Shown here in pieces: positions 1 to 64,000 of a stretch of 64,000 nucleotides of DNA (positions within the stretch are counted from its first letter, which is position 1; every line of letters starts with the position of its first letter). Below the pieces are notes generated by a model that did no database searches, was not told where the DNA came from, and saw only the letters and a list, made by a program, of their open reading frames with translations. The position numbers and the translations under genes are program-made. Source of the stretch: Anaerolineales bacterium (GTDB lineage Bacteria > Chloroflexota > Anaerolineae > Anaerolineales > Villigracilaceae); assembly GCA_014860745.1 (NCBI GenBank), contig JACZJC010000080.1:1-64000 (forward strand), read 5' to 3'.

Positions 1-502
1 CTCCTTGTTTGAGTGATTTGTTCTATACTCATCGTATAGCAAACACTTCCGGGCCGCATCCATCGACTGGGGAGGCTTTGTCTCCGCCATTTGGGGGAGA
101 TGTAAGATGGTTCTCCACCGGGAAATTGCAATATTACTTGAGGTCATAGCTGGTAATTATTGATTCAGAATGAAACTTGCTTCTGGTGACGCAGGGCTGA
201 AAGGTTCCTACTGTACAATCAAATCGTAAATGTGTATCACGCGAATGGTATAACTATGACAACTAGCCTATTTGGTAGAAAGAAATAAAAAATATTCAAA
301 ATCACGAACTCATTAGTCGTCAGGTAAAAAATCATGGGTAATCACGAACTAGAATCACTTACCTACGCACTTGACATAAATGATTACCGTGATTTTCTAG
401 GGATATCCGCCAAATGAATGAACCCCGCCGCAAGCGGACGGGGTATTAGACCCGTGAAATGAATAAACGACGAGCGGCTATTGGAATTCATGCACGAAAC
501 TA
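1..502. other. Gene-free 5' flank
   Basis: No open frame of convincing length or composition lies here. The stretch is AT-rich. It holds a 10-bp direct repeat, ATCACGAACT, at 301-310 and 341-350, and the arms AAAATCACG (298-306) and CGTGATTTT (388-396), which are inverted copies. A GC-rich imperfect hairpin lies at 423-443, with arms CCCCG-CCGC and GCGG-ACGGGG and no following T-run. It could be an old repeat or a transposon end. I see no gene function. Confidence 0.5.
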
Positions 503-1737
503 GTAGTTTGTAAAACGTGCTTTGATGGGTGACTTGGTATCATCTGTCTCCGAACCAGGAGGCAGAGATGGGCAAAAAGTACATCGTCGATTTAAAGACG
601 GACGAGCAAGAAATATTGGCTGGCTTGATCGCCTCCGGGACCCAGCGTGTGCGAAAGATCAAGCATGCGCACATTCTTCTGAAAGCGAATGTTGGCTGGA
701 CAGATCAGCAAATCAGCGCAGCCCTGGATGTCAGTGTTCCAACCATAGAGCGGGTACGCCAACAATTTGTTGAAGAAGGTCTCCAGCAAGCCTTGAGTCC
801 GCGCAAGGCCCGCCGGAAATATCAGCGCCTGATGGATGGTATTCAAGAAGCCCACCTGCTGGCTTTGGCCTGCGGGCAACCACCCAAAGGACATCGGCGT
901 TGGAGTCTGCGCTTGTTGGCCAGCGAGATGGTACGCTTGGAATACATGGAAGATGTTTCTCACGTCACTGTTCAGCATGTCATGCAAACCAATGAGTTGA
1001 AACCCTGGCTCAAAGAAGAGTGGTGTATTCCACCCAAGCAGAACGCCGAATTCGTCTATCATATGGAAGATGTGCTGGACGTCTATCAACGCCCAGAAGA
1101 TGCCCATTTTCCACTGATTTGCTTCGACGAGACCCCGGTGCAACTGATCAGCGAAGTGCGCCAGAGCATTCCGGGAAAAAGGGGTTGTCCAGAACGTTAC
1201 GATTACGAATACCGCCGGGAAGGAACAGCCAATCTGTTTATGTTCTTTGCACCGTTGCTGAATTGGCGTCACATCAAAGTCACCGCACAGCGTACCAAAA
1301 TGGACTGGGCGACTTGCATCGACGAATTGGTTCATGAGCATTTTCCAAAGGCGGAACGCTGTGTCTTGGTTGAAGATCAATTGAACACTGATAACCCGTC
1401 TGCTTTGTATGAAGCCTTCGAGCCTGCTAAAGCTCGCAGTATTCTGGATCGATTGGAACTGCACTACACGCCCAAACACGGTAGTTGGCTCAATATGGCC
1501 GAGATCGAGTTCAGCGTCCTCAGTCGCCAATGTTTGAGTGGTTATATCCCGAATCGAGAAATTTTGGCGAGCGAAACGCTGGCATGGGAATCCGAGAGAA
1601 ACGCCCATCAGGCTACCGTCGATTGGCGTTTCACAACTGCTGATGCACGTATCAAACTGAAGAAGCTCTATCCAGTCATCCATTTTGAGAACAAGGTTCA
1701 AGCACCACTACCCATCAATCCATGATTTACAGACTAC
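503..1737 (+). mobile_element. IS630-family insertion sequence
   Basis: The element is bounded by 12-bp imperfect terminal inverted repeats: GTAGTTTGTAAA at 503-514 and TTTACAGACTAC at 1726-1737, which match at 11 of 12 positions when one is reversed. Each end is flanked by TA (501-502 and 1738-1739). This is the TA target duplication expected of IS630/Tc1-mariner elements. It carries a single uninterrupted transposase gene and looks capable of movement. It sits between a gene-free region and a decayed gene tail, so no intact host gene is visibly broken. Confidence 0.85.
568..1725 (+). CDS. IS630-family DDE transposase
   Basis: This 385-residue protein catalyses cut-and-paste transposition. 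The start is ATG 568, which has an ideal AGGAGG at 557-562; an upstream in-frame GTG at 529 has no such site. The N-terminal third contains a helix-turn-helix of the homeodomain-like kind (residues about 25-70, with WTDQQISAALDVS) for binding the inverted repeats. The catalytic core shows the acidic triad of the family: Asp about 187 in CFDETP, Asp about 270 in VEDQLNT, and Glu about 312 in SWLNMAEIEF. Length and motif order fit full-length IS630 transposases, and no frameshift is seen. It is the only gene of the element and ends 12 bases before its right edge. Confidence 0.92.
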   Translation: MGKKYIVDLKTDEQEILAGLIASGTQRVRKIKHAHILLKANVGWTDQQISAALDVSVPTIERVRQQFVEEGLQQALSPRKARRKYQRLMDGIQEAHLLALACGQPPKGHRRWSLRLLASEMVRLEYMEDVSHVTVQHVMQTNELKPWLKEEWCIPPKQNAEFVYHMEDVLDVYQRPEDAHFPLICFDETPVQLISEVRQSIPGKRGCPERYDYEYRREGTANLFMFFAPLLNWRHIKVTAQRTKMDWATCIDELVHEHFPKAERCVLVEDQLNTDNPSALYEAFEPAKARSILDRLELHYTPKHGSWLNMAEIEFSVLSRQCLSGYIPNREILASETLAWESERNAHQATVDWRFTTADARIKLKKLYPVIHFENKVQAPLPINP

Positions 1738-1876
1738 TAGGAGTGCTCAAAGTTTGTTCCAGATGAGGCAAGAAGAGAAAGCCGGGTATGGTTTGCAAAG
1801 CCTAAGCCACTGGACTGAATACATCCCATCAGCGTAAAAACTGCCCTGTCTGGGACAACTCCTTCCTTGACGATAG

Positions 1877-2011
1877 GGCAGTGATACCAGAATACCAAAC
1901 CTACTAGGATCAGCCTTAATGCCGCAATCGGATCTGTCCCGTGGAGTACATATCTGGTATACGGGAATAAATTTCGCCCGGTTGGGTTTTTGCCCGCCAG
2001 ATAAAGAATAA
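1877..2011 (+). pseudogene. Decayed C-terminal gene tail, copy 1
   Basis: A 44-codon open stretch after an in-frame TAG ends in YTGIN...GFCPPDKE and a TAA at 2009-2011. A second locus at 22115-22195 encodes a related tail (LSR..YIMYTGIN...GMCPPNRE) ending at the same relative position. Most differences between the two are substitutions that keep the reading frame, and both are followed by a hairpin terminator. I read this as the 3' end of a former gene whose family I do not recognise. An upstream palindrome (arms ACTGCCCT at 1840-1847 and AGGGCAGT at 1875-1882) overlaps its beginning. Confidence 0.5.
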
Positions 2012-2027
2012 AACAGGATCAATGCGC

Positions 2028-2052
2028 AAAGCCCCTAACTATAGGGGCTTTT
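2028..2052 (+). terminator. Rho-independent terminator after decayed tail
   Basis: Arms AAAGCCCCTA and TAGGGGCTTT form a 10-bp stem with a four-base loop, and the right arm ends in four T. It lies 17 bases after the stop of the decayed tail. A related but weaker hairpin holds the same position after copy 2 at 22214-22239. Confidence 0.75.
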
Positions 2053-2095
2053 GTGTTTACCTATTCTAATACATGATCGTGCAGTATTCTTGTGA

Positions 2096-2695
2096 TTATT
2101 TTTCAAGTAAATATAATGCATGTTTCATTATCACCGCAGATGATTGGTATTCTTTATCTAATAATTTAAGACCTATTTCGCCAAAGATAGACCTCCACTC
2201 TTCATCGCTTTTGTTTGTGTGAGGCTGGTCATAAAATTCCAAATTCATAAGGCTATCCAGCGCGGCGGTCATGAATTTATGAGTGGGGGACGTAACGATA
2301 TCTTCAAGCACGAGAATCTTTCTTGATATCCGTCTTGCCTCAGCCAACACTTCTGTGGGATCAGGTGTATGGTGCAACACAAACAGGATCAATGAAGTTT
2401 CAAATTGATCATCCTTGAACGGCATCCTATAACCGTCATACAGTGTCGGCAAAACCGTATCAACGATGCTGAAATTTTCGACATCCAATGGAAAAACTTT
2501 TAAATCTTGTTTTATCAATGTTTCGGTCACTGTACAACTGGCTGGACCGATATCCAAAATGAGTTCGCCTTTCTTTAGATAAGGGGAGATTATATTTGCC
2601 AGGTCTCTCGCTCTTACTTTCAATATTTGATAAACCAGTTTTTTAGAAAGATTATATTTGTATAAGACATCGAGTAGTTTGTTGGAACTTTTCAT
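2096..2695 (-). CDS. Class I SAM-dependent methyltransferase
   Basis: A 199-residue protein with the Rossmann-type SAM-binding signature LILDIGPASC (Asp about 48). It continues with an acidic residue after the second strand (LDVENF) and the post-motif LFVLHHTPDP, typical of methyltransferase_11-like enzymes. ATG 2695 is preferred over an upstream TTG at 2764 because GGGAGGAG lies about 11 bases before it. The substrate cannot be read. The gene is divergent from the glycosyltransferase at 2824 and close to the lipopeptide-type cluster, so a tailoring role is possible but only inferred from position. The C-terminal half is variable and shows no second domain. Confidence 0.75.
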   Translation of the reverse strand: MKSSNKLLDVLYKYNLSKKLVYQILKVRARDLANIISPYLKKGELILDIGPASCTVTETLIKQDLKVFPLDVENFSIVDTVLPTLYDGYRMPFKDDQFETSLILFVLHHTPDPTEVLAEARRISRKILVLEDIVTSPTHKFMTAALDSLMNLEFYDQPHTNKSDEEWRSIFGEIGLKLLDKEYQSSAVIMKHALYLLEK

Positions 2696-2790
2696 TGTTG
2701 CAAAGCTCCTCCCGAAGCTTTTCTGTACGGGACACCTGATAAGAATCGATGCATGAAGAAGCAAGCATCAGAAATTACACCAACAACATG

Positions 2791-2817
2791 TTGCAATGCT
2801 GCGAATTATAGTATATT
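2791..2817 (+). promoter_or_regulatory. Putative promoter with -10 close to the start codon
   Basis: TTGCAA (2791-2796) and TATATT (2812-2817) are separated by 15 bases. TATATT is only six bases before ATG 2824, which has no Shine-Dalgarno sequence. This geometry predicts a leaderless transcript, as for the three MalT-like regulators further on. The -35 spacing is short, so that part is weak. Confidence 0.45.
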
Positions 2818-2823
2818 GTTTCA

Positions 2824-4074
2824 ATGAGTATCACCATTTTAGCGGTAGGTTCCCAGGGAGATGTTCAACCCTATCTTGCTCTTGCGGTCGGGTTGAAAAA
2901 TGCGGGATATAAGGTTAGATTCGCGGCAAACTCGAATTTCGCCGGTTTGGCAGCCCATTATAATCTGGAGTTTTTTTCAATCCAATTGGATTCCTTCGAG
3001 TTTACGCAAAATAGCCAAACGCAATCCTGGCTTGACGTGGAATTTATTCCCAGTCTTATTCTGAGGACGAATCGCGTTATCAGACCCATGCTGGACCAGA
3101 TCATGAAGGATGTTTTCGCCGCCTGTCAGGGAAGCGAGACGGTCATCTATCATAGTTATGCCCTGCCTTTTGTCTACTATATCGGCAAACAGCTGGATAT
3201 TCTTTGTATTCCGGCAAACTTGCATCCCATGCCCACCCGTTCGTATCCGGCGATATTGTCGAACATCAAGCGAAGCCCAAGCAAGACATTGAATTTATTG
3301 ACTCACCTGCTTGTGCATCAGCTCTCCTGGCAGGTTTTTTTGCCGGTTGTCCGAAAGCACTGGAATGGCAAAACACTTCCCCCTTTCATTGGACCGTATA
3401 GGGAAATTCTTAAAGGACGAGAGCCAATACTATGTGGATACAGTCCGCTTGTGCTGCCAATATCCGAGGACCTGCCAGGGCACGTTTCCATTACTGGATA
3501 TTGGTTTCTGGAGCCGCATCCCAATTGGCGGCCGGATCCTGCGCTGACTTCATTTTTGAAATTAACTCCGCGTCCAATTTATATCGGTTTTGGCAGCATG
3601 GGAAACCCCGCAAAAAACCAGGACACAGCAAATATAATTCTTGAAACTCTCGCAAGAACAGGCGTGCGGGCAGTCCTATCCACAGGGTGGAGCGGCTTGG
3701 GAACTGACCGTCCGTTACCAGAGAATATTTTTCTTATCAAAGATACTCCACATCGCTGGTTATTTCCTCGAATGGCTGCAATTGTGCATCATGGCGGGGC
3801 AGGGACAACGGGAGCCGCATTAAGTGCTGGGGTTCCGAGTTTAATAATTCCCCATTTTGGAGACCAGTATTATTGGGGAAGACGTGTCGCTGAACTTGGC
3901 GTTGGCCCTGAACCCATTGAGCGTAAAAAGCTTTCCGCAGAACGGTTGGCTGCGGCAATTTCTACTGCCTTGCATGATTCTGGAATGCTTGAGAGGGCGG
4001 CCAGCTTGGGTGCGAAGATTAGCGCGGAGGATGGTGTTACCCGTGCCGTGGAGATAATCCGCAAACACATTTAG
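2824..4074 (+). CDS. GT1/GT28-type glycosyltransferase (MGT family)
   Basis: This 416-residue protein transfers a sugar from a nucleotide donor to a lipid or natural-product acceptor. It has the N-terminal GT28-like fold beginning SITILAVGSQGDVQPYLAL, with the glycine-rich acceptor-side loop. The C-terminal donor-binding block VHHGGAGTTGAALSAGVP (about 320) is followed by PHFGDQYYWG, the usual signature of the sterol/rhamnosyl UGT-like branch. Length matches the family. It stands alone on the plus strand and is convergent with the phosphopantetheinyl transferase, nine bases away. Sugar and acceptor cannot be told from sequence. Glycosylation of the product of the adjacent megasynthase is a reasonable but unproven idea. 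Confidence 0.85.
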   Translation: MSITILAVGSQGDVQPYLALAVGLKNAGYKVRFAANSNFAGLAAHYNLEFFSIQLDSFEFTQNSQTQSWLDVEFIPSLILRTNRVIRPMLDQIMKDVFAACQGSETVIYHSYALPFVYYIGKQLDILCIPANLHPMPTRSYPAILSNIKRSPSKTLNLLTHLLVHQLSWQVFLPVVRKHWNGKTLPPFIGPYREILKGREPILCGYSPLVLPISEDLPGHVSITGYWFLEPHPNWRPDPALTSFLKLTPRPIYIGFGSMGNPAKNQDTANIILETLARTGVRAVLSTGWSGLGTDRPLPENIFLIKDTPHRWLFPRMAAIVHHGGAGTTGAALSAGVPSLIIPHFGDQYYWGRRVAELGVGPEPIERKKLSAERLAAAISTALHDSGMLERAASLGAKISAEDGVTRAVEIIRKHI

Positions 4075-4083
4075 CGCGGGGGA

Positions 4084-4827
4084 TCAAATATGAACGGCAA
4101 GATTCCAATCCCAAAATCTGAAATCTAAATCAATACCTTCAACAGCCAGCGCTCCTGCGTAGTTCGGAGCCACATCCAGCGGACGCAATGTCCAACGAGC
4201 GGATTCCTGCGGGTCTGGGCGGGTTGCTCGAAGAATAGCAGGTTGACCGGGGGTAAGGGAAACATCAAAACTTTCCAACGGTAAAGACAGCCCCAATCCT
4301 TGCGCCTTGATATAGGCTTCTTTGCGAGTCCAACAATTGAAGAAACCGATTCCTCTTTGTTCGGGAGGCAAACCCATTAACTCGGAGACTTCAATCTCTG
4401 AAAAATTACGGCTGGCAATGTTTTCCAGTTCCATATCCGGGCGGATACGCTCTATATCCACACCGATTTTTCGGTCTAAAGTCACTGCGACCATGGCGAA
4501 GTCGCCGGAGTGCGAGAGATTGAATTCCAAATTGGAATTTAATAACGCAGGCTTCCCATATGAATTAACAGAAAATGTCAATTCGACAGGCTTGCAGCGG
4601 AGGTAACGCCCCAATATCGCGCGCAGGCTTCCGTGCGCGGCGATGAAACGGTCTCTGTCTGCCGGGAAGTGAAAGCGGGCGGCTTTTTGGGTCTCATCCG
4701 CTGACAGGGTGGATTCGATCAATTTAATGGAATCAGATGACAGGTCGAGTGCGATGCGCCAGACATCGACATAATGACTCTCCAGTTCGAGAGAGTCAGG
4801 CGGGGAAGTCCAGTTATCCTTTTGCAT
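4084..4827 (-). CDS. 4'-phosphopantetheinyl transferase, Sfp/HetI type
   Basis: A 247-residue enzyme that moves the phosphopantetheine arm of CoA to the active serine of carrier domains. The two diagnostic motifs are present: KIGVDIERI (about 119-127), with magnesium-binding acidic residues, and WTRKEAYIKAQG (about 165), with the catalytic Glu and Lys. Size and two-lobed layout fit the Sfp type that serves NRPS/PKS proteins rather than the 120-residue AcpS type. Its start overlaps the thioesterase stop by 14 bases. It is the last gene of the megasynthase operon, so it probably activates the three carrier domains encoded just upstream. Confidence 0.93.
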   Translation of the reverse strand: MQKDNWTSPPDSLELESHYVDVWRIALDLSSDSIKLIESTLSADETQKAARFHFPADRDRFIAAHGSLRAILGRYLRCKPVELTFSVNSYGKPALLNSNLEFNLSHSGDFAMVAVTLDRKIGVDIERIRPDMELENIASRNFSEIEVSELMGLPPEQRGIGFFNCWTRKEAYIKAQGLGLSLPLESFDVSLTPGQPAILRATRPDPQESARWTLRPLDVAPNYAGALAVEGIDLDFRFWDWNLAVHI

Positions 4828-5557
4828 GAGATGATGTTATCTCAGCAACCATGGAAGCGATCACGGATTGACGAGCAGTGTTGATGAAGAAATGATCGCC
4901 TGAAAAAATTTGCGATTTAAAACGGCCCTTTGTTTGGCAGCCCCAACCTTCCAAACGATCCCGGTCAACGTGAAAATCGTCCGTTCCACCGAAAGCGATG
5001 ATGGGGCAGCCCAGCCGATGTTCATTGGACGTATATTGATAACTTTCGGCGGCTTCAAAATCAGCGCGCAAGACTGGGAGAAGCAACTCCATTAATTCTG
5101 CATTGCTCGCTACTTCAGTAGGGAGACCATTTAGCTCCTGCAAAGATCTTATGAATTCAGAATCGGGCAGCGCATGAATAGGGCGATTTGGATTTGGAAC
5201 ATGCGGCGCGCCACATGCCGAGACAAAAAGAATCTGGGGCTGAGGGCTTATGCGGCGCGCAACTTCAAAAGCAAGCACAGCTCCAAAACTATGCCCGAAG
5301 AAAAAAAACGGCTTATCCAACTCGGGTTGAATGGCGTTCGCAATTTCTTCAACTAAAACAAAAAGGTCTTTGATCAAAGATTCGTTAAAGCGCGATCCTC
5401 TTCCAGGATAATGAACGATGCTCACTTCAATGGTGTTTGGAAACTCGGCAATCCATTTATTGAACGATGATGGAGCGCCGCCTGTGTATGGAAAGACAAA
5501 CAGGCGGGCAGTTGCGCTTGAATTGGGCTGCGGGCAAACGAGCCAACGATTTTTCAT
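4814..5557 (-). CDS. Type II thioesterase (GrsT-like)
   Basis: A 247-residue alpha/beta hydrolase of the external editing thioesterase group of NRPS/PKS systems. It frees carrier arms that carry wrong or stalled acyl groups. The nucleophile elbow is FFGHSFGAVLAFE (Ser about 87), with Asp in GTDDFHVD and His in SGDHFFI completing the triad. It begins with the typical LFVFPYTGGAPSSF. It is 14 bases downstream of the megasynthase and overlaps the phosphopantetheinyl transferase. The megasynthase has its own reductive release domain, so this enzyme is more likely a housekeeping editor than the release factor. Confidence 0.92.
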   Translation of the reverse strand: MKNRWLVCPQPNSSATARLFVFPYTGGAPSSFNKWIAEFPNTIEVSIVHYPGRGSRFNESLIKDLFVLVEEIANAIQPELDKPFFFFGHSFGAVLAFEVARRISPQPQILFVSACGAPHVPNPNRPIHALPDSEFIRSLQELNGLPTEVASNAELMELLLPVLRADFEAAESYQYTSNEHRLGCPIIAFGGTDDFHVDRDRLEGWGCQTKGRFKSQIFSGDHFFINTARQSVIASMVAEITSSHAKG

Positions 5558-5571
5558 GAACGAATTCTAAT

Positions 5572-8500
5572 TCACTGAACACTTTGCGAATTTTGGGTGT
5601 TGAGTGAGGAGTCTTTATACAGGCCATCAGGGACGCCCTCCGAAGTGAAATACTTCAGATACCGCGTAAGCAATGGACCATTAACGGGATGACAGACAAT
5701 ACCGCTGCCATCCAACCTTGTGAGCGTGTTCGTGAGGTCAAACTCTGGCATAAAGACTTGTTTTTCTTCCACTTCTTCGAGCAGCGGCAGGTAAGGCTCC
5801 CATCCATCCGAAGGCATATAAGCGGACAGCCTGAAGAGTTCCGCGCGCCATTCATCGAAAGGCAATCGACGGGCATTGAAGCCTTGCTCGGTCATCCATT
5901 CTGCCAGCTTGCTAAAGTGAAGTGCTTCGGGGTTATCCAGATGGTAAATCTTGCTCAAGTTATCAGAATTCCTTGAGAGCTGCACAATCGCGGCACTCAC
6001 AAAATCCACCGGCACGATGTTGACCATGACATCAAGAGTGGGAACACTTCCCAAAAGGATGCAGGCGCGAGTCATGCTGGAAACCAGGTTGTCGTTGTTC
6101 CATGCGCCGGAGATGCTATGCCCCGAAACCAAGCCGGGACGATAAATGGCATAGGGAATGCCGCGCTCGCCTGCCTGCTTCACCAGCTTTTCTGCCACCC
6201 ATTTACTTTGGGCATAGCCGCCGAACGGTGCACCGACTTCATCTAAATTTACATCTTCACGGATAATGCGCCCATCATTAACATCACCCGAATACAAAAT
6301 GGACAACGTGGAAATGAAGTGAACCGGCTTTAGTTTTATGCGGCTTGCGAGCCGTAAAACTTCCTGTGTCCCCAGCACGTTGGATGCCTTATGCGCGTGA
6401 TATGGATAAACAAAGTTAACCAGCGCGCCATTGTGATAGATCACATCGATCTCATGGGTAAGTTGTTCAAAGACTTCATTTGTAAGACCCAGTCGGGGTT
6501 CACCCAGATCACCCAGTATGGGTTTGATGCGTTCCGCGAATGCATCGTCCCATAATAAATAATTATTCAAATTGCGTTTCAAACGCTGGATGCCCATTGC
6601 AGCATCTTCAGCACGCAACAAACAATACACATCCGCAGATGTCATCCTGAGCAGGTCATGCAGCAGAAATGCCCCAACGAAACCCGTTGCACCTGTGAGC
6701 AAAATATGTTTTGGGTCATCGATATGGTTATAAACGAGACCGCCCGCAGTAATGTCAGAGTCAAGCTGCGCTTCTGCGGTTAATTTCTCCAAACTTAATT
6801 CTCCGCTCTGTATAAAATTGCCGCGGCTTGCATACACCACTTCCCCTTCGCCTTTTATCGCCACATCGATGATCCTCGCCAGGTTGGCAACGGTCGGTTG
6901 TTCGAATAAAGCCCGCAAAGGCAGATGTGCAGATTCAAGCTTGTATTTTTCTCGCAATTTAAATACCAGGCGTGTTCCCAATAACGAATGACCGCCCAGG
7001 TCAAAAAAATTATCATGCACGCCAACCGCGAAATGACCGTTTGAAGTTTCCAATCCCAACACTTCTGCACAAATCTCTGCCAATTCTTTTTCCAAAGATG
7101 TGCGCGGCGGGACATACGGCAAACGAAGATCGGGTCGCGCCTGTGTTGGCTGCGGCAATGCTTTGCGATCGACTTTTCCGTTTGGAGTTAATGGCAGCGA
7201 TTCCATATTGACAAAAATGGATGGAACCATATATTCGGGAAGCGCCTGACGTAAATACTCGCGCAATTGATGCGCATCCGCTTCTTTCTCAGCTGAAGCG
7301 GGTACTATCCATGCAACCAGACTCGCCTCTGACGATTTTTCCTTCCAAACCCCTACGACAGCCTGCCGCACGGATGGATGACTCGCTAAACGAACCTCGA
7401 TCTCTCCCGTCTCAATGCGGAACCCGCGGACTTTAACCTGCTGGTCACTGCGCCCGAAGAATTCAATATTTCCATCGGGGAGATAACGGGCAACATCGCC
7501 AGTATTGTAGATAGTAGAAGAAACACCAAATGGATTCGGAATAAATCGCTCAGCAGTCAACTCAGGGCGGTTTAAATATCCACGGCTGACCCCATCCCCA
7601 CCGATGTAAAGATCGCCGATCACACCTACAGGAACAGGCTGTAGTTCGGAATCCAAAATATAGATCTGTGTATTTGCAATCGGTCGCCCGACAGAAATCG
7701 TATTGGAAACGCCATGAGACTCTTTGGATGTGACCCGATACAACGTAGACCAGATCGTAGTCTCGGTTGGTCCATAAAGATTCCACAATTCCGCGCCACG
7801 TTCCAACAAGCGTTCTGCCAAATCGGAGACCAAGGCTTCGCCGCCGCACAGGATCTTGAGGTCAGCATTCCCCTTCCAACCCGCCTCCAGCAAGGACCGC
7901 CAACTGGCAGGTGTCGCCTGCATCACAGTTGCATTGGAGCGTGTCAGAGTATCAGCCAGAAGAGTTCCGTCCGTTACGCTCTCTGAACTGGCGATCACGA
8001 CCCGCGCTCCGACAGTCAGCGGCAGCAGCAATTCCAAAACGGCAATGTCAAATGAAAGTGTAGTGACCGCAAGAAGTGCATCCCCTGCAATGATATTCAA
8101 ACTCTGCCGCATGGAACACAGGAAATTGACCACCGCCTGATGATGGATCTGAACTCCCTTTGGTTTTCCTGTCGAACCTGACGTATAGATCACGTAAGCA
8201 AGGTCGCTGGGTTTGGCTTCTTTCTTCCCTTCGATAAACTCAGGGCGTCGCTTTCCTCTTTTCGCTGACACTTGTTCCAGAGCGTCCAAACAAATGACCT
8301 GTGCCTTATGCTCCGGCATAGTTGCTTGAAGACTTGTGTGCGAAAGAATAAACGATGCTTCAGAATCAGCCAGCATGAAAGCAAGCCGCTCAGATGGGAA
8401 TGACGGGTCCAATGGCAGATAGGCTCCGCCAGCCTTGAGGACGCCTAGTAATGCAACCAACATATCGAGCGAGCGCTTCACATAGATGCCAACCAGAATC

Positions 8501-11500
8501 CCTGGCTTCACTCCCTGACCAATCAAGATCTTTGAGAGTTCATCAGCACGATTGTCCAGTTCCTTGTAGGTCAGGCTCTGACTTTCAAATTGCACAGCGA
8601 CAGCATTGGGTGTGCGTTTCACCTGCTCCTGAAACAAGTCGTGAATGCAAAGCTCGCGCGGATAATCCGTTTGAGACTCATTCCACTGAACGAGGATTTT
8701 CTCACGCTCAGACTCGCTTAGCAGACAATAGGATGAAATTGGTTTCAACGGGTCGGAGACGATATCCCGCAACAAGGTGTGGAAATGCTCCAACATGCGT
8801 TGGATGGTTGCAGAGTCAAAGAGATCAGTATTGTATTGAAGAGCCGCCGCCAGACCATCGTCCGTTTCAGCCATCATCATGGTTAAATCAAATTGAGCGG
8901 GTTCGCCTTTCAACGCAATGGATTCAAATGTCAGTCCGTTCATTTCCATGCGTGCACCGTCAATTCCCAGCGCAAAGGGACTGAGCGCCTGCACTTCCGC
9001 TTCCTGCGCTTTTTGTAGAATGAACATGGTTTCAAAAAGCGGTGGACGGCTGGAATCGCGTTGTAATCCCAAACGCTTGGAAAGTAATGCAGGCGGATAA
9101 TCCTGATGCTCAAATGCGCCAAGCGTCGTCCGGCGGACGCGCTGAAGGATCTCTTGGAATGTAGGCGTGCCTGAAAAATCTGCGCGCAATGCAATCGGGT
9201 TGATGAAATAACCGATCAAGTCGGTCAATTCCGAATGGCTTCGTCCAGCCGTGACAGACCCAACCACGAAATCTTCTTGATTCGAATAACGATGCAATAA
9301 AGTCTGGAAGGCGGCTAACAGAGTCATAAACAAGGTTGAGCCATTTTCCTGCGCAAGAGATTTCAACCCCTTGAAAAGTTCTCCATCCATGAAGATATGT
9401 TCCGAGTCGCCGCGATAGGTTTGCATCGCCTTGCGCGGACGGTCGGTAGGCAAGTTCAAGGCGGGCAATTCGCCAGAAAGTTTATCCTGCCAATACTCCC
9501 AAAGCTTCTCCCCTCGCGGACTCTCCAACATCGCTGTCTGCCAGCGGACATAGTCTGCATAGCGCGCCTGAAGTTTCGGCAATTCGATCGGTTCACCAGA
9601 CTTATTCGCTTCGTACACTGCAAGCAGCTCGCGCACAAAGATCGTCATCGACCAGAAATCGGTGATGATGTGGTCCATCGAAAGCAGAAGAACACTTTCA
9701 GATTTTTCTTTCGTCTCAAATAACAGCACACGTACGGCTGGCTCATTTTCCAGATCAAATGAACAATGCGCCTCGGCGGCAAGTCTGCCGCGCAATTCTT
9801 CCAGCCCAATACCTGACGCATCTACGATCTGTAACTTAACGCTCGCCGCCGCATGGACGCGCTGAACAGGCTCACCCTCCAGGACATGGAAAGTACTGCG
9901 CAACGCTTCGTGGCGGTCGGCTACCTGTTCAAGGGCAAGCTCAAGAGCAGCCACATCCAAATCACCAAGAATACGGACTGCTCCCGCCACGTTGAAGGAA
10001 TTATCTTCAGGCAAAAGTTGATGCAGGAACCAAAGCGCCTGCTGCCCATACGAAAGCGGACTCTCAAGTGATGATTCTTGCGAGATAAGAAGCGGCGCCT
10101 CATTCGAAGCCTCAGGCGAATCCAGTTCCCCAAGCATTTCCCTGGCGAGGCTGGAGATCGTCGGACCCTGAAGCAGGCTTGCAATTGAAAGATTGGCTCC
10201 TATTTTGGATTCCAGCGAATTCTTAAGTTCAATCGCCATCAACGAATCGAGACCGACTGTATCCAACGGTTGATCAAGATCCAGTCGGGCAGCATCCATG
10301 CCTAAGATACGAGCAGCGTTTCGCTGGATGAAATCTTCAAGGACATGCTGGCGTTTCGCTGGTTCCGTATTTAATAGAAGAGTGCGATCCAGAGTATTCG
10401 CGGGAAGTTCTTTTGCCTTTGGCGCTTTCTGATGGCTTGGCGTCTTTCCATTATTTTTTTCAGGCTGAGTCTTTGGGGCTGACACAACTTGTGATTCTTC
10501 CGAAACCACAAACTTCTTCTCAGCGGATTCGAACCAATAGCGTTGATGGTCAAATGGATAATTGGGCAGGGAAACTTTTTGGCGTGGGTAGCCTGCATCG
10601 AAGGCAGCCCAGTTCACATCCGCACCCTGGGTGTAGAGTTTGCCGAGGCTGTCTAAAATGATCTGCCAGTCATCCTGTCCCTGACGCAAAGAGGGCAGCC
10701 ATGCAGCTTTTGATTCTGGCAGGCAGCGTTTGCCCATGCTTAACAACGTGGGGCTGGGACCAATCTCCATAAAGGTATCAATGCCGAGGTTGACAAGAGA
10801 CTGCATCCCTTCGGCGAATTTCACTTCTGCACGGATGTGCTGCCGCCAGTAAAAAGCATCAGGCGCAGAATCAGGTTCGAGAATACCGCCGAACAGGTTC
10901 GAGCTTAGAGAGAGGCGCGGAGCGTTGAATTGAATCCGCCGCGCGGCTGATTCAAAATCATCCAGAATCGAATCCATCAACGGAGAATGGAACGCATGCG
11001 AAACCGTGAGCGGCTTGGATGAAATGCCAAGTTTGGTCAGGGCATCCAAAACATTTTGCACGGCGAATTTCTCGCCAGAGATCACCGTGTTATCGGGTCC
11101 GTTCACGGCGGCGATGGAAACTTGAGATTGAAACGGTTTCAAAACATCTGCCACGCGCGAAGCATCCGCGAAGACAGCAGCCATGCTTCCGTTGTTTGGA
11201 AGGCTGCCCATCAAGCGTGCGCGTTCGGCAATGAGACGCAGACCATCTTCCAATGTGAAGACGCCTGCGATGCATGCAGCAACATATTCTCCGACGCTAT
11301 GCCCAAGCACCGCTTGCGGCTCGAAACCCCAAGAGCGCCACATTGCAGCCAATGCGTATTCAAATGCGAAAAGTGCGGGTTGGGTGTAGGTGGTTTGATT
11401 GAGTAATGTATTGTTTTTATCTTGCGGATACATCACGTCCAACAACGGGCGATCTAAAATGGAATTCAGAATTTCGGCGCATTGATCCGACGCTGCGCGA

Positions 11501-14500
11501 AAGACGGGTTGCTTTTCATAAAGTTGACGCCCCATGCCGATGTATTGCGCGCCCTGCCCCGTGAAAAGGAAAGCGATCTTCGGCTGGGCGCCAGGTTTTG
11601 CATGACCCGTTATTAAGGCAGGAATATTAGTGTTGGAAATAAAAGCATCCAACCCAGTTTTCAGTTCGGCAGGCGTGCTGGCTTGAATGGTCAAGCGATG
11701 TTCAAAGTGTGAACGAGTTGTATTTGCCGTAAAGGCATAATCACTTGCAGGCAATTGCGTTGACTCGATTTGAGCGCTTGTCTGTTCAGCCAATTCAAGC
11801 AATGCAGAATCCGTCTTTGCGGACAAAGCAAAAATGTGGCGCGGACGTTCCATGGTTTCTGACGGCAGTGTTGAAGCAAGCAATGGTGCATCGGAAAGAA
11901 TAATGTGTGCGTTCGTGCCGCCGAAGCCAAAGGAACTCACACCCGCAAAGCGCGGTTGCTCGCGGCGCTTCCACGGACGCAAATACGTTCCAATTTCGAG
12001 GCGCGAGTTTTCCAGGGAGAGATATGGATTGACTTCTTTTAAATGAAGGTGAGGTGGAATGGCTTCGTGTTGCATGGCAAGCACAGATTTGATCAGTCCT
12101 GCAATTCCTGCCGCAGACTCAAGATGACCAATATTCGTTTTTACCGAACCGACCAACACCTTGCCATTCGTCTGCCCATCATCAAGAACCGCGTGCAACG
12201 ACGCCATCTCGATCGGGTCGCCAAGCGGCGTACCCGTGCCATGCGCTTCCACATAACCGATCTGTTGCGGCGCGACCTGCGCATTCGACAATGCCTGCCG
12301 TATGACATCTTGTTGAGCGAGTCCGTTCGGGGCAGTCAGACCGTTGCTGCGCCCATCCTGATTCACAGCCGAACCGCGGATCAACGCAAGAATGTTATCT
12401 CCATCACGGATCGCGTCTGACATGCGCTTCAAAATAATCACTCCGCAGCCTTCGCCGCGCACATATCCATCTGCACTCGCATCGAATGTTTTGCAACGTC
12501 CATCGGGAGATAGCATTCGCGCTTGTGAGAAAGTGATGGTCAATTCGGGAGTGAGGATTAAATTCACGCCTCCGACCACGCCCAGATCTGATTCGCCGTT
12601 CTGGAGGCTTTGACACGCCAGGTGCGCCGCCACCAATGACGATGAACAAGCCGTATCCACTGCCATGCTAGGTCCGCGCAAGTCATAGAAATACGACAGT
12701 CGATTCGCGGCGATGCTATGAGCGTTACCTGTCCCAGCGTAAGCATCAATTTTTTCAGCATCATCAAATTGCAAACGTGAGTAATCATTGCTGCTGATGC
12801 CAACGAACACACCTGTACGAGTCCCTGCTAATGATGCAGGTGGGATAAATGCATTTTCGAGAGCCTCCCAGCTCACTTCAAGTAAGAGGCGTTGTTGCGG
12901 ATCCATGCGCGTTGCTTCACGCGGAGAAATCCCGAAGAAATGCGTATCAAACAAATCTACATCGTCAAGGAAGCCGCCCCAACGAGAAGTGATCTTTCCA
13001 GCTGCAGCAGAATTGGATGAATAAAAGGCATCCACATTCCAGCGATCTACGGGGACTTCGCTGATGGCATCCACTCCGTTTCGGAGCAGTTCCCAAAAGG
13101 CTTGCGGATTTGCGGCTTGCGGAAAGCGGCAACTCATCCCGATGATGGCGATCGGTTCGCGTGTGAAGTTTGAAGAAGGTTGAATGGGAACGGGAGTAGA
13201 AATAGTTTTTGTTGGTTGAGAATCATTCGCCAGATGATTCGCCAACAACTCGATGGTGGGATAATCCCATGCGAGAGTAGGCGCGAGTTTACGACCGAGA
13301 AAATCTTCCAAATCTCCCGTGAGACTGACCGCCTGAACAGAGCCGAGCCCATAATATGTAAACGGCTGACGAGGATCTATGGATGCGGCATCCAACTCCA
13401 ACATGGAGGCGATGCGAGCCACCAGCCAGGCTTGAATTACATTCGCCCTCACTCCTAATCCCTCTCCCAAAGGGAAAGGGGAACGACTCCCTTCCCCTTT
13501 TGGGGGAAGGGCTGGGGAAGAGGGTGCTTTCGCTCGCCATTCACCCACGACTTCCAGCTCGCCATTTAGAAAAGCTGTTTTACAAGCGCGGCGTTGAATT
13601 TTTCCGCTGGATGTTTTGGGAATGCTCATCGGCTTGATCAGAACAATGGCAAAAATCTGCAGGTCATGCTTATCCGCCACTGCCTGACGAATAGATGCAG
13701 CGACTTCATTGATATCCGCTTGTCGATTCTGTCTTGTAACTTCTTGAACGATAACGAGCTGCTCTTTACCGTCCTCTGTGATGGAGAATGCTGCTCCACC
13801 GGCGGGCTGCAAAGCAGTGTGACTCGACTCAACGGTTAGTTCAATATCCTGGGGATAGTGATTGCTCCCGTGAATAATGATCAGGTCTTTCAAACGCCCC
13901 GTGATAAAAAGCTCGTCATTCTGTAGAAAGCCCAGATCGCCCGTGCGAAGGAATGGACCTTCGTTCGTATCTGCAATATAAGCCTGAAACGTCCTGCGTG
14001 TTTCCTCTTCCAAGCGCCAATATCCTTGTGCCACACTGGGTCCGGCAACCCAAATCTCGCCGACTTGGTTTTTACCGCAGCGCAGTAACGTGTTTGGATT
14101 CACGATAACGATCTTTTGGTCAATGATCGAAGGTCCGCAGTTTACCATTGTCACTGAACCTGCTTCATTTGCAAGTGCAGGAACCACACGGTCATTTTCC
14201 AAAGATTTTCGATCCGCAGTAAAAGTTCGCGGTTCAGATGGACCGTCTGCACCGGATACGATCAGGGTGCTTTCTGCCATGCCAAAACACGGGTAGAAAG
14301 AAGTTTTTCGGAAGCCGCACCCGGCAAAGGCGCGCGCGAAGCGTTCCAACGTCTCGGGGCGAATCGGCTCAGCTCCGCAAAATGCCAAAGTCCAGGAGCT
14401 CAAATCCAGTTTTTCCATCTGCTCGGGCGTGACTTTGTCAACGCACAGATCGTAAGCAAAATTGGGCGCGCCGCAGGTGTTGCCGTGGTAGCGAGTGATG

Positions 14501-15279
14501 GCTTCCAGCCACCGTACCGGGCGTTGCAGGAAAGAAGGCGGCGACATCAAAGTAGTTTCTCCACCCAGGTACATCGGTTCCAAAATGCCGCCGATCAACC
14601 CCATGTCGTGATAACTTGGAAGCCAGAAAACGCCCTTCACGGTCGAGTCGATGTGAAATCCGCGGCTGATGGCTTCGAGGTTGTGCATCAGGTTGCCATG
14701 GCTGAGCATGACCCCTTTTGGCTGACTTGTGGAACCGGAGGTATATTGAAGGAATGCCAGGGTGTCGGTGGTGATATTGGGATCGCGCCAATCCGCTTCC
14801 AGCCCCGCCGGTACTTGGTCGGTGTTCAACCAATGCAGCGCTTTTAAATCTGGAGCATGTTCGAATCGCTTTTCGATGTTCGAGAGGATGGTTGTGGTGG
14901 TCAGCGCAAAAGCGGCGCTTGAATCATCCACAATGGACTTGATGCGAGGCACCGGGCGGTTAAGACGCGGCGGGTAGGCGGGTACGGCAGTCACACCGGC
15001 GTATAAACACCCCATGAAAGCCGCAATATAATCCAAACCGGGGGAATAAAGCAGGAGCGCGCGCTCCCCTTTGGCGCCAAAACTTTCCAGCCACGCCCCA
15101 ATGGCGCGCGCCTGGCGATCAAGTTCCACATAGTTGATGGTGATGTCTTGAGATTCGTCATCCAGGAAAAATCTAAACGCCATTTTGCCGGGATGTTGAT
15201 CTGCTCTCCAACGCAGGAGGCTAACCAGTGTGTTTGTTTTATAAGATGAATTTGAGGTCAGGAGGTAAGATTGCTTCAT
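5572..15279 (-). CDS. Hybrid megasynthase FAAL-ACP-KS-AT-ACP-C-A-PCP-TD
   Basis: One 3235-residue polypeptide. Domains in order, by approximate residue: fatty acyl-AMP ligase 1-575 (YTSGSTSQPKGVMLSHGN); ACP 610-690 (GLGSVQA); ketosynthase 706-1130 (VDTACSSS, Cys about 877; EAHGTGTPLGDP; NIGHLE); acyltransferase 1236-1530 (GHSVGEY; HAFH, malonyl type); ACP 1650-1720 (VGLDSLMA); condensation 1740-2180; adenylation 2226-2710; PCP about 2768 (LGGHSLL); thioester reductase 2859-3200 (GATGFVG, YAQSK). No KR, DH or ER is present, so the beta-keto group should stay. Aligning the A pocket to GrsA gives D-I-L-Q-L-G-L-I-W-K, the code published for glycine. The condensation motif reads DHIITDF, keeping the second His and the Asp. 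A palindrome-derived insert lies between FAAL and the first ACP. Predicted release is a beta-ketoacyl-glycinal or its alcohol. Confidence 0.95.
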   Translation of the reverse strand: MKQSYLLTSNSSYKTNTLVSLLRWRADQHPGKMAFRFFLDDESQDITINYVELDRQARAIGAWLESFGAKGERALLLYSPGLDYIAAFMGCLYAGVTAVPAYPPRLNRPVPRIKSIVDDSSAAFALTTTTILSNIEKRFEHAPDLKALHWLNTDQVPAGLEADWRDPNITTDTLAFLQYTSGSTSQPKGVMLSHGNLMHNLEAISRGFHIDSTVKGVFWLPSYHDMGLIGGILEPMYLGGETTLMSPPSFLQRPVRWLEAITRYHGNTCGAPNFAYDLCVDKVTPEQMEKLDLSSWTLAFCGAEPIRPETLERFARAFAGCGFRKTSFYPCFGMAESTLIVSGADGPSEPRTFTADRKSLENDRVVPALANEAGSVTMVNCGPSIIDQKIVIVNPNTLLRCGKNQVGEIWVAGPSVAQGYWRLEEETRRTFQAYIADTNEGPFLRTGDLGFLQNDELFITGRLKDLIIIHGSNHYPQDIELTVESSHTALQPAGGAAFSITEDGKEQLVIVQEVTRQNRQADINEVAASIRQAVADKHDLQIFAIVLIKPMSIPKTSSGKIQRRACKTAFLNGELEVVGEWRAKAPSSPALPPKGEGSRSPFPLGEGLGVRANVIQAWLVARIASMLELDAASIDPRQPFTYYGLGSVQAVSLTGDLEDFLGRKLAPTLAWDYPTIELLANHLANDSQPTKTISTPVPIQPSSNFTREPIAIIGMSCRFPQAANPQAFWELLRNGVDAISEVPVDRWNVDAFYSSNSAAAGKITSRWGGFLDDVDLFDTHFFGISPREATRMDPQQRLLLEVSWEALENAFIPPASLAGTRTGVFVGISSNDYSRLQFDDAEKIDAYAGTGNAHSIAANRLSYFYDLRGPSMAVDTACSSSLVAAHLACQSLQNGESDLGVVGGVNLILTPELTITFSQARMLSPDGRCKTFDASADGYVRGEGCGVIILKRMSDAIRDGDNILALIRGSAVNQDGRSNGLTAPNGLAQQDVIRQALSNAQVAPQQIGYVEAHGTGTPLGDPIEMASLHAVLDDGQTNGKVLVGSVKTNIGHLESAAGIAGLIKSVLAMQHEAIPPHLHLKEVNPYLSLENSRLEIGTYLRPWKRREQPRFAGVSSFGFGGTNAHIILSDAPLLASTLPSETMERPRHIFALSAKTDSALLELAEQTSAQIESTQLPASDYAFTANTTRSHFEHRLTIQASTPAELKTGLDAFISNTNIPALITGHAKPGAQPKIAFLFTGQGAQYIGMGRQLYEKQPVFRAASDQCAEILNSILDRPLLDVMYPQDKNNTLLNQTTYTQPALFAFEYALAAMWRSWGFEPQAVLGHSVGEYVAACIAGVFTLEDGLRLIAERARLMGSLPNNGSMAAVFADASRVADVLKPFQSQVSIAAVNGPDNTVISGEKFAVQNVLDALTKLGISSKPLTVSHAFHSPLMDSILDDFESAARRIQFNAPRLSLSSNLFGGILEPDSAPDAFYWRQHIRAEVKFAEGMQSLVNLGIDTFMEIGPSPTLLSMGKRCLPESKAAWLPSLRQGQDDWQIILDSLGKLYTQGADVNWAAFDAGYPRQKVSLPNYPFDHQRYWFESAEKKFVVSEESQVVSAPKTQPEKNNGKTPSHQKAPKAKELPANTLDRTLLLNTEPAKRQHVLEDFIQRNAARILGMDAARLDLDQPLDTVGLDSLMAIELKNSLESKIGANLSIASLLQGPTISSLAREMLGELDSPEASNEAPLLISQESSLESPLSYGQQALWFLHQLLPEDNSFNVAGAVRILGDLDVAALELALEQVADRHEALRSTFHVLEGEPVQRVHAAASVKLQIVDASGIGLEELRGRLAAEAHCSFDLENEPAVRVLLFETKEKSESVLLLSMDHIITDFWSMTIFVRELLAVYEANKSGEPIELPKLQARYADYVRWQTAMLESPRGEKLWEYWQDKLSGELPALNLPTDRPRKAMQTYRGDSEHIFMDGELFKGLKSLAQENGSTLFMTLLAAFQTLLHRYSNQEDFVVGSVTAGRSHSELTDLIGYFINPIALRADFSGTPTFQEILQRVRRTTLGAFEHQDYPPALLSKRLGLQRDSSRPPLFETMFILQKAQEAEVQALSPFALGIDGARMEMNGLTFESIALKGEPAQFDLTMMMAETDDGLAAALQYNTDLFDSATIQRMLEHFHTLLRDIVSDPLKPISSYCLLSESEREKILVQWNESQTDYPRELCIHDLFQEQVKRTPNAVAVQFESQSLTYKELDNRADELSKILIGQGVKPGILVGIYVKRSLDMLVALLGVLKAGGAYLPLDPSFPSERLAFMLADSEASFILSHTSLQATMPEHKAQVICLDALEQVSAKRGKRRPEFIEGKKEAKPSDLAYVIYTSGSTGKPKGVQIHHQAVVNFLCSMRQSLNIIAGDALLAVTTLSFDIAVLELLLPLTVGARVVIASSESVTDGTLLADTLTRSNATVMQATPASWRSLLEAGWKGNADLKILCGGEALVSDLAERLLERGAELWNLYGPTETTIWSTLYRVTSKESHGVSNTISVGRPIANTQIYILDSELQPVPVGVIGDLYIGGDGVSRGYLNRPELTAERFIPNPFGVSSTIYNTGDVARYLPDGNIEFFGRSDQQVKVRGFRIETGEIEVRLASHPSVRQAVVGVWKEKSSEASLVAWIVPASAEKEADAHQLREYLRQALPEYMVPSIFVNMESLPLTPNGKVDRKALPQPTQARPDLRLPYVPPRTSLEKELAEICAEVLGLETSNGHFAVGVHDNFFDLGGHSLLGTRLVFKLREKYKLESAHLPLRALFEQPTVANLARIIDVAIKGEGEVVYASRGNFIQSGELSLEKLTAEAQLDSDITAGGLVYNHIDDPKHILLTGATGFVGAFLLHDLLRMTSADVYCLLRAEDAAMGIQRLKRNLNNYLLWDDAFAERIKPILGDLGEPRLGLTNEVFEQLTHEIDVIYHNGALVNFVYPYHAHKASNVLGTQEVLRLASRIKLKPVHFISTLSILYSGDVNDGRIIREDVNLDEVGAPFGGYAQSKWVAEKLVKQAGERGIPYAIYRPGLVSGHSISGAWNNDNLVSSMTRACILLGSVPTLDVMVNIVPVDFVSAAIVQLSRNSDNLSKIYHLDNPEALHFSKLAEWMTEQGFNARRLPFDEWRAELFRLSAYMPSDGWEPYLPLLEEVEEKQVFMPEFDLTNTLTRLDGSGIVCHPVNGPLLTRYLKYFTSEGVPDGLYKDSSLNTQNSQSVQ
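13445..13525. repeat. Dispersed GC-rich palindrome inside the megasynthase
   Basis: Two back-to-back palindromic blocks (CCCTCTCCC...GGGAAAGGGG, then CTTCCCC...GGGGAAGGG) read in frame as a linker between FAAL and ACP1. They encode LPPKGEG and PLGEGLGVR. The same sequence type occurs at 28150-28196, 50232-50281 and 58750-58799. Confidence 0.8.
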
Positions 15280-15317
15280 AAGAATTTCACCATTAAAGAA
15301 GAAGGGTTATTAATTTA

Positions 15318-15352
15318 TATCACATTGGCTAAGAGTATCACATTTATTGTGA
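15318..15352. promoter_or_regulatory. Candidate operator upstream of the megasynthase
   Basis: TATCACATT occurs at 15318-15326 and again at 15336-15344, 18 bases apart. The second copy is part of a perfect inverted repeat, TCACA-N5-TGTGA, at 15338-15352. The site is 39-73 bases upstream of the megasynthase start, where a regulator could control it. The rest of the intergenic stretch 15280-15743 shows no gene; a promoter for the opposite gene lies at 15609-15638. The bound factor is unknown. Confidence 0.45.
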
Positions 15353-15608
15353 AAAGCAACATAACCCATCGGTAGGGATATGCCTTTCTCAATGTCTGGA
15401 GTTTCAGGCTTTTTGTAGACGGATTTCGCGTATCAGACGGTATTGTTTTTCTGTTTTTTCAAGGAGAAATCCACGTTGTCCGTGCGCTTCGTGTACAGAC
15501 TTTGGCTTTGTCAAGCGGCTTTGAGAAGACCCTATCAGTAGGAAAACGAATCTGACATGGCGTTGTTAATCATTGTTTCGAACATTTTTACCTTCCCCCA
15601 TTAGTAGC

Positions 15609-15638
15609 TTGACATGCATTTTAATAAAAAGGTATAAT
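15609..15638 (+). promoter_or_regulatory. Consensus sigma70-type promoter of the FHA/ABC operon
   Basis: A perfect TTGACA (15609-15614) and a perfect TATAAT (15633-15638) are separated by 18 bases. They lie about 105 bases upstream of the TTG start at 15744. This is the best promoter match in the window and should drive the three co-directional signalling genes constitutively. Confidence 0.8.
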
Positions 15639-15743
15639 CTTATCTAAATTATCATATTCTTGTACTAAATCTCACTTAGCGTTGGATTTAGCTCAACTTT
15701 TTTTCGAGACTGGGCTTTAAAATTTGTAAGAAAGGATGTCCCG

Positions 15744-18700
15744 TTGTCCCAATCGAACAGTTTCAAGCTAAGCCTTATCAATGATCAAAGCAGCACTCCG
15801 TCCAAAGAATTCGAGCTAACAAAGTCGGAAATCATCATTGGACGTGAAGACAATGTAGATATTACCATCCCTGCTTCAGCTGTCTCGCGCCGCCATGCCA
15901 GGCTGATGCTGGAAGGCGAGAATTACGTACTGGAGGATCTGGGGAGTAGTAACGGTACGTTCGTCAACGGCGAAAAATTAGTTCAAAAGCGTTCACTTAA
16001 GTCGGGGGACAAGATCCGGCTCGGGCAAATCATCAACCTGGTTTATTACGCACCTGTTACAGAATCCAATCAAATTGCGATAGGCAAGCCAATCGAGCCT
16101 GATAAAACTGCAATCCGCCCCGCCCCCGCCAAACCATCCCATGTTATGCAGACGATGATGGGAGAAGCGCCGATTGTTCAGGCGAGTAACGGTCCGCGCG
16201 AACTAATCGTGACCATCGCAGGCGGAGACACACAAACCCATCCTTTAACGCGTCCCTCCTTTTCGATCGGACGGCTGGAAACAAACGACATTGTCATCCC
16301 GTCACAGATCGTTTCAAGCAAGCATGCACGGCTTGAGCAGGTCGACGACGGGGGATACAAGTTGGTTGTGGCTCCAGAAGCCAAGAACCCGGTCCAATTT
16401 GAAGGGCGGCCCATCGATGGCTCGCGCATTCTACGTCACGGAGACATGTTGAGGATTGGCAGCCTGGATCCCGGCGTGATGGTCACGATTACCTATAACG
16501 CCCCCAGTGAAGCGGCTCAGCATGTGGAGCGGGATATCGTGTTCGGGGAAAAGACGTTAATTCAGATCGGGCGCGACCCCGGCAATGATGTTGTGATACC
16601 ATCCCCCAATGTATCGCGATTCCACACCCAAATCCAAAAAGTAGGGCAGCGTTATCGCGTGGAGGACCTGCACAGTTCCAACGGAACCTATGTCAATGGC
16701 GAGCGCATTGATGGATCCGTATGGCTGAAGCCCAATGATTCCATCCGCATCGGACAATATCGATTCGTGATGGGCAAGGACCAACTCGCCAGTTACGACG
16801 ATGGAAACGGCTTGCGGGTGGATGTGGTCGGGTTGAACAAATGGGTCCGCAAGGATTTGAATATTCTTCAAAATATCTACGCCTCTTTCAACCCCAGGGA
16901 ATTTATCGTTGTGGTTGGGCAAAGCGGTGGCGGAAAATCCACGTTTGTAGATGCGGTTGCAGGCTATCGTCCCGCCACCCCTCCCTCGAAAGTGTACGTC
17001 AACGATATTGACATATACATGCATTTTGACGCGATCCGCAATGAGATCGGGTTTGTACCTCAAAAAGATATCATCCACATGGAGTTGACCATCTATCAGG
17101 CGCTTGATTACGCCGCTCAACTGCGCATGCCGGCTGACACCTCCCCTGAAGAACGACACATACGGATCATGGAAGTTCTTGAAGATCTAGACTTGACGCA
17201 TCGCAAAGATGTTCAGATCAGCGGTCTCAGTGGCGGACAGCAAAAGCGCGTCTCGATTGGCGTTGAATTGTTGACCAAGCCCGGTCTTTTTTTCCTGGAT
17301 GAACCCACATCGGGTCTGGATCCTGGAACTGAAACGGCCCTTATGCAACTGATGCGACGCCTGGCTGACCAGGGTCGAACAATTATACTGATCACTCATG
17401 CCACAAAAAATGTAATGTTGGCAGATAAGGTCATTTTCCTGGCAAGAGGCGGTTATCTGGCATGGTTCGGACCTCCAGATGAAGCCTTGGCTTATTTTGA
17501 CCAATTCCGCTCGGAGCGCGCCCGCAGGTCCGGCAAGATCGAGTTCGATGAGATCTATGCCATTCTGGATGATCCGAGCAAAGGCAAAGCGGAAGATTGG
17601 GCAAACCGATATCGTGAAAGCAACGCCCATGCTGAATATGTCCTAAAACCATTGGCTGGCAAGCTGTCTCCACAAAGTGCCGTGACGATACCCCAGCCCG
17701 AACGATTGCCCCAAAAAGCAGGCAATACCAGGCAGGTTTCTTCATTAAGACAGTTGCTGATCCTGTCAGCCCGTAATATCAAAATCCTGACCCGCGACCG
17801 CTTCGCACTGGGATTAATGCTTGCAACAGCGCCTGTGGTCAGTTTGTTGGATGTAATCTTATCGCTGGTCATGGGGAGAAATATTTTCGATTTCTACAAG
17901 GGTGACATGTCCCAGGTCATGATCACACTTTTTCTGCTAACCATTTATGGCATCATGGTGGGTGGAATTTCGCAAATGCGCGAGATCGTCAAAGAGCAGG
18001 ATATTTACAGGCGGGAAAGGCTGGTCAATCTAAAAATTCTGCCTTACGTGTTATCGAAAATCTGGGTGGCTGCATTGTTGGCGCTTTACCAGGCAGTGGC
18101 CTATACGGTCGTGCATTACCTTGCGTTCAAAATGCCGGGAGGCGCACTCGAATTCTTCCAGATCTATATCACCATGACTTTGGCAACCTTTGCTGGAATG
18201 ATGCTGGGACTCTTTGCATCGGCGTTGGCGCCGAATTCCAGTTCCGCGCCATTAATCGTTATCATTTTGATGCTGCCGCAAATTGTGTTGGCGGGCGCGT
18301 TGATTCCAGTTCCGAGTTTTGTCAGCGCTCCCTTCTCAACGCGCTGGGCGTTCGAATCGTTGATCGCCATTTCGGGATCCGGGTCGGATGTGGCAAAGGA
18401 TGTCTGCTGGGCGCTGCCCCCAGACGTGCGTAACGCGATGACGTTGGAAGATAAACTCGCCAACAACTGTAATTGCATGGGCATTAACATGCTCAAAGTG
18501 GAATCCTGCAACCACCCTGGTATAGGCAAGTTCTACATCAATCTGGTCGACGAGCCTTTGCCGATTGCCCCCGCACCGTTGCCTCCGGAACCCGTTCGTC
18601 CGGTCGAACCTCAAGACCAATCGGACAACGTTGCAATGGCGGATTTCTTTGCCCAACTCAAAGCCTACGAACTCGAAGTTGAACTGTACAAGGCGCAAGC

Positions 18701-18944
18701 CGATCAGTATCAGAAGGATCAAGTCGAGTATCAGACGGTAATCAGCCAGCTGAAGGTGCAGGTCGCAACTGGTGAAGCCGTGGTCAGGACCTTCATCAAT
18801 GGGTCGGGCTTCGCCTATGTTGATAAGGATGATACAGTGGCGTATCACTCCAAGGTCCTCTTGACGTGGGCTGTGCAAGGTTTCATCATTCTGTTGCTAT
18901 TTGGGGCAATACTGTATCTGCAAAAACGAAAAGACGTGATATAG
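15744..18944 (+). CDS. Triple-FHA ABCG-type transporter
   Basis: A 1066-residue fusion. Three forkhead-associated domains lie at about 25-95, 165-240 and 268-345 (for example SRRHARL, SSNGTFVNGEKL, SSNGTYVNGERI). They bind phosphothreonine. An ABC ATPase follows at about 365-600 with Walker A GQSGGGKST (392), signature LSGGQQKR (495) and Walker B FFLDEPTSGLD. Then come about five membrane segments (690-870), a large outer loop with clustered Cys (CNCMG, ESCNHPG), and a last membrane helix (1041-1060). The loop carries a proline stretch (LPPEPVRPVEP, about 946) and a charged coil. The start is TTG 15744 with AAAGGA eight bases before; the nearby ATG 15736 is out of frame. It is followed after six bases by a lipoprotein and then a Ser/Thr kinase, which could phosphorylate an FHA ligand. 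The substrate is unknown. Confidence 0.9.
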   Translation: MSQSNSFKLSLINDQSSTPSKEFELTKSEIIIGREDNVDITIPASAVSRRHARLMLEGENYVLEDLGSSNGTFVNGEKLVQKRSLKSGDKIRLGQIINLVYYAPVTESNQIAIGKPIEPDKTAIRPAPAKPSHVMQTMMGEAPIVQASNGPRELIVTIAGGDTQTHPLTRPSFSIGRLETNDIVIPSQIVSSKHARLEQVDDGGYKLVVAPEAKNPVQFEGRPIDGSRILRHGDMLRIGSLDPGVMVTITYNAPSEAAQHVERDIVFGEKTLIQIGRDPGNDVVIPSPNVSRFHTQIQKVGQRYRVEDLHSSNGTYVNGERIDGSVWLKPNDSIRIGQYRFVMGKDQLASYDDGNGLRVDVVGLNKWVRKDLNILQNIYASFNPREFIVVVGQSGGGKSTFVDAVAGYRPATPPSKVYVNDIDIYMHFDAIRNEIGFVPQKDIIHMELTIYQALDYAAQLRMPADTSPEERHIRIMEVLEDLDLTHRKDVQISGLSGGQQKRVSIGVELLTKPGLFFLDEPTSGLDPGTETALMQLMRRLADQGRTIILITHATKNVMLADKVIFLARGGYLAWFGPPDEALAYFDQFRSERARRSGKIEFDEIYAILDDPSKGKAEDWANRYRESNAHAEYVLKPLAGKLSPQSAVTIPQPERLPQKAGNTRQVSSLRQLLILSARNIKILTRDRFALGLMLATAPVVSLLDVILSLVMGRNIFDFYKGDMSQVMITLFLLTIYGIMVGGISQMREIVKEQDIYRRERLVNLKILPYVLSKIWVAALLALYQAVAYTVVHYLAFKMPGGALEFFQIYITMTLATFAGMMLGLFASALAPNSSSAPLIVIILMLPQIVLAGALIPVPSFVSAPFSTRWAFESLIAISGSGSDVAKDVCWALPPDVRNAMTLEDKLANNCNCMGINMLKVESCNHPGIGKFYINLVDEPLPIAPAPLPPEPVRPVEPQDQSDNVAMADFFAQLKAYELEVELYKAQADQYQKDQVEYQTVISQLKVQVATGEAVVRTFINGSGFAYVDKDDTVAYHSKVLLTWAVQGFIILLLFGAILYLQKRKDVI

Positions 18945-18950
18945 GTTCAA

Positions 18951-19904
18951 ATGCAAAAAAATAAACTCGTCATTTTTCCGTTGATCTTGATTATGGTTTC
19001 CCTGGCATGTGGGACGGGCGGCAGCGACGCCGCAACCGAAAGCACGCTTGAGGCGATCAGCGCCCAGATTCGCGCGACTGGCACCGCATCCGCCGCCCAG
19101 GGCTCGCAAGCCCCACAAGCAGTGGATACGAGTTCAGACTCGTTAACCGCAACAGCCGTGGCATTTGCTCCAATTCTGGCAAGCCTGCCAAAGTACGGGG
19201 TTGATCCGTCTGAGGGCAGGATCGGCTGGGTACATCCGCCCGTGTCATTGGACGCATCCGGGTACCGTGAATTCGAATATATAAATTACTATATTGGCAC
19301 CCTGGCGCAGGATTTTGTCATCTCGGCGGATATCACCTGGAATACGGTTGGCAGTACCTCGGGCTGCGGTTTTGTTTTGCGGTCCGATGGGAACGAGAAC
19401 GCCCTGGATCAATATGTAGCGATCATTACGCGAGTGGCAAGTGGGCATTTCCTTTTTTTCACCATGTCTGACGGCGAGGTGGTGACCGGGCGCGATATTT
19501 ACGCCCGCTATAAAGATAAGACTTTCAGGTGGGAAAATGACACAACCAACCGCCTGACGATCGTGGGTCGGGGAAATCGCTTTTGGGTCTACACCAACGA
19601 TACACTGATCGGTGAGATTGATCCGAGCGCTCCTCCCCCTCAACCCAATTTGCCTCCTGAACCGGAGAAGCCCGCTAATCAGTCTGACCCCCAAGCCATG
19701 GCGCTTTACGAACAGCAAAAAGTTGAACATGCGGCGATCATCCAGCAAATGCAGGCGGATTATGCCGCGCGGCAGCGAGCCTACAGCTCGGCGGATACCG
19801 TCTTCGATCGAGGGTTTATGGCGATGGTGGCATTAAGCGAATCCGGGCGCAGCACGACATGCAAGTTCGATAACGGATGGTTGTTCCTCATAGATTCACC
19901 CTAG
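18951..19904 (+). CDS. Lipoprotein with concanavalin-like domain and proline/coil insert
   Basis: A 317-residue exported protein. The signal peptide ends in the lipobox VSLAC (Cys 20), followed by a Thr/Ser/Ala-rich spacer. Residues about 95-225 look like a beta-sandwich of the LamG/DUF1080-like kind (GFVLRSDGNENALDQYVAII, FWVYTNDTLIGEID); the fold call is tentative. Residues about 228-285 form a proline run (LPPEPEKP) and a Gln/Ala-rich coil that includes QSDPQAMA. The same layout, LPPEP followed by QSDNVAMA and a coil, occurs in the outer loop of the preceding transporter, suggesting that the two proteins meet outside the membrane. It is translationally close to the transporter and precedes the kinase. 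Confidence 0.75.
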   Translation: MQKNKLVIFPLILIMVSLACGTGGSDAATESTLEAISAQIRATGTASAAQGSQAPQAVDTSSDSLTATAVAFAPILASLPKYGVDPSEGRIGWVHPPVSLDASGYREFEYINYYIGTLAQDFVISADITWNTVGSTSGCGFVLRSDGNENALDQYVAIITRVASGHFLFFTMSDGEVVTGRDIYARYKDKTFRWENDTTNRLTIVGRGNRFWVYTNDTLIGEIDPSAPPPQPNLPPEPEKPANQSDPQAMALYEQQKVEHAAIIQQMQADYAARQRAYSSADTVFDRGFMAMVALSESGRSTTCKFDNGWLFLIDSP

Positions 19905-19992
19905 CCGCAAACAGTGCGGCAAGCCGTGTTATGATTTGAATTCGTGTTTCAGTAGTATTAACTGCATTCATGCTTTTATTTTAGGAGAAGTG

Positions 19993-21552
19993 ATGGCTAA
20001 CAACTTAACCGGAAAAACAATAAGCAATCGATACATTGTCGAGGAAATATTGGGTCAGGGGGGGATGTCTTCTGTGTATAAAGGCACGGATCCCAATTTA
20101 AAGCGGGTCGTGGCTATCAAAGTCATCCATTCCCATTTATCGAGCAACGCGGATTTCGTCCAGCGCTTCGAAGAAGAAGCGGCGGCGGTGGCGCAGTTAC
20201 GTCATCATGGGATCATTCAAGTCTACGATTTCAACCGCGACGACGATCTTTATTATATGATTTTGGAATTCGTGCCGGGAGAGACGCTCCAGGACCATCT
20301 AAAAAGACTCAACGACAGCGGGCGGAAACTTTCCCACTCACAAGCCATTGAATATATGGCGTCCATTTGCGATGCGGTGGATTATGCGCACCAACGCGGA
20401 ATGATCCATCGCGACATCAAACCTGCCAACCTGATGCTCACCACCACCGGACAGGTCATCCTGATGGATTTCGGTATCGCCAAGATCGTCGGTGGAACGC
20501 GTCACACGGCGACCGGGGCGGTTGTTGGAACGGCGATGTATATGTCGCCTGAACAGATCAAAGGCGAGCAGCCAGACCGTCGTACGGATGTTTACTCCCT
20601 CGGTGTGACCTTGTTCGAAATGGTCAGCGGCCGCCCACCCTTTGATGCCAATTCAGCCATGACGCTGATGATGATGCATATAAACGATCCGATACCAAAT
20701 ATAAAAAGCCTCAATCCCGATGTGCCGGATGCCCTGGTTGCGATCATCAATAAAGCTCTTGCAAAAGACCCGAACAACCGTTATCAAACCACGGCGCAAA
20801 TGGCAGCCGCTTTAAGAAACGCGCTTTCAGGCAGTACATCCTCCCCCATGGCCACCATGATGGAAGATGCGACTTTTATGTCTGCGGGACGGGGAACGAC
20901 AATCGAGAAACCAATTGCCGGCACTTATGTTGAAAACACGCCCATTGTCCCCGCCAGAGGGACCATGATCGAAACCTCACCGCCGAGTCCCAGTTACTCT
21001 GCCCCGGTCGCACCTTCAGCTCCAAAGCGCAAAGCCTCGATGGCGATGCCGGTTATTGCCGCAGTAGTGATTGGGTTGCTTTGTCTTACTGGTGTGGGAA
21101 TTTTCGCAGCGAGCCAGATGTTTGGTGGCGGTGACACCCCAACAGAGGTGCCCATCGTGGCAGCGACGGAGACCCAGCCTGCTATCGCACTCCCGGTTGC
21201 AACAGACATTCCCACTGAAACAGCAATCCCACCCACTGCGACGCCAACGGGACCATACGTAGTCATCACCGGGATCAGGGTTGAAGGAAATCTCTACGCG
21301 GTGGATTATGACGTTCATAATTTTACCGATTCGCTCCATGTTCACATATTCTTCAACACCGTTCCCCCGGATCAGGCAGGTTCTCCAGGCTCGGGTCCCT
21401 GGAAATTGACCTGGGGCTCTTATGGAGACCCTCCCTTCACACAATACACCATTGCCAATCGTCCAGCAAATGCGACACAAATGTGCGCACTGGTAGCCAA
21501 TTCAAATCACTCCATACAGTTAAATTCTGGAAATTGCGTGGATCTGCCTTAA
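19993..21552 (+). CDS. Membrane Ser/Thr protein kinase (PknB-like)
   Basis: A 519-residue kinase. The cytoplasmic catalytic domain (about 10-275) has GQGGMSSVYKG, the VVAIKVI lysine, HRDIKPANL, DFGIAK and GTAMYMSPEQ, so it is active by all visible criteria. A Thr/Ser/Pro linker follows, then a single membrane helix (about 351-375) and a C-terminal outer domain of about 105 residues after a TATPT-like spacer. That domain has two Cys (QMCALV, GNCVDL) and no PASTA repeats. The start is ATG 19993, with AGGAG six to ten bases before; an in-frame upstream frame to 19936 lacks a ribosome site. Position after the triple-FHA transporter suggests that transporter, or a shared partner, as substrate. Confidence 0.92.
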   Translation: MANNLTGKTISNRYIVEEILGQGGMSSVYKGTDPNLKRVVAIKVIHSHLSSNADFVQRFEEEAAAVAQLRHHGIIQVYDFNRDDDLYYMILEFVPGETLQDHLKRLNDSGRKLSHSQAIEYMASICDAVDYAHQRGMIHRDIKPANLMLTTTGQVILMDFGIAKIVGGTRHTATGAVVGTAMYMSPEQIKGEQPDRRTDVYSLGVTLFEMVSGRPPFDANSAMTLMMMHINDPIPNIKSLNPDVPDALVAIINKALAKDPNNRYQTTAQMAAALRNALSGSTSSPMATMMEDATFMSAGRGTTIEKPIAGTYVENTPIVPARGTMIETSPPSPSYSAPVAPSAPKRKASMAMPVIAAVVIGLLCLTGVGIFAASQMFGGGDTPTEVPIVAATETQPAIALPVATDIPTETAIPPTATPTGPYVVITGIRVEGNLYAVDYDVHNFTDSLHVHIFFNTVPPDQAGSPGSGPWKLTWGSYGDPPFTQYTIANRPANATQMCALVANSNHSIQLNSGNCVDLP

Positions 21553-21661
21553 GCATGGCAGTCACAAGTATCGAGACTCCAAAGACCAGAAGAATTTTCT
21601 ATGTATTGTGAAATGCTCGTTTACGGGCATTCGATTTCTCTCTCATATACAATCAAGCCCC

Positions 21662-21696
21662 ACTCCCCTGCCTTTCGAAGAGGGGAGTTTGTTTTT
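21662..21696 (+). terminator. Rho-independent terminator of the kinase operon
   Basis: Arms ACTCCCCT and AGGGGAGT (21662-21669, 21681-21688) extend into an inner CTT-TCG-AAG stem and are followed by TTTGTTTTT. It lies 110 bases after the kinase stop. Confidence 0.85.
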
Positions 21697-21807
21697 AAAC
21701 ACAAAACACAACTTTTCTTTGAGACGCCACTTTGTGACCCTTTGTTGGTTAGTAATTACAATAGGTTCCGATGGAAGTCTTCCGCTCAATTCATCCCCTT
21801 TTTTGCT

Positions 21808-21939
21808 ATGACGATAAGTCAGATGATCTTTTCAGCGCGTGCTTATCCCCGCATCCTCAAGTTATCCCGCACCATTGCAGATTTGGCGGAGAGTGAAGAG
21901 ATAGAGTCCAGGCATCTAGCAGAGGCGCTGCAATATCGT
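21808..21939 (+). pseudogene. comM: comM (YifB, Mg-chelatase-like) C-terminal fossil
   Basis: Forty-four codons match the very end of the ComM/YifB family of AAA+ DNA-uptake helicases: [19 protein letters not shown] followed by [18 protein letters not shown]. In intact members this segment closes a protein of about 500 residues. Here the ATPase part is absent and the preceding codons (21700-21800) resemble nothing. The frame then runs on into unrelated sequence, and an overlapping frame reads [13 protein letters not shown] to a TAA near 22046. It is a relic, not a working gene. Confidence 0.75.
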
Positions 21940-22114
21940 TGCCATGGCACCCAATGGCGCAACCTACTATTACTTCAGCGACAACGAAGAATTCAACTGG
22001 TACACCGCCGTACATGAAATAAACAAGCTCAGCCCGTACTGTCCGTAAGGTCAACAAATGAATAAGAATGAGAAGTCCGGTTATCAGACTGCTTATTCTT
22101 TACAACCGTAATAA

Positions 22115-22195
22115 AATCTGTCCAGAGTGGCATATATCATGTATACGGGTATAAATTCAGACCAGCGTGGAATGTGCCCGCCAAATAGAGAATAA
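22115..22195 (+). pseudogene. Decayed C-terminal gene tail, copy 2
   Basis: The open stretch after a TAA encodes a tail with LSR, YTGIN and CPPNRE and stops at 22193-22195. It pairs residue for residue with copy 1 at 1877-2011 (LSR, YTGIN, CPPDKE). Nucleotide similarity continues past the stop through the hairpin into the flank. The parent family is not recognised. Confidence 0.5.
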
Positions 22196-22213
22196 ACTAT
22201 CAAGAAATGAACG

Positions 22214-22239
22214 AACACCCCTACGTATAGGGATGTTTT
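22214..22239 (+). terminator. Terminator-like hairpin after tail copy 2
   Basis: AACACCCCTA and TAGGGATGTT pair with one mismatch around a four-base loop and end in TTTT. It occupies the same place as the hairpin at 2028-2052. Confidence 0.55.
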
Positions 22240-22464
22240 CGTTTAAACCATTCCCGTAAACGATCACATCTGTGCGCCGCGTTCATCCTTCTCGCGGCGG
22301 ATGGGCTTTCGAGTTCGGTTAACATTGTGGAAGTAGCAGGCTTGCTCGAACGCAGCAGTTTGCGAAGTCTTGGCTTTTCCATCGGGGTGGCGACCAGCGT
22401 TCTGCCCGACCTGCGTCAATCTGGCATGAATGCCTGGCACAGTCTGCACATGCGCGGAATGCAA

Positions 22465-22733
22465 TTATTGGTAATCACCGTATTTTCCAACACGCTTCGC
22501 CATGCCGAGGATGTGACGTCTGGGCTTGTGCCATCCGAGAATCAGACGTGCCATGAATTCTTGCCAGCCAGTGATATTTGGCAGTTTGAAACTCCGCATG
22601 ATCGTGTCGCCGATCGTGACGGTGGTGGCATGGACTTTGATCAATACTTCGTGGTCGCGCGGCGTTGGTTTGGAGACGTCTACCAGTTGCAACACTTCCG
22701 GGGACCGTATTGGGTGTAAACGCAGGCTTTCAT
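22465..22733 (-). pseudogene. Frameshifted, truncated MDR-family oxidoreductase
   Basis: From ATG 22733 the frame reads MKACVYTQYGP, then loses one base before the next codons. In the shifted frame it continues VLQLVDVSKPTPRDHEVLIK, then VHATTVTIGDTIMRSF, ending near ARLILGWHKPRRHILGM. This is the N-terminal third of the medium-chain reductases encoded at 33376, 45602 and 52223. After ILGM a short out-of-place VGK is followed by a stop, so the GroES-like domain is cut and the Rossmann domain is missing. The remaining 22264-22464 stretch is open on this strand but unrecognised. The fossil directly follows the DUF4386 gene, where a working reductase would complete the operon. Confidence 0.8.
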
Positions 22734-22734
22734 C

Positions 22735-23466
22735 TTAGTTCTCCAATCCGGGTTGCCGGGCGGACAGGGCAGCAAGCGCAGATGGGTTGAATCCCTTCAC
22801 GATCAGCCAGACCGCCATGACCATTTCCTGTGGCGCCAACACCATTTCCATATAAAACTCATAGCCGGTATCTATGTGAAAGAGATGCAACCAGGCGGCA
22901 GCCAGAGATGTAACCGCGCCGATATAACCCCAGGCGGTCAACCAGCGGGGGATCAGCCGGGTGCGATAGAAGGAGATGTATAAACACATAGCCCCAATAA
23001 GAAAAAAGATGGGGCCGACCGCAGCGAGGCGATCCTGGAACTGATACAAAACATTTCCCATGGACTGCAAAGCAGCCGAATCAGCCCCGGTGGCAATGTA
23101 TTCGTTGCCAAGCGCGACCAGCGCCAAAAAACCGAGGGCCGTAACAAAATACCAGGTTCCCTCCAGCGCTCCGCGGAAAAGAACCATCCCCATTGCCAAT
23201 TCTTCGCTGTCTTTTCTAAAGATCGGGTAGAGGAAAACCGTCATCGCCACCAGCGAAATCCCCATCATGATGGTAAAAAATGCACCCCCGGTAAGCCGGG
23301 ATGAATTGGCGGCAACGAGGCTCAGCATATCTACACCGGCAAGCGGTTTGCTGGAGATGAGCGATAAAAACACTTCGCCGCCAATGTTTCCGCCCAAAAC
23401 CCCGAAGGCTGTTCCCAAAAAGTAAAAGACGCCTGCCATGACTGCATTCTTTCTGTATGTGTTCAT
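22735..23466 (-). CDS. DUF4386-type polytopic membrane protein
   Basis: A 243-residue protein with about seven hydrophobic helices, starting MNTYRKNAVMAGVFYFLGTA and containing the family-like stretch GALEGTWYFVTALG plus YRTRLIPRWLTAWGYIGAV. ATG 23466 has AAGGA about eight bases before; longer in-frame readings run into the upstream gene. The function of the family is not established. It begins 11 bases after the NmrA-like gene, and its stop almost touches the start of the reductase fossil. It belongs to the operon downstream of the first MalT-like regulator. Confidence 0.8.
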   Translation of the reverse strand: MNTYRKNAVMAGVFYFLGTAFGVLGGNIGGEVFLSLISSKPLAGVDMLSLVAANSSRLTGGAFFTIMMGISLVAMTVFLYPIFRKDSEELAMGMVLFRGALEGTWYFVTALGFLALVALGNEYIATGADSAALQSMGNVLYQFQDRLAAVGPIFFLIGAMCLYISFYRTRLIPRWLTAWGYIGAVTSLAAAWLHLFHIDTGYEFYMEMVLAPQEMVMAVWLIVKGFNPSALAALSARQPGLEN

Positions 23467-23477
23467 TTTTTTCCTTT

Positions 23478-24164
23478 TTAGCGCACAGCGGCCTGAGCCA
23501 GCGCTGAAGGTGCGCGACAGCCGACAATGGCCGGGGCTTCGTGGATGAGCGCGTCGTTCTTGAGCGCTTCTACCATGAACAAGCCATAGTCTACGCGGCG
23601 GGTGAGGTTGCTGGCGAGAATGGGATCGCCGACGTGGCGACTCCACACGGGCAAACCCTGGCTCTCGCCCTCCTCCAAATCGCTTCCCCGCACGACCGTC
23701 CAGCGGGTGTGGCTGGCGAAAATCCGGCGGCAGGCTTCCACCTGGTCGTCAAGGTCAATGAAAGGAATAATCCGCGTCAGCCAGCGGGTAATCTTTTCCT
23801 CGCGCTGCAGGGACGGCGGGTTCACATCCTTGCCATCGCGTGAGATATGCCAGCCACAGGAAAAGATGAGGCGCGCATCCTGAGGCGCAAAGTCGAGTAC
23901 CGCCTGGGCTGTGCCAGTTGCGTAATGCTGATTACCCCACGGGACCAGCACGGTGAGAACCCCGTCACACCCGGCGACTGCCTGCTTGATAATCTCGCGG
24001 TCATTCGTCGCGCCGGGGATGATCGTGATGCGTCCTTTGAACGCGTCGAGTTTGCTGACACTGCGTTCTCGACAAATGCCAACCACTTCATAGCCTCGAT
24101 CCAGCGCGTGTTGGATCATGTACTTGCCGAGTTTTCCAGAGGCTCCAATGATGCAGATTTTCAT
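23478..24164 (-). CDS. NmrA-like NAD(P)-binding protein (atypical SDR)
   Basis: A 228-residue single Rossmann domain. The dinucleotide motif is ICIIGASGKLGKYMIQHAL (GxxGxxG, residues about 7-13), followed by a basic residue after strand 2 (ICRERS) that favours NADP. The catalytic Tyr-x-x-x-Lys of classical SDRs is not evident. Proteins of this kind act as redox-responsive regulators or as reductases on flavins and quinones; which applies here is unknown. ATAAAGGAGAAAA gives a strong start. It lies between two polytopic membrane genes and is separated from the upstream one by a perfect hairpin. Confidence 0.78.
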   Translation of the reverse strand: MKICIIGASGKLGKYMIQHALDRGYEVVGICRERSVSKLDAFKGRITIIPGATNDREIIKQAVAGCDGVLTVLVPWGNQHYATGTAQAVLDFAPQDARLIFSCGWHISRDGKDVNPPSLQREEKITRWLTRIIPFIDLDDQVEACRRIFASHTRWTVVRGSDLEEGESQGLPVWSRHVGDPILASNLTRRVDYGLFMVEALKNDALIHEAPAIVGCRAPSALAQAAVR

Positions 24165-24187
24165 TTTTCTCCTTTATGAGTTGTTGG

Positions 24188-24220
24188 GTATCACCCCACT
24201 TTTACGTGATGGGGTGATAC
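24188..24220. repeat. Perfect 11-bp inverted repeat inside the operon
   Basis: GTATCACCCCA and TGGGGTGATAC face each other across an 11-base loop in the 78-base gap between two co-directional genes. There is no T-run on the minus strand. It may act as an operator or a processing/stability hairpin that sets different levels for the genes on either side. Confidence 0.55.
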
Positions 24221-24242
24221 GATTGGGCGCGCTTCTCAGTTT

Positions 24243-24902
24243 TTACGGCGTCTTGACCGTTTGGTTGCGCAGCAACACAATTCCCAGCCAGACGAACCAC
24301 ACGATATGGAGCAGCCCGAAGACGATGCCCGCATCCGCAAGCGATGGCACAACTGAGATGAGGCCCGCGAAAGCGATTACAAATCCGAGCCAGTTGAGCG
24401 GTTTGGGAAGCGCATTGGTTCGAGAAGCGGCCCAACTCACAAGCAAGAGCCACAACCCGCCCAGGAGTTCTCCACCGGCTCCACCCAGGCCTTGGGCTAC
24501 CGTTTCAAGAACCTGCCAGGCCCACACGGCTTGAGGCGGATCAATGGCATACAATCCAACGACCGCTTCCATGCCATAGTTGAACACCATGCTGCTTGCT
24601 AAAAGAAGACAAGCCCAGATGAGGGCGATAGCAGTCGCGACCTGGGCTATCATCGGTGCGCCGACTTTCAAGCGGTGGTAGAGGGCCAGCCCCAACACAA
24701 CCAGACCAAGCGCAACGAACTCATAGACAATCACGTGCATCGCGAACATGCTCGTGTAGTTATCCCTGAGTAAAATGACCTTCTCGGTGGGGTCAACAAC
24801 AGCGGGATAGTTAACTACGACAAGGAAGTAGGGTATTGCCACAATGTAGGCTACCGCCATGTACAGCGCGGCGAGGCCGCCGGACTTCTGTAAAGTTTTC
24901 AT
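24243..24902 (-). CDS. Polytopic membrane protein, DUF4386-like
   Basis: A 219-residue protein with about six to seven membrane helices (for example AALYMAVAYIVAIPYFLVVV, MHVIVYEFVALGLVVLGLAL, FGLLHIVWFVWLGIVLL). It has no catalytic motif that I recognise. AAAGGAG six bases before the ATG gives a secure start. It sits 26 bases after the fused WFEGLT/DUF6326 gene in the first regulator cassette. Several other proteins in this window share its general plan, so it is part of a local paralogue expansion. Confidence 0.7.
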   Translation of the reverse strand: MKTLQKSGGLAALYMAVAYIVAIPYFLVVVNYPAVVDPTEKVILLRDNYTSMFAMHVIVYEFVALGLVVLGLALYHRLKVGAPMIAQVATAIALIWACLLLASSMVFNYGMEAVVGLYAIDPPQAVWAWQVLETVAQGLGGAGGELLGGLWLLLVSWAASRTNALPKPLNWLGFVIAFAGLISVVPSLADAGIVFGLLHIVWFVWLGIVLLRNQTVKTP

Positions 24903-24928
24903 GTTTTACTCCTTTTATTTTGTATCGG

Positions 24929-25579
24929 TCAGGCTTCGACGTTGCGCCAGGCCCATGCAAGCCCAATGATCAGCAACAGACAGAGAGTCTCGATCGTAGC
25001 GATGAAAATGTAGTGAGGATAGGACGCCATGCCGCCCCAGATATAGGCAATGGTGACGATGCCTACAACGATATTGACCCAGCGGTTGATTCCGTACTTC
25101 AACACGCGTGACAGGACGATCATGGCAATGCCGAGTTGCCCCATGATCGCGCCGACCAGCATCAATTGGGGAATGGATGCGCCAGTGCTGGCGGCCGTTC
25201 TTGCCACTTCTTCCGCCGCGCCAGGGATATTGAGCGAAAGGATGTCCGCTTTCAGCATGTTGATCATGACCACGATCCACAGAGTGGAGAGCAGGACTTT
25301 CGTGTCGATCTTTTTGATTGATTTCATTTTTGTTTCTCCTTGTTTTGAATGATCTCGATGGGTTTCATCGAACTGAACTTGATTGACTGAGACCAATTGC
25401 ATTCCCAAATCACGCACTTTTTTGAGCAAGCCATGCAGAGCGGCCTGATCCGCCACGGGTCCAGAAAGAAGCGTGTCGCCGTTTTCCAGCGTGATGGTCA
25501 GGCCTTCGAACCAGTCCATCCATTGTGGGGACAGGTGGCCTGCAATTCGGATTTCGTAGAGGGGAGGAGGCGTGTCCAT
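24929..25579 (-). CDS. WFEGLT small protein fused to DUF6326 membrane protein
   Basis: A 216-residue reading frame joining two proteins that are separate elsewhere in the window. Residues 1-65 match the small proteins at 47253-47525 and 51936-52223 (YEIRIAGHLSPQWMDWFEGL, LLSGPVADQAALHGLLKKV, RDLGM). The rest, from ATG 25327, is a DUF6326-like four-helix membrane protein (LLSTLWIVVMINMLKADIL) related to 46724-47137. No stop separates them, yet AAGGAG remains eight bases before ATG 25327. Free DUF6326 protein (132 residues) may therefore also be made. ATG 25579 has a poor ribosome site; a TTG at 25591 is an alternative. It is the first gene after the MalT-like regulator. Confidence 0.75.
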   Translation of the reverse strand: MDTPPPLYEIRIAGHLSPQWMDWFEGLTITLENGDTLLSGPVADQAALHGLLKKVRDLGMQLVSVNQVQFDETHRDHSKQGETKMKSIKKIDTKVLLSTLWIVVMINMLKADILSLNIPGAAEEVARTAASTGASIPQLMLVGAIMGQLGIAMIVLSRVLKYGINRWVNIVVGIVTIAYIWGGMASYPHYIFIATIETLCLLLIIGLAWAWRNVEA

Positions 25580-25600
25580 GTTCAACGCCAATATACCGAC

Positions 25601-25630
25601 AGGGAGGTACTTTCGGGTAGCAACTTAAGT
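25601..25630. promoter_or_regulatory. Operator-like element, cassette 1
   Basis: GGAGGTA (25603-25609), TAG (25618-25620) and the palindrome ACTTAAGT (25623-25630) recur with identical spacing at 47597-47624 in cassette 2. Both lie between a MalT-like regulator and the first gene of the following operon. The element is 22-51 bases upstream of ATG 25579. Binding by the neighbouring regulator is inferred from this arrangement. Confidence 0.5.
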
Positions 25631-25655
25631 ATTGATTGAAGTATTGTTTTGAGAA

Positions 25656-28373
25656 TTAGAGCAAGCCCAACTCGCGGGCGCGGGCGACGGCTTCGGTTCG
25701 GTTTTGGGCTTGCAGTTTGTTGAAGATCCGCAGGTTGTGTCCCTTGACCGTACTGAGCGCCAGATATAGCTGCTGACCGATCTCTGCGTTGGAATGCCCC
25801 GCGGCGATGAGACGCAGGATTTCGAGTTCGCGGTCGGTGAGAGGATCAACGATCTCAGATTTAGGATTTACGATTTTGGATTGCAGAGTGGCTTCCGCCG
25901 ATTGCGGGAAAAAATCTAAAATGCGATTCACATATCCAAGCAAGGGGTGAGCGCGAGACGCGATAGATAATCGAAAATCAGAAAGCAACGATTGCATCAC
26001 ATCGCCTTCATTCACGAAAATGCGGATGTAACCCTCAGGCTCGGTCAGTATCAGCGCGCGTTCCAGCGCGGCGAGGGACTCGGAATGATTCCCTTGCGCC
26101 TGATGAACGAGCGCTTGCGTCAACAGGATTTCGATCACACTCCCCGTCCGTTTTTGCGATTCGGCCAATGCCAGCAGGCCTTCGAGCAATTCATGGACTC
26201 CAGTAAAGGAACCTTCAGCCAGACGCGTCCGCGCCAGCGTGAGATGTTCGTACTCGCCCAGATAATTCGCCTCATCCTTGACCGAGAGGCTGCGTTCCCG
26301 CGCCCAAGCCTGAGCCTTGTCCAAGCGACCTTGTTTGAGATGGACGCGCGCCTTGTGTGCTTCGATCGGTTGGAAGATGGGGATCGGGTTTTTAACGTAA
26401 CCTCTCTGGGCGGCGTCCAAACATTTGAGAGCGGAATCCCACTCCCTGTTCGATTCTTTGAGGCGGGCTTGGGCGAGATTCCACCGATGCGGCCAGTCTA
26501 TCAGGGTTGTATGTTGACCCAAGTCCGCGGCAGTCTGCATGGATTGTACGAACGCGGCATTATCGCCCCGTTCATAAGCAAGCATGGCCAGTCCCAAATG
26601 GTGATGAGCAGTGACCACTTCCGCTTCCTGACCAAACGCCTCAGCCTGTTGTACGGTTCGTCGGAGGGCGCTTTCGGCTTCGCCCAGGCGACCCAATGTC
26701 ACTTGCATATCCGCCACCACAAAGGCGCTGGCAATCACATACATTTGATTGCCCAATTTTTGCATGTCATCCATCCAGGTGCGCATGGCTTGCAGTGAGG
26801 CTTCCACTTTGCCCGTTGCCCAATGGGTAAACCCCAATGTGATGGCGGCTTGAGCGCGGATTAAGAGATCGTTCTCGGGAATGAGTTGCATGGATAGCTC
26901 GGTATATCTCACCGTTTCAGTGAGATTGCCTTCTATCTGGGCGTTACCCGCGCGGATCAGGGCAATATTCCCTGGGATGGACTTGAACGCCTCCTGCGCC
27001 TCCATACCTGCCACCGCTCGCTCGGCATTTTGCAAATACGATTCACTCGACTCCGTCTCTCCGACATCCGAAAACGCCCACCCAATTTGGACACACAACC
27101 AGGGGCGGGAACAAATCGCTGCGTTGGGCAATTTTTTCACCCAACCCAGCCACGCAGTGGTTTGGAAATTGCGTTCCATTCCCTGCCAGGCCGCTTCGGC
27201 TAGATTCGCCGCCCGCTCAAAATCGTCAGCCGCGAGTGCATGGTGAAAGGCTTGAGCCAGGTCGGCGTTGGTTTCATACCACGTGCTGGCGCGCAGGTGA
27301 TATTCGGGAAGTTCCCGCGGTTGACCGAGACGTTGACGCAACAGGTCGCCGAACAAGTGGTGATAGCGATACCAACGCCGTTCATTATCCAAGGGGACAA
27401 TGAACAGGTTTGCGTGTTCGAGTTGTTCCAGAATCACCTGCCCAGATGTGGATTGGTCAAGCAGGACGGCGTCACAAAGTGAACCGCACATGCGCTCAAG
27501 AATGGATGTGCGCAACAGGAATGCCTGAATCTTTTCTGATTGTTGTCCCAAAACCTCTTCGATCAGATAGTCCAGCACGAAACGATGACTGCCCGTGAAG
27601 GACTTGATAAAGCTGGCAGTATCTTGGTATCCCTGCATGGAGAGCGCCGCTAATTGTAGGCCAGCGATCCAGCCTTCGGTGCGGGACTCCAGCGCGGCAA
27701 CATCTCCATCGGAGAGATTCAGTCCCATCACGCGGTTGAGGAATTCCGTCGCTTCGGCAGGGGTGAACTGCAAGTCGGCCGCGCGCAGTTCGGTTAATTG
27801 GCTGCGAGCGCGTAAGCGAGCCAGCGGCAGGGATGGGTCTTCGCGCGTGGCGATGACCAGGTGCATCTGCGGCGGCAGTCGCTCGACCAGAAAGGCGAGC
27901 GCTTCGTCCACCAATTTGGAGTCGATTACATGGTAGTCGTCAAGGATGAGGAGAAAGGAATCGGGGATGGAAGAAATTTCGTTGAGCAGAGTCGTCAGAG
28001 CCATTTCGACTTGCGGCTGCTGGTGAGATTGAAGAGTTGATAAAACTCCCTCGCCAAGTCCCGCCTTAATGGTCTGCAATGCCGCGATCAGGTACGTGAT
28101 GAAGCGGACAGGGTCGTTGTCCCCTTCATCCAGCGACAACCAAGCAACTCTTACCACTAGCCTATCTCCCGATGGGAGGGGGGAAGGGGTGAGGGCTGCG
28201 ATCCATTCGCAGACAAGCGTGGTTTTGCCAAAGCCGGCGGAGGCAGAAATGAGGGTCAATTGGCGACCCGAAAGGAGTCCTTTGTTCAGTTGTTCGATCA
28301 GGTGAGGGCGAAGGACGAGTTGTGGTCGAGGTGGGGGGATATAAAGTTTAGTGGCCAAAATTGGCGTGGACAT
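25656..28373 (-). CDS. MalT-like LuxR-family ATP-dependent regulator, cassette 1
   Basis: A 905-residue STAND-type transcription factor. The N-terminal NTPase has Walker A SASAGFGKTT (about 44-53), Walker B SFLLILDDYH and the arm sequence ATREDPSLPLARLRAR. Winged-helix and TPR-like repeats fill about 300-800. A LuxR DNA-binding domain closes the protein (LTDRELEILRLIAAGHSNAE, then LSTVKGHNLRIFNKL). Residues about 60-76 (LTPSPLPSGDRLVVR) derive from a palindrome inserted between helix and strand of the NTPase. TATAAT lies six bases before the ATG, with no Shine-Dalgarno sequence. MalT relatives turn on neighbouring operons when a small ligand binds the TPR region; the ligand here is unknown. 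Confidence 0.92.
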   Translation of the reverse strand: MSTPILATKLYIPPPRPQLVLRPHLIEQLNKGLLSGRQLTLISASAGFGKTTLVCEWIAALTPSPLPSGDRLVVRVAWLSLDEGDNDPVRFITYLIAALQTIKAGLGEGVLSTLQSHQQPQVEMALTTLLNEISSIPDSFLLILDDYHVIDSKLVDEALAFLVERLPPQMHLVIATREDPSLPLARLRARSQLTELRAADLQFTPAEATEFLNRVMGLNLSDGDVAALESRTEGWIAGLQLAALSMQGYQDTASFIKSFTGSHRFVLDYLIEEVLGQQSEKIQAFLLRTSILERMCGSLCDAVLLDQSTSGQVILEQLEHANLFIVPLDNERRWYRYHHLFGDLLRQRLGQPRELPEYHLRASTWYETNADLAQAFHHALAADDFERAANLAEAAWQGMERNFQTTAWLGWVKKLPNAAICSRPWLCVQIGWAFSDVGETESSESYLQNAERAVAGMEAQEAFKSIPGNIALIRAGNAQIEGNLTETVRYTELSMQLIPENDLLIRAQAAITLGFTHWATGKVEASLQAMRTWMDDMQKLGNQMYVIASAFVVADMQVTLGRLGEAESALRRTVQQAEAFGQEAEVVTAHHHLGLAMLAYERGDNAAFVQSMQTAADLGQHTTLIDWPHRWNLAQARLKESNREWDSALKCLDAAQRGYVKNPIPIFQPIEAHKARVHLKQGRLDKAQAWARERSLSVKDEANYLGEYEHLTLARTRLAEGSFTGVHELLEGLLALAESQKRTGSVIEILLTQALVHQAQGNHSESLAALERALILTEPEGYIRIFVNEGDVMQSLLSDFRLSIASRAHPLLGYVNRILDFFPQSAEATLQSKIVNPKSEIVDPLTDRELEILRLIAAGHSNAEIGQQLYLALSTVKGHNLRIFNKLQAQNRTEAVARARELGLL
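28150..28196. repeat. In-frame palindrome, degenerate copy (cassette 1)
   Basis: This is the eroded member of the set: CTATCTCCC-GAT-GGGAGGGGG flanked by remnants of CCTCACC-type ends. It encodes LTPSPLPSGDRLVVR at the same residue position as in the other two MalT-like paralogues. Confidence 0.7.
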
Positions 28374-28379
28374 GAATCC

Positions 28380-28385
28380 ATTATA
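28380..28385 (-). promoter_or_regulatory. -10 box six bases from the start codon, regulator 1
   Basis: TATAAT on the minus strand, then GGATTC and ATG. The spacing equals that before regulators 2 and 3. Transcription would begin at or next to the start codon, giving a leaderless mRNA. Confidence 0.55.
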
Positions 28386-28459
28386 AAGCTAACAATCAAA
28401 AATTTAGCAGTTTCCAAGACAATCGAAATCGGCCTTTACTCATTACGGCAATAACAATG

Positions 28460-28690
28460 CCTGTTCTCGACAGTCCCCATACAATCGCGAAGATGCCGCT
28501 AATCGCCGCCACCCAGCCGACATCAGGCTGGAAGAGAATCATAGTCGGAATGTTTGCCCCGAACGTACTTGGCAAAGTCACAAGAAGCACATAGGCAATG
28601 GCGGCGTTCCAGATCAACGGCAAAGCGATATAACGCGCGATTTACATCTGGGTTGGGAACTGCGTATTCTTCCGCCAGAAACGGATGCGC
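28460..28690 (-). pseudogene. Duplicated tail of the serine hydrolase gene
   Basis: Reading on the minus strand, LPLIWNAAIAYVLLVTLPST is followed by ILFQPDVGWVAAISGIFAIV. It repeats the C-terminal membrane part of the serine hydrolase at 29568-31106, and the nucleotide match continues to about 29850 on that copy. It lacks the catalytic domain and loses the frame at both ends. Together with the REP-like repeat at 28728, it fills the 434-base gap between the first regulator and the DUF4386 gene. Confidence 0.8.
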
Positions 28691-28727
28691 GGTTCGATCC
28701 TGAAAGACTTACGGTGTGGAAGAATAA

Positions 28728-28754
28728 GTAGGGGCGACGCATCGTCGCCCCTAC
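28728..28754. repeat. REP-like perfect palindrome
   Basis: GTAGGGGCGACG and CGTCGCCCCTAC form 12-bp perfect arms around CAT. Palindromes of this composition are dispersed in many cyanobacterial and Chloroflexota genomes. No T-run follows, so a terminator role is doubtful. Confidence 0.75.
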
Positions 28755-28807
28755 CAAATCAATTTTGTGTTTATATCTCACGTACAGCCACGCGCCGAAC
28801 GCGAGCG

Positions 28808-29497
28808 TTACTTGCTGGCGGGAGAGTTTTCAAACCCTTTAATGCCTCTCCACAAAAGCCAGAAGATCAAAAAGACTTCGCCGATGAAGGTGAATTGTGA
28901 GATGGATAAGTTATAAGCAGGGGAGAGGATTTCCCCAAAACCATCCACGATGTATCCCAATCCAGCCAGCACGAGGAAGCCTCCCAACCATTTGGGAACA
29001 TAACCTGATTTGAAAGCGAGATAGCCAAGCACTAACAGGTGAAAGCCGAATAGAATCAACCCCTTATCAAATATGCTTTGGAATGCCTTCAAAAAAGACA
29101 TTGCCTGAACGCCGTCTGTTGTGAGGACCTGCATAGCAGCAAAAAGTTTACTGATGGCAAAAATGAAAATGCCAGCATAAATCACCCGCAGCCATGCAGC
29201 CAAGGCGGAGAGGTTTTTATTCGCGGGCATGAACACAATGTAAAGCCCCCATGCGACGACCACATCGAGAAGCGCCACCGCGAAAAGGAGAAGGACGGCA
29301 GTACGGAACGCTCCCATGGAATTCAAAATGTTTTGGGCAGTCAGGGCGGCATCGTCAAATTTGACCAGGCTCGGGAAGGTATTCAAGAGGGCAATCGGTG
29401 AGAGGATCGCCATCAGCAATAAACCCGCACCCGCGATGATGGCCGCGGTACGTAGTGATACTTTTGTAAAGCGTGGTGCGTTTTCGTTTGTGTTCAT
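28808..29497 (-). CDS. DUF4386-type polytopic membrane protein
   Basis: A 229-residue protein with about six to seven membrane helices. The N-terminus is SLRTAAIIAGAGLLLMAIL and the family-like end segments include FHLLVLGYLAFKSGYVPKWL and GGFLVLAGLGYIVDGF. AAGGAG before the ATG supports the start. It lies between the duplicated hydrolase tail and the hydrolase itself, so recombination between the two hydrolase segments would delete it. Function unknown. Confidence 0.8.
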   Translation of the reverse strand: MNTNENAPRFTKVSLRTAAIIAGAGLLLMAILSPIALLNTFPSLVKFDDAALTAQNILNSMGAFRTAVLLLFAVALLDVVVAWGLYIVFMPANKNLSALAAWLRVIYAGIFIFAISKLFAAMQVLTTDGVQAMSFLKAFQSIFDKGLILFGFHLLVLGYLAFKSGYVPKWLGGFLVLAGLGYIVDGFGEILSPAYNLSISQFTFIGEVFLIFWLLWRGIKGFENSPASK

Positions 29498-29567
29498 TTG
29501 ACTCTCCTTCTTGATTCAGATTAATTTAGATTATGTTGCATCATGAGGAACATCATAGATATAGTCG

Positions 29568-31106
29568 CTAAGCAATTTGTCCTCTCTTTAAGGTCAGGCG
29601 CAACATCGAAATTCCAATCTCGGTGCTTATTATCCCCCACACGATTGCGAAGATGCCGCTAATCGCCGCCACCCAGCCGACATCTGGCTGGAAAAGGATA
29701 ACGGTCGAAATGTTAGCCTCGAACGTACTTGGCAAAGTCACAAGAAGCACATAGGCAATGGCGGCGTTCCAGATCAACGGCAAAACGATAGAACGCGCGA
29801 TTTGCATCCGCGTTGGTTGCCGCATACTCTTCCGCAAGGAACGGTTGCGGCGGAGCGTAGTCAGGACGGCAATGATATGCAATAAGGGAATCAACATCAC
29901 CACGGCGTAGATTATCCGCATAAAAAGGAATTCATTCCCCGGAACGATCTCCTGGCCAAGCAACATGCGCAGTACGCTGCTTGGAAGTCGCGATAAACGA
30001 ATCCCCAACATCGGACTATAGGTGTTCATCACCATCGCAATCGCGAGGTTTTTCTGCGGCACGAGGAACATATCCGCCGTATATCCTGGAACTTCGCCGT
30101 TGTGTCTGATCACCCCCACATCTTGAAAGTGTTGGACCTCCCAACCCATGGCGTAATAATCGGTTGAGCCTGGCATCTGGATATCGGGGTGATGTAACGC
30201 GGCAATTCCGTCTGGGGAGAGCACAGATACTCCCTGATAGCTTCCATTGTTCAATTGCGCGATCAGATAATGACCGAGATCCTCGGCGCTCATATTGAGA
30301 TAGCCTGCCGGGAGCGAACCACGCACAAAGGGCAGATTCGGCGAAGCGACTGGTATCCCAAACCACTTCTGGAAACCTTCCGCGAGCCCGTTTTGTTCAG
30401 CCTCAGTTTTCGATGCAAAGCTGTTCTGCATATCCAGAGGTTGGAAGATATGCTCCTCGATGTACGTTTCATAGGATTGACCAGTGACCGCTTGAATGAT
30501 CATACCCAGGGTAACGTAGTTTGAATTGGAATACTCGTAGCGCTCGCCGGGCGGCGCGATGAGTTCGATATCCGCCAATGCTCTAACGTTATTCTCGATG
30601 GCGGAATCGCTCAGATCGGTGTTTGCCAACTGCGTCCGCCCGATGGACTGGGGAAGCCCGCTGTCCATGTTGAGGAGCTGGCGTACTGTGATGATTTCAG
30701 ATGCGTGGACATCTGCGACGCGAAACCAGGGCAGATAGGTTTGTACGGGCGCATCCAACTTGACCTTGCCTGCTTCCACCAATTGCATGACTGCCAACGC
30801 GGTGAACGATTTACCTGTCGAACCGGTGAAGAACGGCGTCTGCGGCGTGACCGGGCGACCTGAACGGTCGGCAACCCCAAACGCCTTCAGGTGAACGATT
30901 TGATCGCCCTGCACAATGACAAGCGCTGCACCTGGAACACCAAGTTCTTTCATCTTCGTGCTGACGTAAGCGTCAACTTCTTCAAAATTAGCAGGCGCGA
31001 CCTGTGCAATGGCTGGTTGGACTCTGGTCACAGGTGAGACGACAGTCAGGATCACTATAGTTAGAAAAATGATTTTTCGAAGCCAGACAGTTTCACGTTG
31101 ATTCAT
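29568..31106 (-). CDS. Serine hydrolase (beta-lactamase class C/CubicO family) with membrane tail
   Basis: A 512-residue exported protein. A signal peptide (about 1-33) precedes the penicillin-binding-like domain, which has Ser 96-x-x-Lys 99 in TGSTGKSFT, Tyr-Ser-Asn in YEYSNSNY (about 190) and His-x-Gly in HNGEVPGY. Three hydrophobic segments follow after residue 390 (IIYAVVMLIPLLHIIAVL; SIVLPLIWNAAIAYVLLVTL; WVAAISGIFAIVWGIIST), anchoring the enzyme outside the membrane. The family includes esterases, D-peptidases and beta-lactamases; the substrate is not readable. It is 15 bases from the downstream alpha/beta hydrolase. Its C-terminal part is duplicated at 28460-28690. Confidence 0.88.
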   Translation of the reverse strand: MNQRETVWLRKIIFLTIVILTVVSPVTRVQPAIAQVAPANFEEVDAYVSTKMKELGVPGAALVIVQGDQIVHLKAFGVADRSGRPVTPQTPFFTGSTGKSFTALAVMQLVEAGKVKLDAPVQTYLPWFRVADVHASEIITVRQLLNMDSGLPQSIGRTQLANTDLSDSAIENNVRALADIELIAPPGERYEYSNSNYVTLGMIIQAVTGQSYETYIEEHIFQPLDMQNSFASKTEAEQNGLAEGFQKWFGIPVASPNLPFVRGSLPAGYLNMSAEDLGHYLIAQLNNGSYQGVSVLSPDGIAALHHPDIQMPGSTDYYAMGWEVQHFQDVGVIRHNGEVPGYTADMFLVPQKNLAIAMVMNTYSPMLGIRLSRLPSSVLRMLLGQEIVPGNEFLFMRIIYAVVMLIPLLHIIAVLTTLRRNRSLRKSMRQPTRMQIARSIVLPLIWNAAIAYVLLVTLPSTFEANISTVILFQPDVGWVAAISGIFAIVWGIISTEIGISMLRLTLKRGQIA

Positions 31107-31121
31107 AATCTCACCTTAAAC

Positions 31122-32078
31122 CTACTTCTGTATCGACTGGCGAACAAGTTCTACCATGTTCAGAATTGCTGCCACGGCGGCATCGGGCTGATCCACTTGG
31201 ATAGTGTGACCGCTGTTTTCTGCAAACAGATGCTGGCTATTGGATGACAGTTGGAGCAATTCAGACTGCCACTCGGGCCAACCTTGAAGGTCATTCAGTT
31301 TGGCGGTCAGAACAATTAATGGCAGGTCGCCGAAGGTCTTCACGGCAGCTGCCTGCGCTAAAGAGGCTGGCAGCCCTTGTAATTCGTTGGTACTGGTTTG
31401 TAAAGATTGTGGGCGAACATATAGTGGATAGTAGGCTTCCTCATTGGCTGGTACCCTGGAAGCATACGCAGGCAGCTTCACGATCAACCGCGCTATTCCG
31501 AAACGTGCCAATACGGCTTCCAGGGAAAATGGCTGCGATTGTGGGTCCGCCTGCGCTTGTGCCACGATATGCGGTTGGGTGGCTTGTCCGGGATTCATCG
31601 AATCGATCAACACAACCCCGTTAACTTCTGAGGCGTAGTCGTGGACAAATACACGTACTGCAGCGCCTCCGAGCGAATGCCCGACCATTACATAAGGTCC
31701 TGGAACATTGGCTTCCTGCAACAAGGTATGCAGTTCCTTTGCGAATTGCGCCGCGTCGCGAGGAAGTGGACCCACCTCGCTCCACCCCATTCCAGCTCGA
31801 TCATAGGTGCAGACCCGGGTCGTCTTCGCCACTTCATCTTGCACAAATCCCCATGTTGTTGACCAATCTCCATGCCCAGCCTCAATGATGACCGTGGGGC
31901 TACCGCTGCCAGTGCAGTTTATGTGCAAGCGATAACCGCCAACATCCACCAATTGACCGGGTGGCGGATATGCCTTTGCATCAGCAGCTTCCGCCACAGA
32001 CTCGTAAATAGCTCCTACCACCGCCAACCCTATAATCAAAACTACTACTCGGCCCAGCCAGATTAAACTTGTGTTCAT
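31122..32078 (-). CDS. Membrane-anchored alpha/beta hydrolase
   Basis: A 318-residue protein. An N-terminal hydrophobic helix (IWLGRVVVLIIGLAVVGAI) suggests membrane anchoring or export. The hydrolase fold shows the oxyanion strand IIEAGHGDWSTTWG, the nucleophile elbow VMVGHSLGGAAVR, Asp in VLIDSMNPG and a C-terminal His in ENSGHTIQVDQP. ATG 32078, with AAGGAAAAAA before it, matches the local start style. A GTG at 32114 overlaps the preceding stop as GTGA and has AAAGGAGA upstream, so a protein 12 residues longer is possible. It sits before the serine hydrolase in one operon. Substrate unknown. Confidence 0.85.
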   Translation of the reverse strand: MNTSLIWLGRVVVLIIGLAVVGAIYESVAEAADAKAYPPPGQLVDVGGYRLHINCTGSGSPTVIIEAGHGDWSTTWGFVQDEVAKTTRVCTYDRAGMGWSEVGPLPRDAAQFAKELHTLLQEANVPGPYVMVGHSLGGAAVRVFVHDYASEVNGVVLIDSMNPGQATQPHIVAQAQADPQSQPFSLEAVLARFGIARLIVKLPAYASRVPANEEAYYPLYVRPQSLQTSTNELQGLPASLAQAAAVKTFGDLPLIVLTAKLNDLQGWPEWQSELLQLSSNSQHLFAENSGHTIQVDQPDAAVAAILNMVELVRQSIQK

Positions 32079-32110
32079 TTTATTTTTTTCCTTTTTAGTT
32101 GATAATGCTT

Positions 32111-32557
32111 TCACGGTCTCTTCTCCTTTGGGTAGTATCCATCAATGCGAGGCCATGGCCGACTTTGTTTAGCGGCGCTAACTTCCATTAGCCATTTCTT
32201 TGCTTGGTCAATATCAGTAAACACCTTTTCGTGATGTCCACGATTGACCATGACATTTTCATGAAAAATATAATCATCCAAATCTTTTGCTGCGACATTC
32301 GCTCGCTTGTAGAGCAATACGTTAATCCCAAAAGAAGCGAATATATTCTTTGTGCGGTCAGGCAATTTGTAAATCTGAAAGATTGATAATTTCCGTGATA
32401 CTTCACGAAAATCAGTAAAGATTAAACGGCAATCTTTCTCTTTGGCTATTTTCGCGATTTTGGTAACGATTTCCTCGACTTCGCCCAAAGTCATATCCCC
32501 TTGCAATTTTGATTCAACAATGTGTAATTCTGAATTGTAAATAACCGTATGGGACAT
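32111..32557 (-). CDS. STAS/SpoIIAA-like small protein
   Basis: A 148-residue soluble protein. Its alternating strand-helix plan (SELHIVESKLQGDMTLGEVE, CRLIFTDFREVSRKLS, DQAKKWLMEV) resembles SpoIIAA-like STAS domains that bind small hydrophobic molecules or act as switches. The match is by pattern only. GAGGTGAAACC gives a good start. Its stop overlaps a possible GTG start of the alpha/beta hydrolase, so the two genes are probably co-translated. Confidence 0.55.
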   Translation of the reverse strand: MSHTVIYNSELHIVESKLQGDMTLGEVEEIVTKIAKIAKEKDCRLIFTDFREVSRKLSIFQIYKLPDRTKNIFASFGINVLLYKRANVAAKDLDDYIFHENVMVNRGHHEKVFTDIDQAKKWLMEVSAAKQSRPWPRIDGYYPKEKRP

Positions 32558-32627
32558 GGTTTCACCTCATCAAATATATTGGTGTCCGACCATAGAATGC
32601 CACCATGGTCGGACACACCTATCGGAA

Positions 32628-33317
32628 TCAATTCGCTTTGTCTTTGGCAGTCTCGGAAGTAAACGCGGTTGAATTGAATCCCTTGACGATCAGCCAGATC
32701 CCAATGGATATCTCCCACAATCCGCCCGGAAGTGTGTGGAGCAGTTGCAGATTGAAGCCCAGGATTTCCAACATAGATCCGCCTAAAAAGCTCACGTATC
32801 CAATGAAGCCCCAAATAATGAAAAACTGCGGAACCAATTTTGCCCGATAGAAACCGTAGCAAAGCGTCAAGCCAGCCATCCCTAAAGTGACCATGCCGAT
32901 CTGGTAGGTGTAAGCCTGTGACTGTGCGAACAGGGCGCTCAGGGATTGAAGATAGGAAGTCTCGGAGGCGCTGGCTTTCAGGAACTCGGCACCCAGCGGA
33001 ATTTGAAGCAGGATGAATAAAGCCGAGACGGCAATGATAGCGGCTTCGACGATTCGGGCGCCGAAGTAACCGAGTGCGATGCGCTCGTTGTTTTGCTTCA
33101 GGATCGGGAACATCATCACCCCGTGAGCGGCATCGCCAGCGGCGGCGAACACCCAAAGCAGTGCGCCAAGTGCAATCATTATGCTCCTGGCAGAAACTGT
33201 CTCAAGCTGACCTGGTGTACCAAGTGCCGATCCCGCAATGCCCACAACGAATCCCAAAATATATAGCGCGCCTATCACTTTTGCTGTCGTTCTGTATGTG
33301 TTGACTTTTGTATCCAT
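32628..33317 (-). CDS. DUF4386-type polytopic membrane protein
   Basis: A 229-residue protein starting MDTKVNTYRTTAKVIGALYI, with about seven membrane helices. It has the recurring elements GYFGARIVEAAIIAVSALF, FYRAKLVPQFFIIWGFIGYV and PGGLWEISIGIWLIVKGF, which closely parallel the gene at 22735-23466. ACAGGAG before the ATG is a good ribosome site. It follows the reductase at 33376 by 58 bases. Function unknown. Confidence 0.85.
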   Translation of the reverse strand: MDTKVNTYRTTAKVIGALYILGFVVGIAGSALGTPGQLETVSARSIMIALGALLWVFAAAGDAAHGVMMFPILKQNNERIALGYFGARIVEAAIIAVSALFILLQIPLGAEFLKASASETSYLQSLSALFAQSQAYTYQIGMVTLGMAGLTLCYGFYRAKLVPQFFIIWGFIGYVSFLGGSMLEILGFNLQLLHTLPGGLWEISIGIWLIVKGFNSTAFTSETAKDKAN

Positions 33318-33375
33318 GTTATTTTCTCCTGTGATTGAATTTATTTTTTATCTCTTCATTGTCTGTATTTTAGAT

Positions 33376-34347
33376 TCAGGGGTTATGGCTTATGGTAATG
33401 ACGACATTTCCCTTTTTGTGCCCTGCCTCGACATACTTGTGAGCCTCGGCAATCTGCTCCAACGGATAGCTTCGATCAATCACCGCTTTTATCTTCCCTG
33501 TCTCAATCAGTCCATTGAGGAAAATTAATTCTTTGGTCTTTTCACTGGATGGTCTCAAACCTGTGGCGGCGATCCCTACCTTCTTTCCGCCTGTCATGGA
33601 TGTCCATAACATTTGAAGCATAGTCGCTGGCGAAGGGACAGTTGTCAGATAAATCCCATTTTCAGTTAGCGAGCCTTTACAGCGTGAAAACGGACTGTTG
33701 CCCACCGTGTCAAAAATGATGTCGTACGTCTGACCATTCTTTGTAAAATCCTCTTTGGTGTAATCAATGACCTTGTCAGCTCCCAACGATTTCACCATTT
33801 CCAAATTCGTGGTGCTGCATACCCCAGTGACATCCGCCCCGAAGTATTTGGCAAGTTGTACGGCAATGGTTCCTACCGCCCCAGATGCTCCATTGATAAG
33901 AACTTTTTGTCCGCTCTGAATATTTCCCTTATCTCTAAAGAAGGGCAAGGCTGTTAATGCCCCGTTGGGAAGGGCGGCGGCTTCCTCATAGGTGATATTG
34001 GCTGGTTTCATTGCAAGCGCCCCATCTTCAGGCATACAAATGTATTCGGCATATGTACCTAATAAGCCCAGCCCGGTATTTCCATACACCTTGTCGCTTT
34101 TCTTGAATCGTTTTACATCTTTTCCAACGGCTTCCACTTCGCCAGCCAGATAAAATCCCAGTATGGATTTCTTGGGTTTCAAAAAACCATTAAGACCTGG
34201 GCGAGCGCGTATGCCGGGATCCTCTGCTGCGACTGTTGTCGCAACTATTCTTATAAGTACTTCATTGTCCTTGGGGGTAGGCTTGGCTACCTCTTTTAGT
34301 TTAAGGACATCTGGTGATCCAAATTTAGTGTACACAATTGCTTTCAT
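33376..34347 (-). CDS. MDR-family NAD(P)H-dependent oxidoreductase
   Basis: A 323-residue medium-chain reductase of the zinc-independent quinone-oxidoreductase-like group. The GroES-like half starts [20 protein letters not shown]. The cofactor half has [20 protein letters not shown] (A/GxxGxxG) and [14 protein letters not shown]. The structural zinc cysteines of classical alcohol dehydrogenases are absent. CGGAGGA before ATG 34347 fixes the start; a longer in-frame reading runs through the gap to the previous gene. Paralogues lie at 45602, 52223 and, broken, at 22465. Likely substrates are quinones or enones, by family only. Confidence 0.88.
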
Positions 34348-34408
34348 AAGTATTCCTCCGAGGTTGTTTTGATTTTGGCGTAATTTCCATCGTATGTCTT
34401 TTTGAATC

Positions 34409-34813
34409 TCATTCTTGTGATTGAATTTGTTCGTTTTCATCTCCTTTTACAAACAATAAATTGGTCAAGATCGTGGCGACAGCAGAAGGCGAAACTCCCT
34501 TGATCAGGACCGCCTCGGCAAACTGAGGCATCCATTTGATATCCTGCACGTCATCCACCAACAGCACCCGTAATGTTTCGGGAGAAAGCAAAAGAATTAT
34601 CTCCAAAAATGCCTCGGGCTTTTTGCCCGCCAGGGACAAATCCAGTACGAGGACTCTCGGTTTTATGTCTTCAATCCGTTGCATGGCATCTTCCATAGTC
34701 CTCACTATCTCTACTTTTTCGATCTGGGGAATGGCTTTTAGTAAAGCATCCAATCCATCCGCCAGGGGAATTGAGCGAGTTGCAATAACGACGACGATGA
34801 TTTGTTTGCTCAT
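34409..34813 (-). CDS. Stand-alone, degenerate receiver-like protein
   Basis: A 134-residue response-regulator receiver fold without an output domain. The strand carrying the phospho-acceptor is recognisable ([12 protein letters not shown]), as is the conserved Lys (AVLIKGVSP). The N-terminal acidic pair that binds magnesium is replaced by VVVIATRS. Phosphorylation is therefore doubtful, and it may act as a pseudo-receiver. It precedes the reductase at 33376 by 61 bases. A 55-base fossil of its 3' end lies at 38933-38990, and its upstream spacer is copied at 41490-41640. Confidence 0.6.
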
Positions 34814-34914
34814 TCTTTATTTTGTCCTATGTTCAATAGTTTATCGTTTTGGGTCTTATGCCACATCGGCGGATAGATGGACTTGGGATAGGACAAATGT
34901 TGTATTCCTCCAAA

Positions 34915-34945
34915 ACAAAAAACCACTGATGAAGTGGTTTTTTGT
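34915..34945. terminator. Bidirectional terminator hairpin, copy of 41596
   Basis: Arms of AAAAAACCACT type and AGTGGTTTTTT enclose GATGA, with T-runs on both strands. It lies upstream of the receiver-like gene, downstream of the permease fossil, in a spacer shared with 41490-41640. The rest of the gap 34814-35320 contains the fossil at 34973 and an unrecognised 120 bases. Confidence 0.7.
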
Positions 34946-34972
34946 TTGACACGGTAATAGTTTATGACATTA

Positions 34973-35201
34973 CGGCGAAGCTAATCCTACTTTCAAAGCA
35001 TACAACGCTGCCGATGTGCGGATCTGCCTCGTGCGACCGATAAATGCCAAGGCGATTAACACGATGGAAATCGGGATGAAAAATTCGGGACGTCCATTTC
35101 CATGGGATCCAATGTAATCCAGTGCCACAAGTTTATTCATGGGACCGAGATACCAGATGAGCATATACAGGATCTCAAAGAGCTTGCTGGTTCCGCTCCA
35201 T
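34973..35201 (-). pseudogene. Chimeric fossil: ABC permease 3' end joined to a response-regulator tail
   Basis: The minus strand reads MLIWYLGPMNKLVALDYIGS and then FIGRTRQIRTSAALYALKVG. The first part is the C-terminus of the permease at 39036-40598. The last residues, ALYALK-GLAS, are the C-terminus of the NarL-type regulator at 41648-42295. Similarity to the permease locus begins abruptly at about 35201. The permease locus at 39010-39040 has the same junction but with a stop in place of the Ser, so one copy derives from the other. Confidence 0.8.
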
Positions 35202-35320
35202 AAACCTTGTCTAAAAGCATCAGCGATAGATTGGCGAAATTCCCGTCAAAAACCTGGCGGATGAAGTAAGTAGCCAGCACAGGAGGGCAATCAACTGCCT
35301 CCACCTTCTGTTGTTAAGAA

Positions 35321-36520
35321 CTACTCGTACCTAAATCTCATTACGCCTATTGAAAAGAAAATCACCGCAAACCCAAGCAAGACTCCCGCTGCGGGAAGGA
35401 TGTCAATCAATCCGCCGCCGCGCAGAACAAGTGTAAGCAATCCTTGCATAGCCCAGGTCGTTGGCAATATCTTAACGATGTTTTGTACAACAGAGGGGAA
35501 TAATTCCAGCGGATACCAACAGCCACCCAAGAGAGCCATGATCATGCCCATCATGATACTTAGGCCGTTGGCTTGACCTTCGGTTTTGACGAAGGTTCCC
35601 ATTGTGGTCCCAATTGCGCCTGCTGCCAATGCTGCTGCGGTCAGAAGGACGAACAGCGCCAATGGGTCACGTCCCCAACTTAATTTCATGACGAAGATGC
35701 CAAACATGATTAGCAAGGACATTTGAATCAGCGCCATCACAACCTGACCTGCAATGGTCCCCAGCAAGAAGATGCCTTTGCTGGTTGGGGTTGTTAAAAC
35801 GCGACGCAGAGTTCCTTGTTGTCTTTCATAAGCAAACAGGGCGGAGATGCCAAACAGCGGAATGAATACCCACGTGACAAGCTGCCCTGCGGATGCATTT
35901 GCGCGCGGATCGTAATTCACCTTATCAGGGGTCGAGCCTTCAATAACGGTTACGCGTTCGGGCGCGTCTGCTTGAATGGATTGGGCGAGTTTCAGTGAGG
36001 TGTCGAAATAGGCCTGGCGTTCTGCTTCAGTTGCAAAAGGCGCTTTCTCCTCCGCGTCTTTAACGGCATTGGTTGCGGCGTTGATCGCACTGCCGACCTG
36101 TCGAATGGCGGTCTGTATGGCGCGTTCAGCGACTGTGGCGTTTAAGTTATTAGGCTGTTGACGGAAATCAACTTGAGCCGTCCCATCTTGAATTGCTTGC
36201 AAGTCCAAGCCAGCGGGGAGAATTAATACAACGGATGCACGGCGCGAATCGAACTGGCTTTCGGCTTCATCAAGAGGCAAAGTTTCAGGTCTCACTGCTG
36301 TGGAATTATCCAGCTCGGCGATGATATTTTTTGAGATGGTCGTATTGGCTTGATCCACGACAACGAGTCTCACGCGGGTATCGCCGCCATCAGCTTTCGG
36401 TGTTCCGCCTGCAAGCAGGAACGTGAAGATGAGCGGCAGAATGATGAAGAAGATCAACTCCGATGAACTTGCAAATCGGACGACGGCGTCCTTCCAGATG
36501 ATGGCAAATATTTTTTTCAT
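35321..36520 (-). CDS. ABC-2 type exporter permease (second subunit)
   Basis: A 399-residue permease of the DrrB/NatB/YhgE-like class. One N-terminal helix (LIFFIILPLIFTFLLAGG) is followed by an outer domain of about 150 residues that includes a coil (VKDAEEKAPFATEAERQAYF). Five more helices after about residue 215 include the conserved GTIAGQVVMALIQMSLLIMF. Its start overlaps the previous permease by four bases (ATGA), so the two are made together and probably form a heterodimer. Substrate unknown; drug or lipid export is usual for the class. Confidence 0.85.
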   Translation of the reverse strand: MKKIFAIIWKDAVVRFASSSELIFFIILPLIFTFLLAGGTPKADGGDTRVRLVVVDQANTTISKNIIAELDNSTAVRPETLPLDEAESQFDSRRASVVLILPAGLDLQAIQDGTAQVDFRQQPNNLNATVAERAIQTAIRQVGSAINAATNAVKDAEEKAPFATEAERQAYFDTSLKLAQSIQADAPERVTVIEGSTPDKVNYDPRANASAGQLVTWVFIPLFGISALFAYERQQGTLRRVLTTPTSKGIFLLGTIAGQVVMALIQMSLLIMFGIFVMKLSWGRDPLALFVLLTAAALAAGAIGTTMGTFVKTEGQANGLSIMMGMIMALLGGCWYPLELFPSVVQNIVKILPTTWAMQGLLTLVLRGGGLIDILPAAGVLLGFAVIFFSIGVMRFRYE

Positions 36521-37788
36521 TTCTGCACCAAATTCTTTTTGCCGAACAACACGACAGAAACCAAAAATAAGATACTGCCCATTGAAAGCAGGGCAATGAT
36601 CGGCGCGGAAAGATCGGTCAATGTCCCGCCGAGTCCCAATGTGGTAAATCCATCCAATGCCCAGGCGTTGGGCGTGATCTTGCTAAACGTCTGCACGAAG
36701 GACGGCATTTGTTCGAGGTTGATGAAACTTCCTCCCATGATGCCGAAAATCAGCATGATGGCTGTGCCGACGCTTGCCACTTGACTCGGCGTGCGCGCGA
36801 GGGCGGTGATGACCATGCCCCAGCCCGTGGCGCCGAAGACTGCCGCGAGCACCAACACGATGACACCGAGCGGGTCGCCCCATTTGAGTTGAAAGAATAG
36901 CGAGGATGCGCCGATCAGAATTAACATTTGGATTGTGCCAGTCAAGAAGATGCCGAACACTTTACCGCCCAAAATTTGAGCAGTGTTGGTCGGTGAGACG
37001 AGCAGACGCGGCAAAGTGCCCTGTGCGCGTTCGGCAAGGATCGAGCGCCCGCCGTAGCTGACGGTGTACATCAGGAACATCAACGCCATGGCAGGCGCGA
37101 TATAAGCAAGCGCGTCGAACTTGACTGCGTCGCCGTTCGCAGTGGATGAATTTATTTTGACAGCGAGCGTACTTGCGGGGGAGGTGGTTTGTATGCCCTG
37201 GCTCGCTGCGGAGCCTGTGGCGAGGGCTTGCTGCGGCGTGATCCTACCGCTAAATATGAGTTGCTCAATCGATGTCGTTTCGCTGACACGCGCTTCTTCC
37301 ACGCGGCTGAGAAATTCGTCCACGATGGCTTTGACAATGCCCGCGCCCGTCGAGCGTGACGGATTGGCATACACTTCAATTTTTACTGGATCTGCCGCCA
37401 CCACATTTCCATTTGCGAAATCGCTTTGCTGCGGGATGATGGATTTTGTGAAACCTTCGGGGATGATGACGACTGCCGCGGCTTTATCTTCATCAATGGA
37501 TTTACGAGCCGCTTCGGGGTCGGACCCGCTAGTTGGTTCCAGCAAATCGGCAAGGTCTGCCGAGTTGAAGACATCTGCTAATGCATTGCCCAGTTGATCA
37601 TTATCCAAATTGACGATGATGACGGGAATATCCGAAACCCCGCTGCTCGTGTTGCTGCTGAATCGTCCCGTAACAAGACCGAGACCAACCGTCAGCACGA
37701 ATGGCGCAGCAAGCATGAGGATCAGCGCGGCGCGGTCACGAAATGCGAGGCGTACATCTTTGATACCGATGAGGAAAGTTTTTAGCAT
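36517..37788 (-). CDS. ABC-2 type exporter permease (first subunit)
   Basis: A 423-residue protein with the same plan as its downstream partner: helix 1 (ALILMLAAPFVLTVGLGLV), an outer domain (about 45-220), then helices including MALMFLMYTVSYGGRSILAE and ARGTLPRL-like ABC2 motifs (RAQGTLPRLLVSPT). The outer domain holds DNDQLGNALADVFNS and EDKAAAVVIIPEGF, typical of ABC2_membrane_3. It lies 63 bases after its ATPase gene and is coupled to the next permease by ATGA. Confidence 0.87.
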   Translation of the reverse strand: MLKTFLIGIKDVRLAFRDRAALILMLAAPFVLTVGLGLVTGRFSSNTSSGVSDIPVIIVNLDNDQLGNALADVFNSADLADLLEPTSGSDPEAARKSIDEDKAAAVVIIPEGFTKSIIPQQSDFANGNVVAADPVKIEVYANPSRSTGAGIVKAIVDEFLSRVEEARVSETTSIEQLIFSGRITPQQALATGSAASQGIQTTSPASTLAVKINSSTANGDAVKFDALAYIAPAMALMFLMYTVSYGGRSILAERAQGTLPRLLVSPTNTAQILGGKVFGIFLTGTIQMLILIGASSLFFQLKWGDPLGVIVLVLAAVFGATGWGMVITALARTPSQVASVGTAIMLIFGIMGGSFINLEQMPSFVQTFSKITPNAWALDGFTTLGLGGTLTDLSAPIIALLSMGSILFLVSVVLFGKKNLVQK

Positions 37789-37851
37789 AAATACTCCATT
37801 TGACGATGGACAATGGACGGTTGACCGTTTTGTATGGTCAATGGTCTATTG

Positions 37852-38796
37852 TCAGTCGCGCAAGGCGCGCCCCGTTAGATGCAAAAAGACTGCTTCAAGA
37901 TTCGGCTCGCGGATATCGATTGAGCGGATCTTGATGCCACGGTCATTTGCCTTGGTGACCACTGCCGCCAGCACATCTTCGGCTTCAGCGCAGACAATCG
38001 AGACTTCATGGTCAACGGCAGTCGCTTGCTGAACGCCTTGAATATCCTTTAATGTTTTGGCGAGAGCTTCTGAGTCGTCATTCTCACCGACATGAAGGAT
38101 CAATGTTTCAGCCTCCCCAACTTGTTGGGTAAGTTCCTTTTGTGTACCGATTGCGATCATCTCGCCGTGGTCAAAGATGCCGACGCGGTTGGAAAGTTCT
38201 TCTGCTTCTTCCATGTAATGCGTGGTGTAAAGCAATGTCATGCCTTGTTTACTCAAGTCTTTCACCGTATCCAAAATTGCGCGGCGCGATTGCGGGTCAA
38301 TGCCGACGGTGGGTTCGTCCATGAATAGTAAACGCGGCTTGTGGAGCAGTCCAACGCCGATGTTGACGCGCCGCTTCATTCCGCCTGAATAGGTTTTGAC
38401 TCTGTCTTTGGCTTTATCGGTCAAGCCGATTTGTTCAAGCACTTCGTCCACTCGCGTGGTGAGTGACTTTCCGCTCAAGTTATACATCTGTCCCCAGAAG
38501 ATCAAATTCTCGCGGGCGGTCAGGTCTTCGTACAAAGCCAGATCCTGCGGAACAACACCAATAATGCCGCGCACACCCATCGGGTCTTTTGTGATCGAAT
38601 GGCCGCCGATGGTTGCGTCGCCTGAAGTGGGTGTATATAAAGTGGATAGCATGGAGATGGTTGTTGTTTTCCCCGCGCCATTGGGACCGAGCAGGCTGAA
38701 AATCTCACCTTCTTCGATATCGAACGACACACCTTTTACGGCTTTAAAGTCACCATAATTTTTGACAAGGTTTTGGACATGTAAGATTGCGCTCAT
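37852..38796 (-). CDS. ABC exporter ATP-binding protein (DrrA/CcmA type)
   Basis: A 314-residue ATPase. Walker A is GPNGAGKTTTISMLS, the Q-loop is GVVPQDLALYEDLT, the signature is YSGGMKRRVNIGVGLL, and Walker B is RLLFMDEPTVGIDPQSR, followed by the switch His in YTTHYMEEAEEL. The C-terminal extension is the DUF4162-like domain seen in DrrA-type proteins. AGGAG before the ATG is a good start. It powers the two permeases that follow. Downstream of the two-component system, it may respond to the same signal. Confidence 0.93.
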   Translation of the reverse strand: MSAILHVQNLVKNYGDFKAVKGVSFDIEEGEIFSLLGPNGAGKTTTISMLSTLYTPTSGDATIGGHSITKDPMGVRGIIGVVPQDLALYEDLTARENLIFWGQMYNLSGKSLTTRVDEVLEQIGLTDKAKDRVKTYSGGMKRRVNIGVGLLHKPRLLFMDEPTVGIDPQSRRAILDTVKDLSKQGMTLLYTTHYMEEAEELSNRVGIFDHGEMIAIGTQKELTQQVGEAETLILHVGENDDSEALAKTLKDIQGVQQATAVDHEVSIVCAEAEDVLAAVVTKANDRGIKIRSIDIREPNLEAVFLHLTGRALRD

Positions 38797-38932
38797 ATTT
38801 ACTCCTGCTGTTTATGGTATGAATTGGCGTCAAATGCTATGTTTATTTTTCAATTGCCAATCTGAACGCACAAAATGCCAGCGCCAGAGTGATCGGTGCA
38901 AATATCAGATATTAGTTTTTTCATTTTTATCT

Positions 38933-38990
38933 CCTTTTAAACAACAAATTAGTCAAGATTGTGGCGACAGCAGAAGGCAAAACTCCTTTA
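38933..38990 (-). pseudogene. 3' fossil of a receiver-like gene
   Basis: The minus strand encodes [20 protein letters not shown] and a stop, nearly identical to the C-terminal [20 protein letters not shown] of the protein at 34409-34813. A following AGGAGATAAAA-ATG opens a second short frame (MKKLIS) that shifts into FAPITLALAFCAF; this may be another relic. The rest of 38797-39035 shows no gene. Confidence 0.75.
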
Positions 38991-39035
38991 GCGTTACACC
39001 GAAACTAAACCTTCTTTCATTGCATATAACACAAC

Positions 39036-40598
39036 CTATGTTCGAATCTGCCTCGCACGACCTATAAATGCAAAGACAATTAACACGATCGAAAATGGGA
39101 TGAAGAATTCGGGGCGACCATTTCCATGAGAGCCAATGTAATCCAGTGCCACAAGTTTATTCATGGGACCGAGATACCAGATGAGCATATACAGGATCTC
39201 AAAGAGCTTGCTGGTTCCGCTCCATACACCAGCGGCTAATGCCAGCGAGGGGATGAAGAACGCGCCCGAAAGTAATGCCAGCAAGCCAGCCGAATCACCG
39301 TCTACTGAAAAGCGGATGATGGCGCCAATGCTGACCAGCAAAGTGACGATATATCCCGCCAGCCATTGTGCGGGGAGTTGTCGTAAGAGTGGAGAGGCAG
39401 AGGAGAACGTCAATTGCTGAACGTTGTTGTGAATTTCGCGATTGCCGATGGCAGACCAGATCAGAATCGGCCAGATCCATGCAATGGGAAGCGTATACTC
39501 ACGCACAGCAGATGATGGAGTGACTAGGCAGGCGATGATGATCCCAGCCATGATGGCATACCACCACCAGCGCTGTCCCTTGAGCAGAAGTTTTATTTCA
39601 GCCATTAAGACATTGAAGAAACTGAATCGGTTGGCGGTTTTGTTGAGAGGAGTCAGATGGGGCGTGGATACTGCTTGAAATGTTGAAACAATTTCGGGTG
39701 CGGAAGGTGATGCGTTGCTTTTCATCCGCCGTGGTTTGCTGCGCGATGGATCAAACCTGTCAAAGAAAAGGGCGGCGAAAAAAATCAACAGGATGGAGAG
39801 CACAATCAAGGAGAAGCGGGCGAAGATCATTTCAGGTGTCCATTGGACGCCGTCCCATGTGAATACCCTGGTTGCATTAACAAATCCGCCACCGAGAGTA
39901 AAGTCACCGTTGTATTCGGGATAGATCGCGGTGACTGCTTTGCCCATATCGCCTGCCAATATTCCCAAGCCTGTTGGTTCGAAGGCTGGGTATTGTTTGA
40001 GCGCAGGGTTTTCCATAAAAAGCGGCAAGGAAATGATGAAGGCGAAGAAATAGGCGATGTTTCCAAAGCCGCCCTGCAAAAAAGAAATTGCCTCAAATAG
40101 TACTGCAGCAGCAGCAACAAGCGCGATGAGCGGCATGACGATGAAGATGAAGGGAGATAGGAATGCAAATAGATTGATCTGCGTATTTTCGCCCTGCAAA
40201 AATTGAATAACCACAGCGCCCAGCGCCAACACCGCGACCATTGACATGAGGACGGCGAAGTTGCTCAGCCATTTGCCGATCAAATAAAGCGGACGGGTCA
40301 GCGGTGTGGTCGCCATGATCTGCCCAACGCCGGTTTCTCTGTCGCGCGCCACCGAGCCTTTGACGAGATAAAAGCCAAACCAGCCGATGAAGAATGTCGC
40401 GATAAGCGACATCATTGCGCCAACCCATGCGGAATTAAACTCGCCACGATACAGACCCAGTTCCAACGCCATGTTGCCAATGGCGGTTTGGTAGCCGAGG
40501 AATACCACCAATCCCAGCATGACCAGAAAACTATAACGGCGTACGCGTTCAAAAAAATCAGCGCGCGCTAAATGGTAGATGACGCGTACGGACTTCAT
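39036..40598 (-). CDS. Large ABC-2 type permease
   Basis: A 520-residue membrane protein with about 12 helices in two halves: FLVMLGLVVFLGYQTAIG and FIGWFGFYLVKGSVARDRET in the first, MAEIKLLLKGQRWWWYAIMAG in the second. RDRETGVGQIMATTPLTRPL is typical of ABC permeases related to multi-copper or gliding-type transporters. The stop codon follows RQIRT; immediately after it the sequence continues as a response-regulator tail (LYAMKEGL), marking an old fusion. It overlaps the ATPase gene by four bases (ATGA). Substrate unknown. Confidence 0.85.
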   Translation of the reverse strand: MKSVRVIYHLARADFFERVRRYSFLVMLGLVVFLGYQTAIGNMALELGLYRGEFNSAWVGAMMSLIATFFIGWFGFYLVKGSVARDRETGVGQIMATTPLTRPLYLIGKWLSNFAVLMSMVAVLALGAVVIQFLQGENTQINLFAFLSPFIFIVMPLIALVAAAAVLFEAISFLQGGFGNIAYFFAFIISLPLFMENPALKQYPAFEPTGLGILAGDMGKAVTAIYPEYNGDFTLGGGFVNATRVFTWDGVQWTPEMIFARFSLIVLSILLIFFAALFFDRFDPSRSKPRRMKSNASPSAPEIVSTFQAVSTPHLTPLNKTANRFSFFNVLMAEIKLLLKGQRWWWYAIMAGIIIACLVTPSSAVREYTLPIAWIWPILIWSAIGNREIHNNVQQLTFSSASPLLRQLPAQWLAGYIVTLLVSIGAIIRFSVDGDSAGLLALLSGAFFIPSLALAAGVWSGTSKLFEILYMLIWYLGPMNKLVALDYIGSHGNGRPEFFIPFSIVLIVFAFIGRARQIRT

Positions 40599-41464
40599 TT
40601 TTTGCCGCCGATAAAAAATAGATAGGCGTCTTCGAGATTTGGCGAAACATTTTGTGCGTTGGAATCGGGCTTGTCTGCGCTGACCACGCGCACCTGCACA
40701 CCGTCACTGCGGCGAATCGTTCCACTGATAATGTGTTTTTGTTTCAGCGCGGACAGGTCGTCGCTGTGAACTGTCCACTCCCAGACTTTATTTTCAAGTT
40801 CGTTGAGCAGGTTCTCTGGCGCGGCTTCACGCAAAAGCTGACCTTTGTTGACAAGAGCGATGTGCGTAGCGGTCGCTTCCACATCTGAAACAATGTGCGT
40901 GGACAAGATCACGATTCTTTCTCCCGATAGATCTGAGAGCAGATTCCTAAACCTGACTCTCTCTTCGGGGTCCAGCCCGACGGTGGGTTCATCCACGATA
41001 AGCAATTGCGGGTCGTTGAGCAGTGCCTGCGCAATGCCCACGCGCTGCTTCATGCCGCCTGAATATCCACCCAATGGTCGCTTCGCGGCTTCGACCAGAT
41101 TTGTGAGTTGAAGCAGTTCATCAATTCTTCTTTTTGCGGTAACTGCATCCAGTCCTTTAATGGCAGCCATGTATTCGAGGAATTCAATCGCGCTAAGGTT
41201 TGGGTACACGCCAAAATCCTGCGGCAAATAGCCAAGCACATCGCGCAAAACATCAGGAGCTTTGACGACATCCGTGCCGTTCCATGTGATCGTCCCGTTT
41301 GTGGGCTTTGTGATCGTAGCGAGCATGCGCATGAATGTCGATTTGCCTGCGCCGTTTGGTCCGAGCAATCCCAAAATACCAGGTTTGATATCAAGAGAAA
41401 AATCCTTCAATCCCCAGAAATCACGTTTGTATTGCTTGCCGAGATTATTAACTGTAAGTTGCAT
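40595..41464 (-). CDS. ABC transporter ATP-binding protein
   Basis: A 289-residue ATPase with Walker A GPNGAGKSTFMRML, Q-loop GYLPQDFGVYPNLS, signature YSGGMKQRVGIAQALL, Walker B QLLIVDEPTVGLDPEE and the switch His in STHIVSDVEATA. It partners the 520-residue permease with which it overlaps. It is the first gene downstream of the NarL-type response regulator, after a terminator, so it has its own promoter in 41465-41595. Confidence 0.93.
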   Translation of the reverse strand: MQLTVNNLGKQYKRDFWGLKDFSLDIKPGILGLLGPNGAGKSTFMRMLATITKPTNGTITWNGTDVVKAPDVLRDVLGYLPQDFGVYPNLSAIEFLEYMAAIKGLDAVTAKRRIDELLQLTNLVEAAKRPLGGYSGGMKQRVGIAQALLNDPQLLIVDEPTVGLDPEERVRFRNLLSDLSGERIVILSTHIVSDVEATATHIALVNKGQLLREAAPENLLNELENKVWEWTVHSDDLSALKQKHIISGTIRRSDGVQVRVVSADKPDSNAQNVSPNLEDAYLFFIGGKK

Positions 41465-41595
41465 AAGTGTCCTCTTGATTCTGTTTGGTCATTCTTTAAT
41501 TCTATCCCGTGTTCAAAGTTTACCCCTTTGGATTTTAATCCACATCAGAGGATAAGTGTATTTAGGATGGGACAAATGATGTATTCTTTCAGAAA

Positions 41596-41622
41596 ACAAA
41601 ACCACTTCATCAGTGGTTTTGT
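41596..41622 (-). terminator. Terminator after the response regulator
   Basis: ACAAAACCACT and AGTGGTTTTGT form an 11-bp stem around TCATC, 26 bases after the regulator stop, with T-rich flanks on both strands. The copy at 34915-34945 has the loop in the opposite orientation (GATGA). Confidence 0.8.
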
Positions 41623-41647
41623 TTGATGTGATAAATGACTTGTGGCT

Positions 41648-42295
41648 TTACAACGAAGCCAATCCCTCTTTCAATGCATACAATGCAGCCAGTGTGCGAT
41701 TTGCCAGCTGAAGTTTTGCGAGAATATGGCTGACATGCGTGCGAACTGTCTTTTCACTGACCACCAGTTTTTCAGCAATTTCATCATTGGTCAGGCCTTG
41801 CGCCATAAGTTGTAGAATCTCCACTTCCCTTTCCGTCAGCGGATCTTTTGTGGGCGGGAATTTCGGCGGCTGGTTTATTTCGCGCATCACCTTTGACGCA
41901 ATACTCGGGGAGAGGAAGCCTTCGCCGCGCGCCACGCTGTGGATGGCTCGCAATAAATCCTGGGGGGATGATTCCTTGAGCAAATATCCCAGGGCGCCGT
42001 TGCGAATCGCCGAGAATACTTTTTCGTCATCAGAAAACGAAGTCAACACGATAATTTTTGCTTCAGGCCAACTTTTCCTGATCTCGATAATCGCTTCCAA
42101 TCCGTCCATATGCGGCATGACCATATCAAGCAGGATTACATCTGGTCTAAGCGCCTGCACTTTGCTGACAGCCTGCAAACCATCATTCGCTTCACCGACC
42201 AGCTCGAGGCCCGGTTCTGTTGCGAGCAGGGCACGTAGTCCCTCACGGACAATGGCATGGTCATCGGCGATAAAGATTCGAATCGTTTCCATCAT
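41648..42295 (-). CDS. NarL/LuxR-type response regulator
   Basis: A 215-residue two-component regulator. The receiver domain has the acidic pair in FIADDHAIV, phospho-acceptor Asp about 57 in VILLDMVMPHMDG, switch Thr/Ser in IVLTSFSDD and Lys in GYLLKESSP. The LuxR DNA-binding domain covers about 150-212 (LTEREVEILQLMAQGLTNDE). TAAGGAGAACGAAAA precedes the double ATG. It lies 65 bases after its histidine kinase and upstream of two ABC exporter operons, which are its likely targets. Its C-terminal codons have been copied to 34973 and 39010. Confidence 0.94.
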   Translation of the reverse strand: MMETIRIFIADDHAIVREGLRALLATEPGLELVGEANDGLQAVSKVQALRPDVILLDMVMPHMDGLEAIIEIRKSWPEAKIIVLTSFSDDEKVFSAIRNGALGYLLKESSPQDLLRAIHSVARGEGFLSPSIASKVMREINQPPKFPPTKDPLTEREVEILQLMAQGLTNDEIAEKLVVSEKTVRTHVSHILAKLQLANRTLAALYALKEGLASL

Positions 42296-42360
42296 TTTTC
42301 GTTCTCCTTACCAATAATTGATATTTCGCGAAAGTGCGTAAATTGCTCTTTACATACTAC

Positions 42361-43440
42361 CTACGACAAAGCCGACACTTTAAAATCAGGGTCCACCACT
42401 ATTTTAATACTCGTGCCTTTTTCTGGAGTTGATGTAATCTCCAGCTGCGCCTTAAGTTTCTGCGCTCGGTCCCTTAGATTTGTTAATCCCATTCCGCCAG
42501 TTTCGCTGACAGATTGCGCATCGAAACCTTTGCCATTGTCCGCCACCTGAAGCTCTACAACTCCATCGATTGCCCGCAAAGATACTGTCAATTTTGTAGC
42601 GGCTGCATGTTTCAGAGAATTATTTAACGCCTCGTATGCCATATAAAAAAGACCCTCTTCGACGAAAGCTGGCAATCTGTCCACGTTCTCAACGATCAAG
42701 TTTGCATCTACACCCGCGCGTTTTTCCACTGCATCCAGGCGATGTTGAAGTGCTTTTGCCAATCCCTCCCGCTCCAGGATCGGCAGGCGCAATTCAAACA
42801 GGAGCAAGCGCATTTCCTTGAGGGATTGTTGGGAGAGTTCTCCCAAACGTTCTGTTTGGGCAATGACTTGATCCAGCTGTCCGTTTTGAGCATGACGACG
42901 TGTGGCTTCCGCTATCAGTGTGAGACTGTATAAAGTTTGCGTGACAGAATCATGCAAGTCACGTGCCAGGCGCTGCCGTTCCTCGATGGCGCTTTGGGCT
43001 TGCGCTTCAGCCAGAACGACGCGGCTGGTGATATCGACTAAGGCACCGATCTGGTGATGCGGCCTTTTGTCGTCATCATAAATAAAATAACCGCGATCAA
43101 CGACAAAAGCATAGGTCCCATCGGCGCGTTGATAGCGGTATTCATCGGTCCAGTAATCGGCTTTTGCAACGTGCGCGGCCGTAATACTCTTAATTACCCT
43201 ATCCTTATCCTCGGGGTGAATATGTTCCTCCCACCAGACATGGGTTTGAACAGTGTCACCTTCATAGCCAAACAGGGTGTACAAACCATGATTCCATGTT
43301 GTTAACCCTGCGACCATATCCCAGTCGTAGATGGCATCCGCAGACACCTTCGCAACGAGAATTAATTTTTCCTCGTCGGTGAGTGTTAGCTTTGGTGATA
43401 GCTCAGCTTCTCGTGTGGATGACTGCGGTTTATTTGACAT
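42361..43440 (-). CDS. PAS-containing histidine kinase (NarX/DesK subfamily)
   Basis: A 359-residue soluble sensor. A PAS fold fills about 30-150 (YDWDMVAGLTTWNHGLYTLF, then WTDEYRYQRADGTYAFVVDR). The HisKA_3 dimerisation helix carries the phospho-His in ERQRLARDLHDSVTQTLYSL (about 163). The HATPase has VADNGKGFDAQ and GGMGLTNLRDRAQKL. There is no membrane segment, so it senses a cytoplasmic or diffusible signal. TATAAT lies eight bases before the ATG. It is paired with the adjacent NarL-type regulator. Confidence 0.93.
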   Translation of the reverse strand: MSNKPQSSTREAELSPKLTLTDEEKLILVAKVSADAIYDWDMVAGLTTWNHGLYTLFGYEGDTVQTHVWWEEHIHPEDKDRVIKSITAAHVAKADYWTDEYRYQRADGTYAFVVDRGYFIYDDDKRPHHQIGALVDITSRVVLAEAQAQSAIEERQRLARDLHDSVTQTLYSLTLIAEATRRHAQNGQLDQVIAQTERLGELSQQSLKEMRLLLFELRLPILEREGLAKALQHRLDAVEKRAGVDANLIVENVDRLPAFVEEGLFYMAYEALNNSLKHAAATKLTVSLRAIDGVVELQVADNGKGFDAQSVSETGGMGLTNLRDRAQKLKAQLEITSTPEKGTSIKIVVDPDFKVSALS

Positions 43441-43572
43441 TTTAGATAATTATACTCCGATAAACTTGGCGTCCATATTGAAGAAAAGACTCCTTCTGAG
43501 CGTGTACAGGATTCGATCCGATAACCGAGCACTCAATAACCAGAAAATAAGACTTGTGCGCAAATTTGTGTC

Positions 43573-44607
43573 TCACGGATTTTTCAAGTTTTTTTCAAAA
43601 AATGCTATGACGCTGGCATTCATATTCATATGGAAGGCTTTCCTATCAAATTGTCCCTGATCCTTGCATATTGCGGGAGGCCCCAGAAGGCCGCAGGGCG
43701 TGAGAAACGAGAAGTGGCTGGCACCAGCAACTGAATGGAACTCCACCCAGGAACCAAGGGCTTCTCGAATTAGCTTGGTATTTGTGGCATATGGAACGTT
43801 GATATCGTCCTCAGCGCCCCAAAGTTGAATTGGCACACGTACATTGTCGAGCCCATTCGGAACCATTGTGAAACCCAAGCCCGGTGCTGCCACGACCGCC
43901 GCCTTAATTCTCAAATCGGGCAAAAAAGCATCTCCCATCGTTGGCGTATCGGTATTCAGGTAAGGAGAGTTGACGGAACGCAGCAGATCGCAAACAAGCT
44001 CGGGCGACTCGACACAATGTTTCGCTATGATGCGAAGGTCTGGCTGAGTGCCGACGGCCGTCAATACTGTGAATCCGCCTGCAGAGAATCCAAAAGCTCC
44101 GATACGTTCCAGATTGATGCGGTCGTGACCTTGCCAATCCTTGAGCATATAGTCGACGGTAGCATGGAGTTCTTTGGTACGCACACTCAACCAGGACACT
44201 GAACTAAGAGCGCTTTGGTCTGCATAGTTATCACCAGTATGCATGGGAGCTGCCACTATATAGCCGGCGTTTGCAAGAGCAAGGGCTAAGTCGGCATGGC
44301 TTGCAGGCCCGCCGCCGTTTCCATGCGAGATCACCACGAGAGGCAAATCGTGTCCTGAAACTGGGGCGTCGCGCGCCACATCCATCAGCACGACGCCCAA
44401 CAAAGTCGTCGGCCAGGGTTGCGCTTGAGTTGGATACCATACGCCGACAACGAAGGGTTGTCCATCCGCGTCGGTTGCCTGAACTATCTGGAAACCAACG
44501 GGTCGCTCAGTGCGTAGCGCTGTCAACATGGCGTAGCCCACAAGTCCGCAGACCAAGACTACAATCCCAATAAATATCCGACCAAACCATTTCATTATTT
44601 TTTTCAT
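43573..44607 (-). CDS. Exported alpha/beta hydrolase (acetylhydrolase/dienelactone-hydrolase-like)
   Basis: A 344-residue protein with an N-terminal membrane helix or signal (IFIGIVVLVCGLVGYAML). The core shows the oxyanion region LPLVVISHGNGGGPASHADL, the nucleophile in IGAFGFSAGGFTVLTA, an acidic residue in LWGAEDDINVPY and a late His in VAGASHFSFLTP. This pattern is that of predicted PAF-acetylhydrolase-like or dienelactone-hydrolase-like enzymes. It ends the operon that starts with the WFEGLT protein of cassette 2 and follows the SDR gene by 72 bases. Substrate unknown. Confidence 0.85.
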   Translation of the reverse strand: MKKIMKWFGRIFIGIVVLVCGLVGYAMLTALRTERPVGFQIVQATDADGQPFVVGVWYPTQAQPWPTTLLGVVLMDVARDAPVSGHDLPLVVISHGNGGGPASHADLALALANAGYIVAAPMHTGDNYADQSALSSVSWLSVRTKELHATVDYMLKDWQGHDRINLERIGAFGFSAGGFTVLTAVGTQPDLRIIAKHCVESPELVCDLLRSVNSPYLNTDTPTMGDAFLPDLRIKAAVVAAPGLGFTMVPNGLDNVRVPIQLWGAEDDINVPYATNTKLIREALGSWVEFHSVAGASHFSFLTPCGLLGPPAICKDQGQFDRKAFHMNMNASVIAFFEKNLKNP

Positions 44608-44679
44608 TATCTTTCCTCAGAGGTGCGCGTTTTGGAGATCGAATTCCGAGCTAGATGCATTGATCAAGTTTATCCGCCG

Positions 44680-45555
44680 CTATGTCATTTCTGGCACAGC
44701 ATCCGCCAGATGTACCATTTCAGCACTGACATCCCACAGTTCCCTGGCGACAGCGCTATCGGCGGCTTGCGGAGCCGGTTGGGTTACTTTGCAATCAACG
44801 AAGTATTGTCCGGTAATGTTTTGTACCGCTGGTGAAGACACCAAATAGATCGATGTTATCGCGCCTCTTTCCGGGGAACGTGCAATGAGAGGAATGACCA
44901 CCCCCATTATTTTCATAACCAAACCAGGGTTGTTTTTCCCAAATCCTGTACTTACCAAGCCTGGATGCAAAACATTGACGGTCACACCTGTTCCCTCCAA
45001 GCGGCGAGCCAGTTCAGTGGTAAACAGGATATTCGCCAACTTGGAGTTCCCATAGGGTCCGATGCCTGAGTAGGATCGTTCGCCCTGAAGGTTATCGAAT
45101 TCGATTATTCCGCCTGAGTGAGCATCCGAAGAAACACTGATGATCCGTGCCGGAACGCTGGCTTTAATCGTATCGAGCAACAAATTAGTTAACAGGAAGT
45201 AGGCGAGATGATTGAGAGCAAAGGTCATTTCGATTCCATCAACGCTTAGCTGACGTGTCATGAATGTTCCGCCCGCATTGTTGATCAAGACGTGGAGTTG
45301 TGAATATTTGCTCTTGAATTCCTCTGCAAGGCGCCGAATATCCTGCTGCGACGATAGGTCGGCCAGGAGCCAGTCTACATTCTGATTACCAGATGCCGCC
45401 TGGATTTCCTTGCTAACCTGCGCTGCCTTTTGAGCATCACGCCCAACGATCACCACTGTTGCGCCCATCTGTGCCAGCGCATGAGCTGTTGCCTTACCAA
45501 TTCCGTTGGTACCGCCTGTAACAAGGCAGATTTTGCCGATCATATTATCTTTCAT
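44680..45555 (-). CDS. Short-chain dehydrogenase/reductase (retinol-dehydrogenase-like)
   Basis: A 291-residue classical SDR. Cofactor motif CLVTGGTNGIGKATAHALAQ, NNAG in LINNAGGTFMT, catalytic Ser in ISVSSDAHSGG and Tyr-x-x-x-Lys in YGNSKLANILF. The length and the HPGLVSTGF segment fit the retinol-dehydrogenase/WWOX-like branch. AAGGATACCCA precedes ATG 45555; ATG 45543 is a less likely alternative. It follows the MDR reductase at 45602 by 46 bases in the second regulator cassette. Confidence 0.92.
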   Translation of the reverse strand: MKDNMIGKICLVTGGTNGIGKATAHALAQMGATVVIVGRDAQKAAQVSKEIQAASGNQNVDWLLADLSSQQDIRRLAEEFKSKYSQLHVLINNAGGTFMTRQLSVDGIEMTFALNHLAYFLLTNLLLDTIKASVPARIISVSSDAHSGGIIEFDNLQGERSYSGIGPYGNSKLANILFTTELARRLEGTGVTVNVLHPGLVSTGFGKNNPGLVMKIMGVVIPLIARSPERGAITSIYLVSSPAVQNITGQYFVDCKVTQPAPQAADSAVARELWDVSAEMVHLADAVPEMT

Positions 45556-45601
45556 TGGGTATCCTTACTAGCTTGATGACTATTCTCTGGACTCGTCGCG
45601 A

Positions 45602-46585
45602 TTAGTTGTTATGTGCCACAGTAATCACGACTTTTCCCTGGGCGTGTCCTTCTTCAAGATACCGGATTGCGGCAGCCGTTTCACTTAGCGGGTAGGTTCT
45701 ATCAATCACAGGCTTAACTTTGCCAGTTTCAAGCAGCTCTTTCATAATGACCAAATCATTTTGATTTGGTTTCGCGACTCCCATATTACCCATTTTCTGA
45801 CTCCCAGTCATTGAAATCCATGGTCCCTGGAGCATCGCTTGAGACATTTGAGCCATGGATCCTCCGGTTTGAACATAAACACCCTTGGGACTTAATGCAC
45901 GCCTATAATCTGAGATCGAGCGGTCTCCGTTCGCGGCAAGGATCAGGTCATAGTGCTGTCCATTCCTGGCAAAATCTTCTTTGGTATAGTCAATGACATG
46001 ATCTGCTCCAATCGAGCGCGCCATATCCAAATTCCTGGTGCTGCACACAGCGGTCACTTCAGCGCCGAATGATTTGGCAAGCTGTAGGGCAAATGAACCT
46101 ACACCGCCGGAAGCTCCATTGATCAAAACCTTTTGCCCGGGACGAATCTGTCCGGCGTAGCGAATACCTTGCAGGGCAGTGACTGCTGCCATTGGTACCG
46201 CCGCGGCTTCTTCGAACGATAGATTGGTCGGTTTCAACGCGAATGCATTTTCACTGGCACATGCATACTCGGCAAACCCGCCCCAGCCACACGCGGAGAT
46301 GTCCCCGAATACTTCATCACCCCGCTTAAACTGCTTTACGTTGCTGCCAACTGCTTCCACCCGTCCCGCAATGTCAGATCCGAGTATCTTGTTTTTGGGT
46401 TTCAACAGTCCAGAGCTCAGGCGGATCAGGAACGGGTCAGCTCTGAGAAGATGGAGGTCAGCTGCATTTACGGAGACCGCATAAACTTTTACAAGGACTT
46501 CATTGTCCTTGGGAGTAGGTTTGGCTACCTCCTTGAGTTGAAGTACATCTGGTGATCCGTATTCTGTGTATACAATTGCTTTCAT
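45602..46585 (-). CDS. MDR-family NAD(P)H-dependent oxidoreductase, cassette 2
   Basis: A 327-residue paralogue of the reductase at 33376. It starts MKAIVYTEYGSPDVLQLKEV, has the cofactor motif [20 protein letters not shown] and the shared [18 protein letters not shown], and ends in YLEEGHAQGKVVITVAHNN. The catalytic and structural zinc ligands are missing, so it acts as a zinc-independent reductase. AAGGAGAATCAA gives a strong start. It follows the DUF6326 gene, with an unusual hairpin made from copies of its own first codons in between. Confidence 0.9.
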   Translation of the reverse strand: MKAIVYTEYGSPDVLQLKEVAKPTPKDNEVLVKVYAVSVNAADLHLLRADPFLIRLSSGLLKPKNKILGSDIAGRVEAVGSNVKQFKRGDEVFGDISACGWGGFAEYACASENAFALKPTNLSFEEAAAVPMAAVTALQGIRYAGQIRPGQKVLINGASGGVGSFALQLAKSFGAEVTAVCSTRNLDMARSIGADHVIDYTKEDFARNGQHYDLILAANGDRSISDYRRALSPKGVYVQTGGSMAQMSQAMLQGPWISMTGSQKMGNMGVAKPNQNDLVIMKELLETGKVKPVIDRTYPLSETAAAIRYLEEGHAQGKVVITVAHNN

Positions 46586-46634
46586 TTGATTCTCCTTTTT
46601 TGAATGTGTTCAATTAATATATATGTGTTTTGAC

Positions 46635-46684
46635 AAACTCATGAAAACGATTGCATTGGTGTACACAATCGCTTTCATGAGTTT
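46635..46684. repeat. Inverted duplication of the reductase start region
   Basis: Two 19-base arms (46635-46653 and 46666-46684) pair with one mismatch around a 12-base loop. The right arm read on the minus strand is ATGAAAGCGATTG, continuing to GTGTACACC (MKAIVYT), the first codons of the MDR reductases; the left arm is its mirror. It lies between the DUF6326 stop and the reductase start and looks like a fossil start that folded back. Confidence 0.65.
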
Positions 46685-46723
46685 CATACAGATTAGCCTT
46701 CGGCGAACGCTATGTTATTAGGA

Positions 46724-47137
46724 CTAAACTTCAGGGTTACGCCATGTCCATGCATACCAGACAATGAGTGCGGTACACGCAATTTCTATAGCTGTGAAGA
46801 ATGCGTAGTACATTGTTGGCACAGCAACAAATAGCGTCAAAGTCAGAGTGATGGTCATTATTATGCCTGCGATGATGCTCGCCAGGCGGCTTGCCCGATA
46901 TTTCAATATCCGCGACAGGAGAACCATCGAAATCGGGATCATCATGTATATGGAACCTCCCAACAGGAATCCCTCGGTCAATTCAATGGTCCCATGCTTA
47001 ATGGGATCCATTAACGTTACAACATCGCCGTAGGTATAAGTAAGCATCGCAAACAGCCATAGTGACGAGAGCAGCCCTTTCCGATCGATCAGTTCAGTGG
47101 TCTTCTTGTTTGTATTCTTATTTTCCATGGTAGTCAT
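46724..47137 (-). CDS. DUF6326-type membrane protein
   Basis: A 137-residue protein with four membrane helices (LLSSLWLFAMLTYTYGDVVT, LLGGSIYMMIPISMVLLSRI, ASIIAGIIMTITLTLTLFVA, AIEIACTALIVWYAW) and a short polar N-terminus. The plan LLS-LW...D followed by VLLSRILKY matches the membrane part of the fused gene at 24929. CAAAGGAGAAAATACG precedes the ATG. It follows the WFEGLT gene by 115 bases. Function unknown. Confidence 0.82.
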   Translation of the reverse strand: MTTMENKNTNKKTTELIDRKGLLSSLWLFAMLTYTYGDVVTLMDPIKHGTIELTEGFLLGGSIYMMIPISMVLLSRILKYRASRLASIIAGIIMTITLTLTLFVAVPTMYYAFFTAIEIACTALIVWYAWTWRNPEV

Positions 47138-47252
47138 CGTATTTTCTCCTTTGGGTTGTTTTCAGAATAAATAAATTTTACGCATAACGCTTGTCTGCTT
47201 CTTTATCAATTTTCTAATATGGAAACCTCCTTTCCAAGTGGCTTGTCTCAAT

Positions 47253-47525
47253 TTACTCCTTGACCTCTGGTGGAACTTTCTGGTCAGGTTTAATCCGAAT
47301 GACCGAGACCAGTGACATGCCCAAATCACGTACTTTTTTGAGCAGTCCAAACAACGCGGCCTGATCGACCACTGGGCCAGTTAGGAGCATCTCGCCGTTG
47401 TCTTCCAGAGTGATGGTCAAGCCCTCAAACCAGTCTGTCCATTGATGACCCAAATGGCCCTCGATTCTAATTTGATAAACCATTGGTTCATCCAAATTAG
47501 TTTTTTGGTTGTGTTCGTTCGACAT
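47253..47525 (-). CDS. WFEGLT small conserved protein, cassette 2
   Basis: A 90-residue soluble protein of a family that I cannot name. Core: VYQIRIEGHLGHQWTDWFEG, LTITLEDNGEMLLTGPVVDQ, AALFGLLKKVRDLGMSLVSV. It is repeated at 51936-52223 and, fused, at 24929-25579. The pattern of two strands, a strand with GPV-DQAAL and a helix suggests a compact alpha/beta fold, perhaps a regulator or chaperone of the neighbouring enzymes. It is the first gene after the second MalT-like regulator, with AGGAGG-type bases nearby. Confidence 0.72.
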   Translation of the reverse strand: MSNEHNQKTNLDEPMVYQIRIEGHLGHQWTDWFEGLTITLEDNGEMLLTGPVVDQAALFGLLKKVRDLGMSLVSVIRIKPDQKVPPEVKE

Positions 47526-47594
47526 TTCTGTGTCCTCCTGTGGTAGGTCATTACAGTCCGTGCCACTTGCTCAATGTAGAGTTAGTTTATCTAC

Positions 47595-47624
47595 AAGGAG
47601 GTATTAAGGTATAGACACTTAAGT
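47595..47624. promoter_or_regulatory. Operator-like element, cassette 2
   Basis: GGAGGTA (47597-47603), TAG (47612-47614) and ACTTAAGT (47617-47624) repeat the element at 25601-25630 with the same spacing. About 28 of 40 aligned bases are identical although the surrounding sequence is not conserved. It lies 70-100 bases upstream of the WFEGLT gene. The rest of 47526-47758 is featureless. Confidence 0.5.
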
Positions 47625-47758
47625 GTTGTTTGGGGGTATTGTTGTTGGGTGCTGAGATGGAGGAAGTTGTAATGCTGTGACTTGGAGACTGCGGGCTATA
47701 GCCCCCTCTTAGTGCGTGCAGTTCTTACATCAGACTTGCGGACAAACAGTTGTTCTGG

Positions 47759-50458
47759 CTACAATAAATCCAACTCGCGGGCACGTGCCACCGCTTCGGT
47801 ACGCCTTTGGACCTGTAGTTTGCCAAAGATAAGTCGATTGTGCCCTTTTACAGTATTCAAGGCGAGAAAAAGCAGCTTGCTAATTTCGCGATTCGAGAGT
47901 CCCTGGGCAATTAGCTTCAGCACTTCCAGCTCGCGTTGGCTTAATGGCTCAATAAGGGGCTGTCCAGATGATGTAGATGGCAGAGAAGATTTGTCTTCAC
48001 TTTTCTGCTTCCCTGCTTCAAATACAGCCAGCAGCTTACCGATATAGCCCGGCTTGATCCCACGAGTAGCAGCCTCGGACAATAGTTGAGCCATCAGGGA
48101 CCCTTCGTCGACAAAGATACGGATGAAGCCACCCGACTCTGCCAACTCAAGCGCGTCACCAAGCAGCTGCATGGCCTTGTCTTTTTCCTTATTCGCATGG
48201 TGAGCGATCGATTGTAGAATCGTCACCTTGAGCCGTTCATCCTGCCATCCCTTTGCATCCACCTGCTGACGCAATGGCTCCAGCACCGACAGTGCTGCGG
48301 ACGGGTCTCCCTGGGCCAGGTGTACGCGGGCCCGGCTGATGGGAAGTTTGTGTTTTTGGGCCAGATGAGATGCAGCTGGCAGATCGCCCTGGCGCAGCAA
48401 GGTCAACACTTGGGCAGCAACAACATCAGGCATCCGAAACGCGAAGTTATGCTGGCGCACGAACTCTTCGGCTTCACTTAAAACAGCAACCGCGCCGGAC
48501 ACATCACCTTGGGCGAGCCTCATGCGGGCAACAAACACCCCGTACGCAGCAAAGGTATCAACGATTAACTGCTGTGCCAGTTGGGCGCTCTGTTGTCCGT
48601 ACTGTGCAGCGGCCTCCAGGTCATTCCATTCGTAGGTTATACGAGCCAGCCCAAGATATGCTTCACAGACCATCCGCTGCGGTGGATCGCCGGCCAGTTG
48701 CAGGCTGCGCCGGTAGCTCTCTGCCGCTAGATTCAACTGGTTATTGGCTTCCTGTATCTGGCCCAAATTGATCGTAGCTGCCAGGGTGTAGATGGATTTC
48801 CCGAAAGACTCACCGATAGATATGACTTCTGCATAAGCCTGGCTGGCCGCAGCGCGATCTCCCTGAAGCTGATAGGCATATCCTAATGTCCAAGTAGTGG
48901 CAGTGCGGACAGGAAGATTGTTGGGGTGCAGATACTTTAGGGCGCGGCGAGACTGGGCAATGATGGTTTCTGCATCGTGTTGAATAACAGCCAATGTAGC
49001 CCTCATGGAAGCAATACGTCCTATAAGGTCTTGAGACTTTTCGTCTGGTTCGGTGCTTTGCAGGGCGGCAGCTAAAGCTGCCTCAGCAGCTTGTAATTTC
49101 TGTTCGACGGCTGTATTTTTGCCGGAAAAAAGCAGCGTCGAGGCATACATCACCCACAACGGAGGTTTAGCGTCCAATACCGTTTTTGGCAGCGACTCCA
49201 GCCAGTTCATCACAGGGACTGATGCCCCGCGAAAGGTTAGGGGGATCCCTTTACCTTCAATGAGGCGCTCGGCGCGCTCAATATCATTACCAGTTGCAGC
49301 ATGATGAAACGCTTCAAGTTCAAGGCCATTGTCTTCATACCACTGGCTGGCACGGATATGCAATTCGGACACACCCCCTGCCGCACCGCCAGTTGAGGCG
49401 CTGCTTTGGTGCAATCGCTGACGCAGTAAATCCGCAAAGAGATGGTGATAACGGTACCACTGCCGCTCGTTGTCTAGGGGCACGATGAACAGGTTGGCTT
49501 GTCCGATATACTCGAGAGTTTCCTGCGCGGAAGAGGATGGGTTGAGCAATACGGCATCACACAGAGGACCGCACATTCGGTCGAGTATGGATGTCTGCAA
49601 CAGGAACTTCTGGATGTTTTCGGGCTGCTGGTGCAGGACTTCTTCCACCAGATAGTCCAGCACGAAATGATGTGTACCCGTAAATGATTTGATAAAGTTG
49701 GTGGTGTCATGATGTCCCTGCATTGAAATTGCAGCAAGTTGCAGACCAGCAATCCATCCTTCGGTGCGGGCTTCCAGCGCGGCGATGTCTTCCGCTGAAA
49801 GGTTTAGTCCCATTATTTGATTGATAAATTCAGCGGCTTCGGAGGAAGTGAAACGCAAATCCGCAACGCGCAATTCGGTCAATTGGTCGCGAGAACGTAA
49901 TCGAGCCAGGGGTAGTTGTGGGTCCTCGCGAGTGGTGATGACCAGGTGCATCTGTGGCGGCAGATGTCTGAGCAGAAAAGTGAGGGCATTGTCAATCGGT
50001 TTGGCATCAATAAGGTGGTAGTCGTCAAGAACGAGGATGAAATTGTCTAGGATGGTGGTGATCTCATTGAGCAGGGTTGTCAGAATCGATTCGGTTGGCG
50101 GTGGCTGAGGGGATTGAAGCATACCCAATACCCCATTCCCAATATTCGGCGAAATTGTCTGCAAAGCAGTGACGAGATAAGTCAGAAAGCGTGCAGGGTC
50201 ATTATCATCTTCATCCAGCGATAACCAGGCGACCCTCACCCCTAGCCCCTCTCCCACTGGGAGAGGGGCTAGGGTGAGGGCGGCGACCCATTCGCTGACC
50301 AGCGTGGTTTTCCCAAAGCCGGCTGGGGCAGAAATAATGGTAAGTTTGCGGCTGGAGGAGAGACTATTGTTCAACCGTTCAAATAAGCGATGACGCGAGA
50401 CAACTTTAGCTCGAGGTGAAGGGATATAAAGTTTGGTGGCTAAAATTGGTGTAGACAT
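47759..50458 (-). CDS. MalT-like LuxR-family ATP-dependent regulator, cassette 2
   Basis: An 899-residue STAND regulator. The start MSTPILATKLYIPSPRAKVV aligns with the other two copies, so ATG 50458 is preferred to 50476. Walker A SAPAGFGKTT, Walker B FILVLDDYHLID, then TTREDPQLPLARLRSRDQL. A TPR-like middle is rich in Ala/Leu/Gln, and the C-terminal LuxR domain reads LSQRELEVLKLIAQGLSNRE and LNTVKGHNRLIFGKL. Residues about 60-76 come from a nearly perfect palindrome. TATAAT is six bases before the ATG. It probably activates the WFEGLT-DUF6326-MDR-SDR-hydrolase operon that follows. Confidence 0.92.
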   Translation of the reverse strand: MSTPILATKLYIPSPRAKVVSRHRLFERLNNSLSSSRKLTIISAPAGFGKTTLVSEWVAALTLAPLPVGEGLGVRVAWLSLDEDDNDPARFLTYLVTALQTISPNIGNGVLGMLQSPQPPPTESILTTLLNEITTILDNFILVLDDYHLIDAKPIDNALTFLLRHLPPQMHLVITTREDPQLPLARLRSRDQLTELRVADLRFTSSEAAEFINQIMGLNLSAEDIAALEARTEGWIAGLQLAAISMQGHHDTTNFIKSFTGTHHFVLDYLVEEVLHQQPENIQKFLLQTSILDRMCGPLCDAVLLNPSSSAQETLEYIGQANLFIVPLDNERQWYRYHHLFADLLRQRLHQSSASTGGAAGGVSELHIRASQWYEDNGLELEAFHHAATGNDIERAERLIEGKGIPLTFRGASVPVMNWLESLPKTVLDAKPPLWVMYASTLLFSGKNTAVEQKLQAAEAALAAALQSTEPDEKSQDLIGRIASMRATLAVIQHDAETIIAQSRRALKYLHPNNLPVRTATTWTLGYAYQLQGDRAAASQAYAEVISIGESFGKSIYTLAATINLGQIQEANNQLNLAAESYRRSLQLAGDPPQRMVCEAYLGLARITYEWNDLEAAAQYGQQSAQLAQQLIVDTFAAYGVFVARMRLAQGDVSGAVAVLSEAEEFVRQHNFAFRMPDVVAAQVLTLLRQGDLPAASHLAQKHKLPISRARVHLAQGDPSAALSVLEPLRQQVDAKGWQDERLKVTILQSIAHHANKEKDKAMQLLGDALELAESGGFIRIFVDEGSLMAQLLSEAATRGIKPGYIGKLLAVFEAGKQKSEDKSSLPSTSSGQPLIEPLSQRELEVLKLIAQGLSNREISKLLFLALNTVKGHNRLIFGKLQVQRRTEAVARARELDLL
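50232..50281. repeat. In-frame palindrome, near-perfect copy (cassette 2)
   Basis: A 49-base inverted repeat centred on CTCCCA-C-TGGGAG, with ends CCCTCACC and GGTGAGGG and only one extra C in the left arm. It encodes LTLAPLPVGEGLGVR within the NTPase domain. Confidence 0.88.
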
Positions 50459-50464
50459 AAATCC

Positions 50465-50470
50465 ATTATA
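50465..50470 (-). promoter_or_regulatory. -10 box six bases from the start codon, regulator 2
   Basis: TATAAT on the minus strand, then GGATTT and ATG 50458. There is no Shine-Dalgarno sequence. The spacing supports ATG 50458 as the start and a leaderless transcript. Confidence 0.55.
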
Positions 50471-50593
50471 GTGCATACCCTCTAGTTACTTCAGTCTTGA
50501 GAGATTTGGCATTTTGCACCGCTGTGTAAGCAGGAAAAAACGCCAGAATCAATTGAGTGGACAACATAATAAATAGTTTTTGAGAACTCTTTG

Positions 50594-51103
50594 TTATGCA
50601 TATACTCGCAGCAACCAATTGACCAACAATCCGAACAGATAAAGACCGATGCCAAATACAGCATGATTCATCAAACTGCGAAGCCTGGCCTGCATAGGAT
50701 TCGCAGTTTTTGATGCGGCAAAACCGAGCCCAAATAAAGGCTGCATGATGAAGAATGGCGCAGAGACTGTGATTATTCCAAAGATAAGTGCGGGAATTAC
50801 CCTTGGAGTTTGAATCCAGTTGTTACCTACGAATGCCAGAAATATCCCTGCAAATACAGTGCCAGTAAGGTAGTGGGTGAGCCATCCCACGATGCATTCT
50901 GTGCTCTTTTGAGGAGCAGAGTTGATATTAGAATGTTTAATGATACCTTCTGGTATATATAGAATCCAGCGCCCGACCAGACACATGTTGGATGGGGTTA
51001 TTTTGAAGGCATATTTGAGAAACAGTGCCCAAAGATCAAAAGTAAGAGTTGCGCCAATCCCGATAAAGACGGGAACAAGGAAGTAGAGAATTGAATGATT
51101 CAT
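50594..51103 (-). CDS. DUF2938-type membrane protein
   Basis: A 169-residue protein with four to five membrane helices (LYFLVPVFIGIGATLTFDLW, YLTGTVFAGIFLAFVG, PALIFGIITVSAPFFIMQPL, VFGIGLYLFGLLVNWLL). The sequence PLFGLGFAASKTANP and the length are those of the DUF2938 family, whose function is not established. Its start overlaps the CPBP protease gene by four bases (ATGA). It is the last gene of the third regulator cassette. Confidence 0.8.
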   Translation of the reverse strand: MNHSILYFLVPVFIGIGATLTFDLWALFLKYAFKITPSNMCLVGRWILYIPEGIIKHSNINSAPQKSTECIVGWLTHYLTGTVFAGIFLAFVGNNWIQTPRVIPALIFGIITVSAPFFIMQPLFGLGFAASKTANPMQARLRSLMNHAVFGIGLYLFGLLVNWLLRVYA

Positions 51104-51939
51104 GCGTCACCTTTTAGTGTCTCCGGCTTTCTCATGTAGAACATGAGCAGCGTAATCACAACAATAATTAATCCGGGCAGGCTGGCTTCGAGACCGAACT
51201 GGCCACCTGTTAACCATACTGGCGCATCTCCAAAACCAGGTATTAATAAACCTGATTGTTCTGTGCCGCTCACGCCAAAGCCAAGGATGCCGCCTTGTAC
51301 CCAATTCGCCATCCAATGCAGTCCAAGTGGCATCGCCAGGCTTTTGGTCTGGATAAATGCCAGACCGAACAGGATCGACGCGAGAAAAATGTTGATGCTT
51401 GCCATTGCTTTGACACTGCCAGTCATGCCCGGATTGTTCAAGTGCGTCAGTAGAAAATAGGCGGCTATGATCAATTGGGCTGGCCACTGACCCAGACCGG
51501 CGATGAGACGTTGAAAGACAAACCCTCGGAACAATAGTTCCTCTGCGATTGCAACTCCTGCAAAAAGCAATAAACTCGGCAAGAGGATCGAAAAGCCTTC
51601 GGGATTCCATTGCCAGTGAACCCAGCCGAACATTCCCAAAATCAGTGCAGGGACCAACATGAGTGTGGAACCGATCAAGCCGCCTAAGCATAGTTCTTTG
51701 AGCCAACGCCAATTAAACGTTCCAAACAGCTCAGTCAGCGGTCTCCGTCGCAGCAATTGACCCGTTAATGAGGCGATCGTCACGATCATGGCTTGCACGC
51801 CAATGGAGACTTCCACATTGTTTTGCTGTGCAGTGATCATCGTTGGTACAAGGAATGCAGCGAGCACCAGAAAAAATATCAGGATCCACCAGCCGTTGCG
51901 AAGCTGTCGTTCAGAATTCAGAAATGGGTTGATCTTCAT
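51100..51939 (-). CDS. CPBP-family intramembrane metalloprotease (Abi-like)
   Basis: A 279-residue polytopic protein with about eight helices. The family signature is present: EELLFRGFVFQRL (motif EExxxR, residues about 138-145), followed by the motif 2/3 region LIIAAYFLLTHLN and GLALGLHW-like MPLGLHWMANW. CPBP proteases mature peptides or protect against bacteriocins; some anchor proteins to membranes. It overlaps its upstream and downstream neighbours by four bases each, which indicates tight co-translation with the WFEGLT protein. Confidence 0.9.
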   Translation of the reverse strand: MKINPFLNSERQLRNGWWILIFFLVLAAFLVPTMITAQQNNVEVSIGVQAMIVTIASLTGQLLRRRPLTELFGTFNWRWLKELCLGGLIGSTLMLVPALILGMFGWVHWQWNPEGFSILLPSLLLFAGVAIAEELLFRGFVFQRLIAGLGQWPAQLIIAAYFLLTHLNNPGMTGSVKAMASINIFLASILFGLAFIQTKSLAMPLGLHWMANWVQGGILGFGVSGTEQSGLLIPGFGDAPVWLTGGQFGLEASLPGLIIVVITLLMFYMRKPETLKGDA

Positions 51940-52223
51940 AGGTCACCTTTAACTTGGTCTGGATTTGTCTTGGCTGCAGGATCGGAATCAATGGGATTCA
52001 TCGAGAGCAATGGCATTCCCAAGTCGCGTATCTTCTTCAAGATACCATGCATTGCGGACTGATCGATCACAGGTCCACTCAGGAGCGTATTGCCATCCTC
52101 TTCCAAAATGACGGTCAATCCTTCAAACCAACCCATCCACTGGGTGCCCAAATGCCCTTTGATCCTGAATTGATAGACCATCTGTTGATGCGCATCGGGA
52201 TTTGCTTGTTGTTCATCTGTCAT
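51936..52223 (-). CDS. WFEGLT small conserved protein, cassette 3
   Basis: A 95-residue paralogue of 47253-47525: VYQFRIKGHLGTQWMGWFEG, LTVILEEDGNTLLSGPVIDQ, SAMHGILKKIRDLGMPLLSM. The N-terminal 15 residues are polar and variable. Its ATG shares one base with the stop of the reductase gene (TAATG), and its stop overlaps the CPBP start by ATGA, so it is translationally linked to both. Function unknown. Confidence 0.72.
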   Translation of the reverse strand: MTDEQQANPDAHQQMVYQFRIKGHLGTQWMGWFEGLTVILEEDGNTLLSGPVIDQSAMHGILKKIRDLGMPLLSMNPIDSDPAAKTNPDQVKGDL

Positions 52224-53140
52224 TATTTTGCCCCCACGGAGATGACGACATTCCCTTTTTTGTGCCCTGCATCGACATAGCGGTGCGCCTCGACCATATC
52301 TTCCAGCGGATAGCTTCGGTCGATGAATGCTTTGATCTTGCCTGCCTCGACCAGCTCTTTGATGGAAATCAAGTTGTCCATGCTTTCCTTGGTGCTGAGC
52401 TTAGCCATTGACACATAGGTTCCGTTCGGCTTGAGAACTTTCGAATATTGTGATTTTGGGAATTTTGCAAGCGTATCAAAGATGACATCATATCGTTCTT
52501 CTCTGGATGAAAAATCATCTTTTGTATAGTCGATGACATGATCGGCACCCAGTGATTTCACCAGCTCCAGATTCGATGTGCTGCATACCCCGGTCACTTC
52601 CGCGCCGAAATATTTTGCCAACTGAATGGCATACGTCCCGACGCTTCCCGATGCGCCGTAGATCATGACTTTTTGTCCACGTTGGATATTTCCCTTTCGG
52701 AGCAGGCGCAGGGCTGTGGTCGCGCCGATGGGCATAGCGGCAGCTTCTGCATACGTCACGTTGTTTGGCTTGGTCACCATCATCGCCTTCTCGGGCAGAC
52801 ATTTATATTCAGCATAGCCGCCGAAATTTTCCGTGAGGGTGGAGGCGAAGACTTGGTCACCGACCTTGAAGCGGGTTACGTCTTTGCCGACTGCTTCCAC
52901 TACACCCGCAAGTTCAGAACCGAAGATCGGTTGTCTGGGCTTTGTGATGCCCAGCGCAAGGCGGGCGGGGATCCATACTGCGGCAGGGACGGTAAAACTT
53001 CGCATTCGAAAATCTGCGACGGTGACGGTGGTTGCGTGGACTTTAATCAAGATTTCATTGGCTTTTGGTGTCGGTTTTTGGACCTCTTCGAGTTGAAGAA
53101 CTTCGGGACCACCATATTGGCTTGCTACGATTGCTTTCAT
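52223..53140 (-). CDS. MDR-family NAD(P)H-dependent oxidoreductase, cassette 3
   Basis: A 305-residue member of the local reductase set, starting [20 protein letters not shown], with [34 protein letters not shown] and the end [18 protein letters not shown]. Zinc ligands are absent. AAGGAGTCTAAA before ATG 53140 fixes the start. It follows the DUF2306 gene by 48 bases. The broken gene at 22465 is closest to this copy (VHATTVT). Confidence 0.9.
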
Positions 53141-53188
53141 TTTAGACTCCTTGTTTTTGAAATTATTAAGTGAACTTGATATCAATAT

Positions 53189-53878
53189 CTAAAGATGTAC
53201 TGTGCGGGTTGGCTTGATCGAACTCTTGCGGATGCTCCATTCAGCCACGGCAAGATTGATCACCCAAGCTGCGCCATTCAACAACGCGTTTTGAAATTCA
53301 TTGGGTGTGCCAAAGATCATTGCACCGACCATGCCCGTGAATACCTGCGTACCTGCACCAAGACCGATCGCGTAAGCGCGTGTCATCCAAGCCAGGTGCT
53401 GATCAACATCCTTCCGCAGGATGGCGAGGAATCCCAAGATGATCGAGAGAACCATGCCAGTTCCGAACAGGAGCCGAAAGGCATATAGCAGGTTGCTTGC
53501 GCCTTCCTGACGGGGATAGAACAAGGTCATCCAAACCGCTGAAAGCCCAACGAGAAGTCCAACTGGAACCAGAAACCTGCCAACCCAACGATGCCATTTA
53601 CTTCCACGCTGCCAAAGGCGACCCACGAACTGGAGCGCGCCAAGCAGGACATAGACCGCAGATGCAATAATGTGAATAACCACAGGCGAAGGAGAGGCAA
53701 AGAAGCGCGCGTTGTCTGGTGTGATCTCAGCCCCGCTTGCCAATTCGTTCAAGCGTAACGCGCCAAAGATCAAGGGAATGATGCTGAGGAAGATCAGCCC
53801 GACGGGCACCCACCACGATGTTTGAATTTTTCTTGCAGGTGATTTGATTTGACTTGTATTTTGAATGATCGCTTTCAT
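53189..53878 (-). CDS. DUF2306-type membrane protein
   Basis: A 229-residue protein with about six helices (WVPVGLIFLSIIPLIFGALR, PSPVVIHIIASAVYVLLGAL, GTGMVLSIILGFLAIL). HIIASAVYVLLGALQF, KWHRWVGRFLVPVGL and DVDQHLAWMTRAYAIGLGAG carry the conserved histidines of the DUF2306 family, which resembles cytochrome b561-like proteins; heme binding is not proven. AAGGAGTTTAAG gives a strong start. It lies between the DUF4386-like gene at 53909 and the MDR reductase. Confidence 0.85.
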   Translation of the reverse strand: MKAIIQNTSQIKSPARKIQTSWWVPVGLIFLSIIPLIFGALRLNELASGAEITPDNARFFASPSPVVIHIIASAVYVLLGALQFVGRLWQRGSKWHRWVGRFLVPVGLLVGLSAVWMTLFYPRQEGASNLLYAFRLLFGTGMVLSIILGFLAILRKDVDQHLAWMTRAYAIGLGAGTQVFTGMVGAMIFGTPNEFQNALLNGAAWVINLAVAEWSIRKSSIKPTRTVHL

Positions 53879-53908
53879 CTTAAACTCCTTGGAAAGATTT
53901 GTTGGTTC

Positions 53909-54586
53909 TCAAGCTGCTTTGCTCGGTTCTTGTGAAACGATTCCCTGAGCAAGCACGGATTCTGACTTTTTCTTCCGTCGTTCGGAAAAGAGGGCGTATC
54001 CCAGCCAGACCATAGCGGTCCCAATCGGTATCGATGTCAACTGGACGAGTTGATAAGGAAGCAGCGTAAACATGGTGCCCGCCAAAGGACCTGATACCGC
54101 AAACAGGGCAGCCGCCCAGCGCGGCAGGATGCGAGCGCGGAACATAGCCAAGCCAAATAGCAGAGAGCCGAGGACATACAGTATTGATGCGAGGGAATAG
54201 ATTGTTGTGAGGCTGCCAAGGTCCGTTGGGCTACCAACCCCACTTGACAACTGCAATGCGCTCGCTACAAACGTTGGCGCTACGGTCGTCAACAGCGGTA
54301 GGATTGTGGGTTCGATGAATGAAATGCACATCTGAACTGCATAATAGGTGGTTAGCAGAAAATAGCCAGCCAAACCCTGCCAACCGGTTTCTTCCACCTG
54401 TCTGGCGTAGAGCCCGGTAATACCGAGCAGACCAAAGATCGATATGGAGGTCTTGAGGGAAGTGATAATGATGAATGTGCTGGTATTGATAGATGGATGG
54501 GTCGGCTGAACAGCAGTAAAAATAATCCCTGCCACCATGGCAGATAAGCCTGCCCAACGGATGAGTTTCGGGGTGGTCACTTTCAT
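53909..54586 (-). CDS. DUF4386-like polytopic membrane protein
   Basis: A 225-residue protein with about seven helices, paralogous to the next gene upstream: WAGLSAMVAGIIF, LLGITGLYARQVEETGWQGL, LASILYVLGSLLFGLAMFRA, RILPRWAAALFAVSG, AMVWLGYALFSERR. ATG 54586 has AAAGGAGAGCAAA; longer readings enter the promoter region. It has its own promoter with the ATGTGGGG array upstream. Function unknown. Confidence 0.82.
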   Translation of the reverse strand: MKVTTPKLIRWAGLSAMVAGIIFTAVQPTHPSINTSTFIIITSLKTSISIFGLLGITGLYARQVEETGWQGLAGYFLLTTYYAVQMCISFIEPTILPLLTTVAPTFVASALQLSSGVGSPTDLGSLTTIYSLASILYVLGSLLFGLAMFRARILPRWAAALFAVSGPLAGTMFTLLPYQLVQLTSIPIGTAMVWLGYALFSERRKKKSESVLAQGIVSQEPSKAA

Positions 54587-54667
54587 TTTGCTCTCCTTTT
54601 GAACCAGTAAGATAAGTGTCTGAGATTGACACCCGGCATTGCTGCCTGTTTGAGTTCGATTGATGAC

Positions 54668-54724
54668 AATATACAAATCAATGTGGGGGGATGTCTTCCC
54701 CAGATGTGGGGATTTCGGGTGGGG
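54668..54724 (-). promoter_or_regulatory. Promoter with ATGTGGGG box array, copy 1
   Basis: ATGTGGGG at 54681-54688 and 54704-54711, a partial GTGGGG at 54718-54723, and an opposed CTTCCCC between the first two. On the minus strand TATATT (54673-54668) follows the first box by seven bases, so the box lies at about -35. The flank down to the start at 54586 is about 85 percent identical to that at 56034-56165. An activator of the MalT type could bind here. The remaining 54725-54823 is featureless. Confidence 0.55.
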
Positions 54725-54823
54725 ATTTATGGAGGACGGGAACGATCGATTAAGTGGAAATTAAGTACACAAGGGACAAGCAATCCTACGGCGCTTGTCC
54801 CTTGTGCAAAGTCTCTCGCGAAT

Positions 54824-55555
54824 TTACTTGGCTTCGGTTTGGCTAAGCTGCGAGCTTACCATGCCCGGCACGACTTCCGATGATCTCTCGCGGCGTTCAG
54901 AAAAGAGCGCGTATCCCAGCCAAACCATCGCCAGCCCAACGGGTATCATGGCGATCTTCGCCTGGTATTCGTGCGGAAACATTCCGCCGATGGGGATCAA
55001 CACGGCTGCGAGTGTGAGCAAACCACCTGCCCAGCGCGGCAGGACTCGGGCGCGGAATGTAGCAATGCCAAACAGCAAGGCTCCCAGGATATACATGGGT
55101 CCGGAGATATTCCACAGCATTGGCAGGACTCCAAGGTCAACCGTGCTGGGGACTCCAGTAAGCATCCCAAGAAGGCTTTCTACAAAGGCAGGTGACTCGG
55201 CTGCCAGATGTGGCAGGATAAATGCTTCGACGAATGAAAAGCCTGTTATGAGCAAAAACCAGACGCTAAGCAGGAGGAAGCCAGTCAGACCCAGCCAACC
55301 GGACTTTTCCACTTGCCGGGCATACAACCCTGCCATGCCGAACAGTCCGAAAAAGCCCAGGACAGTCGCAACAATGTGGACGTTTACCCAAGTGGTGGTG
55401 GTAACCGATGAAGGGACATTCTCTGGGTGGAACATTCCAATAATGATGAAACACAGCCCTGCTAACATTGCAGATAAACCTGCCAGCCGCATGAGAGTGG
55501 CTGCGTTCATAATTGCTTTGCTTTCTTTGATCGAATTCTTTCCATTGGCGTTCAT
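54824..55555 (-). CDS. DUF4386-like polytopic membrane protein
   Basis: A 243-residue paralogue of 53909-54586, with LAGLSAMLAGLCFIIIGMFH, FFGLFGMAGLYARQVEKSGW, YILGALLFGIATFRARVLPR and MVWLGYALFSERRERS. AAAAGGAGAAAACAA precedes ATG 55555; an internal Met at residue 16 aligns with the paralogue start and is an alternative. It follows the small membrane gene at 55605 by 49 bases and probably shares its promoter. Confidence 0.82.
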   Translation of the reverse strand: MNANGKNSIKESKAIMNAATLMRLAGLSAMLAGLCFIIIGMFHPENVPSSVTTTTWVNVHIVATVLGFFGLFGMAGLYARQVEKSGWLGLTGFLLLSVWFLLITGFSFVEAFILPHLAAESPAFVESLLGMLTGVPSTVDLGVLPMLWNISGPMYILGALLFGIATFRARVLPRWAGGLLTLAAVLIPIGGMFPHEYQAKIAMIPVGLAMVWLGYALFSERRERSSEVVPGMVSSQLSQTEAK

Positions 55556-55604
55556 TTGTTTTCTCCTTTTGAATTCAAAAAATAGGGTTCGAATTTCGGG
55601 ATAT

Positions 55605-56021
55605 CTACTTCTTCCACGGATCGCCGGGCGCTTTCACATACTGATTGAAGACATAGCCCCAAGGGATTGCGAGTGGAACCAGAACAATACCCACGAGGTT
55701 GTTGATCAATACCTCTTGAACGTCCGGAGCTAACTGCCCGGCAGACCATTGGGGGAGCGCGAACGCCAGAACCCAGATAGCCTTCCACAGAAACTCGAAG
55801 AACAGCAGTGGCAGCATCTTGAGTGGGCGATGAATTCCTACCCCTGCCAGGAGCGCCAGCCCAGCGAGTACACTGAGCACAACGCTGCCCATGGTCGACA
55901 AATTTGCAGGAGGGTTGAAAATCGCGGGCAATTTATAGATTGCCAACCCAGTAGCCATAAACGCATACATCGCTCGCAGCATGTAGAGCCTTAATATCGA
56001 TACTTCGGACTTGCTATTCAT
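55605..56021 (-). CDS. Small polytopic membrane protein
   Basis: A 138-residue protein with four helices (YMLRAMYAFMATGLAIYKLP, MGSVVLSVLAGLALLAGVG, LPLLFFEFLWKAIWVLAFAL, NNLVGIVLVPLAIPWGYVF). I do not recognise a named family. AAAAAGGAGACAAATAT gives a strong start at ATG 56021; longer readings run into the promoter. It is the first gene of the operon downstream of the third MalT-like regulator. Confidence 0.7.
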   Translation of the reverse strand: MNSKSEVSILRLYMLRAMYAFMATGLAIYKLPAIFNPPANLSTMGSVVLSVLAGLALLAGVGIHRPLKMLPLLFFEFLWKAIWVLAFALPQWSAGQLAPDVQEVLINNLVGIVLVPLAIPWGYVFNQYVKAPGDPWKK

Positions 56022-56105
56022 ATATTTGTCTCCTTTTTGAACCAATAAGATAAGTGCCTGAGGTTGACACCCGGCGTCGCCGCCTGTTTGGGTTCGGTTG
56101 AAGAC

Positions 56106-56162
56106 AATATACAAATGGATGTGGGGAGATGTCTTCCCCATATGTGGGGATTGGATGTGGGG
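56106..56162 (-). promoter_or_regulatory. Promoter with ATGTGGGG box array, copy 2
   Basis: Three ATGTGGGG boxes at 56119-56126, 56142-56149 and 56155-56162, with an opposed CTTCCCC at 56133-56139. The minus-strand -10 is TATATT (56111-56106). The boxes are 98-141 bases before ATG 56021. Layout and sequence repeat those at 54668-54724. Confidence 0.58.
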
Positions 56163-56169
56163 AGAATCG

Positions 56170-56204
56170 AAAAACCCCGCCAGAAAAATGTGGCGGGTTT
56201 TTTA
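56170..56204 (-). terminator. Terminator of regulator 3
   Basis: CCCGCCA and TGGCGGG (56176-56182, 56191-56197) with A-rich and T-rich outer arms give a strong hairpin 20 bases after the regulator stop. It separates regulator transcription from the following operon. Confidence 0.82.
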
Positions 56205-56222
56205 GATTCGTGCATTTCAGGC

Positions 56223-58976
56223 TTAGATCAAACCGAGTTCAATCGCCCGTTTGACAGCCGCCCTACGACTATTCACATTGAGCTTGTTGTAAATGCTCTT
56301 GGTATGCGTCCGCACTGTGCTCAAAGCGATGACGAGCTCCTGAGCGATTTCGGGACCTGACAACTCGGTCTTGAACAGCCGCAGGATGTCCAACTCTCGC
56401 TGACTGAGCGCCTCGATCATGGACCCTGAAACTGGTGCGGCGGGAATAGGCATTTCCTCCCCGAATCCTTTTCGCTCCGCCTCAAATGCCGACAACAGTT
56501 TAGCGACGTAGTCTGGAGTGCTCTTGCTTGTGACGGCTTTGCGAAGTAACTTTTCCATAGCTGCGCCTTCGTCTACAAATATGCGAATGTATCCCTCCGG
56601 CTCAGCCAGTTTGAGAGCTCGTTCTAGTGACGACAGAGCAGCGGGCATATCCTCTTGCAGTTGATGCGCCAGTGCCAGCAAGATTAGGATTTCGATCACG
56701 CTATTCATCCTGCCGCCTTCTTCTGCCGCTTTCAGAAGACCTTCCAAGTATCCAATCGCGTCACGCAGCAAACGATCTATATGGTCGCTTTGATATTGAG
56801 ACAGCAATAATCTTGCGAATGTGATTTGCTCAAACTCTCGCAAGTAGCTAGGTTCTTCATCAATCGATAGTTTCTGTGTACGCGCCCAAGCCAGAGCTTT
56901 TTCCAACTCACCCTGCTTGATCCAAACCCGTGCTTTCAACGCCTGAATGGGTCGAACATTTGGCGCGAAATCACCTACATACAAGGGCTCTGCCTCATCC
57001 AGCAAATCCAGCGCGCCATCCAAATCTCCCTGCACCCCTTGGATTCGAGCCATCGCAACACGCCAGCGATATGGGTTCTTCGGTAATCCGTTGAGTTCGC
57101 CAAGTTCCTTGCTTTTTAAAAGATGCTGTTCGGCGGTATCCAAATCATTATGCTCACAGTATAGATCGCTCATGCCCACATGCATATCCGCTGCGCCGCG
57201 CAAAACGGACGTTCCCTGCTTTGTCGCAAGCTGCAGTCCGCGCTCGTAAATGCTCATTGCCTCATGCAGACGACCTTGTATGATTCTTATATCCGCCTGA
57301 ACAACCGAGCCGCCAACCACATCCGAGATGAATCCGACCTTGTGTAAATGAGCCATACCATCTGAATACATCTGATGCGCTGTCTCGAGATCCCCATTTG
57401 TCCAGAAGGCAAGCCCCAGGAGCGACGATGCCGCTCCGCGCAGTAAATCGTCATCCTCACGTGCCAGGTCAAGCACCTGTCGGGCATATTTCATAGTGTC
57501 TGCTATCTTGCCGTGAATCAGGGCAATTCCAGCATGGTACATCGCGACCAAACCAGGCAGGCGCTGAAAATCCTCTCCATCCACGTAAATGGGTTGTTCA
57601 TGAATCTCTTTATCCAGCCATCGTTCGGCTTGCTGTAATCGCTTCTCAACATCATCAAGTTGACCAGTTTGCAGTAACGTGCCTGCGTAGTGAACGCTGA
57701 GTATGGGTCTGGACTGCAACACTTCATCAGGGAGTTCCTTGAGCCAGGCCAACAATGTGGTCTCCTGTCTATTTCGCCGTGCTTCTGGTACGGCTCGTTC
57801 GATCAGGTTTGCCGTTCGCTCGAAATCCTTTGCCTCCAGTGCATGATGGATCGCATCTGCTGTCAAATTATTTTGTTCATACCATTCACTTGCACGCTTA
57901 TGCAGGGCGAAAACTTTATCCGGCTGCTCTGTCATAAGGTGCATACGAAGGACATCTGCGAAGAGATGATGATAGCGAAACCAATACCGCTTGTCATCAA
58001 GGGAGATGAGAAACAAATTTCCCCGCTGTAAGTTCTCCAATCTTGCCTTGCTTTCCAATTGATTGGTGACAGCATCGCAGAGCGGACCATTCAAACGATC
58101 CAGGATGGATGTTTGCAGCAAAAAGTTTCGAATTGCTTCGGGCTGACGCTGCAACACCTCTTCAGCCAGATAATCCACAATATAGCGATGATCTCCTGCG
58201 AACACCTGGATAAATCCGTGGACATCCTGTTGTCCCTTCATTGAAAGTGCCGCGAGTTGCAGACCGGCGATCCAACCTTCGGTACGGGTTTCCAATGCAG
58301 AAACATCTTCTGTCGTGAGGTTCAATCCCATTACTTGATTGAGAAATTCAGCGGCTTCGGATGGCGTAAAACGCAGATCCGCGGCGCGCAGTTCGGTCAA
58401 TTGATTGCGGACACGAAAACGGGCTAGTTGTAGATTTGGATCCTCACGAGTGGTGATCGCCAGGTGCATTTGCGGTGGCAAGTGTTCCAACAGAAAGGTG
58501 AGAACATTGTCAACCGGTCTGGCGTCCACCAAATGGTAGTCGTCAAGGACGAGGATGAACTTGTCCGGGATGGTGGAAATTTGGTTGAGCAGGGTTGTCA
58601 GGATCGATTCGGTTGGCGGCGGCTGAGGAGCTTGGAGCACACCCAATACATCTTCTCCAATCTTCAACTCAATCGTCTGCAAAGCAGCGACAAGGTATGT
58701 CAGAAAGCGTGTTGGATCATTATCCGCTTCGTCCAATGACAGCCAGGCGACCCTCACCCCTAGCCCCTCTCCCAGTGGGAGAGGGGAAGGGGTGAGGGCG
58801 GCAACCCATTCGCTGACCAGCGTAGTTTTGCCAAAGCCGGCGGGAGCAGAAATGAGGGTCAGTCTGCGGCTTGCGCGGAGGCCATCGTTCAGTTGTTCGA
58901 TCAGGCGAGGGCGTACGACGAGTTGTGGTTGAGGCGGGGGGATATAAAGTTTGGTGGCTAAAATTGGCAAAGACAT
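56223..58976 (-). CDS. MalT-like LuxR-family ATP-dependent regulator, cassette 3
   Basis: A 917-residue STAND regulator with Walker A SAPAGFGKTT, Walker B FILVLDDYHLVD, TTREDPNLQLARFRVRNQL and a long TPR-like region. Its LuxR domain reads LSQRELDILRLFKTELSGPE and LSTVRTHTKSIYNKLNVN. The recognition helix (STVRTHTKS) differs from the other two (STVKGHN, NTVKGHN), which fits its different candidate operator. Residues about 60-76 (LTPSPLPLGEGLGVR) are palindrome-derived. TATAAT is six bases before the ATG. Likely target: the operon from 56021 to 50594. Confidence 0.92.
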   Translation of the reverse strand: MSLPILATKLYIPPPQPQLVVRPRLIEQLNDGLRASRRLTLISAPAGFGKTTLVSEWVAALTPSPLPLGEGLGVRVAWLSLDEADNDPTRFLTYLVAALQTIELKIGEDVLGVLQAPQPPPTESILTTLLNQISTIPDKFILVLDDYHLVDARPVDNVLTFLLEHLPPQMHLAITTREDPNLQLARFRVRNQLTELRAADLRFTPSEAAEFLNQVMGLNLTTEDVSALETRTEGWIAGLQLAALSMKGQQDVHGFIQVFAGDHRYIVDYLAEEVLQRQPEAIRNFLLQTSILDRLNGPLCDAVTNQLESKARLENLQRGNLFLISLDDKRYWFRYHHLFADVLRMHLMTEQPDKVFALHKRASEWYEQNNLTADAIHHALEAKDFERTANLIERAVPEARRNRQETTLLAWLKELPDEVLQSRPILSVHYAGTLLQTGQLDDVEKRLQQAERWLDKEIHEQPIYVDGEDFQRLPGLVAMYHAGIALIHGKIADTMKYARQVLDLAREDDDLLRGAASSLLGLAFWTNGDLETAHQMYSDGMAHLHKVGFISDVVGGSVVQADIRIIQGRLHEAMSIYERGLQLATKQGTSVLRGAADMHVGMSDLYCEHNDLDTAEQHLLKSKELGELNGLPKNPYRWRVAMARIQGVQGDLDGALDLLDEAEPLYVGDFAPNVRPIQALKARVWIKQGELEKALAWARTQKLSIDEEPSYLREFEQITFARLLLSQYQSDHIDRLLRDAIGYLEGLLKAAEEGGRMNSVIEILILLALAHQLQEDMPAALSSLERALKLAEPEGYIRIFVDEGAAMEKLLRKAVTSKSTPDYVAKLLSAFEAERKGFGEEMPIPAAPVSGSMIEALSQRELDILRLFKTELSGPEIAQELVIALSTVRTHTKSIYNKLNVNSRRAAVKRAIELGLI
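58750..58799. repeat. In-frame palindrome, near-perfect copy (cassette 3)
   Basis: CCCTCACCCC and GGGGTGAGGG ends enclose CCTCTCCCA-G-TGGGAGAGG. It encodes LTPSPLPLGEGLGVR at the same residue position as in the other two regulators. Confidence 0.88.
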
Positions 58977-58982
58977 AGAGTC

Positions 58983-58988
58983 ATTATA
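58983..58988 (-). promoter_or_regulatory. -10 box six bases from the start codon, regulator 3
   Basis: TATAAT on the minus strand, then GACTCT and ATG 58976. A CTGACA lies about 18 bases further upstream as a possible -35. A leaderless transcript is predicted. Confidence 0.55.
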
Positions 58989-59109
58989 AGACTAACACCT
59001 AAATAATTGTCAGGTTCCCAGTTAAGCGAAATCGTTCTTTTTCCAGTCTAGTTTAAAAATACAACCATGTCTTTCCACCCCGGGTTTGTATCTATTCAGG
59101 AATCTCCGC

Positions 59110-59973
59110 CTAAAGGCCATAGACCACCATCAGCATCATGGAGGAAAGCATATATACCGAGGCATATTTAAACAGGCCGAAATTCAAGTGCTCGGAAGGT
59201 TTCATTAGGCTGATGACCGCCAAAGCCGTTAACCCGGCGGAGAGGACAACCAGCACGCGCAGGTAGCCCCAAGTCATGCCGATACCATAAGCGGCGATGC
59301 CGATCATCAACGCGGCGATAATGCTGGAAATGGCGATGGTTGCCCTCGTGACGGTGAATCCATACGTCGAGGGAAAGGTTGGCACACCCGCAGCTTTGTA
59401 ATCCCCATGGTATTTCATGCTGAAGGTCATAATGTGTGTGGGAATCCAGAAAAGGATCGAAAGCGCCAGTACAATACCGATCCAATCGAGGCTTCCGGTT
59501 GCCAGTACGCGCCCAGCCAAAATCGGCATGCCGCCCGAAATGCCGCCCCAGACGATGCTCCATGCCGTGCGGCGTTTGAGCCAAATGGTGTAAATCACTA
59601 CATCGAAAAAAAGCCCGGCGAAAACGACCAACCCATAGAGCGGATTCGTCATCACGGCCCATCCAACACCAACCGCCGAAAACACCAATCCCAAACGTAA
59701 TGCCTCAACCTGGCTGACCCTGCCCGATGCCAACGGCCGGTTATGCGTGCGTTTCATTTTGCTGTCGATGTCGCGGTCATACCACATATTCAAGATGGTG
59801 CTCCCGCTGATTGCCAGAAACAGGCTGACAGTCAGGCCTGCGAGCGTCGGCCAGTGCGTCACCGGACAACTGGCGCTCATATATCCCGCCAGACCAGTGG
59901 CAAGCAACAGGCCGGTTTGCAGGCTCTTGATCAACGGAAAATACAGGCGTACTTTGGTGAGAAGGATTTGCAT
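59110..59973 (-). CDS. ctaB: Protoheme IX farnesyltransferase (heme O synthase)
   Basis: A 287-residue UbiA-family membrane prenyltransferase that adds farnesyl to heme b to give heme O for heme-copper oxidases. The polyprenyl-diphosphate motif is NMWYDRDIDSKMKRTHNRP (Asp-rich, residues about 62-80), and the second conserved region is IPTHIMTFSMKYHGDYKAAG. About eight to nine helices and the length fit CtaB/CyoE. AAGGAAAACCC precedes the ATG. It lies downstream of the SUMF1 lipoprotein and the heme-copper-like gene, separated by a hairpin, which supports a respiratory role for the group. Confidence 0.93.
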   Translation of the reverse strand: MQILLTKVRLYFPLIKSLQTGLLLATGLAGYMSASCPVTHWPTLAGLTVSLFLAISGSTILNMWYDRDIDSKMKRTHNRPLASGRVSQVEALRLGLVFSAVGVGWAVMTNPLYGLVVFAGLFFDVVIYTIWLKRRTAWSIVWGGISGGMPILAGRVLATGSLDWIGIVLALSILFWIPTHIMTFSMKYHGDYKAAGVPTFPSTYGFTVTRATIAISSIIAALMIGIAAYGIGMTWGYLRVLVVLSAGLTALAVISLMKPSEHLNFGLFKYASVYMLSSMMLMVVYGL

Positions 59974-59999
59974 GGGTTTTCCTTTTTATTTTTAGATAA

Positions 60000-60029
60000 A
60001 TAAGGGCAGGTTATAAAGCCTGCCCTTAT
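60000..60029. repeat. Hairpin between SUMF1 gene and ctaB
   Basis: ATAAGGGCAGG and CCTGCCCTTAT form an 11-bp perfect stem around TTATAAAG. It starts seven bases after the SUMF1 stop on the minus strand. The flanking T-run is weak, so it may attenuate rather than end transcription into ctaB. Confidence 0.6.
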
Positions 60030-60035
60030 CTAAAA

Positions 60036-60926
60036 TCATCTTGCACACCTAAACCCAACGCCCGGGCTGAAGTATGTGGGGGTTGCATTGTTACGCACCC
60101 AGAGCCGCAGGTCCATATCGTAGGTATCTTTTGAGCCGCCGCGCATAAAGCGGTAGTGCATGCCTTCGTATACATCGCCAGTCCATTGCCAGACGTTCCC
60201 GGCCATGTCGTAGAGTCCGTAGGGCGAGGCGGAATCGAGCGTTTGATAATCGCTGTATTTTTGTCCGTTGTAAAAACCTACGGGACTGGTGCGCGAGCCA
60301 AAGGAACTCATGTCTTCAAACGGATCGCGGCTGGAGTAGAAGTTGGCGTGTTCGCGTGTGATCTCATCACCCCATGGGAAGGGGCGTTCATCCGTGCCGC
60401 GGCCGGCCTTTTCCCATTCCATTTCGGTGGGCAGGCGATGATCGTAATATTCACAGTAGCCCCACGCGCCGAACCAGGTGACGGATGTCATTGGGTGATT
60501 GGAGTACCCGTCCTGAACCGTGAATTTCGACCCGTCGAATCGGATACGCTGGGATGGGTCATCAAGCGGGATGAAGAGCCAATCGCCCGCTTCGATCTTT
60601 TCTTCGTGCTTGACTCCATGGAACTCGTCGCCTGGGTAAAAGCCGACAATTTGTTCTTCGTCAACTTTGACATATCCCTCCGCGAGCGCCGCATTGAGGA
60701 AGCCCGCGTATTGAGCGGTGGTCACATCGGTGATCATAATTTCGTAGGCTTCGGTACTTTCAACATCTTCATGCTGACCGAAATAAAATTCGCCGGCAGG
60801 GATTTGCGCCCAGGAGCTGGGGTCGATGCCTGTGTCGAAGGCGGGAATCGGAGCGTTCAAATCTACGGGGGCGCAGGATGTCAATAGCACAGCAACCAGG
60901 CTTATCGTTAGAAAGAGGCGTTTCAT
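60036..60926 (-). CDS. SUMF1/FGE-domain lipoprotein (NirV-like)
   Basis: A 296-residue lipoprotein with lipobox LLTSC (Cys about 18) and a formylglycine-generating-enzyme-like (SUMF1) domain. Recognisable pieces are WAQIPAGEFYFGQHED, MTSVTWFGAWGYCEYYDHRL, PTEMEWEKAGRGTDERPFPW, YGLYDMAGNVWQWTGD and FMRGGS...VGFRCAR. Most such proteins are not sulfatase activators. NirV, a SUMF1 protein encoded beside nitrite reductase genes, is a known example linked to denitrification. The start overlaps the previous stop (ATGA) and has the ideal AGGAGGTGAT. Its partner is therefore probably the 12-TM protein encoded just before. Confidence 0.85.
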   Translation of the reverse strand: MKRLFLTISLVAVLLTSCAPVDLNAPIPAFDTGIDPSSWAQIPAGEFYFGQHEDVESTEAYEIMITDVTTAQYAGFLNAALAEGYVKVDEEQIVGFYPGDEFHGVKHEEKIEAGDWLFIPLDDPSQRIRFDGSKFTVQDGYSNHPMTSVTWFGAWGYCEYYDHRLPTEMEWEKAGRGTDERPFPWGDEITREHANFYSSRDPFEDMSSFGSRTSPVGFYNGQKYSDYQTLDSASPYGLYDMAGNVWQWTGDVYEGMHYRFMRGGSKDTYDMDLRLWVRNNATPTYFSPGVGFRCAR

Positions 60927-62398
60927 TTCATCACCTCCTGTGAAAGTTCGTGAGTTATTTCCTCCGTCCAGCGTCCCTTTGGTTTGAACAGGTCGATAAG
61001 ACGCCAGACCATCACAACCGCGAGCAGTGTCAGCAACAATCCGAGGCCGACGTCCATTGCGAGCATGAGACCGTTGACGAGCGGTTGTTGCATGGCTTCG
61101 GTGATGAAGAGGCGTTTCATCTCGAAGACGGTGACGGCGGCGAGGGCGATGTCTGAAAAGATGAGCAGTCCCCAGCCGTAGAGTTGTCGGACTTTGCCTT
61201 TCAATCCCATTATGTCGCCGTAGTAGAGCAGGATGATGGTGGCGATGATGGCCGAGAGGGCATGCCAGTGTCCTGTCAGTTCAATGCGCTCTTCGCGGGC
61301 AGGCCAGACGCGGAAAATCTCGTCGAGACGGATCGCCATAAAAATACCGATGCCGCTGGTTGTGAAGTTCATGAATAGCATTTGCCAGGTGGGTCCGAAT
61401 TTGAGCGGGTCGCGTACAAGCGCACCGAGCTTTTGCAGGAGGTTCGGTTTCTTGAGATGTGCCGTCCCTTCGCGTATAAGCTTGTCCCAACTCCAAATGA
61501 GCAGGAGCAATGCCGCGAACATGGATGGGGTGGCGCCGACGTAGATGATCGTGTGGGCGATGGGTTCAAGCGGTGTAGCGACTCCCCATACACCCAGGTT
61601 GAGCACGATGGTTCCCAAAATCATGAGCGGCATGGCCACTTTGTGCAGAATGCCTTTGAAGTTGAGCCAGCGACCGATGATGAGTGTGATCATGATACCG
61701 ATCAGCGCCAGCATGATGTGCAGGTGACCGATGATGGAATATTCCATCAGGGTTTTTTCGGGATAGCGGATGACGTTTTCCGCCAGGAAGACTTCAAATC
61801 CGTTACCAAAGAATGAGCCAGGCACTGCGCCGAACAAGGCGGATATCACTGTTGTGACGGCGGTGGCAAAGAATGCCAGACGCTCCATGTCCAGACCTTT
61901 TTTGGTGCGGGCGTAGTCTTTGTCTGTGCTGTAGTACTCGGGGTTCCAAGGCCAAAGCGCAATGCATAACAGCACGCCAGCAAAGAAGATCAGCGATAGA
62001 CCTGTGATATATAGTCCGTGGAATGCCCAGTTATGACCGAAGTAGGCAAAGAGCATGCCGAAGACCATTGTGAGCATGTAGCCAACGGTGATGAGCACGC
62101 GTACAGCCATCTTGAAGAATTCCTTCATCTTCAGCAGGCTGGTGACCATGTATGTCTCGATGGCGACAATGGCCATGGCAATGGAGTGATACAGGATGAT
62201 AATGCGGCCCTCGCGCTCGGCCTGGACCATGTCCATGCCGAAAAGTTTGATGACGACCTCGCGTACGCCCATCTCGGCCATCGGGCCTGAGAGCATGCCC
62301 CATATGGCCGCCACGATGCCGATCATGGCAATTGCCACCAGGATCAATCCCTTGGTGGAACCAAAAAGATAGTTGAATCTTGTTTTTAATGCGGGCAT
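60923..62398 (-). CDS. Histidine-rich 12-TM protein, heme-copper oxidase/NO-reductase-like
   Basis: A 491-residue polytopic protein with about 12 helices. Membrane histidines occur in IILYHSIAMAIVAIE, AYFGHNWAFHGLYITG, YSIIGHLHIMLALIGIM, EPIAHTIIYVGATPSMF and ELTGHWHALSAIIATI. The repeated G-H-x-H helix is reminiscent of heme-copper oxidase and NorB helices, but the full set of family motifs cannot be laid out with certainty. ATG 62398 with GGAGTTCTTTT is preferred to a longer frame. An FNR/NNR-type box stands in class II position upstream. SUMF1 lipoprotein and ctaB follow. I infer a respiratory or NO-related membrane protein. Confidence 0.55.
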   Translation of the reverse strand: MPALKTRFNYLFGSTKGLILVAIAMIGIVAAIWGMLSGPMAEMGVREVVIKLFGMDMVQAEREGRIIILYHSIAMAIVAIETYMVTSLLKMKEFFKMAVRVLITVGYMLTMVFGMLFAYFGHNWAFHGLYITGLSLIFFAGVLLCIALWPWNPEYYSTDKDYARTKKGLDMERLAFFATAVTTVISALFGAVPGSFFGNGFEVFLAENVIRYPEKTLMEYSIIGHLHIMLALIGIMITLIIGRWLNFKGILHKVAMPLMILGTIVLNLGVWGVATPLEPIAHTIIYVGATPSMFAALLLLIWSWDKLIREGTAHLKKPNLLQKLGALVRDPLKFGPTWQMLFMNFTTSGIGIFMAIRLDEIFRVWPAREERIELTGHWHALSAIIATIILLYYGDIMGLKGKVRQLYGWGLLIFSDIALAAVTVFEMKRLFITEAMQQPLVNGLMLAMDVGLGLLLTLLAVVMVWRLIDLFKPKGRWTEEITHELSQEVMK

Positions 62399-62453
62399 AA
62401 AAGAACTCCAATGTGAGGGTAAGAGCGGCCCACAATTGTGCGGTGCTGCACAA

Positions 62454-62495
62454 ATAGTAGCATTTTGCGGGCCGCCTGTCCTTGACAATTATCAA
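62454..62495 (-). promoter_or_regulatory. FNR/NNR-type box with class II promoter geometry
   Basis: On the minus strand TTGAT-AATT-GTCAA (62495-62482) matches the FNR consensus TTGAT-N4-ATCAA at nine of ten positions. TACTAT at 62459-62454 serves as -10. The box centre is 41-42 bases from the expected start near 62447, the classical activating position. CACAATTGTG (62431-62440), a perfect palindrome, lies just inside the leader. The window also encodes a Crp/Fnr regulator at its right end. Confidence 0.7.
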
Positions 62496-62516
62496 ATCGC
62501 GGAGAGGTTATAGGTG

Positions 62517-63317
62517 CTATTCGGGTTTTAATATCCAGCTTTCAAGCATTTTGCGAGTACCCGGAAGCACTAGGTAAACGATCAGGGTTGTGCTGAGGAG
62601 AGGCGCCGGCAGGAACATTGAGAAGCGGTGCACTTCCACAAGCGCGTTGTAAAGACCCAGCGGATACCCCGCCAGCATGGACATGCTTCCCGCAAAAACT
62701 CCAACAGGGATCGCCCATGATTTTTTCTTCAACACGGCAAAAATGAAGATCGCCCAGGCTGCCGCACCCCACCAACTCACCTGCTGGGTCATCACATACA
62801 TCCCATTCCAGAAGGGGTTATCGTGTGAGGTGGTGAATTTGGCGATAGGCGCGACGCCATCGATGAAAGTCAGCACGTACGCGAGACCCGCAATGAATGT
62901 AAGCGTGATGATTCTTTTCTCCACGCCGCCAATGAAGAGCATCCCAAACCACAGAATGGCCGCCAATCCGAAGACGATCAGGGTGGGTGTGGGCAGGTGA
63001 CTGTCCATGGCGGGAATTGCCGGGAAGAACCCGACAAGAAGTTGAATGGTCGATGCTACTGAGCCCCAGAACCAGGACCATTTTTGATTGTGGAGGAAGC
63101 CATACAAGACGGCCGCCCAAATCGCGGCCGTTGCTGTGCCGAGCCAGCCAAGAACTGCATAGGTGATTCGCACCGACATGGCTTCATCCATTCGGTCGGT
63201 GGCGAGCTTGACGCTGATCACCTGATTGTATTGACCGGCGATCAAATAGAAGGCCAGTAATCCTGCCGCAATGCCAAGAATGGCAAGCGCGGCTCCGAGC
63301 TTATAATTGTTCTTCAT
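62517..63317 (-). CDS. Polytopic membrane protein of unknown family
   Basis: A 266-residue protein with about eight helices (LGAALAILGIAAGLLAFYLI, ITYAVLGWLGTATAAIWAAV, FGLAAILWFGMLFIGGVEK, AAAWAIFIFAVLKKKSW, APLLSTTLIVYLVLPGTRKM). No motif is recognised. AAGGAGAATATC precedes the ATG, which overlaps the BON gene by 17 bases. It is transcribed with BON and lies just upstream of the FNR-type promoter. Confidence 0.65.
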   Translation of the reverse strand: MKNNYKLGAALAILGIAAGLLAFYLIAGQYNQVISVKLATDRMDEAMSVRITYAVLGWLGTATAAIWAAVLYGFLHNQKWSWFWGSVASTIQLLVGFFPAIPAMDSHLPTPTLIVFGLAAILWFGMLFIGGVEKRIITLTFIAGLAYVLTFIDGVAPIAKFTTSHDNPFWNGMYVMTQQVSWWGAAAWAIFIFAVLKKKSWAIPVGVFAGSMSMLAGYPLGLYNALVEVHRFSMFLPAPLLSTTLIVYLVLPGTRKMLESWILKPE

Positions 63318-63594
63318 GATATTCTCCTTTTGTTAGATCAATTCTTCGTGAGGGGCTGGGCGCGCCCGGCGCTTCGATGCGGTTGACCACGCCATGCAGC
63401 CCACGTACGTTTTTTGCAAGCCTTTCCGCCGCTTCGCGAACTTCCAGCGAATCCACTTTTCCTGCAAGATGCACAATTCCATTCAACACACCCACCCGCA
63501 GATCCGCAGAAGCGGTAATTGCGTCAGTGGCGAATACGGCTAATACTGCGGACCGCAGGCTTTCGTCGGAGGGGAGAGGCGGAAGAGAAGGCAT
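63301..63594 (-). CDS. BON-domain protein
   Basis: A 97-residue protein with one BON domain (LRVGVLNGIVHLAGKVDSLE, then EAAERLAKNVRGLHGVVNRI), a fold that binds phospholipid or other ligands in envelope proteins. No signal peptide is seen. The ATG at 63594 follows almost directly on the T-run of the upstream terminator and has no Shine-Dalgarno sequence, so a leaderless transcript starting inside the hairpin region, or read-through, is needed. It overlaps the following membrane gene. Confidence 0.8.
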   Translation of the reverse strand: MPSLPPLPSDESLRSAVLAVFATDAITASADLRVGVLNGIVHLAGKVDSLEVREAAERLAKNVRGLHGVVNRIEAPGAPSPSRRIDLTKGEYHEEQL

Positions 63595-63596
63595 AT

Positions 63597-63630
63597 AAAA
63601 AAACCAATCTGTACATAGTGTACAGACTGG
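63597..63630 (-). terminator. Terminator of the Crp/Fnr gene
   Basis: CCAATCTGTACA and TGTACAGACTGG pair around TAG with two mismatches near the base, and seven T follow on the minus strand. It lies 37 bases after the regulator stop. The inner TGTACA-N3-TGTACA palindrome could also be an operator for the BON gene. Confidence 0.75.
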
Positions 63631-63666
63631 CTTGAATTTCGGGTACGATTTTTATCGTGCGAAATG

Positions 63667-64000
63667 TCACAAACTACCGCGTTGTTCCAAACCTTTCGGG
63701 TCGACCAGAATGATGGCTTGTTTCTCAACCTTGAGCAGACCCTCCGCTTCGAGCGTTTTCAATGCGCGGCTCAACACATCGCGGACGGTGCCGAGGCGGA
63801 CAGCCATTTCATCGAAGGTGGTCCAATCGCGGCGCGGGACGATGAGTTGACCTTCGCGCGGTTCGGCATAACGAAGGAGCGTGTTCGCAAGCCGCGATTC
63901 CACACTTCGCAGGGACAGGTCTTCGACCAGGCTGATGTAGTGGAGAACACGCCCGCCTAAATGGCGAATGACGGCCATCGCAAGTTCTGGATGGCGCGGG
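63667..64000 (-). CDS. Crp/Fnr-family regulator, C-terminal part
   Basis: The gene runs off the right edge of the window, so only about 111 C-terminal residues are visible, beginning RHPELAMAVIRHLGGRVLHY. The dimer helix is followed by the HTH_Crp domain: SLRSVESRLANTLLRYAEPR, DWTTFDEMAVRLGTVRDVLS and RALKTLEAEGLLKVEKQAII. The helix-turn-helix TFDEMAVRLGTVRDVLSRAL is the DNA reader. The sensory domain is outside the window, so FNR, NNR/DNR or Crp type cannot be decided. It probably controls the FNR-type box at 62482. Confidence 0.85.
   Translation of the reverse strand, partial: PRHPELAMAVIRHLGGRVLHYISLVEDLSLRSVESRLANTLLRYAEPREGQLIVPRRDWTTFDEMAVRLGTVRDVLSRALKTLEAEGLLKVEKQAIILVDPKGLEQRGSL

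Follow-up and report, generated by a model that had tools for sequence, protein, structure and literature searches.

The window, by which we mean the whole stretch of 64,000 nucleotides of Anaerolineales DNA analysed here, is part of a 105,263-base contig from a genome of 4.32 Mb. A check of its open reading frames and translations revealed a single ORF for a protein of 3235 aa, in which Pfam matches and motif positions place nine collinear domains on one chain in the order FAAL-ACP-KS-AT-ACP-C-A-PCP-TD (Table 1). The Pfam families matched are AMP-binding (twice), Condensation, ketoacyl-synt, Acyl_transf_1, PP-binding (three times) and NAD_binding_4; Pfam placed one of the three carrier stretches, and the other two were located via their serines. 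Reductive release, as proposed in the first-pass annotation of this DNA, is borne out by an NCBIfam match to TIGR01746 (thioester reductase; 340 bits, cut-off 213) and by the presence of GATGFVG and of T2991, Y3022 and K3026. A further match, to NF038078 (myxochelin MxcG), lies far under its cut-off (807 versus 2300 bits); the products of MxcG are an amine and an alcohol.

Pfam and domain spacing revealed no ketoreductase in the extension module: the stretch between the end of the AT (residue 1554) and the beginning of ACP2 (residue 1651) is too short to hold one. A KR/DH/ER set is likewise absent from the synthase and from the linked window genes scanned with Pfam. A single KS-AT-ACP module without a cis ketoreductase is what had been predicted earlier, namely one extension with the keto group kept. 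At the level of sequence, the protein is confirmed as a FAAL-PKS-NRPS hybrid with a terminal reductase, and its earlier description as a single-protein FAAL-PKS-Gly-NRPS line with reductive release stands in its ORF, its nine domains and its motifs.

Table 1. Synthase, its domains and the linked genes, with positions in the window.
Feature	Position	Strand	Basis
FAAL-ACP-KS-AT-ACP-C-A-PCP-TD synthase, 3235 aa	5572..15279	(-)	ORF, Pfam, NCBIfam, motifs
FAAL, residues 17-582	13534..15231	(-)	652.8 bits to PDB 7r7f, aligned over 17-580
ACP1, borders approximate, Ser647	13210..13437	(-)	Pfam and serine motif
KS and extension, residues 708-1195, C878/H1013/H1052	11695..13158	(-)	Pfam and motifs
AT, residues 1237-1554, GHSVG, HAFH	10618..11571	(-)	Pfam and motifs
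ACP2, residues 1651-1713, Ser1679	10141..10329	(-)	Pfam and serine motif
C domain, residues 1740-2196, DHIITDF, second His kept	8692..10062	(-)	Pfam and motifs
A domain, residues 2216-2702, pocket DILQLGLIWK	7174..8634	(-)	Pfam and pocket reading
PCP, borders approximate, Ser2765	6865..7092	(-)	Pfam and serine motif
TD thioester reductase, GATGFVG, T2991/Y3022/K3026	5638..6708	(-)	Pfam, NCBIfam, motifs, model
Stand-alone thioesterase (TE), GHSFG	4814..5557	(-)	Pfam; in 20/24 family loci
Sfp/HetI-like phosphopantetheinyl transferase (PPTase)	4084..4827	(-)	Pfam, NCBIfam; in 19/24 family loci
GT-B glycosyltransferase	2824..4074	(+)	Pfam; nearest solved are sterol 3-beta-glucosyltransferases
Methyltransferase (Methyltransf_11)	2096..2764	(-)	Pfam
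FHA-FHA-FHA-ABC exporter, ABCG-like, divergent from synthase	15744..18944	(+)	Pfam, co-occurrence
Lipoprotein-like protein, predicted jelly-roll fold	18951..19904	(+)	Model, co-occurrence
PknB-type Ser/Thr kinase, adjoins lipoprotein and exporter	19936..21552	(+)	Pfam, NCBIfam

Genes linked to the synthase

A PPTase and a thioesterase belonging to the line had been claimed before, and both indeed adjoin the synthase: the TE starts 14 bp past it and overlaps the PPTase gene by 14 bp. The stand-alone TE is probably an editing enzyme. However, the compact cluster drawn in the first-pass annotation is too small, since linkage and co-occurrence show that the glycosyltransferase, the methyltransferase, the FHA-ABC exporter, the lipoprotein and the kinase belong to it as well. 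The GT-B protein aligns with sterol 3-beta-glucosyltransferases along nearly its full length. Homologues of the methyltransferase align from residue 12 or 24, and its true start therefore probably lies downstream of the listed TTG. The lipoprotein matched no Pfam family. Its structural model, of middling quality (pLDDT 70), has CBM66 as its best VIA-align match (Z 16.0, rmsd 2.6, 146 residues) and predicts a carbohydrate-binding-like fold, which by itself shows no function. No MbtH protein was found in the window's genome, while matches were obtained in 2 of 14 control genomes.

Just beyond the methyltransferase end of the cluster lies a DDE-type transposase gene (HTH_32, DDE_3; 529-1725), and some 33 kb of the window encode three LuxR regulators of the MalT type, each about 900 aa long (25656-28373, 47759-50476 and 56223-58976).

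FAAL loading and glycine selection

Inspection of the synthase revealed the KS triad, the GHSVG and HAFH motifs of the AT (HAFH being, we assume, a malonyl-type motif), the three carrier serines, the A-domain cores and the TD motifs. The best solved relatives of the first domain are 7r7f, which is labelled Polyketide synthase, and the fatty-acid--AMP ligases FadD32, FadD23 and FadD28. The alignment to 7r7f spans the N-terminal domain with few and small gaps, which points to a domain of FAAL type and not of CoA-ligase type. Loading by a FAAL, as first proposed, agrees with this full-length alignment and with the intact FAAL motifs. We also looked for an inactive active site in the FAAL or the TD, either of which had been named as grounds for doubting the scheme, and found the motifs of both intact.

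The ten-residue pocket of the A domain reads D-I-L-Q-L-G-L-I-W-K, the same as in the earlier reading. It is identical to that of the solved chain 5u89 at the nine positions compared out of ten, and equal at seven of nine compared positions to that of 4zxh (DILQLGVVW); we take both of these A domains to accept glycine. The pattern DILQ[LI]G[LMV][IV]W recurs in 25/25 homologues, the final Lys being unread in one. The prediction that the A domain takes glycine is well supported by these pockets, and the comparison with solved chains turned up no contrary one. Further evidence comes from L035, L037 and L038, in which FAAL, ACP1, KS and AT are 72-86% identical to those of the window and C, A, PCP and TD 47-66%. 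A Ser replaces the TD Thr in these three proteins. Since their pocket remains of the glycine type despite the divergence of C-A-PCP-TD, glycine looks selected in the synthase family. The divergence pattern of the three also suggests a swap of the entire glycine-release module; the TD tree described below still puts them in the Chloroflexota clade.

The terminal reductase and its electron count

The best solved match of the TD by sequence is MxaA of myxalamid synthesis (349 bits), followed by 8v1x (268) and then by a match of 118 bits. Foldseek with an AlphaFold model (pLDDT 80.7) gave the same order, with 4w4t (MxaA) on top at 44% identity and a TMq of 0.90, and 8v1x next at 37-38%. The 8v1x chain is a Streptomyces coelicolor PKS thioreductase and presumably an aldehyde-former. 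A tree of 83 TDs grouped the Chloroflexota family (19 rows) with a support of 100/99 and did not join it to MxaA; its backbone is unresolved and leaves the relation to MxaA and 8v1x open. The tree therefore does not settle the electron count, and we dropped the assignment of a TD class from phylogeny.

In the cited passage of PMC2835699, the myxalamid reductase is among those shown to be four-electron enzymes, and the reductases of nostocyclopeptide and saframycin and Lys2 are two-electron ones. An excerpt of PMC10168641 describes aldehyde over-reduction by such R domains as substrate-dependent. Release as an alcohol is supported by MxaA being the nearest solved TD in both sequence and predicted fold; against it stand the lack of a sister placement with MxaA and 8v1x as the next closest chain. 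The comparison with two- and four-electron reductases that the first-pass annotation had suggested thus yielded a nearest solved relative and a tree that does not decide, and sequence alone is compatible with either mode of release.

Conservation of the locus in relatives

We compared 24 family loci: L021-L039 (19 loci; L040 dropped), L043, L044 and L134-L136. A TE follows the synthase in 20 of them (located by tblastn in L022 and L024) and a PPTase in 19. Sequence upstream of the synthase is covered in 17 loci, and 16 of these have the FHA-ABC exporter there in divergent orientation. A 233-aa ORF separates synthase and exporter in L037. In L025, a Lon protease gene occupies the upstream place, and the exporter is on the same contig about 8 kb past the opposite end of the synthase. 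The lipoprotein was seen in 15 loci (L121-L135), with a PknB-type kinase adjacent in 14/14 where the flank is covered; the kinase of L131 is a fragment only.

The head-group genes vary. GT-B was found in five of the 24 loci, a TMEM260-like gene in 13, a sulfotransferase gene downstream of the synthase in two more distant relatives (L034 and L036), and none in four. The TMEM260-like GT-C enzyme and GT-B are unrelated glycosyltransferases, and within the stretches covered no locus holds two of the three head-group genes together. The methyltransferase accompanies GT-B in 4/5 loci; in L023 the contig ends. Among the loci without a head-group gene, L035 has a contig end there, and a probe search detected no glycosyltransferase or sulfotransferase in about 3, 10 and 5 kb downstream in L039, L044 and L136, respectively, so that not every synthase has such a gene next to it.

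Other genes recur on the kinase side. A class V aminotransferase gene lies past the kinase in two synthase genomes (L125 2869-4056 and L129 3422-4541), and an AMP-binding enzyme gene lies near it in three (L121 3054-4571, L122 3168-4685 and L130 1570-3300; Pfam family for L121 and L130). Separately, L040 (genome G013) encodes a different, 2891-aa PKS-type protein with a terminal TD, near which lie genes for a glycosyltransferase (38% identical to that of the window), a sulfotransferase-family protein and an ABC protein; L040 is perhaps a second type of TD-lipid locus within the genus.

Co-occurrence within the genus

The synthase is present in 14 of 57 genomes of the genus (TD identity at least 45%). 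We left out L040, whose TD is 40% identical and whose architecture differs, and G003 (TD 34%). An open frame of at least 3200 aa is found in 11 of the 14, the other three being contig-cut or broken; with homologues in 14 genomes, the synthase is not an artefact of one assembly.

The lipoprotein occurs in 14/14 synthase genomes and 0/43 others (Fisher p 1.3e-13), and the membrane half of the exporter in 14/14 versus 2/43, those two at 50 and 41% identity. GT-B orthologues (at least 69%) are present in 6/14 versus 0/43 and TMEM260-like orthologues (at least 58%) in 8/14 versus 0/43, and one or the other in 13/14 versus 0/43 (p 5.7e-12); both p values treat genomes as independent and ignore kinship. 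The exception with neither glycosyltransferase is G004, whose contig breaks off within the PPTase gene. A FabF-like KS (at least 69%) accompanies the synthase in 8/14 genomes and is absent from the 43 others. The identity limits define these counts, given that GT matches at E 1e-50 occur in 36/57 genomes (the next best after the orthologues being 44%) and FabF matches at E 1e-90 in 56/57 (next best 45%). All co-occurrence counts refer to one genus and depend on host relatedness.

A proposed product and its alternatives

We propose, at a probability of about 0.5, that the locus makes an exported N-(3-oxoacyl)ethanolamine-type lipid, released by four-electron reduction and given a polar head. 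The FAAL would adenylate a fatty acid and pass it to ACP1, KS-AT-ACP2 would add one malonyl unit and leave the 3-keto group in place, and C-A-PCP would join glycine to the chain. In two NAD(P)H-dependent reductions, the TD would then convert the PCP thioester into the primary alcohol, an N-(3-oxoacyl)ethanolamine. GT-B in the window locus, and the TMEM260-like GT-C enzyme or the sulfotransferase in relatives, would add the polar head, and the lipid may also be methylated. The FHA-ABC half-transporter, controlled by the kinase encoded nearby, would export the lipid, and the carbohydrate-binding-like lipoprotein would sit at the cell surface.

This proposal builds on the observed domain order, motifs, glycine-type pocket, missing ketoreductase and gene linkage; from these we infer four-electron release, a hydroxyl that takes the head, export of the product and a role at the surface. 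Because the keto group is kept and no hydroxylase was found among the annotated neighbours (a subset of ORFs, by Pfam), the alcohol made by the TD is the simplest acceptor hydroxyl. The nearest relatives of GT-B act on a lipid alcohol, a sterol, which we count in favour of an alcohol lipid. Moreover, two unrelated glycosyltransferases, a sulfotransferase, an exporter and a lipoprotein beside one core lead us to expect an amphiphile with a varying head, and the linked genes suggest a glycosylated or sulfated product over the small ring compound first envisaged.

That ring compound is the principal alternative, a serious one although in our view less likely. Here a two-electron TD would release a beta-ketoacyl-glycinal that closes by intramolecular aldol (Knoevenagel) condensation to a 3-acyl-pyrrolin-2-one, perhaps tailored afterwards. 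The route is chemically sound and would be expected if the TD stops at the aldehyde: the synthase provides every group it needs (no KR, glycine and a TD), 8v1x, which ranks second among solved TDs, is presumably an aldehyde-former, and the beta-ketoacyl-glycinal could cyclise ahead of a second reduction. A bacterial precedent exists in mutanoclumpin (cited part of PMC12403116). However, the nearest solved TD is that of MxaA, alcohol-forming in the passage of PMC2835699 cited above, the subset of neighbouring ORFs that we annotated yielded no oxidoreductase for tailoring the ring, and the glycosyltransferases, the sulfotransferase and the surface-export set suit a hydroxyl-bearing amphiphile better.

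In an improbable third reading, the head-group enzymes use another acceptor, such as a fatty tail that bears a hydroxyl, and the end set free by the TD serves as an imine, for reductive amination or for attachment to a cell component. The acceptor of the glycosyltransferase is itself a prediction, and the head might go to a hydroxyl on the tail, to a lipid carrier or to a surface glycan; the FabF-like KS suggests a special fatty chain in the eight genomes that have it, and the MxcG match, far under its cut-off as it is, points to a system with amine and alcohol products. The aminotransferase past the kinase in L125 and L129 lends slight support, yet it is present in just 2 of the 13 kinase-side stretches (L121-L133) and absent from the window, and no hydroxylase was found among the annotated neighbours. 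Finally, a degenerate or inactive synthase is very improbable: the C motif DHIITDF deviates from the usual HHxxxDG, and the homologous genes of L029 and L039 are split into several ORFs, by assembly error or decay, but other relatives have intact copies, all other catalytic residues inspected are there in the window, and 23 of the 25 homologues given have a readable stretch here, every one with the second His and the Asp; in these 23 the motif begins with D in 17, H in 4, N in 1 and S in 1, and its Gly position holds F in 22 and L in 1.

The product may be an alcohol lipid or a pyrrolinone, and we favour the alcohol lipid. More broadly and more tentatively, at less than even odds, Anaerolineales may make undescribed surface lipids, endocannabinoid-like N-(3-oxoacyl)ethanolamines from one nine-domain protein, which would receive exchangeable sugar or sulfate heads from unrelated enzymes and leave by kinase-controlled FHA-ABC export beside a carbohydrate-binding-like lipoprotein. 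If the alcohol-lipid proposal is true, an assembly-line enzyme is tied to envelope chemistry in Anaerolineae, the synthase offers a one-protein test bed for aldehyde versus alcohol release, and a definite lipid family is predicted that can be searched for by mass in enrichments. If the pyrrolinone forms instead, the locus holds a bacterial one-protein route to 3-acyl-pyrrolinones.

Distribution and relation to known systems

A TD match at E 1e-40 occurs in 14 of 396 genomes sampled evenly across the class, six of them with frames of at least 3200 aa, and at E 1e-60 in 15 of 400 genomes from the phylum, five with such frames, all in the window's own family. Among the matches listed, the nine-domain one-protein line is found in at least six of 80 TD loci (L041-L044, L046 and L047), all from Chloroflexota, with domain orders read by BLAST with the window domains, to which methyltransferases, ketoreductases and similar domains are not visible. 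By the same BLAST and among the same matches, L056 and L067 of Dulcicalothrix show FAAL-ACP-TD and A-ACP-TD, a possible minimal line for fatty-acid release. To our knowledge, the products of NRPS/PKS clusters in Anaerolineae are largely unknown. The cited passage of PMC11748557 reports such clusters in general terms and describes Anaerolineae as a little-understood group that is plentiful in some sediments. A targeted literature search met no description of the synthase with its linked gene set in titles and the beginnings of abstracts, and we claim nothing wider.

Several known systems share parts of this scheme. Among solved chains the TD is nearest to that of MxaA in sequence and predicted fold, but the TD tree does not make the two sisters, and MxaA works at the end of a longer line for a polyketide. 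Columbamides have a serinol end formed by reductive release, with serine, separate proteins and halogenases; in the excerpt of PMC11837247, those of Moorena are FAAL-associated acyl amides at the level of hypothesis. For mutanoclumpin (mcg, oral streptococci), the cited part of PMC12403116 describes a FAAL-started PKS-NRPS whose last steps are a keto extension and the addition of serine, followed by an R domain; it proposes that the chain leaves as an aldehyde and closes by an aldol reaction to a five-membered lactam, and backs this with 13C labelling. The window line likewise has a FAAL start, a keto extension, a terminal amino acid and reductive release, whereas mcg has serine last, several modules and proteins, and macrocyclic and pyrrolidone products.

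The exporter resembles Rv1747 of Mycobacterium tuberculosis, a G-subfamily FHA half-transporter beside its modulating Ser/Thr kinase PknF (cited passage of PMC3908365). The likeness is one of domains: a single chain here carries FHA domains, an ABC ATPase and an ABC2 membrane domain, and a gene for a Ser/Thr kinase lies close by. Rv1747 has two FHA domains and the exporter here three. We know of no synthase beside Rv1747-PknF. The cyanobacterial heterocyst glycolipid (hgl) islands, for which a passage of PMC11804610 names PKS, thioester reductase, glycosyltransferase, ABC transporter and PPTase together, share this gene set with our locus; by contrast, the hgl product has no amino acid, the hgl PKS has KR, DH and ER, and the hgl exporter is different. 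Mycobacterial glycopeptidolipid (Mps1/Mps2) is, in the cited part of PMC3537567, a glycosylated and methylated surface lipid with an N-acylated nonribosomal core, a PKS-derived acyl chain and an alaninol end. Our locus may parallel it in the N-acyl nonribosomal core, in the amino-alcohol end proposed here and in the glycosylation of that end, with a glycosyltransferase orthologue in 13/14 synthase genomes, and departs from it in having one residue (glycine), one protein, no MbtH found and an FHA-ABC exporter. With one C-A-PCP module and no tripeptide-amino alcohol core, it may work like the glycopeptidolipid family but is not a member of it.
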